Shown here: one piece after another, positions 1 to 64,000 of the stretch | Layout of the letters: every line of letters starts with the position of its first letter | How positions within the stretch are numbered: the first letter of the stretch is position 1 | Program-made: the position numbers and the translations under genes | DNA from: a virus | Length of the DNA stretch: 64,000 nt | Virus record (IMG/VR): IMGVR_UViG_3300027320_000006 | Location: 28,359-92,358 of that record | Direction: 5' to 3' (one strand) | The notes under the pieces: model-generated | Told to the model about the DNA's origin: nothing | Databases searched by the model: none | The model's input: only the letters and a program-made list of their open reading frames with translations

Positions 1-194
1 AGTTGCTTTTCGTAGTTCCGTTGAATAGTCTGCTTCTTCTTGTCTGCTTTGCTCTGGATTTTATCAAGACTACGTGAAAGATTTGTGTTAACACTAGCCA
101 ATGTGTTAATCTCAGTTACAGCCTTCTTCGTCGTGTCTTGGACTTTTTTCTTATAGTCCACAAGAGCAGTCATTTCGCTCAAAATATTACTCAT
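1..194 (-). CDS. Coiled-coil protein, N-terminal part only
   Basis: The 64 visible residues start at an ATG preceded by a GGGAG ribosome-binding site; the gene runs off the left edge. The sequence (MSNILSEMTALVDYKKKV...) is Lys/Gln/Ser rich with heptad-like spacing and predicts a long helix or coiled coil. No family is recognised. It is followed upstream by a virion-type gene on the same strand, so a structural or scaffold role is possible but is only inference. Confidence 0.75.
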   Translation of the reverse strand, partial: MSNILSEMTALVDYKKKVQDTTKKAVTEINTLASVNTNLSRSLDKIQSKADKKKQTIQRNYEKQ

Positions 195-329
195 CTTTTT
201 TTCTCCCAAAGTTCTCCGCCCAGATTGGTTGGATGTCCTATAGTATCAAATGCTACAGACAATGCAAGGACAATTAGCAGATATTTTGAGATATTCGTAT
301 TATTTTGTGCTGGTGGTTAGGTAAAGAAA

Positions 330-360
330 AACCCCTATATTAAAAATAATATAAGGGTTT
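330..360 (-). terminator. Hairpin terminator after the virion-type gene
   Basis: An imperfect inverted repeat (ACCCCTATATT / AATATAAGGGTT) lies just beyond the stop of the minus-strand gene at 382. On the minus strand it is followed by a T-rich run, as expected for intrinsic termination. Confidence 0.6.
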
Positions 361-381
361 AGGATGTAATACTATATTATT

Positions 382-1338
382 TTATTTAATCCAAACTTCA
401 ATAATATCTCCATTGGTTCCGCCTGTGATTCCAATAGAAAATATTCCTTTATATTTTGTAGTATCATTGATTGCGTATTGAGTTTTATTTGCTGTTGTTG
501 CTGGTATATTTAAAGTCTTTGGTGAATCGTTAGTTCCATCTGATTTGATTGGCACTAGGGTAACAACAACATCAGAAGCACCGATGAGAGACCCTGTTCT
601 AACTTCCAGCAGAGTAGCAAGCATATTAGTAGTAGAGTAGTGGTTAACAGTAGAACCCCAGACACCTACGGATTTGGTATTAGAATATAATTTTACAATC
701 AATTCTTCTGATTTAATTCTTCTATAGAAACTACGATAATTTTCTGTAAATGCTACTGATCTTTCTACGGATAAGGAATTATAATAATTTCTTACTGTTG
801 CTGATTTATTAGCGTTAACATATGTATCTAATGCTGTTTGATAAGATGCGTAAACAGAAGACAAAGTGCTGGACAATGCGTTTTCTGATGTTCTCATGCT
901 CTGTGCTAATATTGTGCTACTATCAAAATCAGCATTAACAATATTATTATCAGCAATACAATCTGCTACTGTTAATCTATTTTCAGTTCCAAGCTTTAAT
1001 CCGCTTCTTTTCTGTTGTAATACATAGGAGGAACCAGAACCAATAATACCAGCAGAGGATAATAATGTGATTTGTGTATTTGTATTAATCACTGTTACAT
1101 CATACCAAGTAGAAATTAAATCTGGGTTAGTACTACCGAATCCAATTCTAGCCCCTGATAAAAAGGGTGATACTTGCCATGTTGTTCCTGTTCCTGTTAC
1201 TACTGTATTACTAACAGATACAGTTCCAATGATATAAGTAGAAGGAAGAGTATTAACCTCTGCCTGTAATGTCGCATCCGCATTACCTATATTTGTAGTG
1301 ATTGATAATATTGTTGCCGGGTCATATACAAAAGCCAT
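382..1338 (-). CDS. Putative virion structural protein
   Basis: The 318-residue product has a Ser/Thr/Gly/Val-rich, beta-prone N-terminal third containing the motif 'GTVSVSNTVVTGTGTTW' (about residues 38-54). This motif recurs in phage tail-fibre, neck and baseplate proteins. The middle (about 130-200) is helical and Ala/Ser rich, and the C-terminal third is again beta-rich and ends in 'DIIEVWIK', like a small beta-sandwich. No signal peptide or enzyme motif is visible. It has its own terminator. The structural role is inferred from composition and the motif. Confidence 0.6.
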   Translation of the reverse strand: MAFVYDPATILSITTNIGNADATLQAEVNTLPSTYIIGTVSVSNTVVTGTGTTWQVSPFLSGARIGFGSTNPDLISTWYDVTVINTNTQITLLSSAGIIGSGSSYVLQQKRSGLKLGTENRLTVADCIADNNIVNADFDSSTILAQSMRTSENALSSTLSSVYASYQTALDTYVNANKSATVRNYYNSLSVERSVAFTENYRSFYRRIKSEELIVKLYSNTKSVGVWGSTVNHYSTTNMLATLLEVRTGSLIGASDVVVTLVPIKSDGTNDSPKTLNIPATTANKTQYAINDTTKYKGIFSIGITGGTNGDIIEVWIK

Positions 1339-1397
1339 ATGTAATCTCCAAAGAGTAATATTGTTATTTTTGGCTGTTGCTTAGGGAATAATCCTTT

Positions 1398-1431
1398 AAA
1401 AAAAATAAGGAGAGGGTATTAGCCTCTCCTT
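1398..1431 (-). terminator. Intrinsic terminator of the DUF2786 gene
   Basis: The minus strand reads AAGGAGAGG-loop-CCTCTCCTT followed by ATTTTTTTT, a canonical stem and U-run just after the stop at 1449. Confidence 0.8.
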
Positions 1432-1448
1432 CTATTAGGTTTTTATTA

Positions 1449-2138
1449 TTAAGCTGTTATCGCTCTAGAGCCATTAAGCCCAACTCTATTACCTGCTCTA
1501 TCGCCTTGAGCATAAGCACTACCGTTGATTCTACTGTTGCTCTCCTGCTGTTGTGTTACTCTAAACTTGCTTCTTATGTAGTCGTTGTTTTCAGCCTTAG
1601 AAAGCGTATATGGGTCTACTTTAATAAGAGCATTGGACTTTGACTCTAAGATAATAGAATTCTTCTTTTCCATCAATCTTTGTCGTAGTCTATGAACCAT
1701 GCCTAGTTTGAAACTGTTAGCATATGTCTTGCCTTCTTGTTTGGTAAGGGACAGGCTAGCCATATGACTTTTGCATTCAAATTCTACAACATTGGCTAAG
1801 TATGTAAACATCAAGATAGTTGCTTGTCTGTTCGTTTGCTTGCCGATAATATAATATACTCCAGTGCCAGATACTTTTAGGATGTGACAATAGTGAGCAT
1901 CAGATACAGAGTTAAGCAATTCTGTTCGCCATGTAGAAAATCTCTTGCCGGTGAACTTTACTTCTTCGTGTTCTACAGATTCTTTTTTCTCTACGTTGAT
2001 TTCTGTCATAGAGAGGTTATGTTTAGAGAGCATATCCATTGCCATTCTCAGGGCGGTGGATGCTTCGTTCTCATTAGGGGATGCTGAAAGGGCGAGTAGT
2101 TTCTTAATCTTCTCGATGATGTTTTGATTTGGTTCCAT
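1449..2138 (-). CDS. DUF2786 family protein
   Basis: Residues about 5-40 (IIEKIKKLLALSASPNENEAS... followed by AMDMLSKHNLS) match the DUF2786 signature seen in many phage and plasmid proteins of unknown function. The middle (about 50-150) resembles the metallopeptidase-like region that often follows DUF2786, but no HExxH is present. The C-terminus ends with repeated Gly/Arg turns (YAQGDRAGNRVGLNGSRA), also typical of these proteins. I chose the ATG at 2138 because GGAGG lies 5 nt upstream; an in-frame GTG 12 nt earlier is worse placed. It has its own promoter and terminator. Confidence 0.8.
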   Translation of the reverse strand: MEPNQNIIEKIKKLLALSASPNENEASTALRMAMDMLSKHNLSMTEINVEKKESVEHEEVKFTGKRFSTWRTELLNSVSDAHYCHILKVSGTGVYYIIGKQTNRQATILMFTYLANVVEFECKSHMASLSLTKQEGKTYANSFKLGMVHRLRQRLMEKKNSIILESKSNALIKVDPYTLSKAENNDYIRSKFRVTQQQESNSRINGSAYAQGDRAGNRVGLNGSRAITA

Positions 2139-2154
2139 TATTTCCTCCACACAT

Positions 2155-2182
2155 ATATTATCACATATGCTACAGGTTGCAA
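2155..2182 (-). promoter_or_regulatory. Sigma70-like promoter for the DUF2786 gene
   Basis: TTGCAA (2177-2182 complement), 16 bp spacer containing TGTAGCATATG, then TAATAT (2155-2160). The same core recurs before rIIA (5953-5980) and, on the plus strand, at 10624. It sits inside the 3' end of the next gene upstream. Confidence 0.75.
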
Positions 2183-2538
2183 GGGTCGAATGAGAAATCT
2201 ATCATTTTAATTGGGAAGAATATATTTGGGTATGGGATTCGTAGAGCGTATCCTATTTTATTATTCCCAATCACATCACCATATTTAATTCCTATTGGGT
2301 TGGAATGGTATAGGGTGATTATATTTCTTTCATAGAACGGGATGTCTGAATCGGTGAAGAGGCATAGTGATTCAATCCACAATCTCTTCGGGGATATGAT
2401 GTCGTTCTCAGGGAAGGCTATATTACCTGACGCTACATGATACAACTTGGATGTGTCTAGAACATAAGATTTTAAATATTCTATATCATCCTTGCGTTCT
2501 TCAAGGCTAGTATCATAGTTCTTGAGGTAGTGAATCAT
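2170..2538 (-). CDS. Hypothetical protein, predicted leaderless
   Basis: A 122-residue protein of no recognised family, mixed alpha/beta with many Ile/Tyr/Asp and no membrane segment. A TACACT -10 box ends 5 nt before the ATG at 2538, with a TTGCAG -35 box 17 bp upstream, so the transcript should start at or next to the start codon. A longer start five codons upstream would precede the -10 and has no ribosome-binding site. Its 3' end contains the promoter of the next gene. Confidence 0.6.
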   Translation of the reverse strand: MIHYLKNYDTSLEERKDDIEYLKSYVLDTSKLYHVASGNIAFPENDIISPKRLWIESLCLFTDSDIPFYERNIITLYHSNPIGIKYGDVIGNNKIGYALRIPYPNIFFPIKMIDFSFDPCNL

Positions 2539-2543
2539 AATGT

Positions 2544-2584
2544 AGTGTAACATGGAAAGAGGGAGACTGCAAGCAATCTCCCTC
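2544..2584 (-). promoter_or_regulatory. Promoter with -35 box inside a palindrome
   Basis: TTGCAG (complement of 2567-2572), 17 bp, TACACT (2544-2549). The -35 lies in the loop of a perfect 8-bp inverted repeat GAGGGAGA/TCTCCCTC (2559-2566 and 2577-2584), directly after the rIIB stop. There is no U-run, so this is a poor terminator and may be an operator. Confidence 0.65.
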
Positions 2585-2592
2585 GAAATTCT

Positions 2593-3864
2593 TTATGCGT
2601 CTACTTTATATTGCAGAAGGATATCGAAAATATAATCTGAATCGTCATAGATGGAATCAATATATTTTAATACTTCTCCCATTTGAACAGACTCGAAATC
2701 TTTGTATTCCTTTTCCAATGCGTTCTTCAGCTTAACATATTGTGCTTCATCAAGGTTCTTTAATGTAGCCTTCATATCAATATGAGATGATAGGTCTACA
2801 GTAATCTCCTCGTAAGAATCCTCATCCTCATCATCCTCGAATTCCTCGGAGTCTTGTTCTTCCGGCTCGAATTCTTCAGGGTCTTGCTCCTCGAATTCTT
2901 CCATTAGTTCATCAAAGAGGTTTTCAGATATAGTATCTTTTAATACACCCAGAGGCATTACATCTTCTGTCGGGGATATTTTTTTAATATCTTGTACTGC
3001 TTCATCTTCTCCCCATTTGTCAAGAAGATTAACAACATCGGATACAGATATTACATCCATCATTAATGGTTTGTTTTCCCATTTCTGATTAACATAAGTA
3101 TCATTGTCTGTTTCCAGATATGAATCCTGAATTTTATTTTCATCCAAGGTTACATTATATTCTTGTGTAACCTTATATTTACAGGTACGCAATTTCTGGA
3201 AATTACAATCTGTTGGAATACTTACAACATCAGCAGGGTCGATTTCCACGATGAGCAGATGACCGCCTTCAGGCATAAAGTCTTTGGCGTAATCAAATGT
3301 CCCTGCATGGAAGCCGTGGGAGCATCCTACGTCCTTGTTATCATCGACCTTGTTACGAGGCATTTGAAGAGTATTACCAACCGTATTATTAAACGTTCCA
3401 GTATGACAATCGGTGTAATTTGCTCTCACTGCTTTGTAGGCTTGAATTGTGCCATTGGATGTAATGGGCAAATTCCTATGCTCTAAGAATGTATACAATT
3501 CATCCACTGCTCTTTTGCTAGGATTTAATTGTAGTCGGGTCATGAACTTGAAAATCGGTGTACAGTCGATATTATTAGCCATGAGATTAATAATACGAGA
3601 TGCGATAATGCCGTTTACCATTTCCCCATCGATTGTTACATTGCCGTCTTTAACAATAATATTCTCATATTGTGCGTAGAGGGAATTAAACTTAAGAGTA
3701 GGGTTGAGAACGAATTTCAGTTCCTCCCAATTCTTTTCGGAGAGAAACTTGATAGCATTACGAAAGTTTACGTTCTCCGCTGTAATGGTGTACTGTTCAG
3801 AATCAATGAACACGGTGAGGAATCCGGATGATGGGGCGGGATTACAAGTGAATGAAGGTTCCAT
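2593..3864 (-). CDS. rIIB: rIIB-like protein
   Basis: The 423-residue product carries the conserved RIIB core: FLEHRNLPITSNGTIQAYKAV at about 126-146, TG..N..G....MPRN.VDD at about 155-175, and GCSHGFHAGTFDYAKDF at about 180-196. It then has the ILVEIDPADVVSIP-like strand and an 'LRTCKYKV' motif. In T4, RIIA and RIIB act together in membrane-associated lysis and exclusion phenotypes whose biochemistry is unresolved. About residues 325-355 form a very acidic Glu/Asp/Phe repeat (EEFE units). It lies immediately after rIIA, as in T4, but has its own promoter and an AAGGAAA ribosome-binding site. Confidence 0.9.
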   Translation of the reverse strand: MEPSFTCNPAPSSGFLTVFIDSEQYTITAENVNFRNAIKFLSEKNWEELKFVLNPTLKFNSLYAQYENIIVKDGNVTIDGEMVNGIIASRIINLMANNIDCTPIFKFMTRLQLNPSKRAVDELYTFLEHRNLPITSNGTIQAYKAVRANYTDCHTGTFNNTVGNTLQMPRNKVDDNKDVGCSHGFHAGTFDYAKDFMPEGGHLLIVEIDPADVVSIPTDCNFQKLRTCKYKVTQEYNVTLDENKIQDSYLETDNDTYVNQKWENKPLMMDVISVSDVVNLLDKWGEDEAVQDIKKISPTEDVMPLGVLKDTISENLFDELMEEFEEQDPEEFEPEEQDSEEFEDDEDEDSYEEITVDLSSHIDMKATLKNLDEAQYVKLKNALEKEYKDFESVQMGEVLKYIDSIYDDSDYIFDILLQYKVDA

Positions 3865-3884
3865 ACTAATTTCCTTTCAAGAAT

Positions 3885-3924
3885 AGTATATCATATGACA
3901 GGAGGGATGCAAGCCCTCCTGTCA
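3885..3924 (-). promoter_or_regulatory. rIIB promoter with -35 inside a perfect hairpin
   Basis: A perfect 11-bp inverted repeat (arms 3896-3906 and 3914-3924) has the loop ATGCAAG. Read on the minus strand, the loop is the -35 box TTGCAT; TATACT follows 16 bp later (3885-3890). The hairpin also immediately follows the rIIA stop at 3932 but has no U-run. Confidence 0.75.
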
Positions 3925-3931
3925 TCATTTG

Positions 3932-5932
3932 TTACATTTCCATTATTTGATTATATATTGAAAATGGGCTTCTAATGTATTGGGAGATAATATTAATCTT
4001 TTCATCCTTCATTAGAACTTCTTGTTTTTCTTTAACAATGTAAGGTTCGTATGGAATATTATAATTAATATACGCTTTTATCATTTTAATATTATGAAGA
4101 GCATTTGCGCTTTTGTAATCATTATCAGCGAAATCAAGCAATTCCATAATATATTTCAATTCAGGATTTGTGATACTAGTATTTGACGTTTTATATCTAT
4201 GAATGGACTTGAATAAATCATCTACACGTTCTGCTTCTAAGAGTTTATTAATCTCCTGTTCATTATTATAATATAGTTCGTCTGCACTTTTCTTTAACGC
4301 TTCTGTAAGACTAAGCCAAGAATCACCTACAGATTTAATATGTTTTGGTTTAACACCGATGATATTTTTAATACCATATTGTTCTAAATCGTTAATAGTG
4401 CTGTTAGTGATATCAAATTTCAATCCGTTGCGTTCAGGGGAGAATCTGGAAATAACAACATAAATTCGCTGTTCATCCAAGTCTACTTCTTTCGCAACTT
4501 TCCAATGGTCGCTGTTAGTACTACCATATCTATTGAAAGAATAATATTCTGCATCTGCCATTGCTACTCTCGGTGTTTTGGATTTGACCGATTGAACAGC
4601 AGGTAAGGTTTTGACATGAACTAGATTTGCTCCAATCATATCTGGACTATTAATAAATTCTTGCGCTTTTGCATCAGATGAGAAATATATTAATGTAGGC
4701 TTTTCACTATCACCTAGATGTTGGATTAATCTTTGTTTAATAGTATATTCTGGAGTACAAGGACTAGCAACATAATAGACTGTATTCGATTGGCAAATAA
4801 TATATTTTTGAATTCTAGCCCGATTAGCAAGAGTACTATAATATACTTTTACTTTCGCTCCGTCTAATGAAAGATTATTATTTGTTATAGTATGAGCATT
4901 ATATTTATAAGACGGAATTCCCATACTTGCAAACGAAACATCATAATAGATTGATTTTGCTTCAAAGATACTACGGCATTTAGTAACCTTCTGCTGTATT
5001 ACTTTTTGCACTTCCACGTTGATATTATTGATAGCGTTGATAATCCATTTTTGGGTTTTATCATTTAATTCTAATGATTCCCTAGACGCTGAATTTGTAA
5101 CATCACCAATTTCTGCTTTAAGATGAATAGTGTAACCGTTTTGGTCTAATATTTTTCTATCATCAGATTCTAGATTAATATTTTCAGTAGATACAGGATA
5201 AGCGATATTTCCCATATGAACGATAAGAGTCGGTTCACCATAGTGCTTTTTAACAATATACCAGTTATTGCCTTCTAGGGTTTTGAATGAAGACTTGAAT
5301 GTGTTAATCTGCCGGACGATATTATCATTATTGAAGGTAGGAATATTATCCCAATATCGGAAGAAGAAATAACATTTATCAGATAATATTTTAGCGTCTT
5401 GTGCTTTTATTGGGATTGTAATTTCTAATCCAGTTTCATCTGTTTCGGAAGATGAAACGAGCGATACTACACCTTTATTGGATTCATCGATAAAAGCATT
5501 GTATACATTTTTAATACCATTGTGATAAGAGGTAATAAGGAATGTGCTAGTATATGCAAAAGCGGATTTACTACCCAGACCAAGCATACCTACTTGATTA
5601 TTTGTATTTCGCTTTGTAGATTCGCCATAGGATGCAAAGACATTTTTAATATCATCATCGGACAAACCAGTGCCATAATCACGAACTACAAACTTACCAT
5701 CGCCCCAATAAGACGGTAGGCTAATGTTGATAGGCTTTGTAATACCAGAAGCAACATGAGCATCTAAGGCATTCGTGCTGTATTCACGAATAATAGCCAT
5801 TATCTTATCAGAATATAGTTGTCCCCTGAGAATTGAGAAAATATGCGCTGTATTCTCTTCTTTAATGGAGAAAAATGTCTCTACGCTATTGTTACTACGA
5901 ATAATAACATTGTTGGTTGTTTCTGCTATCAT
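3932..5932 (-). CDS. rIIA: rIIA-like protein, GHKL ATPase fold
   Basis: The 666-residue product starts with a GHKL-type ATP-binding domain: N-box 'REYSTNALDAH' (E50, N54), the 'RDYGTGL' G1 box (D85, G87, G89), and a glycine-rich lid 'VGMLGLGSKSAF' at about 113-124. This is the RIIA arrangement. The rest (about 200-666) is the alpha/beta and helical region typical of RIIA and shows no other domain I can name. The start has AAGGGA 7 nt upstream and a TTGCAA/TAATAT promoter. It pairs with rIIB downstream. Confidence 0.9.
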   Translation of the reverse strand: MIAETTNNVIIRSNNSVETFFSIKEENTAHIFSILRGQLYSDKIMAIIREYSTNALDAHVASGITKPINISLPSYWGDGKFVVRDYGTGLSDDDIKNVFASYGESTKRNTNNQVGMLGLGSKSAFAYTSTFLITSYHNGIKNVYNAFIDESNKGVVSLVSSSETDETGLEITIPIKAQDAKILSDKCYFFFRYWDNIPTFNNDNIVRQINTFKSSFKTLEGNNWYIVKKHYGEPTLIVHMGNIAYPVSTENINLESDDRKILDQNGYTIHLKAEIGDVTNSASRESLELNDKTQKWIINAINNINVEVQKVIQQKVTKCRSIFEAKSIYYDVSFASMGIPSYKYNAHTITNNNLSLDGAKVKVYYSTLANRARIQKYIICQSNTVYYVASPCTPEYTIKQRLIQHLGDSEKPTLIYFSSDAKAQEFINSPDMIGANLVHVKTLPAVQSVKSKTPRVAMADAEYYSFNRYGSTNSDHWKVAKEVDLDEQRIYVVISRFSPERNGLKFDITNSTINDLEQYGIKNIIGVKPKHIKSVGDSWLSLTEALKKSADELYYNNEQEINKLLEAERVDDLFKSIHRYKTSNTSITNPELKYIMELLDFADNDYKSANALHNIKMIKAYINYNIPYEPYIVKEKQEVLMKDEKINIISQYIRSPFSIYNQIMEM

Positions 5933-5952
5933 AATAAAATCCCTTCACACAT

Positions 5953-5980
5953 ATATTACCACATATGCTACACATTGCAA
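5953..5980 (-). promoter_or_regulatory. rIIA promoter
   Basis: TTGCAA (5975-5980 complement), 16 bp containing TGTAGCATATG, TAATAT (5953-5958). It is nearly identical to the DUF2786 promoter at 2155-2182. Confidence 0.75.
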
Positions 5981-5988
5981 GGTAGGGA

Positions 5989-6019
5989 CAAAAAAAGAGA
6001 GACATATTATTGTCTCTCT
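5989..6019 (-). terminator. Intrinsic terminator of the uvdE-6026 gene block
   Basis: The minus strand reads AGAGAGACA-loop-TGTCTCTCT followed by seven T, directly after the stop at 6026 and just before the rIIA promoter. Confidence 0.85.
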
Positions 6020-6025
6020 TATAAT

Positions 6026-6388
6026 TTAAAAGTTATCTATAAACTGGTCAACATCACCATAGTCTTCTACTATTTTATTTTTCCAATTATTGTATGTTTT
6101 AATACAGGCTTCTGCTAGCATATGTTCATCTACTTGTATTGCTTTTGCCAATTGTTTAATATGATTTGCGTTCATCGTTCCTCTTGATAAAATTGTTAGT
6201 AGATTATGATAAGATATAACGTAGCCATTCTGTGTAATAACATCGCATACAGAAACGTTATTATAATTTAATTCACGAACTCTTTGGTTATAAATTAATC
6301 TTACTCTATTTAGTTTAGCATGAGTTCCGATTCTTTCAGGTTGTGGTTTAGCACCTTTTGAATTGTAAGTGATATAATTATTTCCCAT
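6026..6388 (-). CDS. Small protein with possible HTH region
   Basis: 120 residues. Residues about 75-112 (ISYHNLLTILSRGTMNANHIKQLAKAIQVDE...) resemble a Cro/XRE-like helix-turn-helix in spacing, and the N-terminus is Arg/Lys-rich (PERIGTHAKLNRVR). A DNA-binding role is plausible but not proven. It overlaps the upstream gene by 11 bp and ends the block before a strong terminator. Confidence 0.65.
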   Translation of the reverse strand: MGNNYITYNSKGAKPQPERIGTHAKLNRVRLIYNQRVRELNYNNVSVCDVITQNGYVISYHNLLTILSRGTMNANHIKQLAKAIQVDEHMLAEACIKTYNNWKNKIVEDYGDVDQFIDNF

Positions 6389-6614
6389 AGATTCCTGTTT
6401 TCTGATTATATTCTATTGATTCAAGACCAATAGAGTTTAGTATAGATTCATTAATAAAATGTTCTTTATTATTTGAATCTAATTTTACTACACCTAAGCA
6501 TGGGAGATATAAATTCCCACATTCATCTTCTAACATAACATTCCCATTTTCGTCTTTATGAGGTTTTAGATTAGACTTCATAGTTCCAGCCACTAAGAAT
6601 TTGTATTCTTGCAT
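6378..6614 (-). CDS. Hypothetical small protein
   Basis: 78 residues beginning MQEYKFLVAGTMKS; the 'F.V.GTM' opening recalls the small beta-rich protein at 10030. No domain is recognised. It sits 6 bp after the upstream gene and overlaps the next, so it is translated within the same transcript. Confidence 0.65.
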   Translation of the reverse strand: MQEYKFLVAGTMKSNLKPHKDENGNVMLEDECGNLYLPCLGVVKLDSNNKEHFINESILNSIGLESIEYNQKTGIYGK

Positions 6615-6620
6615 AGTGTA

Positions 6621-7157
6621 TCAAATTTCTGGATTTATTTCAATATAGTTATTTGGTAATATTCTGGAGTATGTCATATCTAAGTTTAAATTATCATATT
6701 CGATAAAATTGAATAGATTAGATAAGTTGAATATTAATTTATTATTCTTTATATTGCTGTTTGTTTTAGATAAATAATGTTTGTTAGGCATTTCTATTCT
6801 ACAATAAGCGGTATATTCTTCTGTATCATCGTCTTTGTATCCCACACCAATAATAGCAACACCGTCTGCTTCTTTTTCAAATGCGGTTAACTGCATCATA
6901 TTTACAGATAATTTTGTTGCTTCTGTGGATGACAAATCTAAATCTGGTAATGCGAAGACAGATGATTCATTTCTATCGCCTAAACCTAATATTGCTTTAT
7001 GTTCTTTTAACAAGAAGAAAGCAACAGTGGGGAATAAGCCTGACCCGCCTATTGTATTTAAAATAGGAGAGACTGCCCATCCCCAAGGTTCATTATTTAA
7101 TCTATCATATAATTCTTTTAATGTAATATCCACATTAGAAATTCCAATATGTGTCAA
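6621..7157 (-). CDS. Hypothetical protein
   Basis: 178 residues, mixed alpha/beta. The segment 'LYDRLNNEPWGWAVSPILNTIGGSGLFPTVAFFLL' (about 16-50) has one moderately hydrophobic patch but no clear transmembrane helix. No family is recognised. It overlaps the upstream gene by 23 bp, so its start is translationally coupled. Confidence 0.65.
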   Translation of the reverse strand: MTHIGISNVDITLKELYDRLNNEPWGWAVSPILNTIGGSGLFPTVAFFLLKEHKAILGLGDRNESSVFALPDLDLSSTEATKLSVNMMQLTAFEKEADGVAIIGVGYKDDDTEEYTAYCRIEMPNKHYLSKTNSNIKNNKLIFNLSNLFNFIEYDNLNLDMTYSRILPNNYIEINPEI

Positions 7158-7356
7158 AATGGATTCTAGGAATTACAATATTAACATTCTCACCATCCAC
7201 ATTGCTATAAAGAGAACAGGAATCAAAAGTCATCCTATTTCGAATCATCATATGGAGATTATTATCTTTGTCTCTGAATGAAATAGATTGTGTCTGTAAA
7301 CCTTCATTCTTATTTACGATATCAAAAGATTTTAACTGCGAGATTACTTTATCCAT
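7135..7356 (-). CDS. Hypothetical small protein
   Basis: 73 residues (MDKVISQLKSFDIVNKNE...), predicted as a small beta-rich protein. It overlaps uvdE by 8 bp and the next gene by 23 bp. No recognised domain. Confidence 0.6.
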   Translation of the reverse strand: MDKVISQLKSFDIVNKNEGLQTQSISFRDKDNNLHMMIRNRMTFDSCSLYSNVDGENVNIVIPRIHFDTYWNF

Positions 7357-8245
7357 TGTTTTTCCTCAACATATCCAGTATAGCATAGTCTTTACTCTTA
7401 AGCTCTACATCAAACATTACATCTTCATCATAATGTGTAGGTAAATGCTCCGCCATATCCTTGTGCGCTCTTGTACCGTTCTTTCCTTCACTGTAATGGA
7501 ATAAAGGCTGAACTGTCCAAGTAGAAAGAGCATCATAAAAAGCATCATAATAAGATGTTCCATGATTTAACATTTCGTGATGTAAATTATCAAATGTTAC
7601 TGGAATACCGTGAGAAGAATAAAAATATTTCTTTAGATTAGCAACAGTCCAAGTATTACCTGTATCATTATTTTCTAATACAAGTCTATTCTTTACACTG
7701 TCAGATAACTTATTATAATTATCCATGAATGTTTTGGCTAATGCATCTGCTTCGCCTTCTTTTCGTACATGGATATTAAGTGGATTATAATACGTTTGGG
7801 ATAATTCTAATCTATCAAATATCTCCCCATGAAATTCCAAATCAACAATAGAATGATTTACTTTCACAGGGTCATCAGAAGTAAGAGTAATATATTCTGA
7901 TGGATGAGCAGAAACACGAATACCTGTTTCTTTAATAGTTCTTTTTAATTTATCTATCTCATACTTAATAAATCCATAGTTAGGCAAATCTTCTAAATTT
8001 AACATAACATCAGGATGCTTAATTACTGGACATAAATCAGAAGACAAACGATAACCTTTAATACCAGAAGAAGAACAATGCTTTACTATCTTCTCAGCAA
8101 CAGAAAAATTATTACTTATTATAGAAGATAACTTTTCTAATGATTCCTCTCTCGGTTTGGAAGAAAAAGATTTATATGTCATGGTGCGGAATTTATATCC
8201 CTGTTCAGCCAAGACATTAGATATACAACACAAGGAGAGGTTCAT
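7349..8245 (-). CDS. uvsE: UV damage endonuclease UvdE/UvsE
   Basis: The 298-residue product matches the UVDE TIM-barrel family along its length: 'YRLSSDLCPVIKHP' (about 65-78), 'IRVSAHPSEYITLTSDDP' (about 108-125), 'LVLENNDTGNTW' (metal-site Glu), 'VTFDNLHHEM' and 'FHYSEGKNGTRAH' near the C-terminus. UVDE nicks 5' of UV photoproducts in a metal-dependent reaction and would give the phage its own light-damage repair. An extended -10 (TGATATAAT) ends 5 nt before the ATG at 8245 with no Shine-Dalgarno sequence, so it is predicted leaderless. Confidence 0.92.
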   Translation of the reverse strand: MNLSLCCISNVLAEQGYKFRTMTYKSFSSKPREESLEKLSSIISNNFSVAEKIVKHCSSSGIKGYRLSSDLCPVIKHPDVMLNLEDLPNYGFIKYEIDKLKRTIKETGIRVSAHPSEYITLTSDDPVKVNHSIVDLEFHGEIFDRLELSQTYYNPLNIHVRKEGEADALAKTFMDNYNKLSDSVKNRLVLENNDTGNTWTVANLKKYFYSSHGIPVTFDNLHHEMLNHGTSYYDAFYDALSTWTVQPLFHYSEGKNGTRAHKDMAEHLPTHYDEDVMFDVELKSKDYAILDMLRKNNG

Positions 8246-8256
8246 AAGGTATTATA

Positions 8257-8340
8257 TCACCGCAATCTAGATTTCAACCTAGTAATAACAAAAAGTATAA
8301 CAATTGTTACAATAATATCAAATAAAATAATATACATCAT
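8257..8340 (-). CDS. Possible 27-residue membrane peptide
   Basis: A short frame (MMYIILFDIIVTIVILFVIT...) is one hydrophobic helix ending in a Lys/Arg-rich tail. It fills the gap between the 8347 gene and the uvsE promoter. No ribosome-binding site is visible, so the call is weak. Confidence 0.3.
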   Translation of the reverse strand: MMYIILFDIIVTIVILFVITRLKSRLR

Positions 8341-8346
8341 TGTGAA

Positions 8347-8595
8347 TTATTTCTTCTTAAAAAAATAGTATCCGCCTAGTTGTTTGTGTTCTACCCCAAT
8401 AGAATCTAGATATATAAAAAAATCATCTTTGGATTTTTCGATTATATTTACTCTAGGATAGTCTGCGATATTTTCATCAATAAAATATACTTGACAATGA
8501 ATCTTAGCATTCTCAGAGATATAAGTTTTTAATGATACGAAATTCTTAATCGGGTTTAAGGAAGATAAAATTAATACACTGATTATAGGCAACAT
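8347..8595 (-). CDS. Hypothetical small protein, predicted leaderless
   Basis: 82 residues. The first 15 are hydrophobic (LPIISVLILSSL), followed by a small alpha/beta domain ending 'GGYYFFKKK'. A perfect TATAAT (8602-8607 complement) lies 6 nt before the ATG with no Shine-Dalgarno sequence, so transcription should begin at the start codon. No family is recognised. Confidence 0.55.
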   Translation of the reverse strand: MLPIISVLILSSLNPIKNFVSLKTYISENAKIHCQVYFIDENIADYPRVNIIEKSKDDFFIYLDSIGVEHKQLGGYYFFKKK

Positions 8596-8625
8596 ATTTA
8601 AATTATACCTTGTTCTTTTAGTTCT

Positions 8626-8847
8626 TTAACTTGCTCGATTTTTTTTGTGTTCGTCATTAATTTTTTCAATTGCATATCTTTCTGCTACTCTTCTTGTTTG
8701 TAATTGTAGTTGGACATATCTCTCGCAAGTCTTAACTGTCTTGGCTGTTTTTAATGTATAGCCGAATTGGTCTTTGACTGCATATCCATCTTCCATTTTA
8801 TAAACATAGAAGCCATCAGCCATATAGATAAATTTTTCAATCTTCAT
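8626..8847 (-). CDS. Hypothetical small protein
   Basis: 73 residues from MKIEKFIYMADGFYVYK. The start at 8847 was chosen because GAGG is 6 nt upstream. An N-terminal two-strand element ('FYVYKMEDGYAVKDQFGYTLKTAKT') precedes a charged C-terminal helix. It overlaps the end of the upstream gene by 11 bp. Function unknown. Confidence 0.6.
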   Translation of the reverse strand: MKIEKFIYMADGFYVYKMEDGYAVKDQFGYTLKTAKTVKTCERYVQLQLQTRRVAERYAIEKINDEHKKNRAS

Positions 8848-9034
8848 CTGCATCCTCGAAATAATCTGATTCAATTAGAGAAGAAGATTTTAATTCTTCC
8901 ACAATACCGGGATTTTGGAATAGCCCGTTACGAAATGCTCTAATAATTAAATCTTTAGTTTCGTCATCATACTCTTTTGAAAGTTCATCTCTCAATCGTT
9001 CTGACATTGCTGATATCCACTTAAGGTTTTCCAT
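8837..9034 (-). CDS. Hypothetical small helical protein, predicted leaderless
   Basis: 65 residues (MENLKWISAMSERLRDELSKEYDDE...), helical, with an acidic C-terminus. The promoter at 9040-9068 has TATAAT ending 5 nt before the ATG, so the mRNA is predicted to be leaderless. First gene of a two-gene unit with 8626. Confidence 0.65.
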   Translation of the reverse strand: MENLKWISAMSERLRDELSKEYDDETKDLIIRAFRNGLFQNPGIVEELKSSSLIESDYFEDADED

Positions 9035-9039
9035 GGCTT

Positions 9040-9078
9040 ATTATAACATATGATAAGGGGAGATGCAAGCATCTCCCC
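9040..9078 (-). promoter_or_regulatory. Strong promoter whose -35 lies in a palindrome
   Basis: TTGCAT (complement of 9063-9068), 17 bp, TATAAT (9040-9045). The -35 lies within the inverted repeat GGGGAGATGC/GCATCTCCCC (9057-9066 and 9069-9078). It is the same design as at 2544-2584 and 3885-3924, and no U-run follows. Confidence 0.75.
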
Positions 9079-9086
9079 AATATCTT

Positions 9087-9296
9087 TTAGTCTTCTTGTT
9101 GGGTCAGTTCACCGTGAAGACATACACTATAGACATAACCATCATTAGTGTCCATTGCTTCATATTTATTTACTACAACATCAAGAAGGTTAGTCTCATT
9201 AAAAGCATCAGATGTGTCAATAGAGAGGACACAATCAACGTCTCCATACTCTTTTTTAATTTTCTGGAGTTCTGCGATAAGTTTACTCAGCGTCAC
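9087..9296 (-). CDS. Hypothetical small protein
   Basis: About 69 residues (V/MTLSKLIAELQKIKKEYGDVDCVLSIDTSDA...). The pattern 'ELQ.I...YGD.D..LS' resembles small phage proteins of unknown function. The start is uncertain: I chose the GTG at 9296, which overlaps the upstream stop and has GGAG about 10 nt before it. Confidence 0.55.
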   Translation of the reverse strand: MTLSKLIAELQKIKKEYGDVDCVLSIDTSDAFNETNLLDVVVNKYEAMDTNDGYVYSVCLHGELTQQED

Positions 9297-9936
9297 TTTC
9301 TTCACTCTCCTCAAATACTTCAGCCCATTCAGCCATACCGCCCCATTTACCACATTCTACGGCTTCTCGAAATGAACCATAGCAACAGGTTATTTCAAGT
9401 TTGCCATCCTTACAGGTAAACTCATAATGGTTATCATTTTCAATAGAACCCGATACCATCTCGAATACAACATTAGGATACAGTTTAGACAATCCTTCTA
9501 CAAATTTCTCTGGAGTATCCCAAGGACTATTGAAAGAATAAATTACTGTATTGAAATCAGGTAGTTTTTTTACTATAACTTGAGAAGCATCCCACTTGAC
9601 ACCCCAATTATCAACAGACCAATCGTACCAGTTAGTGAATCCAGTAGCGATTTGTGCTTGTTGATTCTTGAGAGCCTGTTGTGCAATACTTGTAAACAAA
9701 GAATGACCACTGTTGATAATTTCAGTGAGACCCATTGCTGTAGAATTTGTTTCCCGATTGTAATCAAGAATCAATGCATTTACATTAACATCAGGACTTT
9801 GTGTTTCGCTCAAAATCTCAGGCATAGGGAAGAAAGAATGATATAAATTATCTTCATCTACCTTGCTCATAAAAGAATCGCACTCTTCCTTAGTTTGGAA
9901 GATGCAGGTTAGTTCGTTCATTACCCAGTTCGGCAT
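9283..9936 (-). CDS. Api92/YubB-like ferredoxin-fold protein
   Basis: The 217-residue product begins MPNWVMNELTC and contains 'WGVKWDAS' (about 110-117) and 'YSFNSPWDTPEKFVEGLSKLYPNVVFEM' (about 132-159). This is the layout of the DUF1281/YubB ferredoxin-like family common on phages and plasmids; no enzymatic role is established. The start has TAGGAG 6 nt upstream and a TTGCTA/TACTAT promoter. Confidence 0.75.
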   Translation of the reverse strand: MPNWVMNELTCIFQTKEECDSFMSKVDEDNLYHSFFPMPEILSETQSPDVNVNALILDYNRETNSTAMGLTEIINSGHSLFTSIAQQALKNQQAQIATGFTNWYDWSVDNWGVKWDASQVIVKKLPDFNTVIYSFNSPWDTPEKFVEGLSKLYPNVVFEMVSGSIENDNHYEFTCKDGKLEITCCYGSFREAVECGKWGGMAEWAEVFEESEESDAE

Positions 9937-9968
9937 TTTATTCTCCTAATCAAAATCACCAACAAAGA

Positions 9969-10024
9969 ATAGTATCACCTGTTACATACGATAGCAAGAA
10001 AAAGCCCAGATTATTTTCTGGGCT
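9969..10024 (-). promoter_or_regulatory. Terminator of the 10030 gene fused to the 9283 promoter
   Basis: On the minus strand a stem AGCCCAGA/TCTGGGCT with TTTTTC (9997-10024) ends the upstream unit. It is followed at once by TTGCTA (9992-9997), 17 bp and TACTAT (9969-9974). Confidence 0.75.
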
Positions 10025-10029
10025 ATATT

Positions 10030-10266
10030 TTATTCGCTAAACTCTGCTGAATCATAACGAACATTTTTAATATCATGTTTTTCCATGTCGTCATATTGGT
10101 GTAACATTTCATATTCACCATTAGGACTTTCAGCAACTAAACATACCTGAAGCATATACATTTTATTATTAAACTCAACTGCATATAATTGATTTAAAAT
10201 ATCTTGATGAAAAACTGCATCATCAGGAATTTCCATAGTGCCGGTAACTGAAAAATTAATCTTCAT
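10030..10266 (-). CDS. Small beta-rich paralogue (b)
   Basis: 78 residues (MKINFSVTGTMEIPDDAVFH...YDSAEFSE). It is clearly related to the neighbouring 10256 product: both open with 'F...(T/F)E(I)PD(D/N)(A)V.H', and both end with an 'IK(N/H)(V/I)R..S' strand. A recent tandem duplication is likely. Function unknown; a small oligonucleotide- or ligand-binding beta-protein would fit. GAGGTAG precedes the ATG, which overlaps the stop of its paralogue. Confidence 0.7.
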   Translation of the reverse strand: MKINFSVTGTMEIPDDAVFHQDILNQLYAVEFNNKMYMLQVCLVAESPNGEYEMLHQYDDMEKHDIKNVRYDSAEFSE

Positions 10267-10507
10267 TATTCTCTACCTCTATTGTTGAATTTACTCGAAT
10301 ATGTTTAATTTCATATTCACTAACAGACCAGATATCATTAGGAAACTGAATCAATTCTTCTGGATTATTAACATCCACTTCGACACAATTAAAGTTTAAT
10401 TCAGGTTCAAATACTACGCCTTCACATTCGAATATTCCGCCGTCATGAATTACAACATTATCTGGTATTTCAAACTCTGCTGTAAAAACCACTCGCATTT
10501 TTCTCAT
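10256..10507 (-). CDS. Small beta-rich paralogue (a), predicted leaderless
   Basis: 83 residues (MRKMRVVFTAEFEIPDNVVIHDG...), paralogous to the next gene. A TATATT box ends 5 nt before the first ATG, with TTGCTA 18 bp upstream and no Shine-Dalgarno sequence. First gene of a two-gene unit. Confidence 0.65.
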   Translation of the reverse strand: MRKMRVVFTAEFEIPDNVVIHDGGIFECEGVVFEPELNFNCVEVDVNNPEELIQFPNDIWSVSEYEIKHIRVNSTIEVENNED

Positions 10508-10512
10508 GCCCT

Positions 10513-10542
10513 AATATATCACATTTACTATAACACTAGCAA
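10513..10542 (-). promoter_or_regulatory. Promoter of the paralogue pair
   Basis: TTGCTA (10537-10542 complement), 18 bp spacer, extended -10 TGATATATT with the hexamer at 10513-10518. Confidence 0.6.
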
Positions 10543-10592
10543 CACTAAATTTCTATTATGTTACACTGGAGGTTAGGCTTGTGGATTAAAAC

Positions 10593-10620
10593 AAAAAATC
10601 CCTAAAATAAATTAGGGATT
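10593..10620 (-). terminator. Intrinsic terminator of the 10.6-15.1 kb operon
   Basis: The minus strand reads AATCCCTAA-loop-TTAGGGATT followed by TTTTTG, 33 bp after the last stop of the operon. Confidence 0.8.
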
Positions 10621-10623
10621 ATA

Positions 10624-10651
10624 TTGCATCCTATGTAGCATATGATAATAT
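10624..10651 (+). promoter_or_regulatory. Orphan promoter opposing the minus-strand operon
   Basis: TTGCAT (10624-10629), 16 bp containing TGTAGCATATG, TAATAT (10646-10651). It matches the rIIA and DUF2786 promoter core but points rightward into the 3' end of a minus-strand gene. Only a 13-codon frame starting 4 nt after the -10 follows. Confidence 0.5.
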
Positions 10652-10653
10652 AT

Positions 10654-11127
10654 CTATGGTGAAAGGAGAATGTTCAAAAGTATATTATTTAGTATAGATT
10701 GGTATTCTTTTAGTCGGCTTCGTTTGTAACCAGATATATGTAGAGAAAGCATAGAGAATTTATTATCAGAATAGCCGGTAGAGATTTCAAATGTTCTTCC
10801 GCCAAATAGAGGAAAGTTAATATCATCAATGTCTTTATTAAATGAATTATATATATTCTCTAACAGTAGTCCTTTATATTTATTATCTACAATAAATACG
10901 ATATAAGGATGAGAAAATTTATTCATATGACCTGAACATGAGTATACAGTCCAAACCCAATTGCTTTTATTGATTCTTACTATACCGTCTCTAATCTTTT
11001 TATCTATGTTTTTTGGGTTTACATTTCTTGGGTCTGGGTAATTAATCTTATCTAAAAATCTAGACAAGTGATTATGGTTGTAATGATTTAAGTTATTATA
11101 TTCGTGTTGATAAAGATCGCTAGTCAT
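10654..11127 (-). CDS. Paralogue of the 21479 protein ('W-W-SC-GH' family)
   Basis: 157 residues. Core 'IRDGIVRINKSNWVWTVYSCSGH' (about 44-66), then 'PYIVFIVDNKYKGLLLENIYNSF' and 'INFPLFGG'. The protein at 21479 has the same order: 'IKDSIYKINSSGWLWTIWSCQGH', 'PYFTFIVDKKYLDRLFYIIHLSF' and 'LKFPIYSNG'. The family resembles small phage proteins with an invariant Trp/Cys/Gly/His core; function unknown. It is last in the operon. Confidence 0.7.
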   Translation of the reverse strand: MTSDLYQHEYNNLNHYNHNHLSRFLDKINYPDPRNVNPKNIDKKIRDGIVRINKSNWVWTVYSCSGHMNKFSHPYIVFIVDNKYKGLLLENIYNSFNKDIDDINFPLFGGRTFEISTGYSDNKFSMLSLHISGYKRSRLKEYQSILNNILLNILLSP

Positions 11128-11344
11128 TTTTTACAAGGGCTAAAATTGGTTCTTCTTGGGATAATGGGAAATCAGAGACAGATACTTGGAACTCATCAAT
11201 AGAGAAATTCCAGTTATTATCTTCACACAATAATCTGAAATCTTCAAGGCTGTACACATTATCATTTTCTAAAAATCGTACTAACTGGTCATCTCCATAT
11301 AAATCTATTAATCTATCAATAGCGGTCAAATCTAATAATGTCAT
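11120..11344 (-). CDS. Hypothetical small acidic protein
   Basis: 74 residues (MTLLDLTAIDRLIDLYGDDQLVRFLEND...), Leu/Asp-rich and helical. It overlaps both neighbours (ATGA-type junctions), so it belongs to the operon. No recognised domain. Confidence 0.6.
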   Translation of the reverse strand: MTLLDLTAIDRLIDLYGDDQLVRFLENDNVYSLEDFRLLCEDNNWNFSIDEFQVSVSDFPLSQEEPILALVKND

Positions 11345-11955
11345 CTTGTTATTTTTATTCCAGGTAAGGTTCCAATTAATTTATGGTCTTCCTGAAGTAA
11401 TCCTCTATATATATCATACCCCCATCTAACTTTGCGGAATATCTTTTTTGATGTTATTTTATGGAAGGTAACGTTGTCTAAAAAACCACTTGCGAGATTA
11501 TTATATATAGAAAAATCAACGAAGAAATCTCTATAAGGTTTTACTATATTAAAAGCAGAACCTAAATCTCCCAGCATAATATTAATATAGAAATTTAATG
11601 AATCCCTTATAATGTCCAGTTCCTCTAATGTTATATAAAAAGATTCACCAACATTAGGATTATTTTTATTCTTATTAGAGAATTGTATTAATCTATGTTT
11701 AAGATCTAATATAACTTTATTCTCCTGTAATACATTTAGATATTTTATTTCTTTTTGTATTGTGTATAGATTATATTTTAAGTTATGTAATCTTAAAATG
11801 AATATCTCTTCCAGTTCACCTTCATTAACAGCTGCGGTAATGTTTTGTTCTAATAAAGGGATAATAGAAATTAAATCTCCTTTTATTACGTTTTTAAAAG
11901 ATCCTACAATATGGGCTAATAATTTCGCTTGAGTATATAAAACGATAATATTCAT
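11341..11955 (-). CDS. Hypothetical helical protein
   Basis: 204 residues, almost wholly helical with several long amphipathic stretches ('EIFILRLHNLKYNLYTIQKEIKYLNVLQ' region at about 49-77). No signal peptide, no clear transmembrane helix and no known family. Four-base overlaps with both neighbours. Confidence 0.6.
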   Translation of the reverse strand: MNIIVLYTQAKLLAHIVGSFKNVIKGDLISIIPLLEQNITAAVNEGELEEIFILRLHNLKYNLYTIQKEIKYLNVLQENKVILDLKHRLIQFSNKNKNNPNVGESFYITLEELDIIRDSLNFYINIMLGDLGSAFNIVKPYRDFFVDFSIYNNLASGFLDNVTFHKITSKKIFRKVRWGYDIYRGLLQEDHKLIGTLPGIKITR

Positions 11956-12266
11956 AATGTTGTATTATTTATTTTCTTGTTTAATATATATCCAAATGGC
12001 GGAATTAAAAATAATAGACCGGCCAGCTTGTGAATAAGACTAGATTTAAAATAATCTAATAAGAAAAATAATCCTGTAGCAAATATCGGATATATAATAA
12101 TAAATAATAATAAGATGAATTTTAATTTAGCTATTATTATTATTCTGTCTTTTTCATATTTTTCACAGTTTTTACAAATGTTACTAAACGTACATGTAAG
12201 AAAAGGATCTCCACAAATTTTGCAGAGATCCCATTTAGATTTTAATGTGTAACTGGAAATTATCAT
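11952..12266 (-). CDS. Zinc-ribbon-like membrane protein
   Basis: 104 residues. The N-terminus has two Cys pairs (CKICGDPF...CKNC, about residues 15-34) like a small zinc ribbon. Two hydrophobic helices follow (about 48-70 and 78-95). The start codon lies in the loop of a perfect 11-bp inverted repeat (12253-12282), which could control translation. No Shine-Dalgarno sequence is evident. Function unknown. Confidence 0.6.
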   Translation of the reverse strand: MIISSYTLKSKWDLCKICGDPFLTCTFSNICKNCEKYEKDRIIIIAKLKFILLLFIIIYPIFATGLFFLLDYFKSSLIHKLAGLLFLIPPFGYILNKKINNTTL

Positions 12267-12282
12267 ATATAATAATTTCCAG
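12253..12282 (-). promoter_or_regulatory. Perfect hairpin enclosing a start codon
   Basis: CTGGAAATTAT (12253-12263) and ATAATTTCCAG (12272-12282) are perfect inverted repeats with an 8-nt loop that overlaps the ATG at 12264-12266. Confidence 0.55.
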
Positions 12283-12300
12283 ATTAAGTACGGTTACACT

Positions 12301-12753
12301 TTAGAGACGAACACCTAATACGGATAGTGTCTTATTCAAATCGATTCTACATGTAACTGCGGGAACGACACGATTACTAATACGACCCTTATCAGCTAAA
12401 TCTGTACCTTCGAAATAGGCCCCAGCTTTAAGAGATACACCGAAATGCTCACCTAATGGAAGTAATAGACCAGCACCAACAGCAGCCTTATTACCATAGC
12501 GATCTGTACTAACGGTAGCTACGGTTTCTACTGTACGATTAAAAACCTTGTAAGAATCAAGATTAGTAACAAGAAGAGCATTACTGTTTCGGCCATCTAA
12601 AGATACACCCATGGAAACACTCTGAATCTTGCCGTCCTTAAAACCAGGCTTGACAAAAAATGATTGTGCCTTAGGTGGAGCTGCTGGACCATACTCTAAA
12701 GCATAACAATTAGAAACAGCCAATAAAGCTGCAATAGATAAAAAGATCTTCAT
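12301..12753 (-). CDS. Sec-exported, probable outer-membrane or periplasmic protein
   Basis: 150 residues with a clear signal peptide (MKIFLSIAALLAVSNCYA, cleavage near residue 18-19). Then come short alternating hydrophobic strands ('GKIQSVSMGVSL', 'AAVGAGLLLPLGEHFGVSLKAGAYF', 'TLSVLGVRL'). The strands and terminal hydrophobic residue recall a small outer-membrane beta-barrel of a Gram-negative host. It is 11 bp after the ECF sigma gene. A role in altering the cell surface (superinfection exclusion) is inference. Confidence 0.65.
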   Translation of the reverse strand: MKIFLSIAALLAVSNCYALEYGPAAPPKAQSFFVKPGFKDGKIQSVSMGVSLDGRNSNALLVTNLDSYKVFNRTVETVATVSTDRYGNKAAVGAGLLLPLGEHFGVSLKAGAYFEGTDLADKGRISNRVVPAVTCRIDLNKTLSVLGVRL

Positions 12754-12764
12754 ATTTTTTCCTT

Positions 12765-13220
12765 TTATAATATAGCACTTAACTTCTTCCTAGCTCGAAA
12801 TACTTTAACCTTAACTGTATTATAATTAAGATTCATATTAACAGCTATTTCGTTAAGACTATATCCCTCTAACAAACATAACATTATATCACGATCTATA
12901 GACTCGAATTTTTCAATCTCGATTTTTAAAGATCTTAACGTTTCCTTAGCTTCCACTTCTCTCGAAATATTTACATCATTATTTATAAGATAAGCTTGCT
13001 CTAAATCTACAATGCTAAGTTTCTTAATCCTGTAATAATCTATATAAGCGTTTTTAGCCATCATTTTAAGATAACCTCGAACATTATTTACTACAGGTTT
13101 ATTAATCCAATAATTAATTAAAACACTTTGAACTAAATCTTCAGCTAATAATCTATCCCTCGAAATAAGAGAAAGATAATTAACCAAATAATTTCTATGT
13201 TCTAAATAATCTGGCTTCAT
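12765..13220 (-). CDS. ECF-type RNA polymerase sigma factor
   Basis: 151 residues. Sigma region 2 is seen at about 5-65 ('RDRLLAEDLVQSVLINYWINK' ... 'VRGYLKMMAKNAYIDYYRIKK'). Region 4 at about 95-150 reads 'FESIDRDIMLCLLEGYSLNEI' then 'LNYNTVKVKVFRARKKL', a helix-turn-helix. Length and the absence of regions 1 and 3 fit the ECF group. No anti-sigma factor is adjacent. It may redirect host polymerase to a subset of promoters; its target is unknown. Confidence 0.85.
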   Translation of the reverse strand: MKPDYLEHRNYLVNYLSLISRDRLLAEDLVQSVLINYWINKPVVNNVRGYLKMMAKNAYIDYYRIKKLSIVDLEQAYLINNDVNISREVEAKETLRSLKIEIEKFESIDRDIMLCLLEGYSLNEIAVNMNLNYNTVKVKVFRARKKLSAIL

Positions 13221-13228
13221 CTAACACA

Positions 13229-13435
13229 TTATACCATGTCTTCTAATTTGTTCTTCTCGAATTCTTGAATTAATTTATTGCCGGTATATTTACTCTTCGA
13301 AAAGAAAAATATTGTATGGTTATCAAATCGCAAATCATAAATATCATTCTTATCTTCTTTACCTTTTAAATACTCGAAAAACTCATTAGTATAGTTATAG
13401 TATTTTAATTTAATACTATAACTATAAACAGTCAT
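13229..13435 (-). CDS. Hypothetical small protein
   Basis: 68 residues from MTVYSYSIKLKYYNYTNEFFEYLKGKED. The start at 13435 sits 11 bp after the upstream stop with a weak GTAGAG. Aromatic-rich alpha/beta; no family. Confidence 0.5.
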   Translation of the reverse strand: MTVYSYSIKLKYYNYTNEFFEYLKGKEDKNDIYDLRFDNHTIFFFSKSKYTGNKLIQEFEKNKLEDMV

Positions 13436-13445
13436 CTCTACTATA

Positions 13446-13943
13446 TTAATCAAGTTCTTCAATAACCTGGAACACATATTTAAAAGCATGTGATCTAACA
13501 ACAATTTCTTCTGGATCCTGGATATTAAGTCTCTTACCGTGATACCCTAGTAAGTTAACAATAGGTGGAACAGAAGGCGCTACTCCCGTTTGATGCTGAT
13601 ACTGTGCCCATGATTGATATAAATTAGCATCAGATCCAAGGTTAGCAAATAAAATATCCTTCTCATTCTCGAAAGGAATACTATATCTCTCTAACATATC
13701 ACTTAACTCATTATAATTAGATTCTTGATATCTTGCTAAACTACTCGAATTTTCCCTAGCATATCCAATTAATCTATCATCCTCGAAAACAGCATAAAAC
13801 TCACCTGTACTAATATTAACAGGCTCCCTTAACGCTTCTACTGTATCTTCCATTACTTCTACGTTTTCTACAGTTTCAACATCTTCGAAAACTTCCACAG
13901 CTTCTACAGTAGTCTCTTCAACAACTTTCTTTAATCTACCCAT
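13446..13943 (-). CDS. Hypothetical protein with Glu/Val repeat
   Basis: 165 residues from MGRLKKVVEETT; GGGGGA lies 4 nt before the ATG at 13943, which decides the start. Residues 8-40 are a Glu/Val/Thr repeat ('VEAVEVFEDVETVENVEV'), a likely extended linker. A globular part of unknown family follows. It contains three CTCGAA words. Confidence 0.65.
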   Translation of the reverse strand: MGRLKKVVEETTVEAVEVFEDVETVENVEVMEDTVEALREPVNISTGEFYAVFEDDRLIGYARENSSSLARYQESNYNELSDMLERYSIPFENEKDILFANLGSDANLYQSWAQYQHQTGVAPSVPPIVNLLGYHGKRLNIQDPEEIVVRSHAFKYVFQVIEELD

Positions 13944-13953
13944 ATTATCCCCC

Positions 13954-14529
13954 TTATAATCTTTTTTGTCCAATAATATTAATCTGCACCAAAGCACCAT
14001 TTAAAGTTTGATCTATCTTAGCTGGTAAAGAATAATCATAACCTTCATCTTGTAATACAGCTTCTATTAGATTAACATTATACGAATTTAATAACGGCTC
14101 TAAATCCTCGGAGATATTATAATGATTAATTCTATTAACATCACTTCTCTTATAATTACTCGAAAAAGAAAATTTGTGATCTAGATTAAAATTACTCGGC
14201 CAATTACATTTCTCATATAACTCGAAATCTGGAATTGTAATATATAAATATCCACCAGGCTTTAAAATTCTACACCAATTAAATAAACTTGTTCTAACAC
14301 TCTTCATATGCTCTAAACAATGACTCGAATAAACAAAATCATAAATGTTGTCTTTCTGATCTTCCATAAAATTCGCATCACCCTGCTTAAAATCATAACT
14401 CTTAACAGTGCCATCTAATACTACTAAAGGATCAGGACCAGAACCAATATCAATTCCCTTACCATTTAAATACTTCTCGAAATGACACTCTCTAATTCTT
14501 AAATTATAACTCTTACTTGTTTCAGTCAC
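13954..14529 (-). CDS. SAM-dependent class I methyltransferase
   Basis: 191 residues. Motif I 'GKGIDIGSGPDPLV' (about 24-37), 'YDFVYSSHCLEHM' (about 63-75), and 'CRILKPGGYLYITIPD' (about 86-101) match the Methyltransf_11-type fold. The substrate cannot be read from the sequence. It overlaps nrdG by 4 bp, so the two are translated together. Confidence 0.85.
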   Translation of the reverse strand: MTETSKSYNLRIRECHFEKYLNGKGIDIGSGPDPLVVLDGTVKSYDFKQGDANFMEDQKDNIYDFVYSSHCLEHMKSVRTSLFNWCRILKPGGYLYITIPDFELYEKCNWPSNFNLDHKFSFSSNYKRSDVNRINHYNISEDLEPLLNSYNVNLIEAVLQDEGYDYSLPAKIDQTLNGALVQINIIGQKRL

Positions 14530-15092
14530 TTTACTCGAATTCCTAACTTTATTAATTCACTATTTATAAGAGGAAAACCAGTAACGTAATCAAAACCTAC
14601 TTCTACTTCTTGATCAATTAAAAGATCTTTAACCTTACTCGAAAAATAAATTATATTCTGATTACTACTGCCTCTTAAACCATCTTTAGTTATACAATCC
14701 TTAACAAATCTACCGTCTATCAAAACGTCTAGATAATTTAAACAATCCCTCATAGTATTATCACTATTAATCTCATCTATAGTAAAACCAGAAAATACAA
14801 TAATCCCATCCTTATAATCTTTCTTATATAACTCTTTTAATAATTCTAATAGGAATTCAGATTGCTCGAAAGGATCACCACCAGAAATAGTAATGCCAGT
14901 AGGATTAATCTTTTCTATTATGGTAATTAAACTTTGAACAGTATAAAGAGAAACAGGTCTATCGTTCCAAGTCTCAGGATTAAAACAACCGAGACAACCT
15001 TTAGAACAACCCTGAAACCATAATACAAAACGATTTCCAGGACCATTAACAAAAGAACTCGAAATATAAGAATGGATATTGCCGGTTAACAT
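14526..15092 (-). CDS. nrdG: Anaerobic ribonucleotide reductase activase NrdG
   Basis: 188-residue radical-SAM protein. 'FVLWFQGCSKGCLGCFNPETW' has the CxxxCxxC cluster (C29, C33, C36), and 'GITISGGDPFEQ' follows at about 82-93. The opening 'NGPGNRF...GC...CFNPETW' is the NrdG pattern rather than QueE or PflA. NrdG installs the glycyl radical on NrdD. No nrdD is in this window, so the partner would be elsewhere in the phage or supplied by the host. It implies growth of the host without oxygen at least part of the time. First gene of the operon; no Shine-Dalgarno sequence seen. Confidence 0.88.
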   Translation of the reverse strand: MLTGNIHSYISSSFVNGPGNRFVLWFQGCSKGCLGCFNPETWNDRPVSLYTVQSLITIIEKINPTGITISGGDPFEQSEFLLELLKELYKKDYKDGIIVFSGFTIDEINSDNTMRDCLNYLDVLIDGRFVKDCITKDGLRGSSNQNIIYFSSKVKDLLIDQEVEVGFDYVTGFPLINSELIKLGIRVK

Positions 15093-16120
15093 AAAAAGTT
15101 GCAGGTATAAAACAAATTAGGATAGAATACATATATAGACACTTCTACATAGGTAACAATATTATACAAAATATGTCTAGCAGGTATCTAGAATATACAG
15201 TGTAGAAATAATAATATATAATAAGGGACATTAAAAGAATACAAAAATATATAGAAGAAGAATAGGGCTTATGATTTAGCTTCGAAATTCTATAAGATTA
15301 GTGGATATTTTAATCGAACGTAAATAAAAATAAACATAAGGCGGAACAACATATAAGTAAGTATTGAAGAATAGGTTCGGAAATATACATAAAGCTTAGA
15401 GGAATTATTTGAAGCTACACAGAATGTTAACAATTACAGTTAATTTTATAGTTTAACTGTCGATTATTGTTTGACGTTTGAATGTGTGCTGATTAACCGT
15501 CCCGTATTAAAAAGCCACTTATTCGTTATTATTGTATTATTTCATAGATATTTATTTGTTCTTATTTATTCTATTATTTGTTTTTTCTCTATTGTATTAA
15601 TTTATTTTTTTTTCTTCATTTGTAGTATATTGTTTTTTGTTTTGTAGTATTGGATAGATTTTATTTTATTGTCTATTAGTTATTATTCGTTCTTAGGTAA
15701 TAAATATAATCTTTTAGAATATTCTTTTTCTCATATAGGTTAATTTGTATTTCTTCTATATAGTAAATTAAATATTCTCCCTTATATGTAATTATTTATT
15801 CTTCTCTTATAATTGCTCGAAAATCTTATAATCACTCGAAAATCTTTATCCTCATAAGCTAAAATGTATCAATAGCTATTATCAATCGTTTCCTATGTGA
15901 TTAGTTAGTAGTAATGTGTTTTATTGTTATTAGTAGAGAACCAAGTGAATTTCTTTTATTTTCTTATATAGGGAAATTAATTATTGTTATATTGTAATTG
16001 CTCGAATTTTTGTTTTTTGTTATATGGGTTATTTTGTTTCTTTCTTATGTAATTGGGTTTTAGTCTCCACTCAGTCTCCATTGTGATTTTTATTTTTATT
16101 CTTTTTTTCTATATAGTATT

Positions 16121-16315
16121 TTGAATTTGGGTTATCTATGTCATTTACTATCCACTGTAATTTTATTAATTATCCTATATAAGAATTATATTTTTACGTT
16201 TAGTCTAATTATCTTATTTTTCATACTTCCCAGCTCCTTTCTAATCCTAAAGCTAATCTGTATAATTTTTTTATTATATTTCGTTTACGGTCTCTTGTTA
16301 TATTTCCTTATGTGA
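16121..16315 (+). CDS. Doubtful hydrophobic ORF
   Basis: 64 codons from a TTG, almost all Leu/Ile/Phe. In T-rich DNA such frames arise by chance, and no ribosome-binding site is seen. The only support is an ATGTGA-type overlap with the next frame. Confidence 0.15.
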   Translation: MNLGYLCHLLSTVILLIILYKNYIFTFSLIILFFILPSSFLILKLICIIFLLYFVYGLLLYFLM

Positions 16316-16515
16316 TTTTTTATTATTTCATTTATACTACGGGGGTAATTATAGGTGTTAAGTATAAAAAAGGGGTATCTCTAGCAACATTTTATTCGTT
16401 TAGGGTATTTGTATTCTTTGGTATATTTTATTGCTCTATTGTAAAGATTTCAGGTTATTTTTTGGATGTATTATTCTTCTCAGTGATGTTTATTTTATCT
16501 ATATGTTTTTGTTAG
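16312..16515 (+). CDS. Doubtful hydrophobic ORF
   Basis: 67 codons from a GTG overlapping the previous stop, predicting two membrane helices. Composition bias could explain it entirely. Confidence 0.2.
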   Translation: MIFYYFIYTTGVIIGVKYKKGVSLATFYSFRVFVFFGIFYCSIVKISGYFLDVLFFSVMFILSICFC

Positions 16516-16521
16516 TGGTAT

Positions 16522-16560
16522 TAAAAAAGAAACACCCCTATATTTTTATGTAGGGGTGTT
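16522..16560 (-). terminator. Terminator of the 16567 gene
   Basis: The minus strand reads AACACCCCTA-loop-TAGGGGTGTT followed by TCTTTTTT, directly after the stop at 16567. Confidence 0.8.
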
Positions 16561-16566
16561 ATTGTT

Positions 16567-18942
16567 TTATTCTATTTCTATTTTGTTAGGTAATATTTTT
16601 TTATGTTCTATTGGGTTTTCTATGTCGCCGGATCTTTGTGTGATATTGATTTTATTAAAGTAAGCTATGTCTAGTATTCTTTGGCTTAGTGTTATTGGTC
16701 TTGTATCGAGTATGTGTATATTTCCTGATGTTGCTACGTATTTGATATTATTATCTTTTAGGTATTGATATATTGTTATTTTTGGATCTTGTATTATGTC
16801 TTGATATTTAGTTTTGATATTAGTGGATATTTGATTTTCTTGACCCCATTCAAAGCATTCTCGTAATATTTTAAGTAATCTTTGTTTTGCGTCTGTTCTT
16901 ATATATAGGTTGATTAGTTCATATAGATAATTTGTTTCTATGTCATTTATAATCAATCTCATAATTTCATCATATATTTTTTGGTCAGCGTTAGGTGTAA
17001 AGTTTTGGTAGAGGTCTGTTTGTTTTAATTGTTCTGTATTGAATTCTTCTTTAAGTGCTTTTTGGAATAGATCTATTTCTAGTGTAATTCGATCCATGCT
17101 TGTAAAGTCAGTTTTAGTTTTACCTAGTTCATATATATATTTGCCTTGTTGATAATTTGAATTTCTAAATGCGGCGAATAATTTATATAGGTACAATTCT
17201 TTATCTTTTGTGTTATCTGGTTTATCGTTTAGGTTTATACTAGAATAGTCCATATGGAATAGTTTTTTCTTACTTGAGTCGCCTTTATATATTCCGGTTT
17301 GGTTTTTGAATTCTCTTTCGTATACTTTTGGTGATAATGTTTTAATATTTGTAGCTGGTGTATTATTATTTCCTATAAATACGAGGTCACCTAATTCTGC
17401 TGCAAATTGTTTATATATATTTGCTAGATGTATTTTAAAGAAGTCTTGTAATATTATATTGTCTTCAGCTACAGTTTTTATTTGTGATTCTATGCTGTCT
17501 ATTGTGTATGTATCTTCAGATTTCCATATATAGGATTGCACGATTATTTTATTAGAGTCGTCGAAGATAGCGAATATCCAGGAGTCCATATTTTGTGCAG
17601 TGTCCCAAACCACGGATTCAGCTTCTCCATTTATTTTTTGGCAGCAGTCGGTTATATTTCCAGCAAAGAGATATGTAGGATTATTTTTAGGTAATAATTT
17701 AGCTGTGTATACTTTATCGTTTTTTGTATCTGGGTATATTATATTAATATCTCTTATAGGTATTTGATTTTTATTTTCTAGGTATAGATTTTGTAAGCTG
17801 ATGAAGTTTTTAGCATTAAAATATGGTTTAGTATAGTTATAATACATTTTGAAGAATGTTTGATCTTTTATATCTTCTGGTTTTAATTCTTTTATTAATT
17901 TGTCCATAGCTATAGCTTCTTCTGTAGCTTTGGGTGTTGATGTTCTTATTAGGTCTCTTACAGCTATTTTTTTCACTTGTCCATCTTTAATGACATTTAT
18001 AATTTCGTCTAAATGTTGTGATGTTGTTAGTGTGCTTCTCAGTGTTTCTTTTTTTATTCTAGCAGTATATTCTTTTATTTGTTTTTCATCTGGTTGTAGA
18101 TCTGGGTAATTTATTCCTTGGCGGATTAATTTATCTTTAATTTCTTTTAGGGGTACAGGTGCTTTTAAGTTATCGAGCACATATTTTTTTCTTTCTTTGT
18201 TAAATGAGAAATTATTATCTTTTATATTAGCTCCAAAGAAGTGAACAGCGGTATATGGTCTTGTGTTATAGTAAGGGCTGTAAGGATTTTCCCATATTTC
18301 TTTTGTATCGGTGTTTAGTGTTTTAGCTGTTTTGATTAGGTATCCCATATCTTCTGGTACACTTGCTCCAGATAAATTTTGTTCTTGTAATACGTTAAAC
18401 AATTCTGGTATTATTGGTGAGTTGAAGAATATGTGGTTTTTATTTTCTTCTGTATATTTTTCGTTTATATCTTTTGTTAATGTAGATGCTAGGATAAGGA
18501 ATTCAGGTAGATATTTTTCTTTGCCTTTATTTATTTCTTTTATGTGATTAAAGAATTCTAATGTTAATTTTTTTGCATCTTGTATTTTATTATTCGTGTA
18601 TGTTTCTCTAGGATTATATTTTTGTGTTATTAGGTCAGTTATACCCATTTTATTAATATCTAGTAATAATGCTGCTGACAATTCATCTGGGGATAGTAGG
18701 TCTGTTATTTCTTGTTCTGGGTTAGCAATACCGTCTAGTAATATATGATGAATAGATACCTGGCTTGATATAGAGAATACATATTTTGCTTGTGATAATT
18801 TATCTTCTATTTTTCTTATTGTTTGTTTAGCAATTTCTTTTTGTTCTTGAGATATATTAAGGTCTCTAATTTGGAAATCAAAACCTTGAATCATCGTGTG
18901 TAGATTTACTAGTTTATTTTGCATCTGGCTATATCTGTTCAT
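16567..18942 (-). CDS. Large protein with a CCQ-type domain
   Basis: 791 residues, largely helical. A domain at about 425-520 reads 'LFAGNITDCCQ', 'SWIFAIFDDSNKIIVQSYIW' and 'YTIDSIES'. The same motifs in the same order occur at about 1093-1175 of the 33222 protein, so the two are homologous there. The layout (paired Cys, strand-rich core, D-S-x-E) recalls a GNAT-like or PcfJ-like fold, but I cannot assign it. The N-terminus (MNRYSQMQNKLVNLH) has no signal peptide. A large virion or injected protein is plausible. It is divergent from the 18990 gene. Confidence 0.7.
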   Translation of the reverse strand: MNRYSQMQNKLVNLHTMIQGFDFQIRDLNISQEQKEIAKQTIRKIEDKLSQAKYVFSISSQVSIHHILLDGIANPEQEITDLLSPDELSAALLLDINKMGITDLITQKYNPRETYTNNKIQDAKKLTLEFFNHIKEINKGKEKYLPEFLILASTLTKDINEKYTEENKNHIFFNSPIIPELFNVLQEQNLSGASVPEDMGYLIKTAKTLNTDTKEIWENPYSPYYNTRPYTAVHFFGANIKDNNFSFNKERKKYVLDNLKAPVPLKEIKDKLIRQGINYPDLQPDEKQIKEYTARIKKETLRSTLTTSQHLDEIINVIKDGQVKKIAVRDLIRTSTPKATEEAIAMDKLIKELKPEDIKDQTFFKMYYNYTKPYFNAKNFISLQNLYLENKNQIPIRDINIIYPDTKNDKVYTAKLLPKNNPTYLFAGNITDCCQKINGEAESVVWDTAQNMDSWIFAIFDDSNKIIVQSYIWKSEDTYTIDSIESQIKTVAEDNIILQDFFKIHLANIYKQFAAELGDLVFIGNNNTPATNIKTLSPKVYEREFKNQTGIYKGDSSKKKLFHMDYSSINLNDKPDNTKDKELYLYKLFAAFRNSNYQQGKYIYELGKTKTDFTSMDRITLEIDLFQKALKEEFNTEQLKQTDLYQNFTPNADQKIYDEIMRLIINDIETNYLYELINLYIRTDAKQRLLKILRECFEWGQENQISTNIKTKYQDIIQDPKITIYQYLKDNNIKYVATSGNIHILDTRPITLSQRILDIAYFNKINITQRSGDIENPIEHKKILPNKIEIE

Positions 18943-18989
18943 AATCTTTAATTTATTTATAAAAGGTATATTATCCTTGGGGGTGTGTT

Positions 18990-19253
18990 ATGGTTAGATG
19001 GAGAGATTTGATAGTTTATTGTATGTCTGAATATAATGAGAAATGGGAAGATGTAGTTAGTTATGTTCCAGATGATGGTAAGTGGTTAGATTATTTATTT
19101 GATGATACATATGGTTCTATTGAGGGAGAGCCATTTACTCTTTGGACTAAGGGTAGGGTTTATTTTCCTATGGTGTTTGATGGTAGTGAGTGGGTTGCGA
19201 GTATTAGTAGAAATCCTGATGGTGTAATTACTAAGCATTTGGGTTCTTGGTGA
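18990..19253 (+). CDS. Hypothetical small acidic protein
   Basis: 87 residues (MVRWRDLIVYCMSEYNEKWEDVVSYVPDDG...), Trp/Asp-rich. GGGGGTG lies 4 nt before the ATG. It starts the plus-strand block. 'FDGSEWVASISRNPDG' near the C-terminus is a beta-hairpin-like stretch. No family recognised. Confidence 0.65.
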   Translation: MVRWRDLIVYCMSEYNEKWEDVVSYVPDDGKWLDYLFDDTYGSIEGEPFTLWTKGRVYFPMVFDGSEWVASISRNPDGVITKHLGSW

Positions 19254-19358
19254 ATAAAATCTTGTTATTTGTTGTATTATATATATAGGTTATTAACCAA
19301 GGTGATCTTTTAGACACCTATTTTAGAGCGTACCTTATGGGCGCAAATGGAGAATTAT

Positions 19359-19850
19359 ATGGCTAGTATTGATGATGTATTGAATCTACCTCAGCGTAGA
19401 ATTTTAATGCCCAATCGTAATGTGATCATGGATCAACATGAACAGATTATCAACAAGTTTTTTGACGATTTTTTAGGTAATCGTAAAAACTTTATTCATT
19501 CCAACACTTCTTATCCAAAAATGGATATCTTTGAAGATGATTCTTATTTCTGTTTGGACTTTGCTGTACCCGGTGTTGAAGAAAAAGATCTTGACATTGA
19601 AGTTGTCAAAGAAACTAAGCTTTTAACAATCACTGGAAATTCAAGAATCCTTAGAGAGAAGAGTTATTTCTATCATCTTAAAGAATTGAAGCAATCTGCT
19701 TTTACAAGAACAATTCAATTACCAGACAATCTTGAGCTTGACCCTGAAGTTTGTCATTTAGAAGCTGGTATTCTTAAATTAGCTTTTAAGAAGATTGTTT
19801 TTAAAGAAGAAGAGCTTAAAGAAACAGTAAAGAAAATTAAAATTAAGTAA
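19359..19850 (+). CDS. Small heat-shock protein (Hsp20/IbpA family)
   Basis: 163 residues. An alpha-crystallin domain spans about 43-140: 'PKMDIFEDDSYFCLDFAVPGVEEKDLDIEV' begins it, and 'TRTIQLPDNLELD' then 'LEAGILKLAFKK' close it. It is an ATP-independent holdase that keeps unfolding proteins soluble. I start at the ATG at 19359 because GGAG lies 6 nt upstream; an ATG 12 nt earlier lacks a site. It has its own terminator and adjoins clpP, a logical proteostasis pair. Confidence 0.9.
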   Translation: MASIDDVLNLPQRRILMPNRNVIMDQHEQIINKFFDDFLGNRKNFIHSNTSYPKMDIFEDDSYFCLDFAVPGVEEKDLDIEVVKETKLLTITGNSRILREKSYFYHLKELKQSAFTRTIQLPDNLELDPEVCHLEAGILKLAFKKIVFKEEELKETVKKIKIK

Positions 19851-19870
19851 ATCATAATTTTACTTAAGGA

Positions 19871-19899
19871 AGAGAGGTATTTTATGCCTCTCTTTTTTT
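19871..19899 (+). terminator. Terminator of hsp20
   Basis: AGAGAGG-loop-CCTCTCT followed by seven T; the -10 box of clpP begins only 9 nt later. Confidence 0.85.
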
Positions 19900-19907
19900 G
19901 TGTGTGG

Positions 19908-19919
19908 TAAAATAGGTTT
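19908..19919 (+). promoter_or_regulatory. clpP -10 region, predicted leaderless start
   Basis: TAAAAT (19908-19913) is followed by six bases and then the clpP ATG. No clear -35 box: the position is occupied by the T-run of the hsp20 terminator. Confidence 0.5.
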
Positions 19920-20519
19920 ATGATTATTCCTACAGTATTAGAAAAATCATCTACCGGTGAACGTGCTTATGATATTTGGTCTAGATTACTTAAAGACCGA
20001 ATTATCTTTTTAGGGCAAGAGGTAGATGATTATATTATTAATTTGATTATCGCTCAGATGTTATTTTTAGACAAGGAAGATAGTCATAGACCGATTGAGT
20101 TTTATATTAATAGTCCTGGTGGTAGTGTTAGTGCGGGATTAGCTTTGTATGATGTTATTAATACAATTTCTGCTCCTGTTAATACCACTTGTGTAGGTAT
20201 GGCAGCTAGTATGGGAGCTATTCTTTTAGCTGGTGGTACTGGTACTCGATCTGCTTTGCCTCATTCTCGTATTATGATTCATCAGGTATCTTCTGGTTTT
20301 CGTGGTACATCTGCTGACATTCGTATTCAGGTTAATGAGACAAATAAGTTGGAAGATCAATTATTCGATATTCTTTCTCTCTCCACTGGTAAAACGAAGA
20401 AGCAGATTGCTAAAGACTGTGATAGAGATTATTACATGAGTGCGGAAGAAGCCAAAACGTATGGTGTTATTGATTGTGTAATTGAAAGTAAGAAAAATGG
20501 CAGAAATTCTCAAGTCTAA
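19920..20519 (+). CDS. clpP: ATP-dependent Clp protease proteolytic subunit ClpP
   Basis: 199 residues, the family's normal length. Catalytic Ser97 (GMAASMGA), His121 (MIHQVSSG) and Asp170 (DRDYYMS) are all present, as is 'YINSPGGSVSAGLALYD' at about 62-78. ClpP forms a tetradecameric barrel fed by a Clp ATPase. No clpX or clpA is in the window, so it may assemble with host unfoldases, or with host ClpP. A -10 box ends 6 nt before the ATG, so leaderless translation is predicted; AGG is also 3 nt upstream. Confidence 0.95.
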   Translation: MIIPTVLEKSSTGERAYDIWSRLLKDRIIFLGQEVDDYIINLIIAQMLFLDKEDSHRPIEFYINSPGGSVSAGLALYDVINTISAPVNTTCVGMAASMGAILLAGGTGTRSALPHSRIMIHQVSSGFRGTSADIRIQVNETNKLEDQLFDILSLSTGKTKKQIAKDCDRDYYMSAEEAKTYGVIDCVIESKKNGRNSQV

Positions 20520-21477
20520 GTCTATTTATTATAATGATGTAAATCTTGTAGCTCAACCTTGTAAAGTTAAGTCTCGTAAAGATATTCCTGTAGAGTTAAA
20601 TAGAATCATAGTTTCTCCTATGGAAGCTATTGTTGGTAAAACATTTGCTCTAAAGGCTAATGAGCTTGGTCTTACAGTTTGTCTTCATCGTTTTTGTTCT
20701 ATTGAGGAGCAGGTTGAGCTTTATAATTCTTTACCTAATAAAGCTAATGTATTTGTATCTATCGGTTTGAATGATTGGGATAGGGTCAAGGCATTAAAAG
20801 ATTGTGGTGCTGATAAATGGCTAATTGATATGGCTAATGGTTATATGCACAAAGAAATTACTGAATGTACTGAAAAGCTAGAACAGATTGCTCCAGTGTA
20901 TGATTTAATGTTGGGTAATGTTCATTCAGCTCTTGGATTTGAGTTGCTTTCAAAAATTAAATTAAATTCCAAGCATGATAAATATATTCGTGTAGGTATT
21001 GCTGGTGGAAGTCCTTGTGCTACTAATGATTCTACTGGATACAATCGTGGTCCAATTACTGAAATCATGGAAATTGAAGAATATACTTATGATTCAGGTC
21101 CATTTGTAATTGCTGACGGTGGTATTAAGAATGCTGGATATGCTGCTAAGGCATTTGGTGCTGGAGCGGATTATGTTATGATGGGTGGGTATTTTGCTAG
21201 AGCGTTTGAAGCAGAAACTCATTTAAGAGGAGACGGAAACTATTGGGGTGGTGCATCTCATAAGCAACAGATTCTCTCCACTGGTAAAGTATATCGTCAT
21301 TCTGAGGGTAAAGAAGTAGCTATTGTTGATGAATTGCGTCCTCTTGAAGTTCTTGTAGATGAGCTTTGGGGTGGGCTATCTTCAGCAGTTTCGTACAGTG
21401 GATATAAAACGCTTGGTGATTTTGTTGGTAATGGTGTTTTTGAAGTAAAGCAAAATTCATTACCACCTAAGAGATAA
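20497..21477 (+). CDS. IMP dehydrogenase / GMP reductase family enzyme
   Basis: 326 residues, a TIM barrel without CBS domains. The catalytic-loop Cys is in 'GIAGGSPCATNDSTGYNRG' (about 168-186). Later come 'VIADGGIKNAGYAAKAFGAGADYVMMGG' (about 203-230) and a flap region with 'HLRGDGNYWGGAS'. It interconverts GMP/IMP or IMP/XMP; length and lack of CBS slightly favour GMP reductase, but the sequence does not settle it. Start at 20497 inside the clpP 3' end, giving a 23-bp overlap, so the two are co-transcribed. Confidence 0.85.
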   Translation: MAEILKSKSIYYNDVNLVAQPCKVKSRKDIPVELNRIIVSPMEAIVGKTFALKANELGLTVCLHRFCSIEEQVELYNSLPNKANVFVSIGLNDWDRVKALKDCGADKWLIDMANGYMHKEITECTEKLEQIAPVYDLMLGNVHSALGFELLSKIKLNSKHDKYIRVGIAGGSPCATNDSTGYNRGPITEIMEIEEYTYDSGPFVIADGGIKNAGYAAKAFGAGADYVMMGGYFARAFEAETHLRGDGNYWGGASHKQQILSTGKVYRHSEGKEVAIVDELRPLEVLVDELWGGLSSAVSYSGYKTLGDFVGNGVFEVKQNSLPPKR

Positions 21478-21478
21478 C

Positions 21479-21946
21479 ATGAATAACCCTGACAACTTAA
21501 CTAGTTTTTTAAATTACATAGATCATCCATCGAAGTATGATCCTAGATCTCTTAAAAAACAAAGAGTAAAATTAGATCCAAAGATTAAAGATTCTATTTA
21601 TAAGATTAATAGTAGTGGTTGGCTTTGGACTATTTGGAGTTGTCAGGGTCATTTATTAGGAAGAGAAAAAGGTTCAATCCCTTATTTTACTTTCATTGTA
21701 GATAAGAAATATTTAGATAGATTATTTTATATAATTCATCTTTCATTCCCTAAAGAAGCTAATTTAAAGTTCCCTATATATAGTAATGGATTTTGGTATG
21801 GAATTTCGCAAGGTGTTGAAGACGATATTTATTGTGTTATTAGTTGGCATCTTTATTTTTCTCAAGGTAAAGTGGGATTAGATAAAATTCAAAAGTGCAT
21901 GATACAATTTGCAGACAGTATTGAGGTATTAGATGTCAAGAAATAA
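21479..21946 (+). CDS. Paralogue of the 10654 protein ('W-W-SC-GH' family)
   Basis: 155 residues with 'KINSSGWLWTIWSCQGHLL' (about 41-59) and 'PYFTFIVDKKYLDRLFYIIHLSFP' afterwards, colinear with the 10654 product. Function unknown. It follows the IMPDH/GMPR stop by 1 bp and overlaps the next gene by 14 bp. Confidence 0.7.
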   Translation: MNNPDNLTSFLNYIDHPSKYDPRSLKKQRVKLDPKIKDSIYKINSSGWLWTIWSCQGHLLGREKGSIPYFTFIVDKKYLDRLFYIIHLSFPKEANLKFPIYSNGFWYGISQGVEDDIYCVISWHLYFSQGKVGLDKIQKCMIQFADSIEVLDVKK

Positions 21947-22463
21947 ATTTTATGATCAAACAATAAGTAATATGAAAGCTAAATTTACTAATGAAACAGC
22001 TTTAGATATTCTTGATAACATGCAGAGTGTTTATGAGGCTAAGGATAATGATTATTCTGCTACTGGTCTTCCTATGGGTAATTTGCGCAAGTGTGAGGAT
22101 GCTGGTATTGATGCTTGGCGAGGATGTTTAGTTAGAATTGGTGATAAGATGTCCCGCCTTGAAAATTTCCTCAAAGAAAAAGAATATTTGGTTATTTCTG
22201 AAAAGGCTGAAGATACAGTAATTGATTTGGCTAATTATGCTATTCTTATGTCTTGTTTAATTGAAGAGATTAAACCACCTCATTCAGTTTATTATTGGGA
22301 TTTATCTGAAAAAGCCCAGGAAGATTTATTTAACCTTTCTTTTCATTGTGTATTTCAAGCAATGTTATGGAAGTACAAGGATGAAGAAGTTGATCTTAGT
22401 AATTTGGAAAAAGCTCTTAGTTATTGGTCTTCTCTTTGTTCCTATTCTTTGGAGATGATTTAA
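21933..22463 (+). CDS. DUF1599-like nucleotide-modification-associated protein
   Basis: 176 residues. 'MQSVYEAKDNDYSATGLPMGNL' (about 30-51), 'AWRGCLVRIGDKMSRLENFL' (about 62-81) and 'EDTVIDLANYAILMSCLI' (about 94-111) match the DUF1599/NMAD1 pattern, an all-helical MazG-like fold. The conserved Glu/Asp positions would bind metal. Family members accompany DNA-base modification or dNTP clean-up; the exact substrate is unknown. The context next to a purine enzyme fits. Confidence 0.75.
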   Translation: MSRNKFYDQTISNMKAKFTNETALDILDNMQSVYEAKDNDYSATGLPMGNLRKCEDAGIDAWRGCLVRIGDKMSRLENFLKEKEYLVISEKAEDTVIDLANYAILMSCLIEEIKPPHSVYYWDLSEKAQEDLFNLSFHCVFQAMLWKYKDEEVDLSNLEKALSYWSSLCSYSLEMI

Positions 22464-23053
22464 TGTCAAAGTTTAGGCATTCTTTTTGGCGATATGTTCC
22501 TAGTACAGAAAAGTTTAAATCTGAGTTTAAATTTGTAGAATCGATTGAAACAGATTCTGATGCTGTTCCTGAATTCCATGATCATTATTGTATCGATCAG
22601 GTAGTAGATTTAGTAACAGGTCAAATGAGAGTAAAAAATCATTCTGCTCCTGAGTATTGTGTATCCAAGTATGTTGGTTTTAATCTTAGTTTACCTCCTG
22701 TAGAAAAAGCTAACAAACAAGAAATTTATGTAGTAATTCATAGAAGTTCATTTTCTCACAAGAAGATTGAATTTGATGAGTTTTTAGAGCCAAAAGAAAA
22801 ACGATATACTCAAGAAGAATGGGAGTTTCTTTTATCTGTAATTGAAAAAAGATTTAATAAGCAGAAAGATTGGGCTAAAGAGGGTATTAGAGTTCCTAGT
22901 CAATATGAGGATGGAACTCAGGTATTTAAAACACAAGAAGAATTCCGTGCTTTTTCATTAGGTAGACGTGCTTATTTTCTTTATCATCTTGTGCTTAATT
23001 ATAGATTCACTCATCTTATTCGTAGGTTAAACATAGGATATACAAGTGGATAA
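22463..23053 (+). CDS. Hypothetical protein
   Basis: 196 residues from MSKFRHSFWRYVPS; ATG at 22463 overlaps the previous stop (TAATG) and has GGAG upstream. It contains 'EFHDHYCIDQVVDLVTGQMRVKNHS' (about 33-57). No family recognised. Confidence 0.65.
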   Translation: MSKFRHSFWRYVPSTEKFKSEFKFVESIETDSDAVPEFHDHYCIDQVVDLVTGQMRVKNHSAPEYCVSKYVGFNLSLPPVEKANKQEIYVVIHRSSFSHKKIEFDEFLEPKEKRYTQEEWEFLLSVIEKRFNKQKDWAKEGIRVPSQYEDGTQVFKTQEEFRAFSLGRRAYFLYHLVLNYRFTHLIRRLNIGYTSG

Positions 23054-23291
23054 AACTACTATTATTAATTGTGACTGTTTATGTCATTCTTTACATATAC
23101 GTCCTGATACAGAATCCAAAACTGTAGACATTTCTCTTTGGAATTATGGTTTCAATGATGGCAAGTTAAATTGGAAGAAAAGATTGAAAATTCTTTTTGA
23201 TGGATTTGCTTATTCAGATTTAGTTGTTTTAGATAAAGAAGAACTTGATCTACTTATTGAAGCTCTCCAAGAAGCTAAAAAGAATATGTGA
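23046..23291 (+). CDS. Hypothetical small phage protein
   Basis: 81 residues from a GTG. 'CDCLCHSLHIR' (about 9-19), 'DISLWNYG' and 'WKKRLKILFDGFAYSDLVVLDKEE' match a recurring phage protein of unknown function with a Cys-x-Cys N-terminal strand. It is the last gene before a terminator. Confidence 0.65.
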   Translation: MDKTTIINCDCLCHSLHIRPDTESKTVDISLWNYGFNDGKLNWKKRLKILFDGFAYSDLVVLDKEELDLLIEALQEAKKNM

Positions 23292-23293
23292 AA

Positions 23294-23326
23294 AAAAGGC
23301 TTGAGAAATCAGGCCTTTATTTTTTT
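23294..23326 (+). terminator. Intrinsic terminator before the DUF2829 cassette
   Basis: AAAGGC-loop-GCCTTT followed by ATTTTTTT. A -10-like TAGAAT lies a few bases later (23333-23338), just before the next gene's GAGG site. Confidence 0.75.
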
Positions 23327-23350
23327 GTGGTAGAATGTTATGAGGCTTAA

Positions 23351-24049
23351 ATGTCAAAGAAATATTTTGGTTATTTAAATGAGATAGATTATAAGGGAAG
23401 AAATTTTACTTTTGAAGAAGCTAAAAGAATTCTACTCTCTGGAAGATATTTTGCTTTTGGTGAAGATAATCATTCATCCTCTGTAATCGCTTGTAAATTT
23501 AAAGATTTCTACCTGTACGATTTAAATACACAAGATTTTTTGATTCCTGTAAGGTTTGATCATTGGAAGAACTATAATAATTGGAAGATTTTACCTATGC
23601 CTAAGAATAAATTTAATAATAAGTTCGTTGGTAGTGATTTTGATACTTTTGCTGAAGAGAATGATATTAGGTTGAAAAGAGATATTAATTGGGCTCTTGA
23701 TATGCTTAAACATGGGAAGATCGTTACAAGAGAAGGCAATCCAAAGATTTATTTATTTCCTCCTGATAACTATGATAATTCTAATGTTAAAATCACTGCT
23801 GAAGATTTATTCGCTGAGGATTGGGAGATTTTTCATTTTAAAACATTCAAGGATGTATTAGATGATATGTATGCTGGAAAAACAATTAGACGTAAGAGTT
23901 GGCATTCTGACTTGGGTATTGGAATGTATACAAATTCACTAATGATAAAATATGAAGATTTGTTAGCAGACGATTGGGAAGTTGTTGATGTTGTAGCTGA
24001 AGTTGATGAAATGCAAGATCAGATTATGAAAGATAGAAATGAGTACTGA
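23351..24049 (+). CDS. Triplicated DUF2829 (Tad2-like) protein
   Basis: 232 residues that read as three consecutive DUF2829-like units. Unit 1 (about 18-82): 'FTFEEAKRILLSGRYFAFGED' to 'NNWKIL'. Unit 2 (about 112-160): 'INWALDMLKHGKIVTREG' to 'EDLFAEDWEIF'. Unit 3 (about 164-213): 'FKDVLDDMYAGKTIRRKSW' to 'EDLLADDWEVVD'. Unit 1 is the most degraded. DUF2829/Tad2 proteins bind immune signalling nucleotides and block Thoeris defence. GAGG lies 5 nt before the ATG. First gene of the cassette. Confidence 0.75.
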   Translation: MSKKYFGYLNEIDYKGRNFTFEEAKRILLSGRYFAFGEDNHSSSVIACKFKDFYLYDLNTQDFLIPVRFDHWKNYNNWKILPMPKNKFNNKFVGSDFDTFAEENDIRLKRDINWALDMLKHGKIVTREGNPKIYLFPPDNYDNSNVKITAEDLFAEDWEIFHFKTFKDVLDDMYAGKTIRRKSWHSDLGIGMYTNSLMIKYEDLLADDWEVVDVVAEVDEMQDQIMKDRNEY

Positions 24050-24299
24050 ACAATTTATTTATTCTGAGGATTTTGTCCGTGGAAGAATTTACAGTTATCT
24101 TAAGTTTCAAAAGTATATGGAATCTATTGCTAAAATTGTATGTGATGAATTAAATTTTGGTGATTTTAAATCTGTACGTCTTGATCCTAAAGGTGATTTT
24201 ATTTGGGTGACATTTGAAGATAGTGAATTTGGCTTTGATGCTTGTTATTTGTGGGATAAAGATATCAAAGGTAATATTGAGAATTATATAAATCAATGA
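24039..24299 (+). CDS. Hypothetical small protein in the DUF2829 cassette
   Basis: 86 residues, no DUF2829 motif. The N-terminal helical part (about 1-40) is followed by a beta-meander ('KSVRLDPKGDFIWVTFEDSEFGFDACYLW'). Overlaps neighbours by 11 and 4 bp, so it belongs to the operon. Function unknown. Confidence 0.6.
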   Translation: MSTEQFIYSEDFVRGRIYSYLKFQKYMESIAKIVCDELNFGDFKSVRLDPKGDFIWVTFEDSEFGFDACYLWDKDIKGNIENYINQ

Positions 24300-24544
24300 A
24301 TGGTTTAGAAGCATTGCAATTTATTAAAAAAGGATGTAAAATCAGATGTAAAGCTTGGGAAAATAAGGATTGGTATTTGTATTATTCTGATTATTCTGGA
24401 TATGCTTTTTCAGTTAGGTCAGAAGAGTTTCCAAGGGTTCCAAATTTGAATCCTTCTACACCTTGGACTAACTTACATAATCAAGAAATTATAGAAGAAT
24501 TCTTGCGTGATATATTTGAAAATGAATGGGAGCTAGTGGATTAG
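24296..24544 (+). CDS. DUF2829 (Tad2-like) protein
   Basis: 82 residues. 'MNGLEALQFIKKGCKIRCKAW' (1-21) and the closing 'FLRDIFENEWELVD' are the family's start and end signatures; the loop between them differs from its neighbours. Proposed to bind a defence-signalling nucleotide (inference from Tad2). Confidence 0.75.
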   Translation: MNGLEALQFIKKGCKIRCKAWENKDWYLYYSDYSGYAFSVRSEEFPRVPNLNPSTPWTNLHNQEIIEEFLRDIFENEWELVD

Positions 24545-24778
24545 ATGTTTAATATTTCTTTTGATGTTACATATAAATTGAAAATGGGGTTTATCGTCGT
24601 TCAAAAACATGATAATGGAATTTCTAAGTGGAGAATCTTAGACGAAAAGCTTGAGACTTGTTTTTTTGGTGAGAATCTGATCGAGGCTAATTGGGTTACA
24701 GCAGATGTATTGATTCTTGATCCTAATGCTTCTTATAGTTTTGAGCCTGTTACAAAAAATAAAAATGAATGGAACTGA
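24545..24778 (+). CDS. Hypothetical small protein in the DUF2829 cassette
   Basis: 77 residues (MFNISFDVTYKLKMGFIVVQKHD...), beta-rich, no recognised family. The start directly abuts the previous stop, and the 3' end overlaps the next gene by 14 bp. Confidence 0.6.
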   Translation: MFNISFDVTYKLKMGFIVVQKHDNGISKWRILDEKLETCFFGENLIEANWVTADVLILDPNASYSFEPVTKNKNEWN

Positions 24779-25043
24779 TGCATTAACTCTTTTACGAGCT
24801 GGATATATTCTTAGGCGTAAAGCTTGGGAACCTGATATAAAATGTAAGGCTTATTTCAGTGATGATATGAAGTCTGTTAAGATTAATATTGATGACCCTA
24901 TATTATTTGCTTTAGACACGCATTTAGTTCCACAATGGGTTCCTGAAAAGCCTGAATTTTCCAGCTATGTAAGTTATTATGATGTTATTGATAATGGGGA
25001 TTTATTAGAAGACGATTGGGAAGTTGTAGATGAAATTCTCTGA
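24765..25043 (+). CDS. DUF2829 (Tad2-like) protein
   Basis: 92 residues. 'MNGTDALTLLRAGYILRRKAW' at the start, 'DLLEDDWEVVDEIL' at the end, with a longer central insertion (about 35-70). I start at the ATG at 24765, which matches the N-terminus of its neighbours. Confidence 0.8.
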   Translation: MNGTDALTLLRAGYILRRKAWEPDIKCKAYFSDDMKSVKINIDDPILFALDTHLVPQWVPEKPEFSSYVSYYDVIDNGDLLEDDWEVVDEIL

Positions 25044-25248
25044 AGTAATTGATTCTTTGATGCAATACAAGCCAATATCGAGAAGCGTTTGGCCTGATGG
25101 TAAATTTTTGTATCTTGATAAAGAACAAAATTGGTTTGCTTATCATATCAAAGAAGATTACGAAGAAGATGATTACGAATTTATCACCTATAGACTTGAT
25201 TTAAAACCAGAAGATATTATTGCTGAAGATTGGGATGTTTTAATATGA
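25030..25248 (+). CDS. DUF2829 (Tad2-like) protein
   Basis: 72 residues. 'MKFSEVIDSLMQYKPISRSVW' to 'EDIIAEDWDVLI'. Closely related to the next product, so recently duplicated. Overlaps the previous gene by 14 bp and the next by 4 bp. Confidence 0.8.
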   Translation: MKFSEVIDSLMQYKPISRSVWPDGKFLYLDKEQNWFAYHIKEDYEEDDYEFITYRLDLKPEDIIAEDWDVLI

Positions 25249-25511
25249 AATTCTCTGAAGTAGTTGATTCATTAATGGAAGGTAAACCAATTTCTCGCAC
25301 TGGTTGGGAAAATGGCAAATATATGTATTATGACAAAGAAGAAGATTCTTTTGTGTATGTATATTATGCAGATGATTCAGAAAACGGTTATGAATTAGGG
25401 ACATTCGGTCTTGATTTAGAACCCCGTGATGTTGTTGCTGAAGATTGGGATATTGATACTTGGGATTTAGACCATATTGTTGACGCTAACAAAAAGGTAG
25501 ATGAAGAATGA
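25245..25511 (+). CDS. DUF2829 (Tad2-like) protein
   Basis: 88 residues. 'MKFSEVVDSLMEGKPISRTGW' to 'RDVVAEDWDIDTW', plus a charged C-terminal tail of about 17 residues not seen in its paralogues. ATGA overlap with the previous stop fixes the start at 25245. Confidence 0.8.
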   Translation: MKFSEVVDSLMEGKPISRTGWENGKYMYYDKEEDSFVYVYYADDSENGYELGTFGLDLEPRDVVAEDWDIDTWDLDHIVDANKKVDEE

Positions 25512-25531
25512 CAGGACTGGGAGGAAGTAGA

Positions 25532-25750
25532 ATGAAATTTGCTGATGTCATTGACTCATTAATGTCTGGCAAGCGTGTGCGTAAGACCAATTGGGAAAGT
25601 ACTACTGCTTTCTTAATCTACGACAAGGAAGATAACACTTTTGATTTCTACGAAGTCTTAGATGGAGAAGTATGTAGGACACAATTTTATTCAACACTAG
25701 ATCTTACTCCTAAAGATTTGATGTCTGACTTCTGGGAGGTTGTAGAATGA
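25532..25750 (+). CDS. DUF2829 (Tad2-like) protein
   Basis: 72 residues. 'MKFADVIDSLMSGKRVRKTNW' to 'KDLMSDFWEVVE'. The usual D-D-W near the end is D-F-W here. GGAGG 7 nt before the ATG at 25532 decides against a longer start at 25508. Confidence 0.8.
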   Translation: MKFADVIDSLMSGKRVRKTNWESTTAFLIYDKEDNTFDFYEVLDGEVCRTQFYSTLDLTPKDLMSDFWEVVE

Positions 25751-26025
25751 CTGGAATCGAAGCTTTGTCCCTTTTAAAAGATGGCAAAACATTAAGAAGA
25801 ACATCCTGGGAAGCTCATGAAAAATGTAAAGCCTTAGATTTCTTTGGTAAATGGATTATACATCTGGAAAAAGTACAGGATGATAAAATTTTAGATAAAG
25901 AAATAGAGAAAATATTTCAAAATAGTTTTGCATTTACTAAGACTACTTTTGATGATTTCTTTGGATTATTTGATAAGATAGAAGCGGGTGAGTTCTTACA
26001 CGATGATTGGCAAATAGTAGAATGA
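25747..26025 (+). CDS. DUF2829 (Tad2-like) protein
   Basis: 92 residues. 'MTGIEALSLLKDGKTLRRTSW' to 'EFLHDDWQIVE', with a long charged central helix (about 40-60) that the shorter paralogues lack. ATGA overlap with the previous gene. Confidence 0.8.
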   Translation: MTGIEALSLLKDGKTLRRTSWEAHEKCKALDFFGKWIIHLEKVQDDKILDKEIEKIFQNSFAFTKTTFDDFFGLFDKIEAGEFLHDDWQIVE

Positions 26026-26246
26026 CTGGAATAAAAGCACTTAAAGCAATTCGTAAAGGATATCAAGTGCGAAGAATTCATTGGAAAAAAGGCGAGTATT
26101 TGTTTCAGATGCTTGGTGTTTTAGATCAACATAATGAAATAAGGTGGGGTTTTGGCGGAAGACTTATTTGGACTAGTAAAGTTGTTGATGCTACTGAATT
26201 TTTGAGTGATGATTGGGAAATAGTAGAATGCCTAAGTACAGATTAA
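26022..26246 (+). CDS. DUF2829 (Tad2-like) protein
   Basis: 74 residues. 'MTGIKALKAIRKGYQVRRIHW' to 'EFLSDDWEIVE'. The start at 26022 overlaps the previous stop (ATGA). Last DUF2829-like member of the contiguous cassette. Confidence 0.8.
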   Translation: MTGIKALKAIRKGYQVRRIHWKKGEYLFQMLGVLDQHNEIRWGFGGRLIWTSKVVDATEFLSDDWEIVECLSTD

Positions 26247-26440
26247 ACTTATCTTTTGATATTGATATTACTGCTGATGAAGATTCAGAAGTGCCAGAAG
26301 AAGAGATGGTTAAGATGCTTCAATCCCTTTATTACAATGATAGAAAAGAATTTCTTGAAGCTTTGAGATATTGTTTTGAAGAAGAAAAAGTGGCTTATAG
26401 TTTAGAAATCAAGCCACAGAAAGTATGTAGTGACGAATAA
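26228..26440 (+). CDS. Hypothetical small acidic protein
   Basis: 70 residues (MPKYRLNLSFDIDITADEDSEVPEEE...), one beta-strand and two helices, strongly acidic. The opening resembles small phage ferredoxin-like proteins of unknown function. Overlaps the previous gene by 19 bp. Confidence 0.6.
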   Translation: MPKYRLNLSFDIDITADEDSEVPEEEMVKMLQSLYYNDRKEFLEALRYCFEEEKVAYSLEIKPQKVCSDE

Positions 26441-26441
26441 T

Positions 26442-26594
26442 ATGGAAGATTTTCTTAACACTGCTCATTGGCTTATAATTCCTTTTGGACCTTTTATTTT
26501 AATTGTTTTGCTAGCAATACCTGTTGCAATAATTGCCTTACTAGTTAATATTATAATCAAGCTTGTTAAAATGGCAAAAAAGAGAGAAGAATAA
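26442..26594 (+). CDS. Small single-pass membrane protein
   Basis: 50 residues starting MEDFLNTAHWLIIPFG. One long hydrophobic helix (about 13-40) is followed by a Lys/Arg-rich tail (KMAKKREE). It fits exactly between two genes (1 and 2 bp gaps), which supports it despite a weak ribosome-binding site. Confidence 0.55.
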   Translation: MEDFLNTAHWLIIPFGPFILIVLLAIPVAIIALLVNIIIKLVKMAKKREE

Positions 26595-26596
26595 TT

Positions 26597-27022
26597 ATGA
26601 ATAAAACTTTAATTATTATGAGAGGTTTACCTGGAAGTGGTAAATCAACAAGAGCAAAAGAATTATTAGAAGAGGGTGTTATTCATTCTACAGATTCTTT
26701 CTTAACAGATCCAAATACAGGTGAATACAAATTTAATCCTGACAAAATTAAGGATTATCATCAGCAAAATTTAGAAGCAGCCATTCAATCTATGAAGGAT
26801 GGTGTTTCTCCTGTAATAATCGATAATACTAATGTTCAGCGTTGGCAATATGAAAAATATATTGATGCTGCTGAAGAATTAGGATATGAAGTAAAATTTG
26901 AAACTTTAGATCCTACAAATTATTCAGATGATTTTATTAAAGAGCTTGCGGAAAGACAAAAAAGAACGCATAATGTTCCTGAGCATGTAATTATTGATAT
27001 GCTAAAGAAATGGGAAGATTAA
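26597..27022 (+). CDS. P-loop kinase (polynucleotide-kinase-like, AAA_33)
   Basis: 141 residues. Walker A 'GLPGSGKST' (10-18), 'STDSFLTDPNTGEYKFNPDKI' (about 31-51), 'VIIDNTNVQRWQYEKYIDAAEELGYEV' (about 73-99), and an Arg-containing lid ('AERQKRTHNVPEH'). This is the N4BP2/T4-Pnk-kinase-like layout: transfers a phosphate to an RNA/DNA 5' end or a nucleoside. No phosphatase domain is attached. Confidence 0.85.
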   Translation: MNKTLIIMRGLPGSGKSTRAKELLEEGVIHSTDSFLTDPNTGEYKFNPDKIKDYHQQNLEAAIQSMKDGVSPVIIDNTNVQRWQYEKYIDAAEELGYEVKFETLDPTNYSDDFIKELAERQKRTHNVPEHVIIDMLKKWED

Positions 27023-27432
27023 TGAGCAAGATTACGATTCCGGCGATTGATTGCTATAGACATGATTATTGGAAAGTCAGTTTAGAATTATTGAACGAGC
27101 TTAATATTATCGAAGCTATTTCAGAATATTCTTATCTTGGTAATAGTAATGATACTCTCAACGAAGAGGGTTATGCTTATTTGGAGATTGATTCTGACTG
27201 TGGTATTTTTGATAAAGCTATGAAGTTTTACAAGAAAGAATTCCAATTAGACTTTGATACTCTTCAGGAAAAATTCGATGAAGAATATGAGGACTATACA
27301 GATTGGCTAGACCAGTTAGACCAATGGGATACAGAAACGATTGAAGAAAAAGGTCTAATGTGGGATATGGTTCCTGGAGATTTGATTGATTTTATTAACG
27401 GTGATTCTGAAGAGGCTAATGAAGATGAATGA
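27022..27432 (+). CDS. Hypothetical acidic protein
   Basis: 136 residues from MSKITIPAIDCYRHDYWK; TAATG junction with the kinase and GGGAAG upstream. Very acidic C-terminal half (YEDYTDWLDQLDQWDTE). No family recognised. Confidence 0.6.
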   Translation: MSKITIPAIDCYRHDYWKVSLELLNELNIIEAISEYSYLGNSNDTLNEEGYAYLEIDSDCGIFDKAMKFYKKEFQLDFDTLQEKFDEEYEDYTDWLDQLDQWDTETIEEKGLMWDMVPGDLIDFINGDSEEANEDE

Positions 27433-27736
27433 AGATAAGAAAAATCGATTAGAAGAAGCTGGATTTCAAGTAGGTTCTGTAGCTGATTTTTTGCAGTTAT
27501 CCCCTGAAGAACAAGATAGAATTGAAAAGCTAGTTGTTCATGAAAAAACAGTAAAATCTAAAATCGATGACCTACGTACTATGGGCTGGCTTCTCATGGT
27601 TGGTGGAATTATGATTGGTATTTCTACATGGAATAAGATTGGTGGATTAACTTCTGATTTTATTCTTGGTGCATTATGTGCTTGGGCTATTCGTACAGCA
27701 TCAGCATATTTTAGAAAAGCGGAAGATCTTGGATGA
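27425..27736 (+). CDS. Membrane protein with XRE-regulator-like N-terminus
   Basis: 103 residues. 'KNRLEEAGFQVGSVADFLQLSPEE' (about 6-29) is the helical leader usually seen before the HTH of XRE-type antitoxins. Here it is followed by two membrane helices (about 56-74 and 78-93) and no HTH. The hybrid is unusual; function unknown. Confidence 0.65.
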   Translation: MNEDKKNRLEEAGFQVGSVADFLQLSPEEQDRIEKLVVHEKTVKSKIDDLRTMGWLLMVGGIMIGISTWNKIGGLTSDFILGALCAWAIRTASAYFRKAEDLG

Positions 27737-28179
27737 GCGAAAACAAATCAAAATCGACCTTGAAGAAATCAAAAGACTACTTGCAATTATCTATAAAGCC
27801 AGAGGGTCTTAAGAATATTAATTTCAGTGTTGCAGAAGAATGTTATGGCAAGGACCCTACAACACTTGAAATGTACAAGCAACAAAGATTTGAGAATGGT
27901 TTTGACGACACTGAAACGTGGCATATTGACCGCACTATGGCATTATTTATTATTCCTAGACTCAAGAGATTTATTGAAGTTAATAATGGTATCCCTACTG
28001 GTGAGACAGTAGAATCTTATAATGAAAAACTAAATTTCATCATTAGTGCTTTTGAAAACTATTATACTACTAATAAATATTATGAATCTACTGATATTGA
28101 AGAAAGAAAGCAACTTACTGATGATGTTAGAAAAGCAGTAGACTATCTTTCTAAATTATGGTTTGAACTTTGGTGGTAA
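27733..28179 (+). CDS. Conserved hypothetical phage protein
   Basis: 148 residues. 'GFDDTETWHIDRTMALFIIPRLKRFIEVNNGIP' (about 56-88) and a C-terminal helical bundle form a pattern recurring in phage genomes with no known role. ATGA overlap with the previous gene; last plus-strand gene of the block. Confidence 0.65.
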   Translation: MSENKSKSTLKKSKDYLQLSIKPEGLKNINFSVAEECYGKDPTTLEMYKQQRFENGFDDTETWHIDRTMALFIIPRLKRFIEVNNGIPTGETVESYNEKLNFIISAFENYYTTNKYYESTDIEERKQLTDDVRKAVDYLSKLWFELWW

Positions 28180-28182
28180 ATA

Positions 28183-28410
28183 CTATCTACATCTTTTTTG
28201 ATATGTAGGAAAAATATCTCCGTAATCTGCTTTTCTGAGTATTCTAATTACATCTTCATCATTCATAGCTAATTTTTGAACATTTGATTTAAGATAATAT
28301 ATATCTACCGAATTTGCATAAGGGAATATATCTTCTAAATGTTCAGCCAATGTTTTTTCTTCTTCATTGTAGATATATGTTTTAGTTCTAGCAGCTAATG
28401 AATACCACAT
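28183..28410 (-). CDS. MWY-tagged small protein
   Basis: 75 residues beginning MWYSLAART. After the tag it is a small helical domain ('TLAEHLEDIFPYANSVDIYYLK'). It is one of five neighbours with an N-terminal MWY. Function unknown; last in the minus-strand unit. Confidence 0.65.
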   Translation of the reverse strand: MWYSLAARTKTYIYNEEEKTLAEHLEDIFPYANSVDIYYLKSNVQKLAMNDEDVIRILRKADYGDIFPTYQKRCR

Positions 28411-28411
28411 T

Positions 28412-28771
28412 TTATATATTTCTTTTCTTATATAATATTTCTACTGGATGATCATTTACAAGACTAGCCCAATATCCTGGGTGTATTTCATCCGCATTTA
28501 CTACTACTTTATATACTTTGAATGTTTTTCTTTTATCATTCCAAAAGTTAGTATTACCAAAATCTTCAGCTTCTTGTGGAGATGTAGCTAATAAAGAGCC
28601 TGATCTAAGCTCTTCTAAGTCTAATCTAGAGCCATGATAAAAAACGTATTTATCGCCTTCTCTATCTACTTTATGTCTTTCTAGCCATTCTTCATTTGAT
28701 TCTTGGTTATTTGATGTTTTTGTCCATGTTTTTTTGATATCTATATTGTCTGCTGATATTCTATACCACAT
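28412..28771 (-). CDS. MWY-tagged ADP-ribosyltransferase-like protein
   Basis: 119 residues beginning MWYRISADN. After an N-terminal segment, 'DKYVFYHGSRLDLEELRSGSLLATSPQEAEDFG' (about 41-73) and 'KTFKVYKVVVNADEIHPG' (about 82-99) resemble the ADP-ribosyltransferase core: a YHG strand, a 'GS.LATSP..A..FG' segment, and a later strand pair. A catalytic Glu is not certain. A T4 Alt-like virion-delivered enzyme is an attractive inference. Confidence 0.6.
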   Translation of the reverse strand: MWYRISADNIDIKKTWTKTSNNQESNEEWLERHKVDREGDKYVFYHGSRLDLEELRSGSLLATSPQEAEDFGNTNFWNDKRKTFKVYKVVVNADEIHPGYWASLVNDHPVEILYKKRNI

Positions 28772-28772
28772 A

Positions 28773-29471
28773 TTAATAATCTCTCCATTGACTCATAAGA
28801 GATGGTATTTTTTTTCTATTCATTTCAAAATCTTTAATGTCATTTTTAAAATCAGCAACTTTATTTACATTATATACTCTATCAAACAAACCTTTTCCAG
28901 TATTAATTTTAAATCTTATATTTGCGGGTTGTATTAAATTAATAATTTCAAATAACTTTTGCATTTGTGTATATGTTGGAACGTGTACAGAATTTACAGA
29001 CATCATTGAACCCATGTGACTGATTCTTATACCTTTGTCAAAATAATCATGTAGAATTTCAGTGACAGCATCTTCTTGTGCTAAAAAAGGTTGATCAGGT
29101 CCAGAATCAAAATTTATTCTTTCTGCATAATCCATTGGACCATAAGCTTTGTCTGGCAAGTTTCTGATATTATATTTTTCTGATATTTCTGGATTATTAC
29201 GAAGACTTTTACGAGATTGATCTAATATTTTATCTATATAGTTGCTATGGCTTGAACCTTGATGAATAGCTCCAGTTCCAGTGAGAATTAAATGATAATC
29301 GCCTTTGGAATGATCTATTTGATTTACTGGATCAGGGATATTTGATCTCACCACTTCTCTAAAAACATCATCAGGCACTCCGGGTTTTTCCATAGGTTCA
29401 GGAGTATTTGTTTGTTGTGGTTGTTCAATACCAAATAATTTTCCAAAATCAATTGCTGTCCTGTACCACAT
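28773..29471 (-). CDS. MWY-tagged protein
   Basis: 232 residues beginning MWYRTAIDF; AGGAG lies 8 nt before the ATG. A Pro/Gln-rich linker (about 16-35) separates the tag from a domain with 'DYHLILTGTGAIHQGSSH' (about 58-75) and 'VPTYTQMQKLFEIINLIQPANIRFKI'. That last segment loosely resembles 'PTNDLTLNNIIKFVTPDSINKWEI' in the upstream neighbour, so the two may be distant paralogues. Function unknown. Confidence 0.65.
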   Translation of the reverse strand: MWYRTAIDFGKLFGIEQPQQTNTPEPMEKPGVPDDVFREVVRSNIPDPVNQIDHSKGDYHLILTGTGAIHQGSSHSNYIDKILDQSRKSLRNNPEISEKYNIRNLPDKAYGPMDYAERINFDSGPDQPFLAQEDAVTEILHDYFDKGIRISHMGSMMSVNSVHVPTYTQMQKLFEIINLIQPANIRFKINTGKGLFDRVYNVNKVADFKNDIKDFEMNRKKIPSLMSQWRDY

Positions 29472-29474
29472 ATC

Positions 29475-30038
29475 TTAGTCTCCTGATCTTCCTTTATAGA
29501 AAGATTGTGTATTATCAACTCTTTGTATAGGGGCAATATTAATATCTTCTTTTACATTTGTGGTATTTTGTAATGAGAGATTGTTTATAGATTGTTTTAA
29601 GGAATCAAAGCCTCTGCCATGCGGATTATTAGGTACATTTAATATTTCCCATTTGTTGATTGAATCTGGAGTAACAAATTTTATAATATTATTTAGGGTG
29701 AGATCATTTGTTGGGCCATAGATAGTTATGTCAGCCATATCTATCATTTTAGTAACTCTGACTGTTCCGCCTTGAGCAAATTGTCCTAAGCCTCTCCCTA
29801 CAAATTCAATAGGATGTTCTTCAAAATCTGCATCACCTGGCATCATTCCATGTTTTAATTTTAACATCATTGAAGTATGTTGATGACCATAATTTTTAGG
29901 TGGTGCATATTTCTCACCATTTACTATCCAGAAGTGTTGTTCATTTTCATTAGAAGCAACATTGGAAAAAGAATTAAAAAAATCTTCTTCTGGAATTTCT
30001 TTATTGTTAATTGTAATTGCTGCGTATCTGTACCACAT
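29475..30038 (-). CDS. MWY-tagged protein
   Basis: 187 residues from MWYRYAAITINN; I use the ATG at 30038 because it aligns with the tag of its neighbours. The domain contains 'QHFWIVNGEKYAPPKNYGHQHTSM' (about 34-57) and 'VRVTKMIDMADITIYGPTND'. His-rich, possibly metal-binding. First gene of a four-gene run. Confidence 0.65.
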   Translation of the reverse strand: MWYRYAAITINNKEIPEEDFFNSFSNVASNENEQHFWIVNGEKYAPPKNYGHQHTSMMLKLKHGMMPGDADFEEHPIEFVGRGLGQFAQGGTVRVTKMIDMADITIYGPTNDLTLNNIIKFVTPDSINKWEILNVPNNPHGRGFDSLKQSINNLSLQNTTNVKEDINIAPIQRVDNTQSFYKGRSGD

Positions 30039-30070
30039 AGTTCTTTTTTTACAGATATAATCATTTATGA

Positions 30071-30106
30071 CCTTTCTATGATATAATAGATACATAGAGG
30101 TGAGAT
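30071..30106 (+). promoter_or_regulatory. Extended -10 promoter and RBS for the 30107 gene
   Basis: TATGATATAATAGATA (extended -10) is followed by AGAGGTGAG just before the ATG. Confidence 0.6.
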
Positions 30107-30361
30107 ATGAAATTTGTGCAGACTCTTAAATATTTGAAGCAAGGATACAAAGCTCGTAGAACTTGCTGGGATGAAGTATCTTGGATTGCTTTAGGTAATA
30201 CAAAACAAGATGATGAGGGTGAATTTGATGAAACTATTGTAGATACCAGTGAGATTGATTATGCTACATTTTTCTTAATCAATCTTCAGGATGGTATTGA
30301 AGCTTATTGTCCATACCTTCAAGATATTGTTAATGATGATTGGATAATATTTGACGAATAA
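30107..30361 (+). CDS. Isolated DUF2829 (Tad2-like) protein
   Basis: 84 residues. 'MKFVQTLKYLKQGYKARRTCW' to 'DIVNDDWIIFDE', the same ends as the 23-26 kb cassette. It is alone on the plus strand between minus-strand genes, with its own promoter and terminator. Confidence 0.75.
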   Translation: MKFVQTLKYLKQGYKARRTCWDEVSWIALGNTKQDDEGEFDETIVDTSEIDYATFFLINLQDGIEAYCPYLQDIVNDDWIIFDE

Positions 30362-30365
30362 TAAG

Positions 30366-30391
30366 AAAGCCAGAGAATATTCTCTGGCTTT
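30366..30391. terminator. Bidirectional terminator
   Basis: AAAGCCAGAGAATATTCTCTGGCTTT with T-runs on both strands, between convergent genes. Confidence 0.85.
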
Positions 30392-30394
30392 TAT

Positions 30395-32908
30395 TTATTT
30401 GAATGTGTCTGGATATTCTTCTCTCCATTTAGGATTATAGATATCATATGACATAAATGAAGGTTTAGGTTCTTTTAAAGTTTTACCACCTTCTGTACCT
30501 TGAGCGACCTGTCCTAAATCAAAATCTCTCATAGTTTTAAGTTCTTGATTTGAAAGTGGTGTTGTATCTCCCGTTGTATTTGCGGCCATCTGGTCTTTTC
30601 TAATTGATATTGGAGAAACATAATTAGGATCAGCAGCTATTTCATTAGTTATTTTGATATCTTTAAATGCTATATAAGACGCTACAGATTTAACGATAGT
30701 ATAAATATCATGATCAAATGCACCCGCTTCAATATTTCTGATTTTTAATTTTAACTTTTTGATGTCTTCTTGAAGTTTTTTATATTCTTCGCTATCTTCA
30801 CTTACTCTTGTTTTTAATATTTCAGCTTGATCTTCTAATGATTGTATTTCTTCGATAGTAGCTTTTTTTATGTCTTCTCGATTGACCTTACCAGCTTCTT
30901 CATAAAATTTAATTGCTAGTTGTTTTTGTTTTAGGTAATCTTCAGTAGCTTGGGTATAAGGTTGTTCAGAATTTTCATAAGGTCCAAATCTTTTTTCTGC
31001 CCATTCTTGAAGTTTTTGTTCAGATACCATAGGAGTAGCATTCAACCAGCTTGCTTCATTACTCATCAGCATATCTGATAATTCTTCTACAACAGCTTTT
31101 CTAATGATTTCCGATGTTCTCATTTCTTCAATTCTTTTATGCAGAATTTCAATCATATAAGAAGTATTTCCATATACTCTTGCAACAATTTCTCTAATGT
31201 CTGATAAATACAATCTAGATTGATTGTATGCTTCGCCTTCTTTTAAGGATGTTTTAGGATCTACATTACTGAATACTTCTGATCCGCCTTTGATAACATA
31301 ATCTGCTAAATGGGCTAATTCATGAGCAGCTGTAGACATATTAATCATGTCTTTGGTTATTCCAAGATTGTTAATAATATTGTCACTATTTACATAGTCT
31401 TCAGATATAAATTCGTTGATAAATATTGAAGGACCATTATTGTTATCCGAAAATCTAGGAACAAAATATCCACAAGAGTTCATTAATGTAGGTGTGATAA
31501 AACCATATTCTTGAAGTGATGTATTTAATAAATCTTTATAAAATTCAGAATTTTTAAATACATAAATCTTTAATCTTGATTTAATATCACTTATGATATT
31601 TTGATCATCTGAATTGAATCCAAATGAATTTAGAATATCATTTAGTAATTTTTCATATTCTCCAGTAATATCATGTTTTTCAATATATCCATTTTGTAGA
31701 TTTTTTTGAAATATATCGAGTATAGGAGAATTAGCACTTTGTGGTGTTGTATTTTGAGTTTGTGTATTTTGAGCTCGTTGAGACTGATATGAATTAAGTT
31801 TTTCAGAGTTTTTTTGCACATAAGCATCAATTTCTTCTTTTGTGGGTATTTCTTTAAATTTCCTATTTGCTAAATCTTTATTTTCCAATGAAGCTTTTAT
31901 GTATTCTTTGATTATTTCTTCTTTCGGTCCAACACCTAATCTGTGTAAATAAGGTTTGTAATAATATTCACAAGAAGGATAAATTTTTTCATTTATAATT
32001 TGTCTATTGTTTTTAAATATTTCATACCAAAAATCACCCATAAAATAAGTCATTCCGTATTTGAAAGCACCAACGAATCTATTTTCAAAATGCTCTGGAC
32101 TAAATTTATTTTTATTTTTATCTAAATATTCTATATATTTATCAAATTTTTGATCATTTATTAAAAGATCATAAACTTTGGGTAGATCATCCATTACTCT
32201 TTCATTGTGAGCTTCATCTAATAAATATAAATAATCGTCAATAGGTAATCCAGAATATTGGACAACATCATAATAAAGTTGCCTACCAGCATCTGATTGT
32301 ATGTTATCAATAATATTTTTAAGTATTTGTTCTCCAGAATATTTATCAGCATTAAGAAATTCATACATAGGATCTTTATCCGTAATATATTTTTTAATTT
32401 CTGTTCTTGCTTCACTCTGTTGCATGCTTGAACTAGATAGTGTGTCCATATTCATCATTATATATATACGAACACGCTTTGGAAGATCAATGCCTTCTTT
32501 TGTGTATGCTAAGAGTTTATTATATCCGAAATTATATACAGTGTTATGTGTCTCTAATGTACTACCCATATGTGAGAAAGTGTCAGGCAATAACATCATT
32601 TCTTCGTTTTGAGAAATTTTATTATTCTTTATCATTAACGGAACTAATCTATTAGCTCTATGTACAGTTTCAGCATCTTTCGAATACATATAAATCAAGT
32701 GTGTTATAACAGATGTTAAATAATCACTCGTATACTTGTTGTCAATCAAGTCAAGAAGATATTTATAAAGATGTTCAAAATTTGGTAATTTTGAAATAGA
32801 ATAATTATGTCGTATTTCCCATAATATATCTTCTGGTGATTTACTAGTATCCATTCCACCAGCCAACTCATCTAACGCACCAGCTTCTACTATTTTTTGA
32901 TACCACAT
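30395..32908 (-). CDS. MWY-tagged large HExxH metallopeptidase-like protein
   Basis: 837 residues beginning MWYQKIVEAGALDEL. A zincin motif 'AAHELAHLADYVIKGG' lies at about 526-541 (HELAH), and a possible third ligand Glu is in 'LSDIREIVARV' about 45 residues later, a gluzincin-like spacing. The first 500 residues are helical. A coiled coil follows (about 680-720, 'EEIQSLEDQAEILKTRV'). It could be a packaged protease acting on the virion or host; no substrate can be read. Confidence 0.7.
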   Translation of the reverse strand: MWYQKIVEAGALDELAGGMDTSKSPEDILWEIRHNYSISKLPNFEHLYKYLLDLIDNKYTSDYLTSVITHLIYMYSKDAETVHRANRLVPLMIKNNKISQNEEMMLLPDTFSHMGSTLETHNTVYNFGYNKLLAYTKEGIDLPKRVRIYIMMNMDTLSSSSMQQSEARTEIKKYITDKDPMYEFLNADKYSGEQILKNIIDNIQSDAGRQLYYDVVQYSGLPIDDYLYLLDEAHNERVMDDLPKVYDLLINDQKFDKYIEYLDKNKNKFSPEHFENRFVGAFKYGMTYFMGDFWYEIFKNNRQIINEKIYPSCEYYYKPYLHRLGVGPKEEIIKEYIKASLENKDLANRKFKEIPTKEEIDAYVQKNSEKLNSYQSQRAQNTQTQNTTPQSANSPILDIFQKNLQNGYIEKHDITGEYEKLLNDILNSFGFNSDDQNIISDIKSRLKIYVFKNSEFYKDLLNTSLQEYGFITPTLMNSCGYFVPRFSDNNNGPSIFINEFISEDYVNSDNIINNLGITKDMINMSTAAHELAHLADYVIKGGSEVFSNVDPKTSLKEGEAYNQSRLYLSDIREIVARVYGNTSYMIEILHKRIEEMRTSEIIRKAVVEELSDMLMSNEASWLNATPMVSEQKLQEWAEKRFGPYENSEQPYTQATEDYLKQKQLAIKFYEEAGKVNREDIKKATIEEIQSLEDQAEILKTRVSEDSEEYKKLQEDIKKLKLKIRNIEAGAFDHDIYTIVKSVASYIAFKDIKITNEIAADPNYVSPISIRKDQMAANTTGDTTPLSNQELKTMRDFDLGQVAQGTEGGKTLKEPKPSFMSYDIYNPKWREEYPDTFK

Positions 32909-32944
32909 AATTGTTTTGTCCTACTATATTTTACAGGATTATGA

Positions 32945-32956
32945 TATTATAGACCT
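32945..32956 (+). promoter_or_regulatory. -10 region of the FeoA-like gene
   Basis: Extended -10 TATGATATTAT (hexamer 32945-32950) is followed by 6 nt and then the GTG start. Confidence 0.5.
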
Positions 32957-33235
32957 GTGTTTGATTTTCTTCTTGCTAAACCGTCTACAGCTCACAATAA
33001 AATAGAATATACTAATATGTCTACAAAATTATGCTGCGGGACAGATGGTCATGAATATAAAGTAACGTCTGTTGTTGGGCCTTTTAGAAATAGATTGTCT
33101 GAACTTGGATTTACTAAAAATACCATAGTTATGATAGTGAGACATATAAATAATAAAGGCCCGATAGAAATACTTATCAGAGGATATTACATTATTTTAA
33201 GACATGATGAAGCAGAATGTATTATCGTTGAATAA
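32957..33235 (+). CDS. FeoA-like domain protein, predicted leaderless
   Basis: 92 residues from a GTG. 'RNRLSELGFTKNTIVMIVRHI' (about 44-64) and 'GPIEILIRGYYIILRHDEAECIIVE' (about 68-92) follow the SH3-like FeoA pattern: (R)L.E(L)G then GP(I).(I)..(G)..(I).LR..EA. FeoA works with FeoB iron transporters or in DtxR regulators; neither is here. The 33-residue N-terminal part contains 'KLCCGTDGHEY'. The 3' end overlaps the convergent gene by 14 bp. Confidence 0.65.
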   Translation: MFDFLLAKPSTAHNKIEYTNMSTKLCCGTDGHEYKVTSVVGPFRNRLSELGFTKNTIVMIVRHINNKGPIEILIRGYYIILRHDEAECIIVE

Positions 33236-36200
33236 TAATTATTTGGCTTTCAGAATCAGCTACATACAAGTCCTTAGTATTAATTTGTTTTGAATTTAAA
33301 TCTAATATAGTTTTTACGTATGGATTTTCCCATGGTCTAGCGTTATTCTTAAATGGTGTTTTTGTGTCTTTCTTAAATTGTCTTGGTCTATATGCACCGC
33401 TAGATTGAGAACCAAAATTAACATTAGTGTTCATTTTTTTTGCTACATCATAAATAAGTTTGTCAACTATTGTTTGTGCTTCTACGCTACCGAATAATTT
33501 GCTTCCAATTGTTTCAAAACTATCAAAACAGATATTGCCGTTATCATCTTCCCAAACATAACTACCCAGGATCATTTGACCTTTTTGATCTTCTATTATA
33601 AAGAACGAAGATTTATCTGATATTTGACCATCTAATGCAAGAGTTGCAGCATAACTATCTGGATGTTGACAGCATCCAGCATAATTTCCTATAAACATAC
33701 CTCTTGTGTCATTTCTGTGTAAGAATCTAGCTGTATATCCGTAATATTCTTCTTCAATATCTGACCACTCTGGCTGAGGAAAGTTAGTTCTATGTTTGTA
33801 TAATATTTCTATATTTTGATACATTTTTAATAATCTATCATTTTCATCCATACCTAAATGATCATGAAAATCCGGTTTATCAGAAAATTCAAAATGTTTA
33901 TCAAATTCTTTTGCTAATCTAGGTTCTTGCACTTCAATCTTACTGAAGAAAATTAATGATGATGAAGTTTTAATTAAATCAGAGAGTTCACTTACATCAT
34001 ACATTTTAGATAATTCAGACACGAGAGATTTGGAGGCTATACTCATTTTTTCATCAGCAATATTTATTTCTTTATTCCACATTCTCGCTACTTTAGCAAG
34101 TTGAAATAAATTTTTATTATTCATTTGCTGAATGATATAATCAGATAAACCCGGACCAGGATCAATTTTGTCAAACTTTTGCGCAGCAGAATGTATTACA
34201 ATACTTTGAACATAATCATCCATTTCCGAAAATTTAAATATCTTACCGTAATCTTTTCCTGATGCGATAATAAATTTATCAAGAAAATTAGGTAATGATT
34301 TATTAAATAATCTGAGAAGTGCCATAGATTCATTTACATATTCTAGTTGTGTATTTGAATTTAACCTTACTTCAGCTTTTGAAAAGTCTATATTTAATTT
34401 ATTGGGAATTTGAGTACTTGTAATTTCTTTTATAAAATCTTCTGTTATGACATCAGGTAAATAATAATTTATATCTGCAGTAGCAGCTGTTGCTGCATAT
34501 ATAGGCATAAGTTTAGTAGTAGAGTCAGAATAATCAGGATTAATCCCAATAATTTTATCCATTATTAATTTATAAAATTTTATCATTGATTCTCTATTTA
34601 AATAAATTAATAAACCATGCCCATCATTTATAGCTTGCAATGCATCACCAGCTTGATTAGCTGTTACACCTTTAGGTAAATAACTTTCAGCATCTTCATC
34701 TGTATTTAAAGCATTATCATATTTTGTTACGAAATCTAATATTTGATTTATAGGATATTTAGCGATCTCAGTGTTTTGTGCTTTAATTGCTGTATGGTAT
34801 TTATTGTATACTTTAACTTCTATATCATGTATAATAGTTTTTCTATTTCTTACATGTATTTTTGCATCTGAAACATTAATATTTGGTAAATCACAAGCAA
34901 CCCTATTACGGATCATATGATTAACATCATCTAGTCCTAATTCTGTTATCATTTCATCTTTTGCATGAAGATCTAAAAGTTTGATAAGCAATTGAGGATT
35001 TCGCCCTCTTAGATCATAATTATGAAATAAAATATATAAGAGCTTATTGTAATCAGCACTTCCTTCTTCAAAGTTATGATATGCTGTATTTCTAGGATTC
35101 TTGAAACTATCTTTAACTAATTTAATTCTTTCTAATGTCTCAAAATGGTTTACTTTATCAGAAAGTAAATTTAATTCAGTTAATGATAAATGTGCAAATC
35201 TTGGATTACTTATATTTAGTAAACCTATCTTAGATATATCGATAATATCACTGTCTTTAAAACGAGCTGCGATTTCTCTTGATCTATAACTGTTAGCTTT
35301 ATAAATCTTGTCAGCTATTTTAGCTTTATTAGGGTCAGTAGAACCAAACAAAATATAATTTTGAACATTCTTATTTGCAATATGAGGTTCTAAATCTTTA
35401 TATGGAATATCTACAGCATTTGAATTATTTTTATAAAATTCTGAATACTTTTCAATATCATCTACACTTAAGCTTGAAAATTCTGGATTAGATTTATGAT
35501 AGGCTAAAACAATGTCAGGATTATTATGCTTCAGAATCTCAATAGGATGAATTTCTTGTAATCTGTCAGGGCGAAATTTGATGTAAGTAGAAAGATAATA
35601 AGTTTTTAAATATTGTTGAACATAGTCTCTGTCAAATTGTGTAATATAATCCAAGAAATATTTAGCATTAGATTTTGTGATAGCACTTCTAACATAATTA
35701 TTTAAAAGATCAGATAATGATCCTATGTATATTTCTGCTTTTTCTTTGTCAGCTTCTATCAAAACTAAATATAGGGTCTGGTTTACTTGATCAGGCTCTA
35801 AATTAAATAATTCATAATCTTTGCCCAGAACTTGTTTGTAATATAGGTTTAGTTCAGTTCCATCATGTTGTAATTCTTTATACTTAGCGATAGCTTGATC
35901 AAATGGAAGTATTGTATTTATTCTGATGATATGTTCTGCATCAGAATCTCTCATTAGACTTTTAATATTATCAAAAATTACTCTGACTTGTTCAGGAGAA
36001 TAATGCGCAGTCAATCGTTCTAACACATTGTTGCTGATTTGAACAGGTTCTTGTATGCCTCTAAAAAAAATAATATTTTTTATAAAATAATATATCTTAT
36101 TATCTTGGCATCGGATGTTAAGTTGTTCTTGGTAGTTATTTTTTCCAGGTAAAAAAGATAATCCAGCTTTTTTGAAATTTACAATTTCCTCTTTATTCAT

Positions 36201-36968
36201 TTCAGGAATTTTAGAATCAAATGCAGACGCATCATTTAAGTAAGCTTGAAGTTCCGATGAATTTTCAAAATAATCAGCTAAATCATAAAGATTCATAAGA
36301 TCATTAAATATTTGACCTAAATTTTCTGGATTAGAATGATAATATAAATATTCTGAAAATAGTTTTTTAGCATGACCATCAGGTAAATATTTAACAGCTG
36401 AATCAATTTTATATTGTTTGTCAAATCTTATAATTTGTTCTGGCTTTGAATATCTTAAAGATAATAAAAGCTCATCTTCAGCAAATTTAAGATTACCTTT
36501 TAGAAATTGATCAGTAAATTCATACAATGATGAGTCTGGAATTTTATAGAATGCTTGAATAACATTTTCAACTATAACCCTTAAATAATTTCCAAGGCTC
36601 TTATTTTCCGGTTTATTTACTCGATCATATAGCTGTTTGATAGATTCATTGATGGTATTTCCTGAGCTCCAAGCATTATAAAATTCATCAAATAAATCAT
36701 GATCTTGTTCACTAATTTGAGATTTTAATTTAGAGGATTGTTCATCAGCTAAAGGATGGTCTACAATATATTGCGCATGTTCATTTTCAGGTGTTTCTTC
36801 AATAATATCTTCAGTCTCTTCATTTTGTTCTTGTTGTGCGATTTTGAGCATTAAATTCGCATATCTGTCAAATTTATCTGAGTAAGAATAATCACCAATA
36901 GAATCATACATATTTGCTATTTTGATACTTACAATTGAAGATGTGTTGACGAATTTGATTTGAGACAT
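33222..36968 (-). CDS. Giant protein with CCQ-type C-terminal domain
   Basis: 1248 residues from MSQIKFVNTSSIVSIKIANM; AGGTAA lies 4 nt before the ATG at 36968. The N-terminus has the motif 'IANMYDSIGDYSYSDKFDRYANLMLKIAQ' (about 18-46) shared in pattern with three other proteins. The centre is helical and repeat-like. At about 1093-1175 'MFIGNYAGCCQ', 'SSFFIIEDQKGQMILGSYVW' and 'ICFDSFET' match the 16567 protein. A virion or injected protein is proposed. Confidence 0.7.
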   Translation of the reverse strand: MSQIKFVNTSSIVSIKIANMYDSIGDYSYSDKFDRYANLMLKIAQQEQNEETEDIIEETPENEHAQYIVDHPLADEQSSKLKSQISEQDHDLFDEFYNAWSSGNTINESIKQLYDRVNKPENKSLGNYLRVIVENVIQAFYKIPDSSLYEFTDQFLKGNLKFAEDELLLSLRYSKPEQIIRFDKQYKIDSAVKYLPDGHAKKLFSEYLYYHSNPENLGQIFNDLMNLYDLADYFENSSELQAYLNDASAFDSKIPEMNKEEIVNFKKAGLSFLPGKNNYQEQLNIRCQDNKIYYFIKNIIFFRGIQEPVQISNNVLERLTAHYSPEQVRVIFDNIKSLMRDSDAEHIIRINTILPFDQAIAKYKELQHDGTELNLYYKQVLGKDYELFNLEPDQVNQTLYLVLIEADKEKAEIYIGSLSDLLNNYVRSAITKSNAKYFLDYITQFDRDYVQQYLKTYYLSTYIKFRPDRLQEIHPIEILKHNNPDIVLAYHKSNPEFSSLSVDDIEKYSEFYKNNSNAVDIPYKDLEPHIANKNVQNYILFGSTDPNKAKIADKIYKANSYRSREIAARFKDSDIIDISKIGLLNISNPRFAHLSLTELNLLSDKVNHFETLERIKLVKDSFKNPRNTAYHNFEEGSADYNKLLYILFHNYDLRGRNPQLLIKLLDLHAKDEMITELGLDDVNHMIRNRVACDLPNINVSDAKIHVRNRKTIIHDIEVKVYNKYHTAIKAQNTEIAKYPINQILDFVTKYDNALNTDEDAESYLPKGVTANQAGDALQAINDGHGLLIYLNRESMIKFYKLIMDKIIGINPDYSDSTTKLMPIYAATAATADINYYLPDVITEDFIKEITSTQIPNKLNIDFSKAEVRLNSNTQLEYVNESMALLRLFNKSLPNFLDKFIIASGKDYGKIFKFSEMDDYVQSIVIHSAAQKFDKIDPGPGLSDYIIQQMNNKNLFQLAKVARMWNKEINIADEKMSIASKSLVSELSKMYDVSELSDLIKTSSSLIFFSKIEVQEPRLAKEFDKHFEFSDKPDFHDHLGMDENDRLLKMYQNIEILYKHRTNFPQPEWSDIEEEYYGYTARFLHRNDTRGMFIGNYAGCCQHPDSYAATLALDGQISDKSSFFIIEDQKGQMILGSYVWEDDNGNICFDSFETIGSKLFGSVEAQTIVDKLIYDVAKKMNTNVNFGSQSSGAYRPRQFKKDTKTPFKNNARPWENPYVKTILDLNSKQINTKDLYVADSESQIIIIQR

Positions 36969-37038
36969 AAAGTTACCTAAAAGCAATAATATTATAGATA
37001 TTATTTGTCAATTATACAAGATATAACCTTTAGAAGAT

Positions 37039-37061
37039 ATAATGTACTGGTGGGAGATAAT
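37039..37061 (+). promoter_or_regulatory. -10 and RBS for the 37062 gene
   Basis: TATAAT near 37039 followed by GGGAG 5 nt before the ATG, which selects the 37062 start over one at 37005. Confidence 0.55.
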
Positions 37062-37295
37062 ATGAAATTATTTAGTCAAATGTCTCGTCCAATGATAGAT
37101 TTAGGATTAAAAATTAGATCTAGAAGATGGCCTGAAGACTATTATATATATCGGAATGAAGAAAAAATTATAGACAGCATGGGAAATGTGTTTTTTAATT
37201 CTTGGGAAGATTATTTTATATTGCATCAAACAGTATTAGACAATGCTGGGCCAATTTGGGAAGTTTATGATGATCTAGGATTAGACAAGTTATAA
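37062..37295 (+). CDS. Divergent DUF2829-like protein
   Basis: 77 residues. 'MIDLGLKIRSRRWPEDYYIYR' (about 11-31) and 'AGPIWEVYDD' near the end retain the R-x-W...W-E-V pattern of the 23-26 kb family but lack the 'EAL..L..G' opening. Isolated gene with its own promoter and terminator. Confidence 0.5.
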   Translation: MKLFSQMSRPMIDLGLKIRSRRWPEDYYIYRNEEKIIDSMGNVFFNSWEDYFILHQTVLDNAGPIWEVYDDLGLDKL

Positions 37296-37296
37296 A

Positions 37297-37324
37297 AAAA
37301 CCCTCCTTTATGGAGGGTTTTTGT
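37297..37324. terminator. Bidirectional terminator
   Basis: AAAACCCTCC-TTTAT-GGAGGGTTTT with T-runs on both strands between convergent genes. Confidence 0.85.
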
Positions 37325-37690
37325 TTATCCTAACAGATCAATGTAATCTGTAATTTTCTTTAGTTTTTCATCTGTAGTTAGTTTTTGTTGAGACAGCTTT
37401 AGTTCGTGAATAATCTTTGAAATATTATATTTAATATTTTTGGGATTTGTTCCTTGGGGATGGATATAACAAGGACCCAGCAAAGACTTACTAGCTACAA
37501 AAGTTGAGGTAGACCCAACTACTGTTTTTGATACACCATTATCAAAAAAGTTTTCCATAGCATAATTCATATCAACTTTAATATTGCATGCTTTGGAAAA
37601 ATTATAAAAATCTTGATCACTAAAAGTAATATTTTTAGTCATACAAACATAAAGAAAATTCCAAAGAAATTGATTCTTATCATATCGCAT
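37325..37690 (-). CDS. Hypothetical protein
   Basis: 121 residues from MRYDKNQFLWNFLYVCM; GAGG lies 9 nt upstream. Centre 'VVGSTSTFVASKSLLGPCYIHPQGTNPKN' looks like a loop-rich binding region. No family recognised. Confidence 0.6.
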   Translation of the reverse strand: MRYDKNQFLWNFLYVCMTKNITFSDQDFYNFSKACNIKVDMNYAMENFFDNGVSKTVVGSTSTFVASKSLLGPCYIHPQGTNPKNIKYNISKIIHELKLSQQKLTTDEKLKKITDYIDLLG

Positions 37691-37777
37691 TATCACGTAC
37701 CTCTAAAAGAAGTATACCTGTGAAACAAGAATAAAACAATAGCTCTCAACTTAAAAATAAACCTGGGGAGGTATGTT

Positions 37778-40471
37778 ATGAAGAAAGCTATTGTTTTATG
37801 GTGTCTCTTGTACATTATAATATCTGGAGTAAATGCTCAAAAACTACCACAAGTGAAGAATTTCTCAACGCAGGTGGAATTGTGTTATTGTGTAGGCACT
37901 CCGTCAAATTATCATGTAAAGCTCAAATGGGATTTAATACCCAAATGTACTCGATATAATATATACAGAGTTCAACAAGGAATTAAGCCTGATTATAATA
38001 AACCTTTTGCAAAATTGACTAATAACGAAAATATGACCATTGATAGAAACGTCAAATATCAGCAAAAATGGGATTATTATGTTGCAGGATTAGTACCAAG
38101 CGGATATCTTAAAATGTCTGAGAAATCTACTGTTACTATTCCGTTATTAGTTCTCAAGAATCCAGAAGCGCCTACAAATTTAAGAACATTTGGTTTCTGG
38201 GATAATGGCCCTTTTGATATCCTGCAATGGGAACCAAGTCCCGAAGCTACCTATTATAATATTTACAGGTACGATAATAAAATTGGTTCATCAAAGACCA
38301 ACTCATTCACTGTAAGTAAATTAATTTATCAAGATCACTGGACATATACAGTTACAGCAGTTGATAAATATGGATTAGAATCATTACCATCAAATTTAGG
38401 TATGGCAAGAGGAAGTTGGGCACCAAATTACAACTTTGGCTGGAGAACAAATCCTCCGTCAACTCCTGGAAAATATGTTGTAAGTCCTGAATGGAATAGA
38501 GGCAGACCTAGAAACTTCATCAAATGGCAAGATCAACAAGTTTGGGGTCAAGATGCTCCAAATGCTTACAATGTCTATAGAGATGGAGTCATAGTTTGTT
38601 CTGGATTATGGTCTCAATATTATATTGATACAAATGTTGTTTCAGGTAAGACATACAAATATCAAATTGGTTCAGTTAATAGGGATCAATTTAAAGTTCA
38701 AGAAACATTAGGTCCAATTGTTGAAATTAATACAGCATTTGGTCCTAAAGATTTATCTCCTACTCCTATTAATATTACTGGGAACGAACCTAATGACGAC
38801 AGTGTAGTTGTAAAGTTTGATTATGTTCCGGGTGCTATTGATTACAGAGCTTATGTTGAGGGTAATTCAAATACTGTCAAATATTCTTCTGGATTTAATA
38901 TGATTGAAATGAATGGTTTAACAAGCAATCAATCATATAATATTATTGTTGAAGCACTTGATAAAATGGGTCCTTATCAGAAAATTGATGGAATTATTGG
39001 GCCGGGGGCTAGTGGGCCAAATGGAGAAATTCATGCAGCAGTAAATGGTCATGGAGATCCTTCTAATGAACCTAATGTTGTTGCAAAATCTAATCCATAT
39101 AAGGTTACTACATTTCAAAGAGTTCTAACTGGAGAGCAAGTTTTCTTTGACAACTTTAGAAATTTTCAGCCTATAGTTCAATTGCCAACAAAACAAGATA
39201 TATTTGATTTTAGATTTGGTCCAAACAATCAATATAAAAACGAAGCTCATTTATTTTTAAAATGGTTTGAGAATGACAAATGGAATTTCTTTTTAGATGA
39301 TTTAGATACAAACCATTCTACTGTGTTCTTAATGGGTTCTCACTTTATGGACACTATTTATGATGGTGCTTCACTTCCTGTTCCTGGTTGGGCTCACTTA
39401 AGTAATGGTGTTATGTTAATGAGTCCTAAGAAAACTGCAAATATAAGTGGAGGTAAAGTTCTTCACGTTACATTTGAAGTTGACCCGCATTTCTCTGGAA
39501 GAAGATGGTGTGATGTACTTTTATTACCCGCTGGAGAAACTGTTTATTCAGGTAAAGCAGCAGATAAAATTGCTATGAACACAAAGTCTGGTAAGTTATT
39601 TAGATGGGCGATTGGTGCTGGTCATCATAATATCAACATTGACACTGGTTATAATCCTGATGGTTCAAGAAAATCTTATTCAGTGCCAGTGAAGTTTGCT
39701 GATAGACATAGTATTTATTCTTACCCAGCCCCTTATAGAAGCATCAATAATCTCACTGAATACAGGGTAGGTACATTTGTAGCTAACTCTGTAGTTCAAA
39801 ATGGTAATGATGTTAATGTCAAGCTATCATCTAAGTTTTTTGATGGTAATAAGTTTCCATCTTTCAATTTAGAGTCAAATTATTCTCCAAAATCTGGCTG
39901 GATTAGATTTGCTGAATTTGGTGGCGCTGCTGAATATGAATGGACACCTGAAACATTTAAGATGATTGATGACATTGATTTTAATCCTAATAACTGGTGG
40001 ATTAAAGAAACATCAAAAGCATCGTTAAATAAATTAATGGATGTTTATTCCACTAATCGTTCAGGAGCAATTATTTATAGATCTACTATGAATGCTGTTT
40101 CAGGTAAATATGAAGGTGAAATTTTCTTTAGACCAAGTGTTGAAAGAAGAGATTATCCTTTAAATAGAACTTGGCAGGGATTAGATAGAAGAGTCAAGTT
40201 TGATTTATATGTTTCAAAGAACAGAGTTGTAGTTACAGAAGATGGATATTTAGTTGCTGATTCTCCATTACCTGTTGATTTCCCATTTGAAGAAATCAAT
40301 GTCAACTATACTCACTTGATCTATCACACTTATAATGAAATTGGTGAACAAAGAACTTGGCAACCAGATAACTCATATTGGATTAACTTTAGACCTTTTG
40401 CAGATGAAAGACACTGGGACAATATGGGATTTGAAGTATTGACAAGTTTCCCTAATGTGAAATTGTTTTAG
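37778..40471 (+). CDS. Sec-exported multidomain fibronectin-III-like protein
   Basis: 897 residues. A signal peptide (MKKAIVLWCLLYIIISGVNA, cleavage near 20-21) precedes at least three fibronectin-III-like units (about 25-110, 125-210, 235-320), marked by 'YNIYR' and 'YNVYRDG' strands. The C-terminal half (about 440-890) is a large beta-rich region with 'PVPGWAHLSNGVMLMSP' and 'RRWCDVLLLPAGETVY'. It looks like a carbohydrate-binding or laminin-G-like fold. Phage proteins are rarely Sec-exported, so it probably acts at the infected cell's surface. GGGGAGG ribosome-binding site. Confidence 0.75.
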   Translation: MKKAIVLWCLLYIIISGVNAQKLPQVKNFSTQVELCYCVGTPSNYHVKLKWDLIPKCTRYNIYRVQQGIKPDYNKPFAKLTNNENMTIDRNVKYQQKWDYYVAGLVPSGYLKMSEKSTVTIPLLVLKNPEAPTNLRTFGFWDNGPFDILQWEPSPEATYYNIYRYDNKIGSSKTNSFTVSKLIYQDHWTYTVTAVDKYGLESLPSNLGMARGSWAPNYNFGWRTNPPSTPGKYVVSPEWNRGRPRNFIKWQDQQVWGQDAPNAYNVYRDGVIVCSGLWSQYYIDTNVVSGKTYKYQIGSVNRDQFKVQETLGPIVEINTAFGPKDLSPTPINITGNEPNDDSVVVKFDYVPGAIDYRAYVEGNSNTVKYSSGFNMIEMNGLTSNQSYNIIVEALDKMGPYQKIDGIIGPGASGPNGEIHAAVNGHGDPSNEPNVVAKSNPYKVTTFQRVLTGEQVFFDNFRNFQPIVQLPTKQDIFDFRFGPNNQYKNEAHLFLKWFENDKWNFFLDDLDTNHSTVFLMGSHFMDTIYDGASLPVPGWAHLSNGVMLMSPKKTANISGGKVLHVTFEVDPHFSGRRWCDVLLLPAGETVYSGKAADKIAMNTKSGKLFRWAIGAGHHNINIDTGYNPDGSRKSYSVPVKFADRHSIYSYPAPYRSINNLTEYRVGTFVANSVVQNGNDVNVKLSSKFFDGNKFPSFNLESNYSPKSGWIRFAEFGGAAEYEWTPETFKMIDDIDFNPNNWWIKETSKASLNKLMDVYSTNRSGAIIYRSTMNAVSGKYEGEIFFRPSVERRDYPLNRTWQGLDRRVKFDLYVSKNRVVVTEDGYLVADSPLPVDFPFEEINVNYTHLIYHTYNEIGEQRTWQPDNSYWINFRPFADERHWDNMGFEVLTSFPNVKLF

Positions 40472-40476
40472 TTTTG

Positions 40477-40501
40477 AACTTGTAAGGATTACTTACAAGT
40501 T
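40477..40501 (+). other. Hairpin after the secreted-protein gene
   Basis: AACTTGTAA-GGATTAC-TTACAAGTT, a perfect 9-bp stem directly after the stop and before the main terminator; no U-run follows. Confidence 0.55.
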
Positions 40502-40506
40502 GAATT

Positions 40507-40546
40507 AATGAACCGACAAGTATTTCTTGTCGGTTCATTTTTTTTC
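40507..40546 (+). terminator. Intrinsic terminator
   Basis: AATGAACCGACAAG-loop-CTTGTCGGTTCATT (14-bp stem) followed by TTTTTTTT. Confidence 0.9.
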
Positions 40547-40548
40547 AT

Positions 40549-42891
40549 TTAGACAGGTGGTTTAATGTGTTCAATAAACTTGGCCAAATATGCAGATAAT
40601 TTTGCTACTGTTGGGGCCTTTAGCATAAGTTTATAATCACTAAGAACCTTGTTGTATAGTTCCGCTCTAAACTTAACAATTTCTTTACCTGACAATGCTG
40701 ATACTTCACTTACGTCTGTATATTTTGCATCAATTTCAATAATATCTACTAACTCTAAATTGCTTACAGCAGTATCAAAATATTGCTTTGTTTCTGCATC
40801 TTGAAGAACATCATAAGCATCTATAGAGTCTTTGATATAAATCTTCAAATCTTCTTTTAATAAAGTTAATGATTGATTAAGCTTTGTATCTAATAGGCTA
40901 TCAACTTCTGTTTTAGAAATTGAATCAACAGGTTGAGGTGTAGGAGATGGCTCAGGAGATGGTGTAGGTAGTGGATTTGGTTGAGGGGTAGGCTGAACAA
41001 CACTTCCTTCACTAATAAAATTACCACTGTCCCAAGTTTGTAGATCCTTTGCTTGCATCTGGCCTGTAGCAGTTAATTTTACATTAGCAAGATTCCCATC
41101 TTCAACCATTGGACAAGCATCTTCTCCAGCTCTTGTCCAAGCCCAAGTAGCAAATGCTATAAGGTTTGGATATAATTTTGAAAGCTTTTGCATCTCAATG
41201 TTAATGCCTTTTTGCCATTCAACATCTCCGCAGCCATATTCTTCAACAATCACTGCAACACCCTTATCTAATATTGGTTTAAGGTTAGGAATAACGTCTG
41301 TAGCACCGTTGTAAGCATGGTAAGCATATGCGTCAACTAATAGGGGATCAATTAAATCATTAGCTTCAGGGGTAGTATTTTCTTTTGACCATTTAGACGT
41401 TGGGCAAATGAGAAAAGCGTCAGGATCAATAGACCTATAAATTGTTGCTGCTTTCTGAAGAATAGGCTTGCATAAACTCCAATCGCCAATATCGTTAGGC
41501 TCATTTGTAAGACAAACCCAGACTGGTAAACCCTTCCAGTTATTTGCCATTAATTCAATGAGTTTATAGAAGCCTTCTGATTTATCATGTAAATCATTTC
41601 CAGTTGGAATATGCTGAGGCCCAACAATAACATGGCAGCCAGCACTAAGCATTTTACCAATTGTGTCTTGAATTCTATTTCTGTAAATTTTATCAGCAAT
41701 ATATTTGTCTGGATTGAATAAAAATCTCAAGAACTTATGTCCAAGATATTTTAGTGAGCTAAAGAATCCAGTTCTATTATAATCTGGTGCCTCTGACCAT
41801 AAATATTGGTTACCGTAATTACCGCCTCTTATAGCTGTGATTGCATTAGCTCCAGTTGTGCCTTCGTAAATATTATAAGGTGTACCATCAAGCTTAACTA
41901 ACTGACCATTACTAACTCTTAATCTTGGTGGTAATTTTGAATCTGGACATTTTGTAACCCAGCTATCTCCACCTACTTGAATATTAATACCTGGCCAAAC
42001 CCAGTTTTGAAGTTTCCAATTGTAATCAAATAAACCAAACTGTAAATTGTGGATACCACTTACACTTGGATAATCAAATATTAGTTCACCCTCTGAATAC
42101 CAATATGGGTCTGGGCCATCAGCTACTTTTGTTGCACCATCAGGAAGAACATCAGAACCATTTTTTTTAGCATAAGCAATCCAAGGCTGCTGAAACAGTG
42201 ATCCGCCTTTTCCTAACAAGAACCATCCACCCCAAGTAGTAAAAGTCTTAGGTGGCATTTTGATTACATAGGGAATATGTAATTTGCCATCTGAACCTGG
42301 ATCTTGAATTTTATCAACTAAAATTTCTACAAATGGAGACTTAACTCTTTTTTGTTTTGTAGTAATCTCAAATGAAACATTTTCTGCCATTTGATCTGCA
42401 AGCACTGTCCAATGGTTGGTAAAGAAAATAAATCTAAAACTATCATATTTTCCAACATCAAATGTACTTATGTCAAAGTTAAATGTTTGAGTTTCTCCAG
42501 AAAACAAACTAAACTTAAAATATTTTTTAGCTACATCGTCATTAGGAACCCAATTAAGCCATTGTTCTGTTGTTTGCCCTGTTGTTGGATTAGTGTATGT
42601 TCTTCTCATCCAAACTTGGCATAAATCAGCATCAATTGGAGCTGATGGATTTGTAGTTCTGATCTTTAAATTTACATCTCCAAGATCTACAGTAGGGATT
42701 AGTTCAAGTCTTTCAAAAAATGATGCTAATGAAGATGCTTGAAAATCTTCAAATTTGCTTTTGTTTACCTTATCAATCAAATTGAAATCTGGTTGTAATT
42801 CTTGTGTTGGCTTGAAAAAAATTTCACTAATTTCTCTGCCTTTTTCTTGCACCTGGTCAAAATCAGTAGGTAGTTTCTTATTAAAAAACAT
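40549..42891 (-). CDS. GH5-type cellulase-like tail or secreted protein
   Basis: 780 residues. A beta-rich N-terminal region (about 60-310) is followed by a glycoside hydrolase clan-A barrel (about 325-630). The acid/base Glu is in 'VCLTNEPND' (near 462) and the nucleophile Glu in 'VIVEEYGCG' (near 549), as in GH5. Then a Pro/Thr linker (about 637-660) and a C-terminal coiled-coil and helical domain. Start at 42891 has AAAGGAG 5 nt upstream and no signal peptide. A virion-borne polysaccharide depolymerase would fit. Confidence 0.8.
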   Translation of the reverse strand: MFFNKKLPTDFDQVQEKGREISEIFFKPTQELQPDFNLIDKVNKSKFEDFQASSLASFFERLELIPTVDLGDVNLKIRTTNPSAPIDADLCQVWMRRTYTNPTTGQTTEQWLNWVPNDDVAKKYFKFSLFSGETQTFNFDISTFDVGKYDSFRFIFFTNHWTVLADQMAENVSFEITTKQKRVKSPFVEILVDKIQDPGSDGKLHIPYVIKMPPKTFTTWGGWFLLGKGGSLFQQPWIAYAKKNGSDVLPDGATKVADGPDPYWYSEGELIFDYPSVSGIHNLQFGLFDYNWKLQNWVWPGINIQVGGDSWVTKCPDSKLPPRLRVSNGQLVKLDGTPYNIYEGTTGANAITAIRGGNYGNQYLWSEAPDYNRTGFFSSLKYLGHKFLRFLFNPDKYIADKIYRNRIQDTIGKMLSAGCHVIVGPQHIPTGNDLHDKSEGFYKLIELMANNWKGLPVWVCLTNEPNDIGDWSLCKPILQKAATIYRSIDPDAFLICPTSKWSKENTTPEANDLIDPLLVDAYAYHAYNGATDVIPNLKPILDKGVAVIVEEYGCGDVEWQKGINIEMQKLSKLYPNLIAFATWAWTRAGEDACPMVEDGNLANVKLTATGQMQAKDLQTWDSGNFISEGSVVQPTPQPNPLPTPSPEPSPTPQPVDSISKTEVDSLLDTKLNQSLTLLKEDLKIYIKDSIDAYDVLQDAETKQYFDTAVSNLELVDIIEIDAKYTDVSEVSALSGKEIVKFRAELYNKVLSDYKLMLKAPTVAKLSAYLAKFIEHIKPPV

Positions 42892-43204
42892 ATGCGCTCC
42901 TTTAAGCTATAAAACTTTATGTGACAATATTATTATAAGTGTTTTTCAATTTATTTTTTTATGGTATTATTAAATAAAGATTAACTTCAAATTTTTTGCA
43001 GATTAAAGACACTGGAACAATATAAGATTTTAAGTTCTTACGAGCATGCCTAATGTAAATTTCTTGTAGGTTCATTTTTTTGTAAATTTTTAAAAATCCT
43101 AATTGACAAATGCTATAGATAAGGATATATTGGATTGTATTTTATATACATCAAAAGATTATGCAATGTGGTCAGATGTCAAATACAAAAAAGGATTATG
43201 AAAT
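42892..43204. other. Divergent intergenic region
   Basis: 313 bp between divergent genes. The only strong signal is the promoter at 43103-43131; a 5' leader of about 65 nt follows. I see no further gene. Confidence 0.6.
43103..43131 (+). promoter_or_regulatory. Consensus sigma70 promoter
   Basis: TTGACA (43103-43108), 17 bp, TATATT (43126-43131): the closest match to the consensus in the window. It drives the 43205 gene. Confidence 0.85.
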
Positions 43205-43840
43205 ATGCTAAGTCATCAAATAAAAACTTTACTATCAGAATACATTAAAGACGTATGTAATAACGAAACGTCTTCTATCTTCGATACAGCTTCTAAGATT
43301 AAAGGAGCATCAGATTTCTCGTTATTGTTAACAACCAGATTAGATATTATGAACAATCTAACTGATTTTTCAGCTCTTGAGACTATCAATACTCAATCGA
43401 CTACCACTTACCATCAACTTGTCTTAGATACACTTGACTCAGATATACCTGAATTAGAAGACAATCTTACAGATAATAAAATTGTTTTATCAGAAGAAAC
43501 TGTATTTGATTCAGTATCTGAACTAGATAGTAATACAAAGTCCAAAAACTTTGTCAACAAAAAGTGGTCGAGAGATTTAATTGATCGAATAGAGAATTTC
43601 AGTCTTGATCATATTAAGTCAAAGAAAAAGGTTTCTAGAGATAAACTATTGCAAGAATTCAATAATAAAATGCTAAATGATATCCCTTCTGAGGAAAGAT
43701 TAGTTTCAGGCAATAAAAACGCAGCATATATTGCTAAATTTTGGAAGAATATCAATAATCGCCTAATCAAAACTGGTAAAGTCACTCTAGTTGATGAGCA
43801 TTTTGTCTATAACGAAAAATATTTAGAAGAAACAGTCTAA
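43205..43840 (+). CDS. Hypothetical protein with possible winged-helix C-terminus
   Basis: 211 residues. The Ser/Thr/Asp-rich N-terminal 110 residues are followed by a basic domain (about 120-205, 'SKKKVSRDKLLQEFNNKML'...'KFWKNINNRLIKTGKVTLVDEHFVYNEKY') whose helix-helix-hairpin pattern suggests a winged helix. AAGGA lies 9 nt before the ATG. It has its own terminator; a regulatory role is a guess. Confidence 0.6.
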   Translation: MLSHQIKTLLSEYIKDVCNNETSSIFDTASKIKGASDFSLLLTTRLDIMNNLTDFSALETINTQSTTTYHQLVLDTLDSDIPELEDNLTDNKIVLSEETVFDSVSELDSNTKSKNFVNKKWSRDLIDRIENFSLDHIKSKKKVSRDKLLQEFNNKMLNDIPSEERLVSGNKNAAYIAKFWKNINNRLIKTGKVTLVDEHFVYNEKYLEETV

Positions 43841-43847
43841 AATTTTC

Positions 43848-43880
43848 AAAGGGGTATACAAAAATATACCCCTTTTTTTT
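43848..43880 (+). terminator. Intrinsic terminator
   Basis: AAGGGGTATA-loop-TATACCCCTT followed by nine T. A TGATATAAT extended -10 follows directly for the next unit. Confidence 0.9.
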
Positions 43881-43892
43881 TATGATATAATA
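43881..43892 (+). promoter_or_regulatory. Extended -10 promoter for the Fic/RM unit
   Basis: TATGATATAATACA just after the terminator U-run; 16 nt separate the -10 from the ATG. Confidence 0.55.
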
Positions 43893-43907
43893 CATTGGTC
43901 ATTAATC

Positions 43908-44279
43908 ATGAAGTTGTCACAAATATTTAATTTACCTAACAAGACATCTATTTCTGTAAAAGAGGTATTTCACTTAAAATGTATCTCTCATGCAGTATTC
44001 CCTTTTCACATAAGAATGAATATTGATTGGAATAGATTGGAAAAAAGCATCAATACATTCAAAGCATTTAAGATTGATGCTTCTCTAAATACATACTATA
44101 CTGTAGCATTGAATGACAAGAACTTTTTTTTAGTAAGCTATGATAAAGTTCTACAATCATATTCAATCTATTGTAACAGTAAAGAAGACTATGCGTTGAT
44201 GATGAATGTATTTATGATTTTTTCAGATTATTGTCATTGCGATTATTACTTTGACGAAGATGTAGAAGTGGCTTATTAA
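43908..44279 (+). CDS. Hypothetical protein upstream of Fic
   Basis: 123 residues (MKLSQIFNLPNKTSISVKEVFHLKC...), mixed alpha/beta with an acidic C-terminus. No ribosome-binding site seen. It is 2 bp before the fic gene, so it could be an antitoxin-like partner, but it lacks the (S/T)xxxE(G/N) inhibitory motif. Confidence 0.6.
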   Translation: MKLSQIFNLPNKTSISVKEVFHLKCISHAVFPFHIRMNIDWNRLEKSINTFKAFKIDASLNTYYTVALNDKNFFLVSYDKVLQSYSIYCNSKEDYALMMNVFMIFSDYCHCDYYFDEDVEVAY

Positions 44280-44281
44280 TT

Positions 44282-44866
44282 ATGTTAGATTTATCAAAGA
44301 GTTGGAAAGACGCTTTTATTGTCCAATCAAATGCTATCGATCCGCAGCCAGGTTATGATGGAGCTAAACCAGGTTGTCAAATGTATGATAACCATTTGAA
44401 TGCTTTGAATTTTGTATTATCTGATGGATGGGAGATTAATTCATCGACCCCATTAGATATTCATAGATTCTTGACCAAAGGAATAGATTATTTTGAAAAT
44501 CATAATTCTTCAGGTCAATATAGAACAGTAGATGTTTGGATAGGCAATGAAGAATGTCCAAAACCATATTTGTTTCCAGGATTGATTGATACATGGTTTA
44601 AAACTACTAAAAATCTAATGAATGATGAATCTAGAAACCCAATTGATACAGCTTGGATTTCACATCATATGTTTGAGATTATTCATCCTTTCATAGATGG
44701 TAATGGACGCACTGGTAGACTAATTTTCAACAAAGTATTGCATGATTTAGGCGAAGATGCTAGAATCATTTATTACATTGATAGACACAAATATTATGAT
44801 GAGATTGATGAGTTTAGAAAATATTATTGGACTGGTCAATCTTTTTGTAATCTAGATTTACTATAG
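44282..44866 (+). CDS. Fic-domain protein (AMPylase family)
   Basis: 194 residues. The full catalytic motif 'HPFIDGNGRTGR' is at 135-146, so it should transfer AMP (or another NMP) to a target Ser/Thr/Tyr. An N-terminal segment 'SNAIDPQPG' (16-24) sits where class II Fic proteins carry the inhibitory (S/T)xxxE(G/N); here Glu is Asp and the next residue Pro. Autoinhibition may be weak. It lies before a nuclease/methyltransferase pair. Confidence 0.9.
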   Translation: MLDLSKSWKDAFIVQSNAIDPQPGYDGAKPGCQMYDNHLNALNFVLSDGWEINSSTPLDIHRFLTKGIDYFENHNSSGQYRTVDVWIGNEECPKPYLFPGLIDTWFKTTKNLMNDESRNPIDTAWISHHMFEIIHPFIDGNGRTGRLIFNKVLHDLGEDARIIYYIDRHKYYDEIDEFRKYYWTGQSFCNLDLL

Positions 44867-44876
44867 AGGCTTCATT

Positions 44877-45413
44877 ATGCTAACCGGACTGCACGATCAA
44901 AATTCCACTGGTACAAAAGGTCAAGAAGTTTTATTTAAATTACTTGGTCCTAAATATGAAAAGTGTCACCCTAAAGACGGCGATGGTATTTATAAGGGTA
45001 AAAATTCTTCTTATACTTATGAAGTTAAAACTACAGACTTAGAGCTTGACAGTAGAGGTGGAATAAATCAAGTTAGAGCGATTAAATGTATAGTAGTAAT
45101 CGTTTATTTTAGAAAAAGCGGATTATGGGCTGTATTGTCTCCTTTTGATGTGTTTAATCTCACTGCATCTAAAAATAGAGGACAACATAATGAAGTTGTT
45201 ATTGAATGTTCTCAAATATCAATAAATTCAATACCTAAAACATGTATTTGCTCTCGTGATACTATTATCAAGAAATTGGAAAGCATGTGTACATTGTTTG
45301 AAACTCAAGAATATTCTGATGTAAAAAACGAATGTAATAATATTTTAAATCAGTTAAAAGCATTGAATGAAACTAGTAAGAAAACAATTCAAGCTATGGT
45401 AAAATGTAAATAG
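44877..45413 (+). CDS. Putative PD-(D/E)xK restriction endonuclease
   Basis: 178 residues. 'HPKDGDGIYKGKNSSYTYEVKTTD' contains Asp36 and E49-V-K51, a PD-(D/E)xK-like metal site. 'GGINQVRAIKCIVVIVYFRK' and 'LWAVLSPFDVFNLTASKNRGQHNEVVI' continue a nuclease-like core and possible DNA-reading region. Its stop lies 8 bp before a DNA methyltransferase, which supports a type II restriction enzyme. Specificity unknown. Confidence 0.65.
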   Translation: MLTGLHDQNSTGTKGQEVLFKLLGPKYEKCHPKDGDGIYKGKNSSYTYEVKTTDLELDSRGGINQVRAIKCIVVIVYFRKSGLWAVLSPFDVFNLTASKNRGQHNEVVIECSQISINSIPKTCICSRDTIIKKLESMCTLFETQEYSDVKNECNNILNQLKALNETSKKTIQAMVKCK

Positions 45414-45421
45414 GTATTTTG

Positions 45422-46189
45422 ATGCAACATAATTATAAAAATGAAGATTGTATGTCTTTCCTAAAATCTCTTCCTGATTCTAGTGTTGACCTTATTCTCA
45501 CTGACCCACCATATTATATTGGTTATGATGGTGGTAAAGGATGGGATAGTCAATGGTCTTCAGAAAAAGATTATTTAGATTGGTGCGAAGAATGGACTAA
45601 GGAATGTGTAAGAGTATTAAAGTCTGACCGAATGATGTGCGTTTTTGGTACTCTAAAATATGATACGTTTTTAAAATATAAGTTAGATATTTTGAATAAA
45701 ATGCCTAACATGCTTCCTCAGAATGAAATTGTCTGGCATTATAATTGGGGTGGGCGTTCTAAGACTAATTTTGCAAGAAAGCATGAATATATTTGGTGTT
45801 ATTCTAAAGGCAAAACATTCTTATTTAATTCTGACAGCATTAGGATAGAACGTAAGCAAAAGATAAATATTCGCACTGGTGATGAATACGCTCAAGGCAC
45901 TATTCCTACATGTATTTGGGAAAAGAATAATCATACTACAAGTAAAGAATACTGTAATTGGCATCCTACTCAAAAGCCGGTGATGATTCTGGAAAGATTT
46001 ATTAACGCATACACTAATACTGGTGATGTTGTATTAGATATTTTCGCTGGTACTGCATCTACTTTAATAGCCTGTGATAATCTTAATAGAAAATTTGCTG
46101 GATGTGAGTTAGATTCAGAATATTACCAGTTATCAATAGGCAGATACGCTACTCTCACAGGCAAGGTTTACAATAATGAACTGGGATGA
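45422..46189 (+). CDS. DNA methyltransferase, beta-class (N4-C or N6-A)
   Basis: 255 residues. DPPY motif 'LILTDPPYYIGYDGG' near residues 24-38, variable region in the middle, and the SAM motif 'VVLDIFAGTASTLIAC' plus 'FAGCELDSEYYQLS' near the C-terminus: the IV-TRD-I order of the beta class. The ATG at 45422 has AGG 7 nt upstream. It is adjacent to the putative nuclease and overlaps the next gene by 14 bp. Confidence 0.88.
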   Translation: MQHNYKNEDCMSFLKSLPDSSVDLILTDPPYYIGYDGGKGWDSQWSSEKDYLDWCEEWTKECVRVLKSDRMMCVFGTLKYDTFLKYKLDILNKMPNMLPQNEIVWHYNWGGRSKTNFARKHEYIWCYSKGKTFLFNSDSIRIERKQKINIRTGDEYAQGTIPTCIWEKNNHTTSKEYCNWHPTQKPVMILERFINAYTNTGDVVLDIFAGTASTLIACDNLNRKFAGCELDSEYYQLSIGRYATLTGKVYNNELG

Positions 46190-46739
46190 TATAAAGCTAA
46201 GAAAAGAAGAATCAATTCGAGAAAGTACAAATAATCCAGTGACAAATAATTCTAATCCATTTGAGCTTAATGGCAAAACTTATAATTCTTACACTGAATA
46301 TTCAAATTCAGATGAACATAAAGAAATATTGAAAAGTCAAGAAGAAGCTTTAGAGCAATATAAGCAAAAAGCTAAGGAATATTTTGAATCCTTAGAAATG
46401 GACAATCAATTATTGTTATTCTTCTATATCACAAATGTTATCTTTAAAAACTATTTTGTAGACAATAGCTCATATAGAGGTTTGCTTTATGATAAGTTTG
46501 GTTTTAGTCCTGAAGCTTACAGTTTAGGCATGGATAGTGGTATGTTTGCTCTTCATAACGCAATCTCTACACCAGATGAATTAGAAGAAAGATTTGATGC
46601 TTTAGTGAAATTTTTAAAGCTTGAACTATCTAAAAAAGATTTGGGATCTTTGAGAAATATTTTTCTTTATGGATTTGATAATAGTAAAGCTTTAGATAAC
46701 ATAAATACTGGACAACAGAAATTTATTTTTGATAAATAA
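46176..46739 (+). CDS. Hypothetical protein
   Basis: 187 residues. An Asn/Ser/Glu-rich N-terminal half ('NSNPFELNGKTYNSYTEYSNSDEHKEILKSQ') is followed by a helical domain (about 70-170). No family recognised. Co-transcribed with the methyltransferase; followed by a terminator. Confidence 0.6.
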   Translation: MNWDDIKLRKEESIRESTNNPVTNNSNPFELNGKTYNSYTEYSNSDEHKEILKSQEEALEQYKQKAKEYFESLEMDNQLLLFFYITNVIFKNYFVDNSSYRGLLYDKFGFSPEAYSLGMDSGMFALHNAISTPDELEERFDALVKFLKLELSKKDLGSLRNIFLYGFDNSKALDNINTGQQKFIFDK

Positions 46740-46745
46740 TAACTA

Positions 46746-46772
46746 AAAAACCCCTCTTTCCAGAGGGGTTTT
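46746..46772. terminator. Bidirectional terminator
   Basis: AAAACCCCTCT-TTCC-AGAGGGGTTTT with T-runs on both strands between convergent genes. Confidence 0.85.
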
Positions 46773-46778
46773 CTTATT

Positions 46779-47276
46779 TTAGTCATCTAATGGATCGTAA
46801 CCATCATCTCCAAAATCATTTCTCTGTTCTTTCAAATCAGATTCATATTTTTCACAAGCTTCAGAAATAGACATCTCATCATTAAGCCATGGTTCTAAAA
46901 TATATAAAGTATCGCCACTCTTAACACTGTCTTCCAAATATGTTCCTGATAATGCAACCGTTAGTTTATCTTGAACTGAATTTTCCAATTCTTGATCGCC
47001 CTCTGACATTGGATCTTGTTGATATTCCATTTTATATCTTTTCAACATCGGGTCATTTTCTAAAGATGATACATTTGAATAGTTTCCACCAGCAAATCCA
47101 TCTTCTAAACTTTTATCAAGATCTCGTTGAGTACGCATTTCATACTTGCTGTATTCACTATCGAAATTTTGAGCCATTTTAACAGCAACACGAGTCAATT
47201 TATCTGCTTCGTCGTGCATTCCTCTATAATCCAATAAATTAGCTATTTTTACTAATTTTACTAATGATCTATTCAT
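46779..47276 (-). CDS. Probable virion protein with 'IAN..AD' N-terminal motif
   Basis: 165 residues. 'LVKIANLLDYRGMHDEADKLTRVAVKMAQ' (about 7-35) is the clearest copy of the shared N-terminal motif. The rest is acidic and disordered-looking. AGGAG before the ATG. Function unknown; a packaging signal on the N-terminus is inferred. Confidence 0.65.
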   Translation of the reverse strand: MNRSLVKLVKIANLLDYRGMHDEADKLTRVAVKMAQNFDSEYSKYEMRTQRDLDKSLEDGFAGGNYSNVSSLENDPMLKRYKMEYQQDPMSEGDQELENSVQDKLTVALSGTYLEDSVKSGDTLYILEPWLNDEMSISEACEKYESDLKEQRNDFGDDGYDPLDD

Positions 47277-47312
47277 AATATCTCCTAAACTATTTTATTT
47301 TATACTAGTTTA

Positions 47313-48155
47313 CTATCTTGCAAAAAAACTTTTCAACTTATCTATGCCTTTATTAACAAAAGTTTTTTTAGGACTAAGTTTTTCATAAGCCTCGGCAGCA
47401 GCTTTTTGAATATAATCTGGAAGAGCAGATGGAAGATTTAATTGGAATTCAAATTCATGTAATTCTTCATCCCCAATATCATCCATGCTAGTTTTCATAT
47501 CAACAACTCTTCCTTGATCATCTTTGACAACTTTTTTTATTCTTTTGCCTCTAACAGGTATAAGCCATCCTTGTTTGACCATGTTTTTAATCATAGGCCA
47601 AGATGTTGTTTTTCTAGCTGATCCTATAATTGAAAATCCTTGAGATTGATAAGGCATTAGAAGCTTATATAATCTGTCTAAAGCTATCATCAAATTTGTT
47701 CTTCTGTTACCTGGAATAACTGTAAGATCTTCTACTTCTATTTTTTTCTTTCTATTATTTACAGATAAAATAAAATAGAATATCCCATTCATACCATCTA
47801 CAATATATTTATCATTATCATCTTCTATAAGATATTCATCAGCTTTTTCTCTTATTTCTTTATAAATTTTGTCTCTTGCAGGTTTAGGTATTAATTTTTG
47901 TTGTTCTGGAGTCATATATACATAAGATGGTACTTCCAGATCTGAAAATACATGGAAATCAGGAGGATATACATCTGACTCCATTTTTATCACGTCCTTG
48001 GGTTTGAGCGAAGTATTGACCCAATCTAACTTTTCAATAATTGGTTCGCCTTCAGGGGTCTTAGCAATCTTTTGTAACACCCTATCATTTATATCTGCTT
48101 GGTGAAAATTTCCAACAGATTCATGATATTTGCAACTAGAAATAATTATTTTCAT
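47313..48155 (-). CDS. Probable virion protein with 'IAN..AD' N-terminal motif
   Basis: 280 residues. 'ISSCKYHESVGNFHQADINDRVLQKIAKT' (about 5-33) follows the shared pattern. The domain after it includes 'PPDFHVFSDLEVPSYVYMTPEQ' and 'SWPMIKNMVKQGWLIPVRGKRIKK'. No enzyme motif. No Shine-Dalgarno sequence; an A/T-rich -10-like stretch lies 8-10 nt upstream. Confidence 0.6.
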   Translation of the reverse strand: MKIIISSCKYHESVGNFHQADINDRVLQKIAKTPEGEPIIEKLDWVNTSLKPKDVIKMESDVYPPDFHVFSDLEVPSYVYMTPEQQKLIPKPARDKIYKEIREKADEYLIEDDNDKYIVDGMNGIFYFILSVNNRKKKIEVEDLTVIPGNRRTNLMIALDRLYKLLMPYQSQGFSIIGSARKTTSWPMIKNMVKQGWLIPVRGKRIKKVVKDDQGRVVDMKTSMDDIGDEELHEFEFQLNLPSALPDYIQKAAAEAYEKLSPKKTFVNKGIDKLKSFFAR

Positions 48156-48190
48156 ATTTATATATTTTATAAAAAATTTTAAGAAACCTT

Positions 48191-48202
48191 TATAATTGTT
48201 TT
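48191..48202 (+). promoter_or_regulatory. -10 region, predicted leaderless start
   Basis: TATAAT (48191-48196) followed by 6 nt and ATG. Confidence 0.55.
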
Positions 48203-48754
48203 ATGGCATACAATATTTTAAAATTTGAACCTAAAATATCCGATGAATACAATATTGATAATGTGTTATGGAAATCTTCATTACATTTACCATCAAATTA
48301 TAGCAGTGATGCATCGGAATGTCTGTCATACGCAATCTTGAACTATGATAATAGAATGCTACTAAAACAATGGGTAGACATAATTGACAACATTCCAATC
48401 AAATATGAATACGAATATGATGATGTATTGTTTAAGAAAATAATCATTGTTGAATCAGACTTAATTGGTTACACATTAGATTTACATGCAGTAGATATTA
48501 GATCGCAATATTTTTGTGTAGAAGTGCAAAATGAACTTATATTAGCTTTATTATGGATACTGGAAATCAGCAAGAATAAAAACTATCACCCTAAATACTT
48601 AAAATCTAAAATCATGCTAGCCGAAGAAAAAATAGATCAACAGATGCAGGTTAATAAATCTACTATCAATATTTTAAATCAGCTAGACAGACTATGTAAT
48701 ATTTGCACTGACTACGAAGTTGATGTTATGTGCGAAATGGTGCAAAGAGGTTAA
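48203..48754 (+). CDS. Hypothetical protein, predicted leaderless
   Basis: 183 residues (MAYNILKFEPKISDEYNIDNVLWKSS...), mixed alpha/beta. No family recognised and no ribosome-binding site. TATAAT ends 6 nt before the ATG. Overlaps the convergent methyltransferase by 4 bp. Confidence 0.6.
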   Translation: MAYNILKFEPKISDEYNIDNVLWKSSLHLPSNYSSDASECLSYAILNYDNRMLLKQWVDIIDNIPIKYEYEYDDVLFKKIIIVESDLIGYTLDLHAVDIRSQYFCVEVQNELILALLWILEISKNKNYHPKYLKSKIMLAEEKIDQQMQVNKSTINILNQLDRLCNICTDYEVDVMCEMVQRG

Positions 48755-49281
48755 TGTTTAAAAACAAATAAGATATCATCATATCTATTTTTGATATATC
48801 TTAGATCATAAACATCAAAATCACCAAAATATTGCTGCATTCTCATTTTAGCAATACCATATTCCTGAATATCTTCAATAATAAATAATCCACCATTGTT
48901 CATTCTATTTTTCATGAACGAATATGTAAGGATTTGATGTTCTAATAAGTGAGATGCATCTTCAATTACAATATCAAATTTAATATTTTCTGGGAATAAA
49001 TTTAAGCAATTAGAATCCGTTGCGTCTGATTGATAGAAGTTTACTCTGGATGGAATTTCAAGATCTGGATGTTTAATATCTAATCCATAAATATTAGCAT
49101 TGGGGAAATATTTATCCCACAACATCAAACTTCCACCACGATCTGTCCCAATCTCCAAGAAATTAATTTCTTTATCTTTATATGGTAAGAAAAGATGATC
49201 ATAAACATCTAGATAACAATGAACAGTATCTTTATCAGTAAAAGAATTCAAATCAGCGCACAATGATTTTAAAGTATCCAT
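48751..49281 (-). CDS. SAM-dependent methyltransferase, predicted leaderless
   Basis: 176 residues. Motif I 'INFLEIGTDRGGSLMLWDKYF' (about 39-59), 'YGLDIK' acidic loop, 'FDIVIEDASHLLEHQ' (about 101-115) and 'NGGLFIIEDIQEY' match the class I fold of sugar- or macrolide-type O-methyltransferases. TATAAT ends 6 nt before the ATG. It is divergent from a glycosyltransferase gene, so a joint role in glycan modification is plausible. Confidence 0.8.
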   Translation of the reverse strand: MDTLKSLCADLNSFTDKDTVHCYLDVYDHLFLPYKDKEINFLEIGTDRGGSLMLWDKYFPNANIYGLDIKHPDLEIPSRVNFYQSDATDSNCLNLFPENIKFDIVIEDASHLLEHQILTYSFMKNRMNNGGLFIIEDIQEYGIAKMRMQQYFGDFDVYDLRYIKNRYDDILFVFKH

Positions 49282-49316
49282 AGACCTATTATAAAAGAAA
49301 TCTGTATATTTTTATT
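49282..49316. promoter_or_regulatory. Compact divergent leaderless promoters
   Basis: TATAAT on the minus strand (49288-49293) and TATATT on the plus strand (49305-49310), each exactly 6 nt from its start codon, share 35 bp. Confidence 0.6.
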
Positions 49317-50075
49317 ATGGCAAATGTTGTTGTAGGTATACCTTGTTTTAGTAATCCAGAAGTAATAGAAACATGTGTAACTTCTATTATTAATTCTAAC
49401 AATGCAGCTCATGAAGTAGTAATATTGTTATTTAATCATTCAGAAGATCGAGAAATAGCTAAAAAAATATATTCCTTAGCCAGTAAATATAAACACATTA
49501 GATGCTTTGATTATAGACAAAATAGAGGATTAGCAAGAACATGGAATGACACTATCTCATTTGCTTATATTGAGAACAAATATGATCATTGCATTATTAT
49601 GAATGATGATTTTGCATTTGTAGATACTGGATTTAATGATTATATAAAATTCGCTCATAGGAATTATACTTGTCCTATTATATTAAGCGAATGGGATTTT
49701 GCTTGTTTTATTTATAATCAATATGCCTTAGATACTGTTGGAATGTTTGATGAAAATATATATCCAGCATATTACGAAGACACTGATTTTGAGATTAGAT
49801 TAGAAAAATTAAATCTTGTTCCATCTAAGACTGTATTCAAGCATAAACATATTGGAAGTTTTAGTATGAACTCTATTGATGGACTATTAGATACATACGA
49901 AGAAAAATATTTCCCCAAATTAAGAGAATATTACAATAATAAGTGGGGATTTACCAAGGATAGTGATGGCAGACCAGTAAAATATAATTATCCTTTCAAT
50001 GACGAAAAGATAGGATATTTTATTTCATACAAGGACAGAAAATATCCATACCCTGGACATAATATTAGAGAATGA
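49317..50075 (+). CDS. Glycosyltransferase family 2 protein
   Basis: 252 residues. GT-A fold: 'VVVGIPCFSNPEVIETCVTSI' at the start, 'FDYRQNRGLARTWNDTI' (about 64-80), then the DxD-like 'IIMNDDFAFVD' (about 93-103) and 'YYEDTDFEIRL' (about 155-165). It transfers a nucleotide-activated sugar to an unknown acceptor. Predicted leaderless. Confidence 0.85.
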   Translation: MANVVVGIPCFSNPEVIETCVTSIINSNNAAHEVVILLFNHSEDREIAKKIYSLASKYKHIRCFDYRQNRGLARTWNDTISFAYIENKYDHCIIMNDDFAFVDTGFNDYIKFAHRNYTCPIILSEWDFACFIYNQYALDTVGMFDENIYPAYYEDTDFEIRLEKLNLVPSKTVFKHKHIGSFSMNSIDGLLDTYEEKYFPKLREYYNNKWGFTKDSDGRPVKYNYPFNDEKIGYFISYKDRKYPYPGHNIRE

Positions 50076-50311
50076 AAGATAAAGAAAAAGAATTTACCGA
50101 CAGTTTACATTTACTTACGAAACAATTCAAAGTAACAATGTACGCTATGGAAAAATATGCCAGCGATTTAAAAGCTGAAAATCTTATTATGTCTGAAGAA
50201 GATACACAAAAAAGATATATTTTAGTAAAATGTTTAGTACAACAAATTAATGATTCTGCTTCTAATCTAATTGGGGCATATGTTTTGTTAGATGAAATAC
50301 GTAAAATCTAA
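50072..50311 (+). CDS. Hypothetical small helical protein
   Basis: 79 residues (MKDKEKEFTDSLHLLTKQFKVTMYAMEKY...), two helices, probably a coiled coil. ATGA overlap with the glycosyltransferase. Function unknown. Confidence 0.55.
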   Translation: MKDKEKEFTDSLHLLTKQFKVTMYAMEKYASDLKAENLIMSEEDTQKRYILVKCLVQQINDSASNLIGAYVLLDEIRKI

Positions 50312-50347
50312 AGGGTAAACCTCCTTGTTAGATAGAAAAATATATCC

Positions 50348-51841
50348 ATGAATAGGTATGCCCTTTTACTTGAATTAAATAATATCTGCTGCGATTTAGA
50401 ATCTCAAGGTAAACTCATAGAAGCTGCAAAAATACATGATGTATTTACAAAAGTAGCTGGTAATGAGCCTTGGTACTATAATAAAAATACTTTATTTGCA
50501 GTTCTAACATTAGCAGGTGTTGTAGCTGGGACAACTACTAAATTAATCCAAACATATTTAGAAAATCCAGCAAAAATATTACAAAACTATAATATTACAG
50601 AATTCAAACCTTTTGGTAAAGGCGCAAAACATACAGCTGTTGGAGCGTGGCAAAGTTATCTAAATGCGAATAGTAATGCCGGGCTTGATGTAGATAATGA
50701 TTTCGGACAAGCTACCGTGGATGCTACTGTAGTTTTCCAAAGAGTTCAAAGCATATCTGCAACTGGAGTTTTAGATAGCCAAACATTTAAAGCTGCTATT
50801 CTAAATAACCCTAAAGATCCAAATCTTTCAAACTTAATTAAAATAGAACAACTAATAACTCCAAAAGAAACTACACCTGAGCAAATGGTTCAGGATCCTT
50901 TGTACGATAAGCCTATAGTAGAGCAAGCAGCTCCGCAACCTATTATCGAACAACCAGAAATAAAGCAGCCTGTCAAAAAAGAAATAGCTAGACCTAAAGC
51001 TAAAATGCCAGCTAGAAGAAAAATCAAACTCAAAATGATGGAAGATTTGGATTCTGGGAAAATAACAGGCAGAGAAAGAAAATCAGTCAAAAAACACTGG
51101 TTAGTATTTGACAGTAAGAAAAATAAAGGTCTTCCATTTAAAACTGATCCCGCAGAAGTATATGAAATTTACAAAGATTTCAGAAACAAGCAAGAAGGTG
51201 GAGCTGTTAACATGAAAACAGATCCAGGCGGGGAAACAAACTTTGGAATTACACAAAAACATTATAATGGATTAGTCAGAGCTTATGGCTTTCCACCTAA
51301 ATCAGTCTTTAAATTAACAAAAGAAGAAGCTGAAAAAGCAGCATTTGTTGATTGGCAAGAATTAGGTGTTTCTAAACTTCCAGCTAATACAGCGATTGCT
51401 TTAGCAGACATTAAGTTTAATTCAGGTTTAGGCTGGGTTACTATGATTCTCAGAGACGCTTTAGGTATACAACAAAAGCCTCTCAACCTAACTTCTACTC
51501 CTCAAGAAAAAATTGAAATAGACAACATGATTGCAATGTTGTCCAAAAAAATTACAAGTCAAGAATTAGACGAATATTTTGCTGCTAAAATTATTAGATC
51601 TAGAGCTAAATTCTTGGCAGGAGCTAGAGCTAAAGGTAAGGTAGGGAAAACACCTATGCCTACTATGGTCGCTCACCGTGGACTTATTGACCGATTACAC
51701 CAGATATCTAAGCTTACTGGTAATGATAGTGACTGGGATGAAGTTTATAGAGGAATGCCTAAGAGTAGAGGCAAGAGATTTAAGTTCATCAAAGACTATG
51801 GTTTACACAGACCAACTCCAGAATTCCCAGGCGCAAAATAG
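50348..51841 (+). CDS. Virion-associated lysozyme: GH108 with peptidoglycan-binding domain
   Basis: 497 residues. An N-terminal motif 'LNNICCDLESQGKLIEAAKIHDVFTKVAG' is followed by a membrane helix (about 49-67), a PG_binding_1 domain (about 95-160), a Pro/Lys linker (about 180-250), and a GH108 muramidase. The latter is marked by 'EGGAVNMKTDPGGETNFGITQ' (catalytic Glu near 284). It cuts the glycan backbone, likely at DNA entry since the N-terminal motif is shared with other candidate virion proteins. GH108 also occurs in endolysins. Confidence 0.85.
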   Translation: MNRYALLLELNNICCDLESQGKLIEAAKIHDVFTKVAGNEPWYYNKNTLFAVLTLAGVVAGTTTKLIQTYLENPAKILQNYNITEFKPFGKGAKHTAVGAWQSYLNANSNAGLDVDNDFGQATVDATVVFQRVQSISATGVLDSQTFKAAILNNPKDPNLSNLIKIEQLITPKETTPEQMVQDPLYDKPIVEQAAPQPIIEQPEIKQPVKKEIARPKAKMPARRKIKLKMMEDLDSGKITGRERKSVKKHWLVFDSKKNKGLPFKTDPAEVYEIYKDFRNKQEGGAVNMKTDPGGETNFGITQKHYNGLVRAYGFPPKSVFKLTKEEAEKAAFVDWQELGVSKLPANTAIALADIKFNSGLGWVTMILRDALGIQQKPLNLTSTPQEKIEIDNMIAMLSKKITSQELDEYFAAKIIRSRAKFLAGARAKGKVGKTPMPTMVAHRGLIDRLHQISKLTGNDSDWDEVYRGMPKSRGKRFKFIKDYGLHRPTPEFPGAK

Positions 51842-51902
51842 TTCTAAAAATAAATTTGTGATTGCCTGAAATCATGGTACATTAATAGCATGGAGGAGCA
51901 AA

Positions 51903-52211
51903 ATGCTCAATAATGTTGTTAGTGGTTATGTTAGCCTTACGGTAAATCAGGTTAACACTATTTTGAAGGAATTTACCTACACATCCAAATCTTCGTTGCG
52001 GGACATTGCTGATTCAATTGCTGTTTGGAAGAATTACCAAACTAATGAATTGAATGAAAAGTATATCACCGTTGCTCGTAAGAAGTACACCAACGCTGAA
52101 GAAAATGTTCTAATTGATGATGATGCTAATGTATCCATCATGAAGGACGGAGCTTATGTTCACGCTTGGGTCTGGATTAGTTCCGATAAGTTGCCTAAGA
52201 GAAAGAAGTAA
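51903..52211 (+). CDS. Hypothetical protein upstream of nusG
   Basis: 102 residues (MLNNVVSGYVSLTVNQVNTILKEFTYTSKSSL...), helical N-terminus and a beta C-terminus ending 'HAWVWISSDKLPKRKK'. GGAGGAG lies 4 nt upstream. It is 1 bp before nusG, so it is co-transcribed and may assist it; function unknown. Confidence 0.65.
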   Translation: MLNNVVSGYVSLTVNQVNTILKEFTYTSKSSLRDIADSIAVWKNYQTNELNEKYITVARKKYTNAEENVLIDDDANVSIMKDGAYVHAWVWISSDKLPKRKK

Positions 52212-52212
52212 T

Positions 52213-52746
52213 ATGTCAGATTTTAAGTGGTACGCTGTTCATGTTCTACCTCAAAAAGAGAAAGCAGTGTGTGCTACCTTAACAAAGAGAATGGCTCACG
52301 CTAATCTAAGTGGTCTATTCAAGGTGGTTGTCGCTCCAGAAGAAATTGATGTAGTAGTCAGAAACGGCAAGAAAGTACAAGTTAACAAAAAAATATACCC
52401 TGGTTATGTATTTGTTAACATGATTCTTGATGTAGATACACAAAATATTGTTCGTTCTACACCGGGTGTTGCAAGTTTTGTATCATCCGCTTCAAATAAA
52501 ATTACTCCTATCAAAGATGCTGATATCAAAGTTATTCTAGAAGCTATGAATCCAGAGAAAAATAAGCCTAAGCTCAAATGGCATAAGAACGATAAAATCC
52601 GTGTCACCAAAGGACCATTTATCGACCTTGTGGGAACAGTGGAAGATATTTTTGAAGATAAGCAAAAGATGAAAGTTATGATTCAAATCTTTGGACGTGA
52701 TACACCTATTGAACTAGAGTATCATCAAGTAACAAGAGAGAATTAA
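52213..52746 (+). CDS. nusG: NusG-family transcription elongation factor
   Basis: 177 residues, normal NusG length. The NGN domain is at about 1-110 ('KWYAVHVLPQKEKAV' start, 'IYPGYVFVNMILD' in the centre, 'TPGVASFVSS' end). A KOW domain is at about 130-175 ('GPFIDLVGTVEDIFEDK'). It binds RNA polymerase and could override host NusG or aid reading through phage terminators. ATG at 52213 matches the family start. Confidence 0.92.
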   Translation: MSDFKWYAVHVLPQKEKAVCATLTKRMAHANLSGLFKVVVAPEEIDVVVRNGKKVQVNKKIYPGYVFVNMILDVDTQNIVRSTPGVASFVSSASNKITPIKDADIKVILEAMNPEKNKPKLKWHKNDKIRVTKGPFIDLVGTVEDIFEDKQKMKVMIQIFGRDTPIELEYHQVTREN

Positions 52747-52751
52747 ATAAT

Positions 52752-52781
52752 AACCCTCCCCTAAAAAGGAGGGTTTTCTTT
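52752..52781 (+). terminator. nusG terminator
   Basis: AACCCTCC-loop-GGAGGGTT followed by TTCTTTT; the next gene's -10 box lies right after it. Confidence 0.8.
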
Positions 52782-52794
52782 TACAATGCTTATT

Positions 52795-53991
52795 ATGTGG
52801 GGATTAATAGGATTTGCATGGGGAGATACAATTGCTTCCTTGGATGTATTGAAAAGAAATAACATTGATAAAGTTATTCATATTGGTCCATATCCAGAAA
52901 TTAAAGATTTTTTAGAAGCGCAATCATTCATTAAAGAAGTGAAGTGCTATTATTATGATAATAGTAATAAAGCTGAATACATGAAAATATTAGCAAACTT
53001 AGCTAATAGAATTTATGAACAACATCACTTATCTCAATTACATAAAGATCTTAAGATGGATTTTTGTAATGTAGAAGATATTAAAAATTGCCTTATAGAC
53101 TGGACTAGTGTTCATTACGAAACACAATTACCAGACAAAGTAAACATTTCTAAAAAATCAATTGATAAAGCTGAACAAATAATAAAATCGCTTCCTTTAG
53201 AATTTATTCTTTTACAACCTCAAAGTTTACATACTAATAAACAAGATGGTCATTATCCCCATTGGAATTCATTCATTAGCGCTATATCAGACAGAAAAGA
53301 TATAGTTGTCATTGGAGAAAACAAAAACACCCCTATTTCAAGTAATTTCATGGATTTAAGGGGAGAGATAGATAGTGCTGAGATCTTTTTTGAACTAGTA
53401 AAGTATTCCAGATGTTTAATTACAGTACCAAATAATTTATATAATTATTGTCAGATTATTAAAGCACCAACACTATCTTTAAATCATGACTCTTTTAATT
53501 CTAGAAACCCATTTTTTAGAATGTCACACTCCAAATACACTTATAATGTTATGCATGGAGATACTGTAGAAAAAGCATTATCTTATTTAGAAGATATATT
53601 AAGTGGCAATACATTTAATCCACATAATTTTACTACAGCAGAGTACGTGGCTAAATTTACAGATATCACTTTAAACGATTACACTAAAATAATGAAATCT
53701 CACATGGTATTTCATTTATCAGATATTTTTAACACATATATAAATGATGTATGGTTTTTTCATGAATCAGTACCAAAATGGATAATTTATGAAAGTGCTA
53801 GATATTTGTCTACCAAAGGCTCTACATTTGCATCGGTGGGAAATAATATGATTTTAGGTAAGAGTATGGATTATCTAAAATCTTATGGAGCTAAATCAAG
53901 ATCAATAAAAAAAACAAGCAAACAGAAAAAGATTCTATTTGCTTGTGAAAAGGTTGAATTTGATTATTATGATAAGGTGATTATTCTTTAA
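52795..53991 (+). CDS. GT-B-fold glycosyltransferase-like protein (GT9-type)
   Basis: 398 residues from MWGLIGFAWGDTIASLDVLKRN. 'FILLQPQSLHTNKQDGHYPHW' (about 142-162), 'DIVVIGENKNTPISSNFMDLRGEI' and 'YSRCLITVPNNLYNYCQIIKAPTLSL' (about 201-226) resemble the C-terminal domain of heptosyltransferase-type GT9 enzymes. A TACAAT box ends 7 nt before the ATG, suggesting leaderless expression. Confidence 0.65.
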   Translation: MWGLIGFAWGDTIASLDVLKRNNIDKVIHIGPYPEIKDFLEAQSFIKEVKCYYYDNSNKAEYMKILANLANRIYEQHHLSQLHKDLKMDFCNVEDIKNCLIDWTSVHYETQLPDKVNISKKSIDKAEQIIKSLPLEFILLQPQSLHTNKQDGHYPHWNSFISAISDRKDIVVIGENKNTPISSNFMDLRGEIDSAEIFFELVKYSRCLITVPNNLYNYCQIIKAPTLSLNHDSFNSRNPFFRMSHSKYTYNVMHGDTVEKALSYLEDILSGNTFNPHNFTTAEYVAKFTDITLNDYTKIMKSHMVFHLSDIFNTYINDVWFFHESVPKWIIYESARYLSTKGSTFASVGNNMILGKSMDYLKSYGAKSRSIKKTSKQKKILFACEKVEFDYYDKVIIL

Positions 53992-54998
53992 TAATATTCT
54001 TTTACAGGAAGAATATGATTTATTACGATTGTGCTTCCTACAGTACTTCCAACTTTGAATCTTACCCAGTATCTAGGAGGATTTGGAGGAGTAAGAGCCA
54101 TTCTCATAGTTCCAGCGTTGATACTATTATGTAAAGTTGTAAGAGGATCTAATGGTCTTGGGCTAGTTCCTTCTAAGATTGTAGGAAGCCAAGCTGTTTG
54201 CCATGTTCCTTTTACTTCTACTAAACCAGAGAATTTCATTGTATCTGAGTTGCCTGTAGAAGTATTATCAACAAGAGATGTATTTGATGATGACCAAGTA
54301 GTACCGTTCCAATATTCCATTGTTAAGGTTGTGTTGATGGTAGATGGTGTAGTAAGGTTAAAATCCCAATGGTTCATTTTTTCGCTTGAACCTATATAGA
54401 TATAATCATTACCATCTGAGAATGATGCCTGGGATGCATTAAAGCCACCTCTGTTTGTCAAAGGCTGAGTAACGTCATATATTGTTCCACCCGTACCACC
54501 AGCTCCAGATTGTGCTTTACCGATAAGAATTCTATAATCCTTAGCATTATAATGAGGTGCTTTACCCATATAATCGGTTTTGACCCCGAATGTTTTTTGA
54601 CCAACTACATCAATCATAACATTGATAGATGTTTTAGATGCTCCTAAATCAATCATCACATATGTATAATTCTCATTATATTCTGTTTCCATAAATACTG
54701 GTGGGTTGAAATTAGCTATACCTGTATACAATTGATCTGATTTAGCTGCAACAGATAAAGCCATTCCTCTAAAGTGATCATTTTCAGTTGAAGAATATCT
54801 GTAATGAGCACCATTACTTAATAAATAAATATTATATCCGCTTGAAATATTTGTCCCTGTTGTGTTCCATACTCTGATAGATCTAATATCACTTCTAGAC
54901 CACCAAGGTAATGTAAAATAAACAAATTGTCCAGTAATTACTCCAGAAGAAATTTCTGCCTGAAGCATGCTATTATATTGTGAAAAAACTACACTCAT
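53988..54998 (-). CDS. Putative virion or tail-fibre protein
   Basis: 336 residues, Ser/Thr/Asn/Gly-rich and beta-prone. 'GASKTSINVMIDVVGQKTFG' and 'FNASQASFSDGNDYIYIGSSEKMNHWDFNL' (about 185-214) are typical of receptor-binding tail proteins. 'MEYWNGTTWSSSNTSL' suggests a carbohydrate-binding module. GAGG lies 8 nt before the ATG. Similar in style to the 382 protein. Confidence 0.65.
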   Translation of the reverse strand: MSVVFSQYNSMLQAEISSGVITGQFVYFTLPWWSRSDIRSIRVWNTTGTNISSGYNIYLLSNGAHYRYSSTENDHFRGMALSVAAKSDQLYTGIANFNPPVFMETEYNENYTYVMIDLGASKTSINVMIDVVGQKTFGVKTDYMGKAPHYNAKDYRILIGKAQSGAGGTGGTIYDVTQPLTNRGGFNASQASFSDGNDYIYIGSSEKMNHWDFNLTTPSTINTTLTMEYWNGTTWSSSNTSLVDNTSTGNSDTMKFSGLVEVKGTWQTAWLPTILEGTSPRPLDPLTTLHNSINAGTMRMALTPPNPPRYWVRFKVGSTVGSTIVINHILPVKEYY

Positions 54999-55068
54999 CT
55001 GATAAACCTCATTATGATCAGTACGCTATTTCTTATTTTCTTTTCTTGATGTTTATATTCCTTGCTCA

Positions 55069-55097
55069 TTGATATTTGAAGTCATTAGCAGTATAAT
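55069..55097 (+). promoter_or_regulatory. Promoter of the ThyX-like gene
   Basis: TTGATA (55069-55074), 17 bp, TATAAT (55092-55097). Confidence 0.8.
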
Positions 55098-55106
55098 AAT
55101 TTGTAG

Positions 55107-55155
55107 CCTTGCAAATACCGTCTATACAAAAGGGAAGGGCGCTCTATTTGCAAGG
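55107..55155 (+). promoter_or_regulatory. 5' leader hairpin of the ThyX-like gene
   Basis: CCTTGCAAATA (55107-55117) and TATTTGCAAGG (55145-55155) are perfect 11-bp inverted repeats with a 27-nt purine-rich loop. The hairpin starts about 3-4 nt after the predicted transcription start and ends 13 nt before the ATG; its 3' arm holds the only AAGG. Confidence 0.6.
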
Positions 55156-55168
55156 TAATATTAAAAAT

Positions 55169-56569
55169 ATGAAAATTCAATACGTATCAATCAAACCGAC
55201 ACAAAAGGCAGATGAATTAGGCTGTCATGCTCTTACTCCTGAACTATTAGCCGCTACAGGTGCTAGATATTCAAGAAATAATGAAGGCCTTGATTCCATT
55301 GTAAGTAAAATTGATCCTAGTAATCTTGATAAGTCTGTAGATGGAATTTTCAAGATGCTTGATTATGGTCACCAGTCTATAGCGGACATGACACCTATTG
55401 CTTTATTTATTGATGAAATTTCACAATTTGCTGCATATTATCTTTGGACATTATCTCCTACTGCTGGTGGGCAGGAATGTTCAACGAGATACATTAAAAT
55501 GGATGAATCAGGTTTAGTTGATGCTGAAACATTAGGTATTCCTGAGCATTTAGTAGATTCTTTTAATCATTTTAATAAGAAAGCTTTTAACAACTATCAT
55601 ACTGCATTGAAGGCTTGGACTAGATTAGCTGAATTACATCCTGAAGAAACAAAGATTCCTTCTGCATTACTTAATTCTGATTCTGACAAAGATAAGAAGG
55701 CTGTAGCTAGAATGAAGAGAAATTATGCTTTTGATCGTGCTAGAGTTTATATTCCTTTAGCTGCATCAACAGGTGTAATGATGATGCAATCCGCAAGAGC
55801 ATGGGCGGGTATTTCTGCTCATCTTCAGTCTCACCCTCTCAAAGAATTAAATCTTATTGGTAAAGAAATTGCTGACAAGATGAGTATTGGCGCTCCTAGA
55901 CTTTTGAAACATACAAAGCCTACGGAATCTATTCAAAAATATATTCTGTCAGAAATCGAATATAACAAAGAAGCTGGCCAATATACAGAAATAGACAACA
56001 CCTATGAGTATGATACATATGTTGATATTGATGATCTTTATTATCCTGAAGAGCTAATTGTAAAAGCTTGTGAGACTCGTAGTAATCGTTATTCTCCATT
56101 TGGTTCTGTAGTCCAAAGAATGTCAGTGAAGTTTGCTTGGAACAGTATTAGTTTTGGTGAAATTCGTGACCTCAATCGCCACAGAACAGGAACTAAATAT
56201 TGCCCATTGATTCCTTCAGGTTTCTATGGTGCTACAGAACAGATTCCTACTGAACAGAGCGACATTACTGATTATAATGCAGTAGATGATATTCATTCCT
56301 CATCTAAGAATTTTGAATCTACTACAGAATTCGCTAAAGAAATGATGAATGAACATCCAGAATACATTTATTTCACAAGTTTAGGGCACAAGTATTATTT
56401 TGAACATACTACTACTGCTGATAAATTCTTATATGAAATGGAACTCCGTACTGGCATTGGTGCTCATTATAGATATGCTGAACACTGTAAGAAAGCATTA
56501 GAAGCCTGGTTTGAAAAATATCCTCTTACTAAAGGATTAATTTTCGAAGGAACTGCTGAACCTGAATAA
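55169..56569 (+). CDS. thyX: Double-length ThyX-like flavin-dependent thymidylate synthase
   Basis: 466 residues, about twice a classical ThyX. The first half has 'LDYGHQSIADM' (about 70-80) and 'GGQECSTRYIKM' (the NE.S.RY-like strand, about 105-116) but lacks the RHR. The second half has 'FGEIRDLNRHRTGTKY' (RHR at about 338-340) but not the NE.S.RY part. The two halves look like a duplicated ThyX fold that shares one active site. It would make dTMP using FAD and methylene-folate. I start at the ATG at 55169, not at 55109, which precedes the leader hairpin. Confidence 0.75.
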   Translation: MKIQYVSIKPTQKADELGCHALTPELLAATGARYSRNNEGLDSIVSKIDPSNLDKSVDGIFKMLDYGHQSIADMTPIALFIDEISQFAAYYLWTLSPTAGGQECSTRYIKMDESGLVDAETLGIPEHLVDSFNHFNKKAFNNYHTALKAWTRLAELHPEETKIPSALLNSDSDKDKKAVARMKRNYAFDRARVYIPLAASTGVMMMQSARAWAGISAHLQSHPLKELNLIGKEIADKMSIGAPRLLKHTKPTESIQKYILSEIEYNKEAGQYTEIDNTYEYDTYVDIDDLYYPEELIVKACETRSNRYSPFGSVVQRMSVKFAWNSISFGEIRDLNRHRTGTKYCPLIPSGFYGATEQIPTEQSDITDYNAVDDIHSSSKNFESTTEFAKEMMNEHPEYIYFTSLGHKYYFEHTTTADKFLYEMELRTGIGAHYRYAEHCKKALEAWFEKYPLTKGLIFEGTAEPE

Positions 56570-56571
56570 AA

Positions 56572-56597
56572 AATAGCCTCTAGAAATAGAGGCTATT
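56572..56597. terminator. Bidirectional terminator
   Basis: AATAGCCTC-TAGAAATA-GAGGCTATT between convergent genes, with an A-run upstream giving a U-run on the minus strand; it overlaps the stop of the 56593 gene. Confidence 0.75.
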
Positions 56598-56817
56598 CTG
56601 TTTTATGATTCTTTTTGGACCAGCTATACATTCCATAGAAATTAACCATAATGAACATTGTGTGTGTGAATGTTATAGCCCATTGACCTGTATACAAGGA
56701 ATATGTAAACCACAAACCATCACTAACCATAAATAAGAACCAGCAAATAGGATTCTTTTTGATGTTATACCAAATACCTATCAAAGAAAAACATGCTGCA
56801 ATATAACTAATATTCAA
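56593..56817 (-). CDS. Small PnuC-like membrane protein
   Basis: 74 residues from a TTG with GGGGAG 6 nt upstream. Three hydrophobic helices; 'WFLFMVSDGLWFTYSLYTGQW' (about 26-46) and 'HTMFIMVNFYGMYSWSKKN' resemble half of a PnuC nicotinamide-riboside transporter or a SWEET-like unit. Too short to be a whole transporter alone; it may dimerise. Confidence 0.6.
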   Translation of the reverse strand: MNISYIAACFSLIGIWYNIKKNPICWFLFMVSDGLWFTYSLYTGQWAITFTHTMFIMVNFYGMYSWSKKNHKTE

Positions 56818-56838
56818 ATCGAGCTCCCCTTTCTCAAT

Positions 56839-57630
56839 CTAAAAATAAACATTTATTTTCCATCCATCTTTACAAATAAATGTTTTATAAGGTATTGTTT
56901 CATATTTTAGTGGACTATCTTTCTTACTGATGACCATTACATACATACCTTTGTTATTTGTTAAGTAAGTATGAAACGAATCTATTTCCATGCCTTCCAT
57001 AATTACCGCAGTATAATCGCCTTTTTTATCTCTGCTGTAAGACTGTATTAAAGATGCTTGTGTAAAATATTTATTTACATTAGGATGAACCATAATATTA
57101 TCTACTAGAACAAATTCCATAATAGCTTGTAAAATAGTTTCAAAATCCACTTCTTTACCCATAGCTGCTTTTTGTATTTCCATTCCAATCTCAAGTTCAG
57201 ATAATTGTTTTTCTTCTTGTAAAGATTGTATTTTTATATTTTCAGAGCTATTAAATAATAAATATTCTTTAGTAATGCCTAAAATATTAAATTGAGAAAT
57301 AGGTTTTTGTGCTTTATAAACATCTTCAAACATTTGCTTAATTACGTTTACATTAGTGGTTTTTATATTGTGACATATGATAAGATTAGTATATTGAGAA
57401 TTTGTGAAATACATAAAATATCTTTGAGAAATATTTTCATAATCTTTTACCTTGGATAAATTTCTAATATATTTCACATAATCTGTATTTTTTTTCCATT
57501 CATTACTGGGCATTTTATCTCCTATAAATAAAAAATATCTATGGCATGATAAAAGATTATTTGTCCATCCAGCATATTTAAGAGCATCGTCTAATCCATA
57601 GCAGACAAAGCATAATAGGTTATTCATCAC
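56839..57630 (-). CDS. Hypothetical protein
   Basis: 263 residues (MMNNLLCFVCYGLDDALKYAGWTNNLL...). The central region (about 120-190) is charged and helical. It does not match a family I know. The start may be the second ATG; no ribosome-binding site is visible. 21 bp separate it from the PnuC-like gene downstream. Confidence 0.6.
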   Translation of the reverse strand: MMNNLLCFVCYGLDDALKYAGWTNNLLSCHRYFLFIGDKMPSNEWKKNTDYVKYIRNLSKVKDYENISQRYFMYFTNSQYTNLIICHNIKTTNVNVIKQMFEDVYKAQKPISQFNILGITKEYLLFNSSENIKIQSLQEEKQLSELEIGMEIQKAAMGKEVDFETILQAIMEFVLVDNIMVHPNVNKYFTQASLIQSYSRDKKGDYTAVIMEGMEIDSFHTYLTNNKGMYVMVISKKDSPLKYETIPYKTFICKDGWKINVYF

Positions 57631-57701
57631 TATTTTTTGTACAGGGTTGCAGTTTGTTCTTCTCTATGTTATATTGAATAGAACGATTGAAGGAAGACAG
57701 A

Positions 57702-58775
57702 ATGAGCACAGATTTTAGACCAACCAAATTCGAAGACATTATTGGTCAAGATAATGTCAAGGAATATTTGCAGATGAAAATAGCTGCTTATAAAAAGACA
57801 TTAAATCCAGTACCACATATTCTTCTGCTTGGTTCTTCTGGACTTGGTAAAACGACCTTGGCTAATGTTTTTGCAATGGAGCTAGGTGTCACTTTTCATT
57901 CACACATGGCTACAAAGATTAAGACGTGGGAAGATTTTTATAATATTCTCAAAAAGGTAAGGGCTCATGATGTATTGTTTATTGATGAAATACATGCATT
58001 ACCGCCAAAAGTACAAGAAGCATTATATTCTGTAATGGAAGATTTTAAGTGCCCATTACTTGACAAAAACCTAATTAACCCTATCACTGTATCCATTCCA
58101 AAGTTTACTCTTATTGGGGCTACTACTCATGGTGGAATGATTAAAGGTCCTCTGATTGGTAGATTTCAATACAAAGGCTATCTTATCGATTACAACAATG
58201 AACAATTGTCTGGTATGGCTAAGAATGCTTGTCGGCGGATATATGGTCTTGATTTACCTGATACCACTGCACTAAAAATGGCATCTACATGTAAACGTAC
58301 AGCTAGAAATGTATATAGCATGTTACGTAATCTTATTGATGTTGCTGAATCAGATATTAGAGGCATGGTCTTTGGTGAACATCTAACCCCATCAATGTTG
58401 CTAAAAACCTTGAAAATGGAACGTATAGACCCTTATGTTGGATTAGACCCTATATCTCGTAAATACCTAACCGTATTACTTAGAGAAAATACAACACTAG
58501 GTTCACGTACTATTGCTAACATGATTAATGAGCAAGAAATAACCGTTGTATATATGATTGAACCGTTCCTTACTTCTGAAATCGCTTTAGAGTTCAAGAG
58601 TAACAATATGCCCAAAATTATTAATGGTCCATTTGTACGTATAACTCCTAAAGGGCGAGTTATTACAGAAGCAGGTAGAACATACCTAAGTATCTGTCGT
58701 AATCTCCAACATTCAGGCTGGTTTACTGGCGAGAACCTTGGTAACTTAGAGAACGTATATGAGAACACCTATTAG
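57702..58775 (+). CDS. ruvB: RuvB-like AAA+ Holliday-junction helicase
   Basis: 357 residues. Starts 'FRPTKFEDIIGQDNVKEYL', then Walker A 'GSSGLGKTT' (44-52), Walker B 'VLFIDEIHALP' (about 91-101), sensor 'TLIGATTHGG' and the Arg-finger region 'PLIGRFQYKG'. A C-terminal winged helix reads 'GPFVRITPKGRVITEAGRTYL'. All are RuvB features. It would branch-migrate recombination or replication intermediates. No ruvA or ruvC is in the window. The ATG at 57702 has GGAAG upstream. Confidence 0.9.
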   Translation: MSTDFRPTKFEDIIGQDNVKEYLQMKIAAYKKTLNPVPHILLLGSSGLGKTTLANVFAMELGVTFHSHMATKIKTWEDFYNILKKVRAHDVLFIDEIHALPPKVQEALYSVMEDFKCPLLDKNLINPITVSIPKFTLIGATTHGGMIKGPLIGRFQYKGYLIDYNNEQLSGMAKNACRRIYGLDLPDTTALKMASTCKRTARNVYSMLRNLIDVAESDIRGMVFGEHLTPSMLLKTLKMERIDPYVGLDPISRKYLTVLLRENTTLGSRTIANMINEQEITVVYMIEPFLTSEIALEFKSNNMPKIINGPFVRITPKGRVITEAGRTYLSICRNLQHSGWFTGENLGNLENVYENTY

Positions 58776-60030
58776 CAAAGAAATAGAGCTGTATGCAAAT
58801 AAATTTTACAGTGTAGAAAATAGTATTGATAAATATTATAAATTTGAATTTAATAATCATAATAGAATCAATGATTATATAAGTAAAGACAATGAAGATT
58901 TATCTATCGTTGGTATATCTACGGATGAAGGAGCTTGTGGTCATTATAGACTCAAGCTTCCTCTTTTGTATTTAGATAGCTTAGGAATTAAAGTAGATTT
59001 AAGATTAGCTCCCGAAAATCTTAAAATTGATTTGAATTTAATTGCTGATGCTTCTCATGTAATCATATCAAGATTAGTAGATAAAGAGCTATTTGATGTT
59101 ATTAGGAAAACATGTAATTATAATGACACTACTTTGATCTATGATATTGATGATAATTTACTAGATATAAAAGAAGATTCTCCCGCATTCCCTTATTTTG
59201 ATCCTAGCACTATTTGGGGGAAACAAAATATTGATAACTTTAAGTATTGTTTTGATAATTCAGATGCTGTTATTTATAGCACTGAATATTTAAAAGAAGC
59301 ATTACCACATTCAGATCCTCATGTAATTTACAACGGAGTAGATGTAGATTTGAAATTTAGGAATTGGGAATTTACAGAAAAGTTTAACTGGAGAGATTTT
59401 GCTGGTAACTGTAAATATGATTCTTCCACTGTTTGTATAGGATGGTCAGGGTCAGCTACTCATAAAAATGATTTGATTAGCATTAGTAGTGTTGTTCATT
59501 CTTTGCTTGATGAAAATGTTGTATTTGCTCTACAATGTGAAAAAGATTTGGCTTTAGATATAATTGCTAATCATTGGAAATTACCTATTGATAGATTTTT
59601 CTTATTACCGCAAGCTGATTTTGTTTTTTATCCCTGGATTCTATCTATATTTGATATCGGTTTAGCTCCATTATTAGATAATAATTTTAATAGATGTAAA
59701 TCCTGGATCAAATTAGCTGAATATAATGCTCTTTGTATTCCATATGTAGCTTCTAATGTTGAGCCTTATGTCAAATATAATAAGCTGAACAATGGTGGTA
59801 TTTTATGTGACAATCAAGCTACATGGGAATCAGCTTTACGTTATTTAATTAATGAAAAGCAAACAGCACATTCTTTAGCTTACGAAGGAAAAGTAGGTGT
59901 ATATAATAATTTATCTACATCTATTGTAAATCATGGTCTATTGTATACATTAAGAACTATTTCTGAAAATAAAAATTCTGTAACAAAAGCTCCATCATAC
60001 AATAATATAATAAATTTGTTTAAGGATTAA
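58759..60030 (+). CDS. GT-B glycosyltransferase-like protein
   Basis: 423 residues. 'ISTDEGACGHYRLKLPLLYL' near the N-terminus, 'TLIYDIDDNLLDI' (about 124-136), 'HVIYNGVDVDLKF' (about 188-200) and 'CIGWSGSATHKNDL' (about 223-236) match GT4/GT1-type transferases common in phage and surface-polysaccharide clusters. Overlaps ruvB by 17 bp. The acceptor is unknown. Confidence 0.8.
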   Translation: MRTPISKEIELYANKFYSVENSIDKYYKFEFNNHNRINDYISKDNEDLSIVGISTDEGACGHYRLKLPLLYLDSLGIKVDLRLAPENLKIDLNLIADASHVIISRLVDKELFDVIRKTCNYNDTTLIYDIDDNLLDIKEDSPAFPYFDPSTIWGKQNIDNFKYCFDNSDAVIYSTEYLKEALPHSDPHVIYNGVDVDLKFRNWEFTEKFNWRDFAGNCKYDSSTVCIGWSGSATHKNDLISISSVVHSLLDENVVFALQCEKDLALDIIANHWKLPIDRFFLLPQADFVFYPWILSIFDIGLAPLLDNNFNRCKSWIKLAEYNALCIPYVASNVEPYVKYNKLNNGGILCDNQATWESALRYLINEKQTAHSLAYEGKVGVYNNLSTSIVNHGLLYTLRTISENKNSVTKAPSYNNIINLFKD

Positions 60031-60033
60031 AAT

Positions 60034-60789
60034 ATGACACAAGAAGAATTTAAGAATTTAGAGAGATTATTTCATTTAGTGAATCCATATGAAAAATTTC
60101 AATATAAAAAGTATAAGCATGATGTAACCGGATGGACTCATACTACAGCTACATTTGAAGCATTGATCAAGATTGTTCAGCCTACGTTAATTATTGAAGC
60201 TGGCTCATGGAAGGGCAAATCAGCTTCAGTGATGGCTAAGTATGCTAAAGAGTTGGATCATTTTTGTGGGATTGCTTGTGTAGATACTTGGTTAGGTGCT
60301 AGAGAATTTTTCACCCATCAAAGAAGTGTGATTGACAATTCTTGGTTTAATGATTTTGTATCTAACCCTGATTTCCACAAAGAACGCTATGATGAATTAA
60401 AACTAAAGAATGGATATCCTAGTGTTTATTATTCATTCCTTGCCAATATGATGCATGAAGGAATTCAAGACATGGTTATTCCTTTTCCTATGCCTTCAAC
60501 AATGGGTGCGAGATATTTTAAAGCTGCAGATGTTGTTTCTGAATTAATCTTCATTGATGCATCCCACGAAGAAGAAGATGTTTATAATGATCTCCAAGCA
60601 TATAACACATTACTTGCTCCAGACGGGGTTATGTTTGGAGACGATATTTGGATTAATGATGTTAGAAAAGCAGTGGAAAGATTCTGCCTAAGTAAATATA
60701 TCAAGCCTGTTTTTACTGATGCATACTGGGTTATTAGTAAAAATCAACATGTATTAAAGCAATATGAAGAACTAGTTAAAACACTATAG
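60034..60789 (+). CDS. SAM-dependent methyltransferase (Methyltransf_24 type)
   Basis: 251 residues. Motif I 'IIEAGSWKGKSASVMAKYAKEL' (about 53-74), 'CVDTWLGA' acidic loop (about 83-90), 'LIFIDASHEEEDVYNDLQAY' (about 171-190) and 'LLAPDGVMFGDDIW' match the family. It is 3 bp after a glycosyltransferase and convergent with another, so glycan methylation is the favoured inference. Confidence 0.85.
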   Translation: MTQEEFKNLERLFHLVNPYEKFQYKKYKHDVTGWTHTTATFEALIKIVQPTLIIEAGSWKGKSASVMAKYAKELDHFCGIACVDTWLGAREFFTHQRSVIDNSWFNDFVSNPDFHKERYDELKLKNGYPSVYYSFLANMMHEGIQDMVIPFPMPSTMGARYFKAADVVSELIFIDASHEEEDVYNDLQAYNTLLAPDGVMFGDDIWINDVRKAVERFCLSKYIKPVFTDAYWVISKNQHVLKQYEELVKTL

Positions 60790-61575
60790 ATTTTTATGTA
60801 TAGCATCTTGAGGGGATGGATAATTAGGTAACACACTTCTTGCTTTATCCATATCCCTCGGTGTTATTACATTACCTTCAATATCGTGATTTTGATGAAT
60901 ACAGATTGATCTAGAATCTAATAATGTTTTGGTAGGAATATTTAATAAATGTCTTCTCCAAAGAAAATCCATATCAATACTTCCCCATTCATCAAATTCA
61001 GTCATTCCACCGATTCTACGCCATGTTTTTTTAGTCATAGCACCAAATACCCATGACTGCCAATCTGTATGTTGATCCATTTTTATATGGGAATAATCCG
61101 ATACTATTTCTGGATTATAAAAACCATCTAATTTTCTAATATTGAGCGTATCTTCTTTCCAGTCAACAGAATCAATATTAATTTGTTCTTCTTGTGTAAG
61201 GTAATATATTTTACAAGCTAAATACATTTCATCTTGCATATTATTGTATATATTAATTAAAGCTTCACTACCCGGTATTACTTCTGGGTGTGTCGCAACT
61301 ATGATGTCATTTTTAGCTGCTCTTATTCCAAGATTAATATTTCTTGCACAATCACGCCATAATCCAGGTTTTTTTCTTACGATTATTGTTTTGATATCTA
61401 AGAAATTTGACCACTGTTTAAGTAAGTTTTGGGTATCATCAGTTGAATCATCATCAACAACAATTAATTCAAAATCTTTGTATTGTTGTCTATGATATAA
61501 TTCTAAAGATCTAGCTAATAAATGAGCTCTATTGTAAGTTACCATAACTATTGAAATCATATTTTTTTTGTACAT
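60784..61575 (-). CDS. Glycosyltransferase family 2 protein
   Basis: 263 residues from MYKKNMISIVMVTYNRAHLL (a start at 61602 or at the next Met is also possible). GT-A fold: 'LIVVDDDSTDDTQNLLKQW' (about 37-55), 'LWRDCARNINLGIRAAKNDIIVATHPEV' (about 72-99) and the 'WGSIDMDFLWRRH' acceptor-side motif. The usual DxD is T-H-P here. Convergent with the methyltransferase, overlapping by 6 bp. Confidence 0.85.
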   Translation of the reverse strand: MYKKNMISIVMVTYNRAHLLARSLELYHRQQYKDFELIVVDDDSTDDTQNLLKQWSNFLDIKTIIVRKKPGLWRDCARNINLGIRAAKNDIIVATHPEVIPGSEALINIYNNMQDEMYLACKIYYLTQEEQINIDSVDWKEDTLNIRKLDGFYNPEIVSDYSHIKMDQHTDWQSWVFGAMTKKTWRRIGGMTEFDEWGSIDMDFLWRRHLLNIPTKTLLDSRSICIHQNHDIEGNVITPRDMDKARSVLPNYPSPQDAIHKNL

Positions 61576-61668
61576 AGGTTTATGGATTGTCCTGAAATCC
61601 AATAGGAAAAGGCCAAATGTTTGATTTACAAAACGATCAGGTTTTTGTAATATAAAGGTAGGAATTTT

Positions 61669-63285
61669 ATGAGTAAAATGATTCTAAGTGGTGATGAATC
61701 ACGTAAAGCAATTGAACGGGGTATTGTAATAGTTGGAGAATCTGTTGCCTGTACCCTTGGTCCTCGTGGTAGAAATGTTGTTATCCAAACTCCTTCTGGA
61801 CCAATCGTTACTAAAGATGGCGTTACAGTTGCTAAAAATATCACCCTTGAATGTCCGTATGAAGATCTTGGGGCTCAATTATGTAAGCAAGTATCTGCCA
61901 AGACTAATGATGTAGCAGGGGATGGAACAACCACCGCTACAGTTCTGGCTCAAGCATTAGTTAAAGAAGGCTTAAGATATGTTGCTGCTGGTGGTAATCC
62001 AATTAGTCTCAAGCGTGGTATTGATAAGGCCGTAGATGCAGTAGTAGAGATTATTAGAAATATTTCCAAGCCGATTGAAAATAAAGATGAAATTAATTTC
62101 GTAGCTACAATTTCTGGAAATGAAGCTGAAGTTGGTAATCTTGTTGCGGATGCCATGGAAGGTGTTGGCAAGGATGGTGTTATTACTATCGAAGAATCCA
62201 GAGGCAGAGAAACAACTTTGGATTTTGTAGAAGGTATGCAAATTGACAAGGGATATATCTCAGTTCATTTTGTTAATAATCCTGAAAAAATGACTGCAAA
62301 GCATGTTGATCCTTTTGTATTACTTCATGATGGTAAGATCAATGATGCTAAGGCTCTTGTAGAATTTATTCAAAAGACTCCAGATATTGTTAATGGTAAA
62401 CGTCCTCTTGTTATTGTTGCTGAATCTGTAGAGGGTGATGCATTACAGTTATTAGTTATTAATGCATATCAAGGTAAGAAGCCATGGGTAGCGATTAAAA
62501 CACCTGGATTTGCTGCTCAGAAGAAAGATTATTTATATGACCTCGCTGCGTTGACAGGTGGTAAAGTTATTTCTTCAGAGATGGGAAGTACATTGTCCGA
62601 TGCTACTTCTGAGTATCTAGGTAGTGCGAAGCTTATTGAAGTATCTAAGGAATCTACTACTATTGTTGATGGCGGTGGAAGTGGACAAGATATTGAAGAT
62701 CGTATTCTACAAATCAAGGCTACTCTTGAATCTGTAGAATCTGATTATGAACATAGAATCTTGTCTGGAAGAATCGCAAAGCTTTCTGGTGGTGTTGCAG
62801 TAATCAAAGTTGGAGCTTCTACTGAGGCTGAAATGATTGAAAAGAAGTATCGTTATGAAGATGCTTTGGCTGCGACGAGAGCTGCTGTTGAAGAAGGCAT
62901 TGTTCCTGGTGGCGGTGTTACTCTTCTTAGAGCTGCAAAGAAACTAAGACTAAAGCTTGCTGACGAAGATGAGAATATCGGAGTCCTAATTGTCAAGAAA
63001 GCATTAGAAGCTCCTCTCCGCCGTATTGCCCTTAACGCTGGTATGAGTCCAGATGTTGTTGTCAATGATGTTTTAAAAAGCAAAGAAGGCAAGGGTTTAG
63101 ATGCTAGACTAGGCAAGATTGTTAATATGCTAGAGTCTGGTATTATCGATCCTGCTAAAGTAACTCGTTGTGCTTTACAGAATGCAGCTTCAATTGCAGG
63201 GCTAGTATTGACAACAGAGACTCTTATTGTAGATAAGCCTGTAGAATCCGATAAGGTTCTTGTTAGTGGCGATATGCTCCAATAA
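61669..63285 (+). CDS. groEL: Phage chaperonin GroEL (Hsp60)
   Basis: 538 residues, near full length. ATP site '[14 protein letters not shown]' (Asp85), '[12 protein letters not shown]' near 29-40, catalytic Asp in '[15 protein letters not shown]' (about 394-408) and '[11 protein letters not shown]'. The usual C-terminal Gly-Gly-Met tail is absent; it ends SGDMLQ. Like the chaperonins of phages EL and OBP, it may fold without a GroES; no groES is in the window. AGGTAGGA lies 5 nt before the ATG. Confidence 0.95.
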
Positions 63286-63320
63286 AGAGTGAAATAAATC
63301 AAATAGAAAGGAGTAGGAAA

Positions 63321-63476
63321 ATGGGAGTGTACGATCCTCTTAATACTAAAAAGACATCAATGGACAAATATCTTAAGATTATTTTCTATGTTGTAACGTT
63401 TGGTGTTTTAGCTGTTGGTTTATCTCAGTTTGCTTGTAATACTGAAGTTAAGCCACCAACTCCCCCTGTAATGTAG
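63321..63476 (+). CDS. Small membrane protein
   Basis: 51 residues starting MGVYDPLNTKKTSMDKYLK. One membrane helix (about 19-37) is followed by 'CNTEVKPPTPPVM'. The Cys is not in a good lipobox. A strong AAAGGAG site precedes the ATG, and the stop lies 1 bp before the nuclease gene. Confidence 0.7.
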   Translation: MGVYDPLNTKKTSMDKYLKIIFYVVTFGVLAVGLSQFACNTEVKPPTPPVM

Positions 63477-63477
63477 T

Positions 63478-63828
63478 ATGACAGATAATCTTTATTATTA
63501 TTCGGCCATAGTAAAAAAAGTAGTAGATGGAGACACAATTCACTGTCAGGTTGATTTAGGTTTCGGTGTCAATTTCTACGATATGGATTTTAGATTTGCT
63601 GGTATTAACGCTCCTGAGACTCGTGGTGAAACAAGAGTAGCAGGACTGGAATCTAAAGTTTTCTTAACCGACCTACTCCTTAATAAACCTATAATGGTTC
63701 AAACTATTAAGGATAAACAAGAAAAATATGGTAGATATCTTGCCATTGTTTATGTTAAAGGACCGGATGGCTGGGTAAATGTAAATGAATTGTTACTTCA
63801 AAAAGGGCTTGCAGTAAAGTTCATGTAG
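63478..63828 (+). CDS. Staphylococcal-nuclease-like (SNase) protein
   Basis: 116 residues. 'VVDGDTIHCQVDLGF' (about 15-29), 'RFAGINAPETRGE' (about 39-51) and 'EKYGRYLAIVYV' (about 82-93) carry the SNase OB-fold metal and catalytic residues (Asp, Arg, Glu, Arg). No signal peptide, so it probably acts inside the cell or virion on DNA or RNA. Followed by a terminator. Confidence 0.88.
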   Translation: MTDNLYYYSAIVKKVVDGDTIHCQVDLGFGVNFYDMDFRFAGINAPETRGETRVAGLESKVFLTDLLLNKPIMVQTIKDKQEKYGRYLAIVYVKGPDGWVNVNELLLQKGLAVKFM

Positions 63829-63848
63829 TTATATAACTATAAATTTAT

Positions 63849-63887
63849 AAAAGCTGTTCATTGATGTGAACAGCTTTTATTTTTTTA
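63849..63887 (+). terminator. Terminator of the groEL/SNase unit
   Basis: AAAAGCTGTTC-loop-GAACAGCTTTT followed by ATTTTTTT. Confidence 0.9.
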
Positions 63888-63923
63888 TAACACAACATCA
63901 AAATAAGAAATCAAGATAACGTA

Positions 63924-64000
63924 ATGGAAATTTCTCATAAAAGAAAAGAATTTGATCCTATTCTATACAATGAAAAAGATTATCAAGGCAAAGTTCTAGC
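63924..64000 (+). CDS. Unidentified gene, N-terminal 25 residues only
   Basis: An open frame from ATG (MEISHKRKEFDPILY...) runs off the right edge. No strong ribosome-binding site is visible, and too little is present to assign it. Confidence 0.45.
   Translation, partial: MEISHKRKEFDPILYNEKDYQGKVL

Follow-up and report, generated by a model that had tools for sequence, protein, structure and literature searches.

The window analysed here, a stretch of 64,000 nucleotides, comprises positions 28,359-92,358 of a 92,358-base virus record (the phage hereafter called G0), and a near-identical longer contig reaches 165,921 bases. On the minus strand, the window carries a uvdE-like gene (7,349-8,245; PF03851), a gene for a sigma-70-like (ECF-type) factor (12,765-13,220), a conserved gene of group c26 (13,446-14,000), a class I methyltransferase-like gene (13,954-14,529) and an nrdG-like radical SAM gene (14,526-15,092; PF13353); rIIA-like and rIIB-like genes are also found around the array described below. 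Upstream of nrdG lies an AT-rich noncoding stretch (15,093-16,142; 24% G+C). Across this region the hexamer CTCGAA (TTCGAG on the minus strand) forms a dense plus-strand array (12,794-16,006) of 21 copies with none reversed, accompanied in the same direction by a sparser part of four copies (8,855-10,299) and a satellite group of five (2,582-2,895) in and adjoining the rIIB-like gene. The acidic tail of the rIIB-like protein (2,836-2,895) has repeated EEFE-like residues that use TTCGAG despite the AT-rich genome.

The first-pass annotation had reported 19 CTCGAA copies at 12,903-16,006, all in one orientation. Both the excess and the orientation (TTCGAG, 0 copies) are confirmed, the exact count being 20, plus one at 12,794. 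Dinucleotide shuffles of this segment gave a mean of 0.70 copies and a maximum of 4 (n = 2000), and the nine further same-direction copies that the annotation had placed at 2.6-10.3 kb were recovered at 2,582-10,299. A or T follows 19 of the 20 copies (A 13, T 6, C 1) rather than every one, and the earlier phase figures (8, 7 and 1, plus three noncoding copies) need correction, although all three phases and noncoding copies do occur: the 21 copies at 12.7-16.1 kb are distributed 6, 3 and 7 among the phases, with five outside ORFs of at least 100 aa, two of which (13,256 and 13,373) fall in a 91-aa ORF. Right of 16.0 kb, where no copy had been noticed, there is one, reversed, at 46,216. Over the whole record CTCGAA occurs 43 times forward and once in reverse in 92 kb, versus 13:16 for the reversed control word. 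No other 6-mer of the window is as strongly clustered when a third-order Markov model supplies the background (21 in 4 kb versus 0.57 expected; Poisson -log10 p 25.1). The array is regional and above a higher-order model rather than evenly spread, the opposite of what the first-pass annotation had named as a refutation.

Relatives were found via uvdE, with 67 loci in viral contigs encoding a relative of this gene. Five lineages of giant phages, with contigs of up to 358 kb and a uvdE identity of 70% or more, have the same array, and it is present at all six uvdE matches at or above this limit, from five phages; pooled, the arrays of the five lineages hold 190 forward copies and one reverse copy in 71.5 kb. 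No comparable array was seen at the other 61 of the 67 loci (at most 67% identity, some being short partial matches); three of these, L084, L086 and L087, lack polarity and contain 13-22 copies per direction. In a relative at 49% in nrdG (L005 and L006), CTCGAA is again the top hexamer with the same polarity (-log10 p 14.3 and 12.2), and three further lineages are strongly enriched (46:1 in L056, 35:0 in L057 and 30:0 in L058). Array extent ranges from 3 to 30 kb, and where sites are densest there is about one per 160-215 bp. Among other polar hexamers, even spacing marks those of the checked loci L088, L130, L132, L133 and L080 as repeats, and those of L026, L002 and L011 are mostly in a single phase, while TGTTTC of L019 keeps no phase and is weaker. 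The largest relatives are G7 (358,269 bases) and G011 (300,536 bases), and the gene set of G7, including a bacterial-type DNA polymerase III alpha subunit, RecJ, a UvsX-like recombinase, GroEL, ribonucleotide reductase, portal and terminase, indicates giant tailed phages. The contig L145 (8,994 bases), from a bin assigned to Candidatus Kapaibacterium, reproduces the G3 phage at 98.4% and has a CTCGAA count of 12:1; its presence there may reflect contamination or may hint at the host.

Orientation inside and outside the arrays differs within the same genomes. The G7 array is confined to 168-198 kb, and outside arrays both orientations are present, with block-oriented versus reversed copies at 10:29 in G7, 3:7 in G1 and 12:28 in G011 (left of 290 kb). 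Inside arrays only two reversed copies were observed versus 14.1 expected, so that the reversed word ranks fifth in depletion among 359 hexamers with its composition; an order-3 Markov model lowers the expectation to 9.4 versus 2 observed (three records summed).

The enrichment does not follow from the encoded proteins. When codons were permuted with proteins and codon usage kept, six sets with 15, 16, 25, 29, 18 and 20 observed sites gave means of 1.9, 4.0, 4.5, 6.3, 2.8 and 3.0, respectively, so that permuted sequences hold 4-8 times fewer sites (for the window's sparser left part, 4.0 versus 16 observed). Site density is 3.2-7.4 per kb in noncoding DNA versus 1.5-2.1 per kb in leftward coding DNA of G3, G7, G8 and G9, and the order is reversed in the window's dense part (leftward coding 8.0 versus noncoding 3.7 per kb). 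Individual positions turn over between phages. The nrdG-like gene has four sites in the window and its orthologs four in G3, four in G7 and three in G8, occupying 12 alignment columns of which only three are common to two orthologs; uvdE has no site in G0, G3 and the bacterial-bin copy but 3-5 in each of G7, G8 and G9, and one column of nrdG and another of uvdE align TTCGAG of one phage with TTAGAG of others. Genes of groups c14, c15 and c26 hold 0, 0 and 3 sites inside the G0 array and 1, 2 and 2 inside that of G3, versus none in G7, where they lie outside the array. The methyltransferase-like and sigma factor-like genes also carry sites; the positional equivalent of the latter in G3 likewise matches a sigma factor, and no tblastn match to the window's sigma gene was obtained in G7. 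The best explanation is that selection maintains the number and direction of sites and not their exact places. The first-pass view that neither a protein repeat nor codon preference is responsible is upheld by codon permutation, noncoding copies, positional turnover and conservation in relatives.

The word itself is sharply defined. Among one-mismatch words pooled over the five lineages (71.5 kb), CTCTAA (83:18) and CTCGAT (26:1) are skewed and the rest are balanced or weakly skewed. On the TTCGAG strand (207 sites), A is found at -5 in 57%, R at -4 in 73%, W at -2 in 83% and T at -1 in 66%, C being essentially absent from the last position; the preferred plus-strand context is CTCGAAAWNYT, with CTCTAA and CTCGAT as weaker forms. 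Sites are never spaced less than 14 bp apart (204 intervals), as expected for a bound protein. We detected no helical phasing at periods of 9-12.75 bp, and the distribution of sites around start codons is flat, without association with gene starts. The latter argues against a promoter element of a sigma factor, since no fixed distance to start codons is kept. RNA folding did not place the motif in loops; control positions were paired slightly less often than the motif. Two phages conserve a terminator-like hairpin that has TTCGAG in its loop and lies close to where the dense array ends (L056 13,999-14,024; L057 6,811-6,836).

In G0, G3, G7 and G8, whose contigs reach it (that of G9 ends short of it), the array takes in roughly 0.8-1.5 kb of noncoding DNA upstream of nrdG, which in the window includes the sites at 15,816, 15,835 and 16,001. 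The minus strand of the window's stretch is A-rich with C exceeding G and then turns T-rich near 15.5 kb, so the skew change suspected at 15.1-16.0 kb is seen locally as a sharp switch; the switch was measured in G0 and G7 and read by eye in G3 and G8. Because the G0 gene upstream of the stretch (16,567-18,942) is also leftward, divergent transcription does not account for the skew flip there. Two direct repeats, GTGGAGAC and ATGGAGAC (16,063-16,081, minus strand), lie just upstream of the first site. The corresponding stretch of three other phages (including L057 536-625) has GTGGAGAC-type repeats as well, one to four in number, that of G3 having a single degenerate copy, ATGGAGAC. The sequence TATCGGGGCT is close to the composition switch in G3, G7 and G8 and is absent from G0. 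We use the term origin-like, rather than origin, because G7 shows neither a minimum nor any other extremum of cumulative GC skew at the noncoding stretch, and because G7 sites extend about 5 kb to the right of it with unchanged direction. Origin iterons are long, helically phased repeats within a compact origin; the sites themselves are poor candidates for them, considering their 6-bp core, the lack of helical phasing and the spread over 3-30 kb. A packaging end is not favoured by the G7 terminase gene, at 58 kb and about 130 kb from the array, although this distance is not decisive.

Several other features were observed in or near the arrays. Inside the G7 array, a D12-class adenine methyltransferase gene adjoins one for a PD-(D/E)XK nuclease (L069 16,948-18,235, minus strand), and the window's phage also encodes a D12 methyltransferase, inside its sparser array (L003 396-1,253). 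Within or near its array the G3 phage (L050 1,559-13,027) has a group I intron and six tRNA genes, none of which was found in the window. The tRNA T-loop resembles TTCGAG, but in G3 one site touches a tRNA end by a single base and none lies in a T-loop. Unrelated-looking proteins, encoded at window positions 33,222-36,986 (minus strand) and 50,348-51,841 (plus strand) and at 192,768 and 195,233 of G7, share an N-terminal segment (approximately LLxNLGxYxLSDKLYKIAxL, judged by eye) that is perhaps a sorting tag for the virion or a compartment.

As most sites lie in leftward genes, either DNA or RNA could be the molecule that is read. The main rival explanation, which we regard as unlikely but far from negligible, is an RNA signal on long leftward (probably early) transcripts, in which WWUUCGAG would be the target, through binding or cleavage, of an RNA-binding protein or an endoribonuclease similar to T4 RegB, or would act in pausing or antitermination of RNA polymerase. 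The prevalence of sites in leftward genes, the occurrence of TTCGAG in the loops of some terminator-like hairpins, and the fact that one and the same gene marks the end of the array in all of G7, G8 and G9, with site-free neighbours as for a transcription unit, agree with it. In opposite-strand genes within arrays, however, eight sites in five genes keep the direction of the DNA strand and none that of the gene, all eight being antisense to their genes. These genes are located at 189,514 (one site; homolog in G8 and G9), 190,012 (two sites; methyltransferase by Pfam) and 192,768 (two sites) in G7, at 2,663 in G8 (one site) and at 101,036 in G3 (two sites; ortholog in G0); a further G7 gene at 195,233 has no site, it and that at 192,768 having been kept on N-terminal resemblance by eye alone, and in G0 two supported genes of this orientation likewise lack sites. 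The count was restricted to ORFs with homology, a Pfam match or the N-terminal resemblance; two of the others (G3 122,961-123,395 with two sites and G8 102-302 with one) also follow the DNA strand. Outside arrays, sense and antisense copies number 17:16 in G7, 5:5 in G1 and 5:10 in G3, and the equality in G7 suggests that an RNA word is not avoided elsewhere. Neither the slight excess of pairing in folded RNA nor the absence of a link to gene starts favours an RNA reader. T4 RegB sites act at the RNA level, GGAG near start codons in early mRNA; they resemble the array as a short word concentrated in one transcript class, whereas the array shows no such preference for gene starts. Matches to phage RNA polymerase beta (PF00562) were not found in G1, G3 or G7 by a search that divergent copies might escape. 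Taken together, the opposite-strand sites, the depletion of reversed copies, the orientation bias outside arrays and the lack of loop presentation favour DNA as the molecule read; none of the four is decisive, as read-through transcripts and intramolecular pairing could mimic the first two. The polar DNA signal of the first-pass annotation is therefore partly borne out, as polarity at the nucleic-acid level with DNA the more probable molecule, and the suggested processes (recombination, packaging or partition) stay conjectural.

We consider a polar array of DNA guide sequences, of the KOPS or Chi kind and read by a DNA-tracking protein near the origin-like region, to be the leading interpretation, with a probability of roughly 45%. 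CTCGAA on the plus strand would be recognised by a protein that tells the two directions of the duplex apart, most likely a motor or nuclease tracking along DNA (following the logic of KOPS/FtsK or Chi/RecBCD-AddAB) or the replication machinery, which may act around the noncoding stretch upstream of nrdG and leftward from there. A DNA-tracking or loading process fits best because direction is read, place is tolerated, copies are many, gaps are at least 14 bp and reversed copies are disliked. Enrichment, polarity, regional limits, conservation in five lineages, turnover and independence from coding are direct observations in this picture, whereas the origin, the tracking enzyme and the function are inferred. 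The points against a guide array include the skew of G7, the position of most sites in leftward genes, the lower order-3 expectation for reversed copies and the fact that the sites of G7 do not flip at the putative origin, unlike leading-strand signals; reversed copies could also become depleted through pairing that masks the motif within a single RNA.

To our knowledge, this would be the first such array in a virus. Among the papers found on CTCGAA or TTCGAG in phages, none concerns such an array to judge by title and abstract opening, nor does a passage of PMC8112702. The closest known kinds are FtsK orienting sequences, Chi and the EcoP15I sites of T7. A passage of PMC5993296 presents KOPS/AIMS-type sequences as short words with strong strand bias whose orientation flips at the origin or terminus. 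The array shares with AIMS (architecture-imparting sequences) and with the KOPS and SRS octamers of FtsK and SpoIIIE a short, exact, polar word in one direction, with many copies placed regardless of genes; it differs in its 6-bp core, its local extent (3-30 kb rather than replichore-wide), its density of up to one site per about 160 bp and the lack of an observed orientation flip. No FtsK/SpoIIIE match above the cut-off was obtained in G1, G3 or G7, and host FtsK could be the reader. Chi, which alters the activity of RecBCD/AddAB and is over-represented on the leading strand of the host genome, is likewise short, polar and scattered through coding and noncoding DNA, but the array is far denser and regional, and its reversed copies are depleted, for which Chi has no need. 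That the sites are simply host Chi or KOPS sequences carried for host RecBCD/AddAB or FtsK seems quite improbable: the sharp, polar, dispersed and position-independent logic is shared, yet CTCGAAAW is rare in the one candidate host bin, which holds the G3-phage copy (61 versus 244 for the reversed pattern), 15 of these 61 lie on two contigs carrying or resembling phage pieces, and such density limited to a single region is unlike genome-wide Chi or KOPS.

Strand-specific nick sites of the phage T5 type are fewer, genome-wide and of another sequence, and resemble the denser, regional array only in being strand-specific sites in phage DNA. The EcoP15I sites of T7 span its whole genome without regional enrichment and are, like CTCGAA, asymmetric hexamers with all copies in one orientation. 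This orientation is given in a passage of PMC3874151 as the reason why T7 resists EcoP15, and our own count in T7 (36 CTGCTG, 0 CAGCAG) agrees with that account. An orientation bias selected by a Type III-like (or BREX-like) host defence, one that acts on a pair of asymmetric sites in inverted arrangement, would fit the asymmetry of CTCGAA and the scarcity of reversed copies in arrays, but is slightly less probable still, as avoidance predicts few sites rather than a regional enrichment of more than 20-fold, and a single orientation does not hold genome-wide in these phages. A compositional or codon artefact of a region C-rich on the plus strand, or a protein repeat, is scarcely credible despite the negative GC skew and the existence of FE pairs coded TTC GAG, being refuted by the Markov, shuffle and codon-permutation nulls, the strand balance of most one-mismatch words, the noncoding copies and the use of three phases.

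We tentatively suggest, at somewhat lower confidence than the guide array as such, that this clade evolved a polar guide system of its own, in which a regional, continually renewed hexamer array would steer a DNA motor one way from the origin-like locus and thereby serve replication, entry, segregation or recombination. Selection for a one-way word that at its densest recurs about every 160-215 bp, running across genes and opposite strands with its copies renewed, strongly suggests that giant phages possess an unrecognised mechanism. The array offers a testable target, namely the molecule that reads CTCGAA, and a way to learn how a process near the putative origin is directed in a phage genome of about 350 kb.

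Follow-up and report, generated by a model that had tools for sequence, protein, structure and literature searches.

A tandem array of Tad2-family genes in a large tailed phage as a candidate counter-defence cassette

Introduction

What could eight genes of the Tad2 family do side by side in the genome of a single phage? This question is raised by a stretch of viral DNA of 64,000 nucleotides (the window), which comprises positions 28359-92358 of a 92,358-base viral record. Each of the Tad2 proteins characterised has pointed the way to particular immune signals of bacteria. The ligands published for the family are gcADPR for SPO1 Tad2, His-ADPR for MoTad2, and cyclic dinucleotides (PMC12043709, PMC13299392); as these ligands differ from each other, ligand switching within the Tad2 fold is established. 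A first-pass annotation of the window had suggested a diversified set of nucleotide sponges modelled on the gcADPR-binding Tad2 and directed against several defence systems.

The source is a large tailed phage of at least 166 kb with RIIA and RIIB genes. It also encodes a clamp loader, an endolysin, and a chaperonin, and genes for ClpP, an HSP20-like protein, and an IMPDH/GMP-reductase-like protein are located just upstream of the array. The T4 major capsid profile PF07068 had no matches in four records of array phages, where the control was equally silent. The same virus is represented by a 165,921-base record from a separate assembly, which is 99.996% identical across 22,373 bases and has the identical set of 12 PF11195 matches with no extra one. 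As the array is present in this second record, an origin as an assembly artefact is ruled out.

Composition of the array

Genes are designated here by their start positions in the window (Table 1). The first-pass annotation had placed eight DUF2829/Tad2-like genes between 23351 and 26246, and all eight are matched by PF11195, the "Thoeris anti-defense 2-like domain" formerly named DUF2829, with E-values of 3.8e-5 or better. Six reach the Pfam cut-off of 25 bits, while 24296 and 25532 lie slightly below it. Seven of the genes encode single-domain proteins, and the first one encodes a longer protein with degenerate copies of the domain. The AlphaFold model of the latter, built from three sequences, was unusable (pLDDT 38), so that its number of domains rests on profiles. 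In the whole phage, there are 12 PF11195 matches in 10 genes, with 37062 as an additional candidate. Neighboring genes of the array overlap by a few bases, for example at ATGA, or follow each other without a gap, and it is therefore very likely that the array is transcribed as a single unit.

Related arrays are carried by the metagenomic phages L011, L021/L022, L110, L117/L119, and L140. Orthologs of 23351 are found in L011 (4161-5021) and L021 (4428-4994). The same two phages encode orthologs of the interspersed gene 24039, the position of which within the related arrays is kept.

Table 1. Tad2-like genes, interspersed genes, and a DNA element of the array phage. Coordinates refer to the window unless a record is named.
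Feature	Coordinates	Strand	Evidence
First array gene; 232 aa, Tad2-like domain in two to three degenerate copies	23351..24049	+	PF11195 42.3 bits, four stretches, E 1.1e-10
Interspersed gene, family unassigned, not Tad2-like	24039..24299	+	No Pfam match
Tad2-like, long form	24296..24544	+	PF11195 24.9 bits; L110 ortholog (support 0.85)
Interspersed small gene, by profile not Tad2-like	24545..24778	+	No Pfam match
Tad2-like, long form with KCKA insert	24765..25043	+	PF11195 25.6 bits; orthologs in L011, L021, L110, L140
Compact Tad2-like, closest paralog 25245 (54% identical)	25030..25248	+	PF11195 29.1 bits
Compact Tad2-like, C-terminal tail DHIVDANKKV	25245..25511	+	PF11195 32.5 bits; AlphaFold pLDDT 80; Foldseek Tad2
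Conserved, partly palindromic DNA motif, in-frame DHIVDANKKV	25470..25501	+	Sequence comparison
Compact Tad2-like, possible upstream start at 25508	25532..25750	+	PF11195 24.6 bits; relatives with 62-88% identity
Tad2-like, long form	25747..26025	+	PF11195 25.5 bits; ortholog in L021 (6216-6491, 84%)
Compact Tad2-like, last array gene	26022..26246	+	PF11195 25.0 bits; L110 ortholog (support 0.99)
Isolated Tad2-like protein	30107..30361	+	PF11195 36.1 bits; L021 ortholog (77%)
Divergent, probable Tad2-like protein	37062..37295	+	Own-family profile E 0.54; homologs in related phages
Further Tad2-like gene outside the window	G000 24282-24500	-	PF11195 38.3 bits

Two isolated copies had also been proposed, the second of them in divergent orientation. 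The copy at 30107 is clearly recognised by PF11195. For 37062, which has no Pfam match, the match to the own-family profile is weak (Table 1), but its homologs in L011 (887) and L021 (3090) reach E-values of about 2e-6 with the same own-family profile, and the L021 homolog is matched by PF11195 with an E-value of 0.0016. Since its homologs in two related phages match family profiles, 37062 is probably a divergent family member. Its strand is that of the array, and the orientation is divergent only with respect to its minus-strand neighbor.

Relationship to the Tad2 fold

Profile searches connect array members with Tad2 in both directions. An array profile was made from nine members of this phage, with canonical Tad2 proteins excluded, and was searched against all PDB sequences. 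At E-values up to 10 it retrieved seven sequences, all of them Tad2 or AcrIIA7 and all matched over the full length, with E-values from 3e-8 to 2e-4 (AcrIIA7, 9kzr, 1.3e-4). Several of these Tad2 proteins were solved with bound nucleotide signals. A profile made from canonical Tad2 only was applied to 17 sequences and detected all seven single-domain members of the array as well as 30107 and the gene outside the window, the weakest being 24765 (E 0.0019); 37062 was not recognised in this set. Several members also match PHROG 643, which is labelled as a transcriptional regulator.

For 25245, a structure was predicted with AlphaFold from an alignment of 32 array-type sequences that contained no canonical Tad2 (pLDDT 80). 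The top five PDB matches of this model in Foldseek are SPO1 Tad2 and ModTad2 with a probability of 1.00 and TM-scores of 0.5-0.66, followed by a sixth match with an E-value of 0.83. The E-values of the Tad2 matches (0.003-0.01) are modest, as expected for a model of 88 residues. A search among predicted viral structures likewise gave many top matches that bear the name "Thoeris anti-defense 2-like". Accordingly, the predicted fold of 25245 is that of Tad2. The Tad2-like identity, which had previously been derived from motifs, is thus borne out concordantly by Pfam, the PDB profile search, and, among the array products, by Foldseek for 25245.

Signature residues and the central region

In 78 aligned canonical Tad2 sequences, there is no variation at R18, W21, N22, G23, W69, D75, or D80, and conservation is 90% or more at K60, S72, and other positions; the values for W-N-G-K and for the C-terminal helix are inflated because the sequences were retrieved with patterns from these stretches, while R18, K60, W69, and S72 lie outside the patterns. 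The array members retain 5-11 of the 21 canonical signature positions, with S72 present in none, although the alignment of the loops is uncertain. The positions N22-G23-K24, K60, W69, S72, and Q73 are mostly lost. In Tad2, the beta1-beta2, beta3-beta4, and beta4-alpha3 loops together with beta4 and alpha3 make up the gcADPR pocket (PMC12043709); N22-K24, W69, and S72 presumably map onto these segments. Because the usual binding-site residues are missing in most members, most of them probably bind ligands other than the usual one. For the same reason, the lack of canonical signature residues in most members, 1''-3' gcADPR is unlikely to be their common ligand.

The length of the central region can be expressed as the gap between the two invariant tryptophans, which is 55-86 in 76 canonical domains. 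In the phage studied here, 24296, 24765, 25747, and 30107 have gaps of 57-67, and the gap is only 43-47 in 25030, 25245 (47, with W68 as second tryptophan), 25532, 26022, 37062, and the member outside the window. These six members are more compact than all 76 canonical domains. The different central loops that had been noticed at first sight are thus real, with gaps ranging from 43 to 67 in total. The model of 25245 is devoid of helix alpha-2, and the five other compact members are equally short in their centers. In Tad2, this helix is located in the dimer interface (PMC12043709). A compact center together with the predicted lack of alpha-2 leads one to expect a different mode of assembly or binding, at least for the compact members. 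Together with the low number of retained signature residues, the compactness of six members weakens a literal reading of the array as a series of gcADPR sponges.

A conserved DNA element at the end of 25245

The C-terminal tail of 25245 is encoded by a sequence motif with unusual constraint. A search with a pattern in which synonymous sites were free to vary yielded 25 distinct occurrences at loci with 32-60% GC, and CAT, GTT, and AAC were the codons used in 25 of 25 cases each. In the fullest copies, the sequence is a near-perfect palindrome of 30 bp (GACCATTTTGTTGAYGTCAACAAAATGGTC). The invariant codons and the palindrome point to a conserved DNA element that is incidentally translated and may be a protein-binding or recombination site. 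Other phages have almost the same element at the ends of different Tad2 paralogs, and it is also found inside unrelated phage genes elsewhere. That it serves as a junction for the shuffling of array genes is speculation. No publication naming the element was found in the literature searched.

Distribution and evolution of the array

To place the copy number in context, 50 viral records retrieved by means of a canonical Tad2 query were each searched as a whole with PF11195. One match was found in 49 of them and two in the remaining record, these counts being lower bounds as many of the records are short or partial. Seven known phages have one to four matches each, with Staphylococcus phage SpaA1 accounting for the four. 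The array is therefore unusual in its copy number, but it is not unique. Besides the related arrays mentioned above, a second group of phages (L012/L014/L016, L013, L015, and L025) has about three to five members. Inside the arrays of L012, L013, and L025, an HTH domain is fused to a Tad2-like domain, and these fusions look like regulators. Among known phages, DNA and protein searches yielded no close relative of the array, and no relative was found in the bacterial genomes scanned with the 25532 subfamily, which is shared with more of the other phages found than any other subfamily.

Paralogs within the array are only 11-54% identical. No single stretch is conserved enough across all members, and relatives were fetched with single subfamilies instead. 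Subfamilies group across phages and not within one phage. Because the alignments are short, the support values are indicative only: 0.80 for 24765 with orthologs from four phages, 0.99 for 24765 with 25747, 0.99 for 26022 with its L110 copy, 0.94 for 25245, 0.88 for 25532, 0.85 for 24296 with L110, 0.93 for 30107 with L021, and 0.99 for 37062. This distribution of subfamilies over several phages, together with the low identity of the paralogs, substantiates the earlier view of a diversified set. The order and the choice of members differ among phages, demonstrating reshuffling. Phage L110 has genes similar to 24296, 24765, 26022, and 25245 in another arrangement and with others added, and neither L011 nor L021 has an ortholog of 25030.

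Substitution rates between this phage and L021 were estimated according to Nei-Gojobori for short genes, with high dS values being close to saturation. The dS values are 0.28-0.54 for 25245, 25532, 25747, and 26213, about 0.9 and thus intermediate for 23046 and 24765, and 1.75, 1.81, and 2.40 for 22424, 27010, and 30107, respectively. The lower values in the array core suggest that this core was exchanged after the split of the phages. The dN/dS ratios range from 0.07 to 0.61, with the maximum for 25245, and are below 1 in all pairs, which indicates purifying selection on the orthologs. In L011, one copy (6480-6707) is truncated and does not contain the C-terminal motif that is intact in L110.

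Possible functions of the array

Of the readings considered, the likeliest is that the eight co-directional and closely packed genes constitute a counter-defence cassette of the phage. Their products would be expressed together, probably early in infection, and would form small oligomers with ligand pockets. Individual members would then capture different small nucleotides that act as signals in bacterial immunity; candidates are Thoeris signals of the ADP-ribose type, cyclic oligonucleotides of CBASS, or signals still to be discovered. The presence of many separate subfamilies that are shuffled and under purifying selection is as expected of a counter-defence set with different targets. That the array is a cassette of binding proteins with the Tad2 fold, at least some of them trapping immune nucleotides, has about an even chance of being correct. 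A more far-reaching version appears unlikely: Tad2 arrays would be a modular repertoire in which subfamilies are specific for individual immune signals, some of them undiscovered, phages compile the set that they require by exchanging cassettes between genomes, and the HTH-fused members of related phages detect such signals and govern the reaction to them.

The main alternative, which is somewhat unlikely, is that the Tad2 fold serves here mainly as a small general-purpose module for binding or adaptor functions, with members that inhibit proteins or regulate phage genes instead of acting as sponges. AcrIIA7 is reported to inhibit Cas9, and its match to the array profile fits this alternative, as do the HTH-Tad2 fusions in related arrays, the matches of several members to PHROG 643, and the loss of canonical signature residues. 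It is countered by the remaining PDB matches, which are all Tad2 and include several proteins solved with nucleotide signals, and by the fact that the HTH fusions belong to other phages and are absent from the window.

Gene dosage, with copies supplying more of one sponge or mixed oligomers binding one signal, would agree with the stoichiometric action of sponges (PMC12043709) and with the co-translation that overlapping genes would undergo. It is nevertheless rather improbable, as the paralogs have diverged widely and differ in loop length, and the subfamilies predate the split of the phages carrying them. The persistence of subfamilies across phages under purifying selection favors distinct retained functions over dosage. 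That the genes are neutral or decaying tandem duplicates, for which the truncated copy in L011 and the degenerate repeats in 23351 could be cited, is highly improbable: none of the eight closely packed reading frames is disrupted, no dN/dS ratio reaches 1, and subfamilies persist in several phages.

If the cassette of signal binders is the correct reading, an array that holds about ten subfamilies apart would amount to a probe set for immune nucleotide signals, unknown ones included. With a comparable array in the cultured phage Semele, the idea is testable in a laboratory phage.

Comparison with known systems

The closest known proteins are those of Tad2 itself (SPO1 gp34.65, MoTad2/ModTad2, and HgmTad2; PF11195), to which the array members are homologous over the full length. 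They share the N-terminal helix, mostly R18, the two invariant tryptophans, and the (E/D)DWE(I/V)V end. As a gcADPR sponge, Tad2 is a homotetramer with two pockets for the ligand and restores the growth of phages against Thoeris. In contrast to the tandem array described here, Tad2 is typically encoded by one gene per phage, and several array members differ from it by their compactness and the modelled 25245 by the absence of alpha-2. AcrIIA7 is distantly related in sequence via the array profile and is not closer to the array than Tad2 is. It differs in being a named anti-CRISPR and in its longer chain (158 aa in 9kzr), and we know of no array of AcrIIA7 genes.

Tad2-like tandem sets also occur in the Lactobacillus phages Semele (MG765279) and Bacchae (MG765277), which have six and four clustered matches, respectively, on one strand, and related metagenomic arrays contain the same subfamilies in other orders. 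Both Lactobacillus phages are cultured Herelleviridae of Lactobacillus plantarum in which these genes are annotated as hypothetical proteins. The members in Semele differ in that they extend for about 60 aa more at the C-terminus. Phage SpaA1 is similar in that two of its four DUF2829 matches are in adjacent genes, but three of its domains are canonical with high scores (68-90 bits), and there is only this single adjacent pair. The related arrays and the clusters of Semele and Bacchae thus indicate that large phages have built tandem Tad2-like sets repeatedly or have passed them on.

A conserved, partly palindromic element at the ends of Tad2-like genes

A short, partly palindromic DNA element, whose in-frame translation is DHxVDxNKxV, terminates different Tad2 paralogs in the related metagenomic phage loci L012 (4129), L013 (6237), L015 (6246) and L025 (6255), and is encoded at further loci (L108 and L110-L150). 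It is also contained internally, again read in frame, in unrelated phage proteins, and similar stretches are carried by a few cultured phages and plasmids. Its synonymous sites show almost no variation between loci whose GC content ranges over 32-60%. The DNA element may be a binding site, a recombination site, or a mobile element.

Coordinates of the features described
Feature	Sequence	Positions	Remarks
Partly palindromic element	window	25470-25501	fullest form GACCATTTTGTTGAYGTCAACAAAATGGTC
cpn60 chaperonin	window	61669-63285
Proteins with recurrent N-terminal tags	window	28183-32908	minus strand
Same	window	46779-47276
Same	window	50348-51841
Same	whole record (G000), left part	189-5963
HTH domain fused to Tad2-like domain	L012	3484-3879
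Same	L013	5288-5689
Same	L025	5218-5619
Tandem Tad2-like cluster	Lactobacillus phage Semele, MG765279 (L171)	113015-116093	six genes
Tandem Tad2-like cluster	Bacchae, MG765277	115051-116858	four genes

Neighboring genes and recurrent N-terminal tags

The small gene directly following the multi-domain Tad2 gene (window 24039-24299) had no match in a Pfam search; its position is kept in three phages, and it evolves fast, with about 40% identity among its conserved copies. Near the array (window 19347-21477), the phage also carries genes for ClpP, for a protein of HSP20-like type and for an enzyme resembling IMPDH/GMP reductase.

Two N-terminal tags, MWY(R/S/Q) and M-N-(K/R)...L..LN.IAN.LD..G...EA, recur on otherwise different proteins and are possibly targeting or packaging signals. 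The endolysin-like 50348 protein starts with a variant of the latter.

Tad2-like genes in other phages

The small Tad2 arrays of L012, L013 and L025 include HTH-Tad2-like fusion genes, the products of which are candidate ligand-sensing regulators. Semele and Bacchae, the two Lactobacillus phages with tandem clusters, are both cultured; all six Tad2-like genes of Semele are annotated as hypothetical, and their products possess an additional C-terminal region.

Follow-up and report, generated by a model that had tools for sequence, protein, structure and literature searches.

Phage T4 carries Alt, an ADP-ribosyltransferase (ART), inside its head. The internal proteins IPI–IPIII of T4 bear a capsid-targeting sequence (CTS): their first ten residues are enough for entry into the head, can take foreign proteins along, and are removed by the prohead protease gp21 (PMC9026906). 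Among giant phages, many head and ejection proteins of phiKZ and SPN3US lose N-terminal propeptides of 20–254 residues at a P3-x-P1 motif via a prohead protease, the gp245 cleavage being at A-X-E (PMC10052503). Effectors of the polyvalent or MuF type (ART-PolyVal, PcfJ, InPase, metallopeptidase and others) are thought to be delivered with the phage DNA (PMC5512222), and polyvalent proteins contain 2–15 domains per polypeptide (Iyer et al. 2017). Apart from the DNA itself, the material injected by giant phages is for the most part uncharted, because their proteins are without recognisable homologues.

We analysed a 64,000-nucleotide window of an environmental virus record (IMGVR_UViG_3300027320_000006, positions 28,359 to 92,358) in which five neighbouring proteins begin with MWY. 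As with the T4 CTS, a short N-terminal sequence (here M-W-Y-[KR]-x-A) stands on otherwise unrelated cargo, spread over 42 clusters, and relatives encode a head maturation protease with MCP, portal and terminase. Unlike the CTS, the MWY tag has a logo without E that ends in [KR]xA-(Q) and not in [LI]xE, it has an interchangeable second, helical tag class, and packaging and cleavage of its cargo are deduced from sequence. The MWY tag and the CTS are without sequence similarity and their homology is not supported; the MWY tag would work like the T4 system without being a member of it. Compared with phiKZ and SPN3US, the tags are 6–7 residues long (or about 30), end in [KR]-X-A and contain no A-X-E, and the capsid protein is of the phage G type and differs from theirs. 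The cargo overlaps with polyvalent/MuF-type effectors (ART-PolyVal, PcfJ, InPase, metallopeptidase, other enzymes), whereas delivery of the latter relies on fusion to large structural domains or on multidomain proteins and that of MWY cargo would rely on a short tag on mostly single-domain proteins. We consider MWY[KR]xA(Q) to be a short cleavable head-targeting propeptide, with a probability of roughly 75%.

MWY starts in the window and in related phages

The five MWY-starting open reading frames that a first-pass annotation had reported hold up; they lie on the minus strand, with ATGs at 28410, 28771, 29471, 30038 and 32908, and the window contains no further MWY gene start. One of them had been listed as 29475..30095; its MWY start stands and its extent is corrected, as the frame opens upstream of the MWY ATG. 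MWY likewise lies inside an upstream-extended frame in the homologue G023_270195.

28183..28410, minus strand: 75-aa protein, tag MWYSLAA (codons 28390-28410); cluster 18
28412..28771, minus strand: 119-aa protein with a predicted ADP-ribosyltransferase fold, tag MWYRISA (28751-28771); AlphaFold model and PDB fold matches
28773..29471, minus strand: 232-aa protein, fold unassigned, tag MWYRTAI (29451-29471); sequence and model
29475..30038, minus strand: 187-aa protein, tag MWYRYAA (30018-30038); cluster 19; true start ATG 30038, not 30095
30395..32908, minus strand: 837-aa protein with a HELAH-type metallopeptidase motif (AAHELAHLADYV), atypical tag MWYQKIVEA (32888-32908); motif read from the sequence

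Clustering of the sequences agrees with the earlier view that the five bodies are mostly unrelated, and none of the five proteins had a significant family match in Pfam or PHROGs. The ART-like call for the 119-aa product is upheld as a predicted fold: the AlphaFold model (pLDDT 76, residues 1–21 disordered) has PDB fold matches that are mostly ARTs (Tpt1/KptA, PARPs, ParT; best Z 7.5), Pfam ART-PolyVal reaches an E of 0.13 only, and homologues retain MWY. The fold search for the 232-aa protein returned no convincing match (best Z 5.6 to gelsolin-like repeats, model pLDDT 66.6, uninformative); in its homologues the tag stays where the adjoining linker has diverged or been lost. The 75-aa protein has an orthologue of 74 aa with an MWY start in a related genome, G027. 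For the 837-aa protein, a Pfam scan found nothing significant and tblastn against cultured phages no match, and its homologues in cluster 7 start with MWYSRIIESA or MWNYKRSKRIVEAA.

Overall, 172 MWY proteins fall into 42 unrelated clusters with the consensus M-W-Y-[KR]-x-A-(Q), in which position 4 is K/R in 85%, position 6 is A in 67% and position 7 is Q in 38%. The MWY core had been recognised in the first pass, which stopped short of the full motif; this runs to residue 7 and ends sharply there, with information content down to background at residue 8. As read from the sequences, the 6–7 residues are followed by polar linkers or immediately by the folded domain. The same tag profile appears in 32 clusters in which no protein fits the pattern used for searching. 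In about one-third of the MWY clusters position 6 departs from the consensus, with Ser or a displaced Ala; MWYQKIVEA of the window is one such case.

A motif of just three residues could arise by chance or as an annotation artefact, and we give this explanation negligible weight. Four related records have 15, 10, 8 and 8 proteins with MWY as their first three residues, where 0.18, 0.15, 0.12 and 0.11 are expected (p 4e-24 to 1e-12), that is, 8–15 per genome against 0.1–0.2. Viral contigs yielded 39 matches to MWYK[ILVMF]AQ, some of them copies of one gene, with 37 at gene starts, against two in the permuted control with no convincing gene. In bacterial and archaeal genomes (257 Gb), the 23 matches to the tag DNA pattern included no convincing gene start. 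Homologues from related phages, where a missing tag had been expected to count against the proposal, conserve it. The open full-text literature, partially covered, yielded no description of the MWY motif or of a [KR]xA cleavage motif. In the 92,358-bp contig, ATGTGGTAY occurs at seven sites, on a single strand only, and at none in the reversed control. One extra site, outside the window, opens a 308-aa protein whose first residues, MWYYRDMN, depart from the motif and are probably due to chance; a 5-codon frame at the other extra site was also set aside as chance.

A helical tag with the same end

A second N-terminal tag, missed in the first pass, is a longer helical hairpin of about 30 residues that shares the [KR]xA-Q end with the MWY tag. 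Pfam scans of nine helical tags found no known domain. Window proteins with this tag, with the E value of the helical-tag HMM, are:

33222..36968, minus strand: 1248-aa protein, helical tag ...IANMYDSIGDYSYSDKFDRYANLMLKIAQ; E 2.7e-11
46779..47276, minus strand: 165-aa protein, helical tag MNRSLVKLVKIANLLDYRGMHDEADKLTRVAVKMAQ; E 6.9e-16
47313..48155, minus strand: 280-aa protein, helical tag ending LQKIA; E 2.9e-10
50348..51841, plus strand: 497-aa GH108/peptidoglycan-binding lysozyme-like protein, helical tag ending FTKVAG; E 3.2e-14

The last of these matches Glyco_hydro_108 (E 1.4e-12), and its lysozyme region has relatives in the GH108 family, which is MWY-tagged in other phages (cluster 24). 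MWY and helical tags are swapped in two orthologous families, and in both homology sets in precisely at the [KR]xA-Q end that the two tags have in common. In one swap, related phages carry on the same gene either MWYRFAQ/DMSVPYYRYPEQ or the helical ...DKLDRIAQ/DMSVPYYRYPEQ, and the supported branches of its tree force at least two tag changes. The other, in the GH108 family, sets MWYRTVIAQ/ISDVDQ against ...LLIKQAQ/ISDVDE. We infer that the helical tag can replace MWY and do the same job; M-x-K-[FWY]-[IV]-[KR] is probably a further tag with the same job.

These swaps bear on two explanations in which the shared start is not a protein tag in use. An RNA-level signal, such as a translation or regulatory leader that is coding by chance, would fit a tag that always lies at the very gene start, and by eye no Shine–Dalgarno-like site was seen upstream of these genes. 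It is very improbable, however, as synonymous codons vary freely within the tag (TAT/TAC; AAA, AAG, AGA, CGN), conservation tracks amino-acid classes, and the tag is exchanged for a coding segment of ~30 helical residues that shares nothing with it but the [KR]xA-Q end. The tandem arrangement of several MWY genes in the window and in G027 could also suggest one duplicated ancestor, with bodies diverged past recognition and the N-terminus left as a functionless relic. Such descent is hardly credible for bodies that belong to different known folds and have relatives lacking the tag, and for a tag that is kept while the adjoining linker is lost, is swapped at the same locus, and also occurs on single genes scattered in genomes of 300–478 kb.

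Head proteins and the [KR]xA signature

The carriers are giant environmental phages, and their closest named relative by capsid protein is Bacillus phage G (Donellivirus gee; 47.5% identity). The head genes, protease and signature described here come from related contigs, the window's own contigs being without a head module. The head module of these relatives comprises MCP, portal, head maturation protease (match at E 3.7e-20 in a 1379-aa protein; in G027 the protease domain covers about residues 1–260 of it) and terminase, and an MWY gene adjoins the portal gene in three phages. Pfam Gp23 and Peptidase_S77 had no match in seven giant records; the controls were silent too, hence this search is uninformative.

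With the first 60 residues left out, [KR].A is enriched 1.55-fold in head-module proteins versus 0.96-fold elsewhere. It ranks first of 460 residue-pair class patterns in head proteins, first in each of three genomes (which share orthologues, so that p values overstate independence), and first of 444 after removal of the two strongest protein families. Among the proteins enriched in the tripeptide are scaffold, protease and portal neighbours, and after its Ala, Q (2.6-fold) and S (2.4-fold) are enriched in head proteins, with no such enrichment elsewhere. In the same head proteins [ILV].E is not enriched (1.05-fold), and no A.[DE]-type pattern is in the top ten of the 460. Applied to T4 as a control, the approach recovers the known [LI].E at 1.89-fold, with scaffold gp22 and protease gp21 at the top; [KR].A is also mildly enriched in T4 head proteins (1.41-fold), though it is not T4's cleavage motif. 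In the phage G head module, [KR].A enrichment is nominal only (p 0.004). The end of the tag coincides both with the [KR]xA-[QS] signature of the head proteins and with the swap junction.

A genuine N-terminal address could also lead elsewhere without head packaging, to the tail, the baseplate, a membrane-associated or condensate-like compartment or a phage chaperone, and the GH108 and M23 peptidoglycan hydrolases among the cargo would suit a tail tip as well. We regard such a destination as unlikely, since the cargo consists mostly of cytoplasm-acting enzymes, the tag ends in a tripeptide that is over-represented in scaffold, protease and portal-neighbour proteins, and an MWY gene adjoins the portal gene. 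Membrane targeting is further opposed by the absence of a hydrophobic stretch from the tags, as read from their sequences. Reading the tags for Sec, Tat or lipoprotein features (a basic N-terminus followed by a lipobox or by a hydrophobic core at least about 7 residues long) found none. The first-pass annotation had proposed packaging or export; export is without support, and its T4-style reading, with a short N-terminal targeting sequence, unrelated cargo and removal by a head protease, is the best supported. This head-targeting reading draws on three lines of evidence, counted as independent: the tag swaps at [KR]xA-Q, the [KR]xA signature of head proteins, and the MWY gene beside the portal gene with a protease present.

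Cargo and a possible delivery platform

Kinds of MWY cargo include ART, NUDIX, PcfJ, M23 and GH108 peptidoglycan hydrolases, DnaJ, HAD and P-loop kinase, with matches to the polyvalent-effector domains ART-PolyVal (E 1.6e-11) and PcfJ (E 1.6e-12). Most MWY proteins have 75–600 aa and one recognisable domain, and some have two, such as NUDIX and HAD in 300 aa. One ART-like effector has a C-terminal module homologous to residues 623–735 of the protease-scaffold protein (E about 1e-14).

The tagged proteins are probably packed into the head, trimmed by the protease and delivered into the host. During assembly, the prohead scaffold/protease core would recognise the N-terminal tag, and the head maturation protease, judging from the head-protein signature, would cut after the Ala of [KR]-x-A with Gln or Ser favoured next. 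Cleavage would leave the cargo loose inside the head, from where it may enter the host along with the DNA at infection. The cargo types (ART, NUDIX, metallopeptidase, GNAT, peptidoglycan hydrolases) suggest that it would then act as early effectors.

There is about an even chance that the phage-G-like giant-phage clade runs a general modular delivery platform, in which ~1/10 of the genome is head-addressed by two or more unrelated, interchangeable tags sharing only the [KR]xA protease site, so that cargo turns over one gene at a time through gain, loss and re-tagging. In G027, 17 MWY and 23 helical-tag proteins occur among 358. If the tag does direct proteins to the head, N-termini alone would reveal which proteins the whole clade injects, giving dozens of effectors, many of unassigned function. 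The predicted cleavage motif for phage-G-type head proteases would be [KR]xA followed by Q or S, and the six- to seven-residue tag would be a candidate for filling very large capsids with foreign proteins.

Phage G resembles the MWY clade in having its own short N-terminal tag on unrelated cargo that includes ART- and GNAT-like proteins, and differs in the sequence of the tag and in having few ATGTGGTAY-type sites in its genome. Its tag, MKRL..[KR]xA/S, is found on 13 unrelated proteins (13 MKRL starts against 0.17 expected). MKRL-tagged proteins of phage G include gp13, gp17, gp38, gp53 and the products at record positions 207449, 214437, 244460, 255160, 255911, 388147, 446709 and 482110. The kinds of tagged cargo include PARP/ART-like, GNAT, deoxyribosyltransferase and ferritin-like proteins.

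The MWY tag and its exchange with a second tag

All five MWY-starting genes of the first-pass annotation are confirmed on the minus strand (75-, 119-, 232-, 187- and 837-aa products); the fourth is real, but its start lies at 30038 instead of 30095, and no further MWY gene starts were found in the window. MWY starts number 15, 10, 8 and 8 per genome in four related records, compared with 0.1–0.2 expected by composition (p 4e-24 to 1e-12). The observation is genuine and more extensive than first reported. A DNA scan of viral contigs identified 39 stretches encoding MWYK[ILVMF]AQ, 37 of which place the ATG at a gene start, some being copies of one gene. ATGTGGTAYMR occurs at 143 sites versus 12 for the reversed pattern in 30 hit-containing records, a selection that biases this comparison upward. 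When all genes are counted, 172 MWY proteins form 42 clusters without homology between clusters. Position 4 is K/R in 85%, position 6 is A in 67% and position 7 is Q in 38%; from residue 8 on, information is at background level. The same tag is found in the 32 clusters without any search-pattern match, at 2.5, 2.3 and 1.4 bits for positions 4, 6 and 7 (null maximum, 0.87). The permuted control pattern (MYWK...) gave two matches without a convincing gene, and the MWYK pattern gave 23 matches across 257 Gb of genomes from bacteria and archaea, none a convincing gene start. The signal lies at the protein level, since Tyr is encoded by either of its codons and Lys/Arg by many different ones.

In the same phages, many other unrelated proteins, including four window gene products, have at their N-terminus a helical segment of about 30–38 residues (e.g. 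MNKRQILASLNKIANELDNTGLYKEATSITGVMKRIAQ), which has no match in Pfam. It was detected on 68 of 1066 proteins at E<0.01 and on no internal segments or shuffled N-termini; 12 C-terminal segments match too, which may include overlaps with the N-terminus of short proteins. [KR].A falls within residues 13–47 in 90% of carriers versus 23% of other proteins. Tag exchange is seen in two orthologous families. In the first, MWYRFAQ-DMSVPYYRYPEQ... (three phages) and MYSKKLLKLANKLDNSSFYKLADKLDRIAQ-DMSVPYYRYPEQ... (six phages) are one gene, and the tree of protein bodies forces at least two tag changes; in the GH108 family, MWYRTVIAQ-ISDVDQ... corresponds to MNLRFAANIFDDLGDFDVADFIDGLLIKQAQ-ISDVDE.... The A-Q closing both tags is the point where homology starts. 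As exchangeable modules, the two tags should serve the same function. Outside the window, at least five small proteins in a row with a helical-tag start (MNKRQILASLNKIANELDN...) occur at L008:189-4906 (record G000, C1), which suggests a dedicated tagged-cargo cluster.

Tagged cargo

Among the Pfam families matched by 42 representative MWY proteins are inorganic pyrophosphatase, M23 peptidase, HAD, GH108, AAA_33 (P-loop kinase), NUDIX, PcfJ, DnaJ and ART-PolyVal (E 1.6e-11), with a weaker match to GNAT (E 0.0017). In one stretch (L030), the tag lies upstream of the apparent own start of the NUDIX domain (MWYKIAQSGT-MSDSK...). The window 119-aa protein is predicted to adopt an ADP-ribosyltransferase (ART) fold: its model (pLDDT 76; residues 1–21 disordered) matches ARTs for the most part, with Tpt1 on top at Z 7.5. 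The 837-aa protein contains a HELAH motif. MWYR.AI of the 232-aa protein is unchanged across four homologues, in which the linker behind it has diverged or been lost. The ART homologue at L156:1501 (record G011) ends at 52 aa with its MWY tag intact, suggesting a broken copy. A window protein with a Fic-like motif (HPFIDGNGRTGR; 44282-44866) has neither tag and is possibly an AMPylating effector.

Head-protein signature and the proposed targeting model

The window comes from a 92-kb viral contig of environmental origin (bases 28,359–92,358), and a second contig (165,921 bp) carries the same five MWY genes and an identical 837-aa protein. The head module is absent from both contigs, so statements about head proteins rest on three relatives (G002, G023 and G027). 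The clade consists of giant phages, with related records up to 300–479 kb; in G027, genes for major head protein, portal, head maturation protease and terminase are recognised by PHROGs profiles, and the major head protein shares 47.5% identity with its Bacillus phage G counterpart.

Residue-pair over-representation was compared between head-module proteins and the rest of the genome with the first 60 residues excluded, so that tags make no contribution. [KR].A leads 460 class patterns (280 occurrences against 180 expected; 1.55x in head-module proteins, 0.96x elsewhere), with p values not to be taken literally as orthologues of three genomes are non-independent. It ranks first in each genome singly, and first of 444 with the protease-scaffold and the capsid-gene-adjacent protein removed; these two are the highest single proteins in G027 and G002, and head proteins also lead in G023. 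The protease-scaffold keeps 18 [KR]xA sites in three phages versus 0–6 for six comparable two-residue patterns. In head proteins, the position behind the Ala is enriched in Q (2.6x) and S (2.4x), with no such enrichment elsewhere, and the one in front of it in T/I/L/V, which matches the tags (Y-[KR]-[LFI]-A-Q). With the same method, T4 as positive control returned its known [LI].E (1.89x; scaffold gp22 and protease gp21 on top) and a slight enrichment of [KR].A (1.41x, p 0.03); the method thus yields some false signal, far weaker than in the present phages.

We put the probability that the MWY tag is a head-targeting propeptide at roughly three in four; the main rival is that it addresses cargo to some other place. 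An MWY gene adjoins the portal gene in three phages. A 436-aa G027 protein (L076:3701-5011), ART by reading of its start (MAKFIRASKKFIKISQSEEKYYHGTT...) and without a match in a Pfam scan, has at its C-terminal end a 113-aa module with homology to protease-scaffold residues 623–735 (E about 1e-14); this homology ties an effector-like protein to head assembly. The module also stands alone (MAKFIKTALL...) at L088:12945-13286, L062:11656-12000 and L104:18833-19177.

Under head targeting, the prohead core would bind the tag, cargo would become enclosed in the prohead, the head protease would cut behind [KR]xA, and the cargo would be packaged together with DNA and presumably injected. Ala at P1 is not unusual, since the capsid proteases of herpesviruses, relatives of phage head proteases, cleave between Ala and Ser. 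The first-pass proposal of a T4-like tag is probably right as to the way of working, but the MWY tag differs from the T4 capsid targeting sequence in both sequence and putative cleavage motif and therefore falls outside that family. The precedent comes from T4: in an internal protein, ten N-terminal residues suffice for packaging, with residues 4 and 7 as the main targeting and 8 and 10 as the processing positions (PMC9026906), and head proteins of giant phage SPN3US are trimmed after A-X-E (PMC10052503).

Phage G and accompanying genes

Phage G, a cultured relative, has few MWY-type sites. Its most frequent N-terminal tetrapeptide is MKRL (13 proteins versus 0.17 expected), with [KR] and A or S close behind in 12 of the 13; the cargo includes PARP/ART-like, GNAT, deoxyribosyltransferase, ParB and ferritin-like proteins. 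In its head module, [KR].A takes second place among 432 patterns, with nominal significance only.

Prepilin-like proteins at G027:C1:142190 and G002:C1:48217 (MKKAFTLIELLVVIAIIAILAAILFPVFAQARxKAR), of a type known from Planctomycetota or Armatimonadota, are a possible hint to the phages' host. Relatives carry DnaK- and DnaJ-like genes, and the window contains, by reading:

19347-19850, small heat-shock-like protein
19920-20519, ClpP-like protein
61669-63285, GroEL-like protein

A row of small paralogous DUF2829-like proteins (MKFSEVIDSLMQYKPISR..W, MTGIEALSLLKDGKTLRR..W) occupies window positions 24296-26246; phage G gp59 is an annotated DUF2829 protein.
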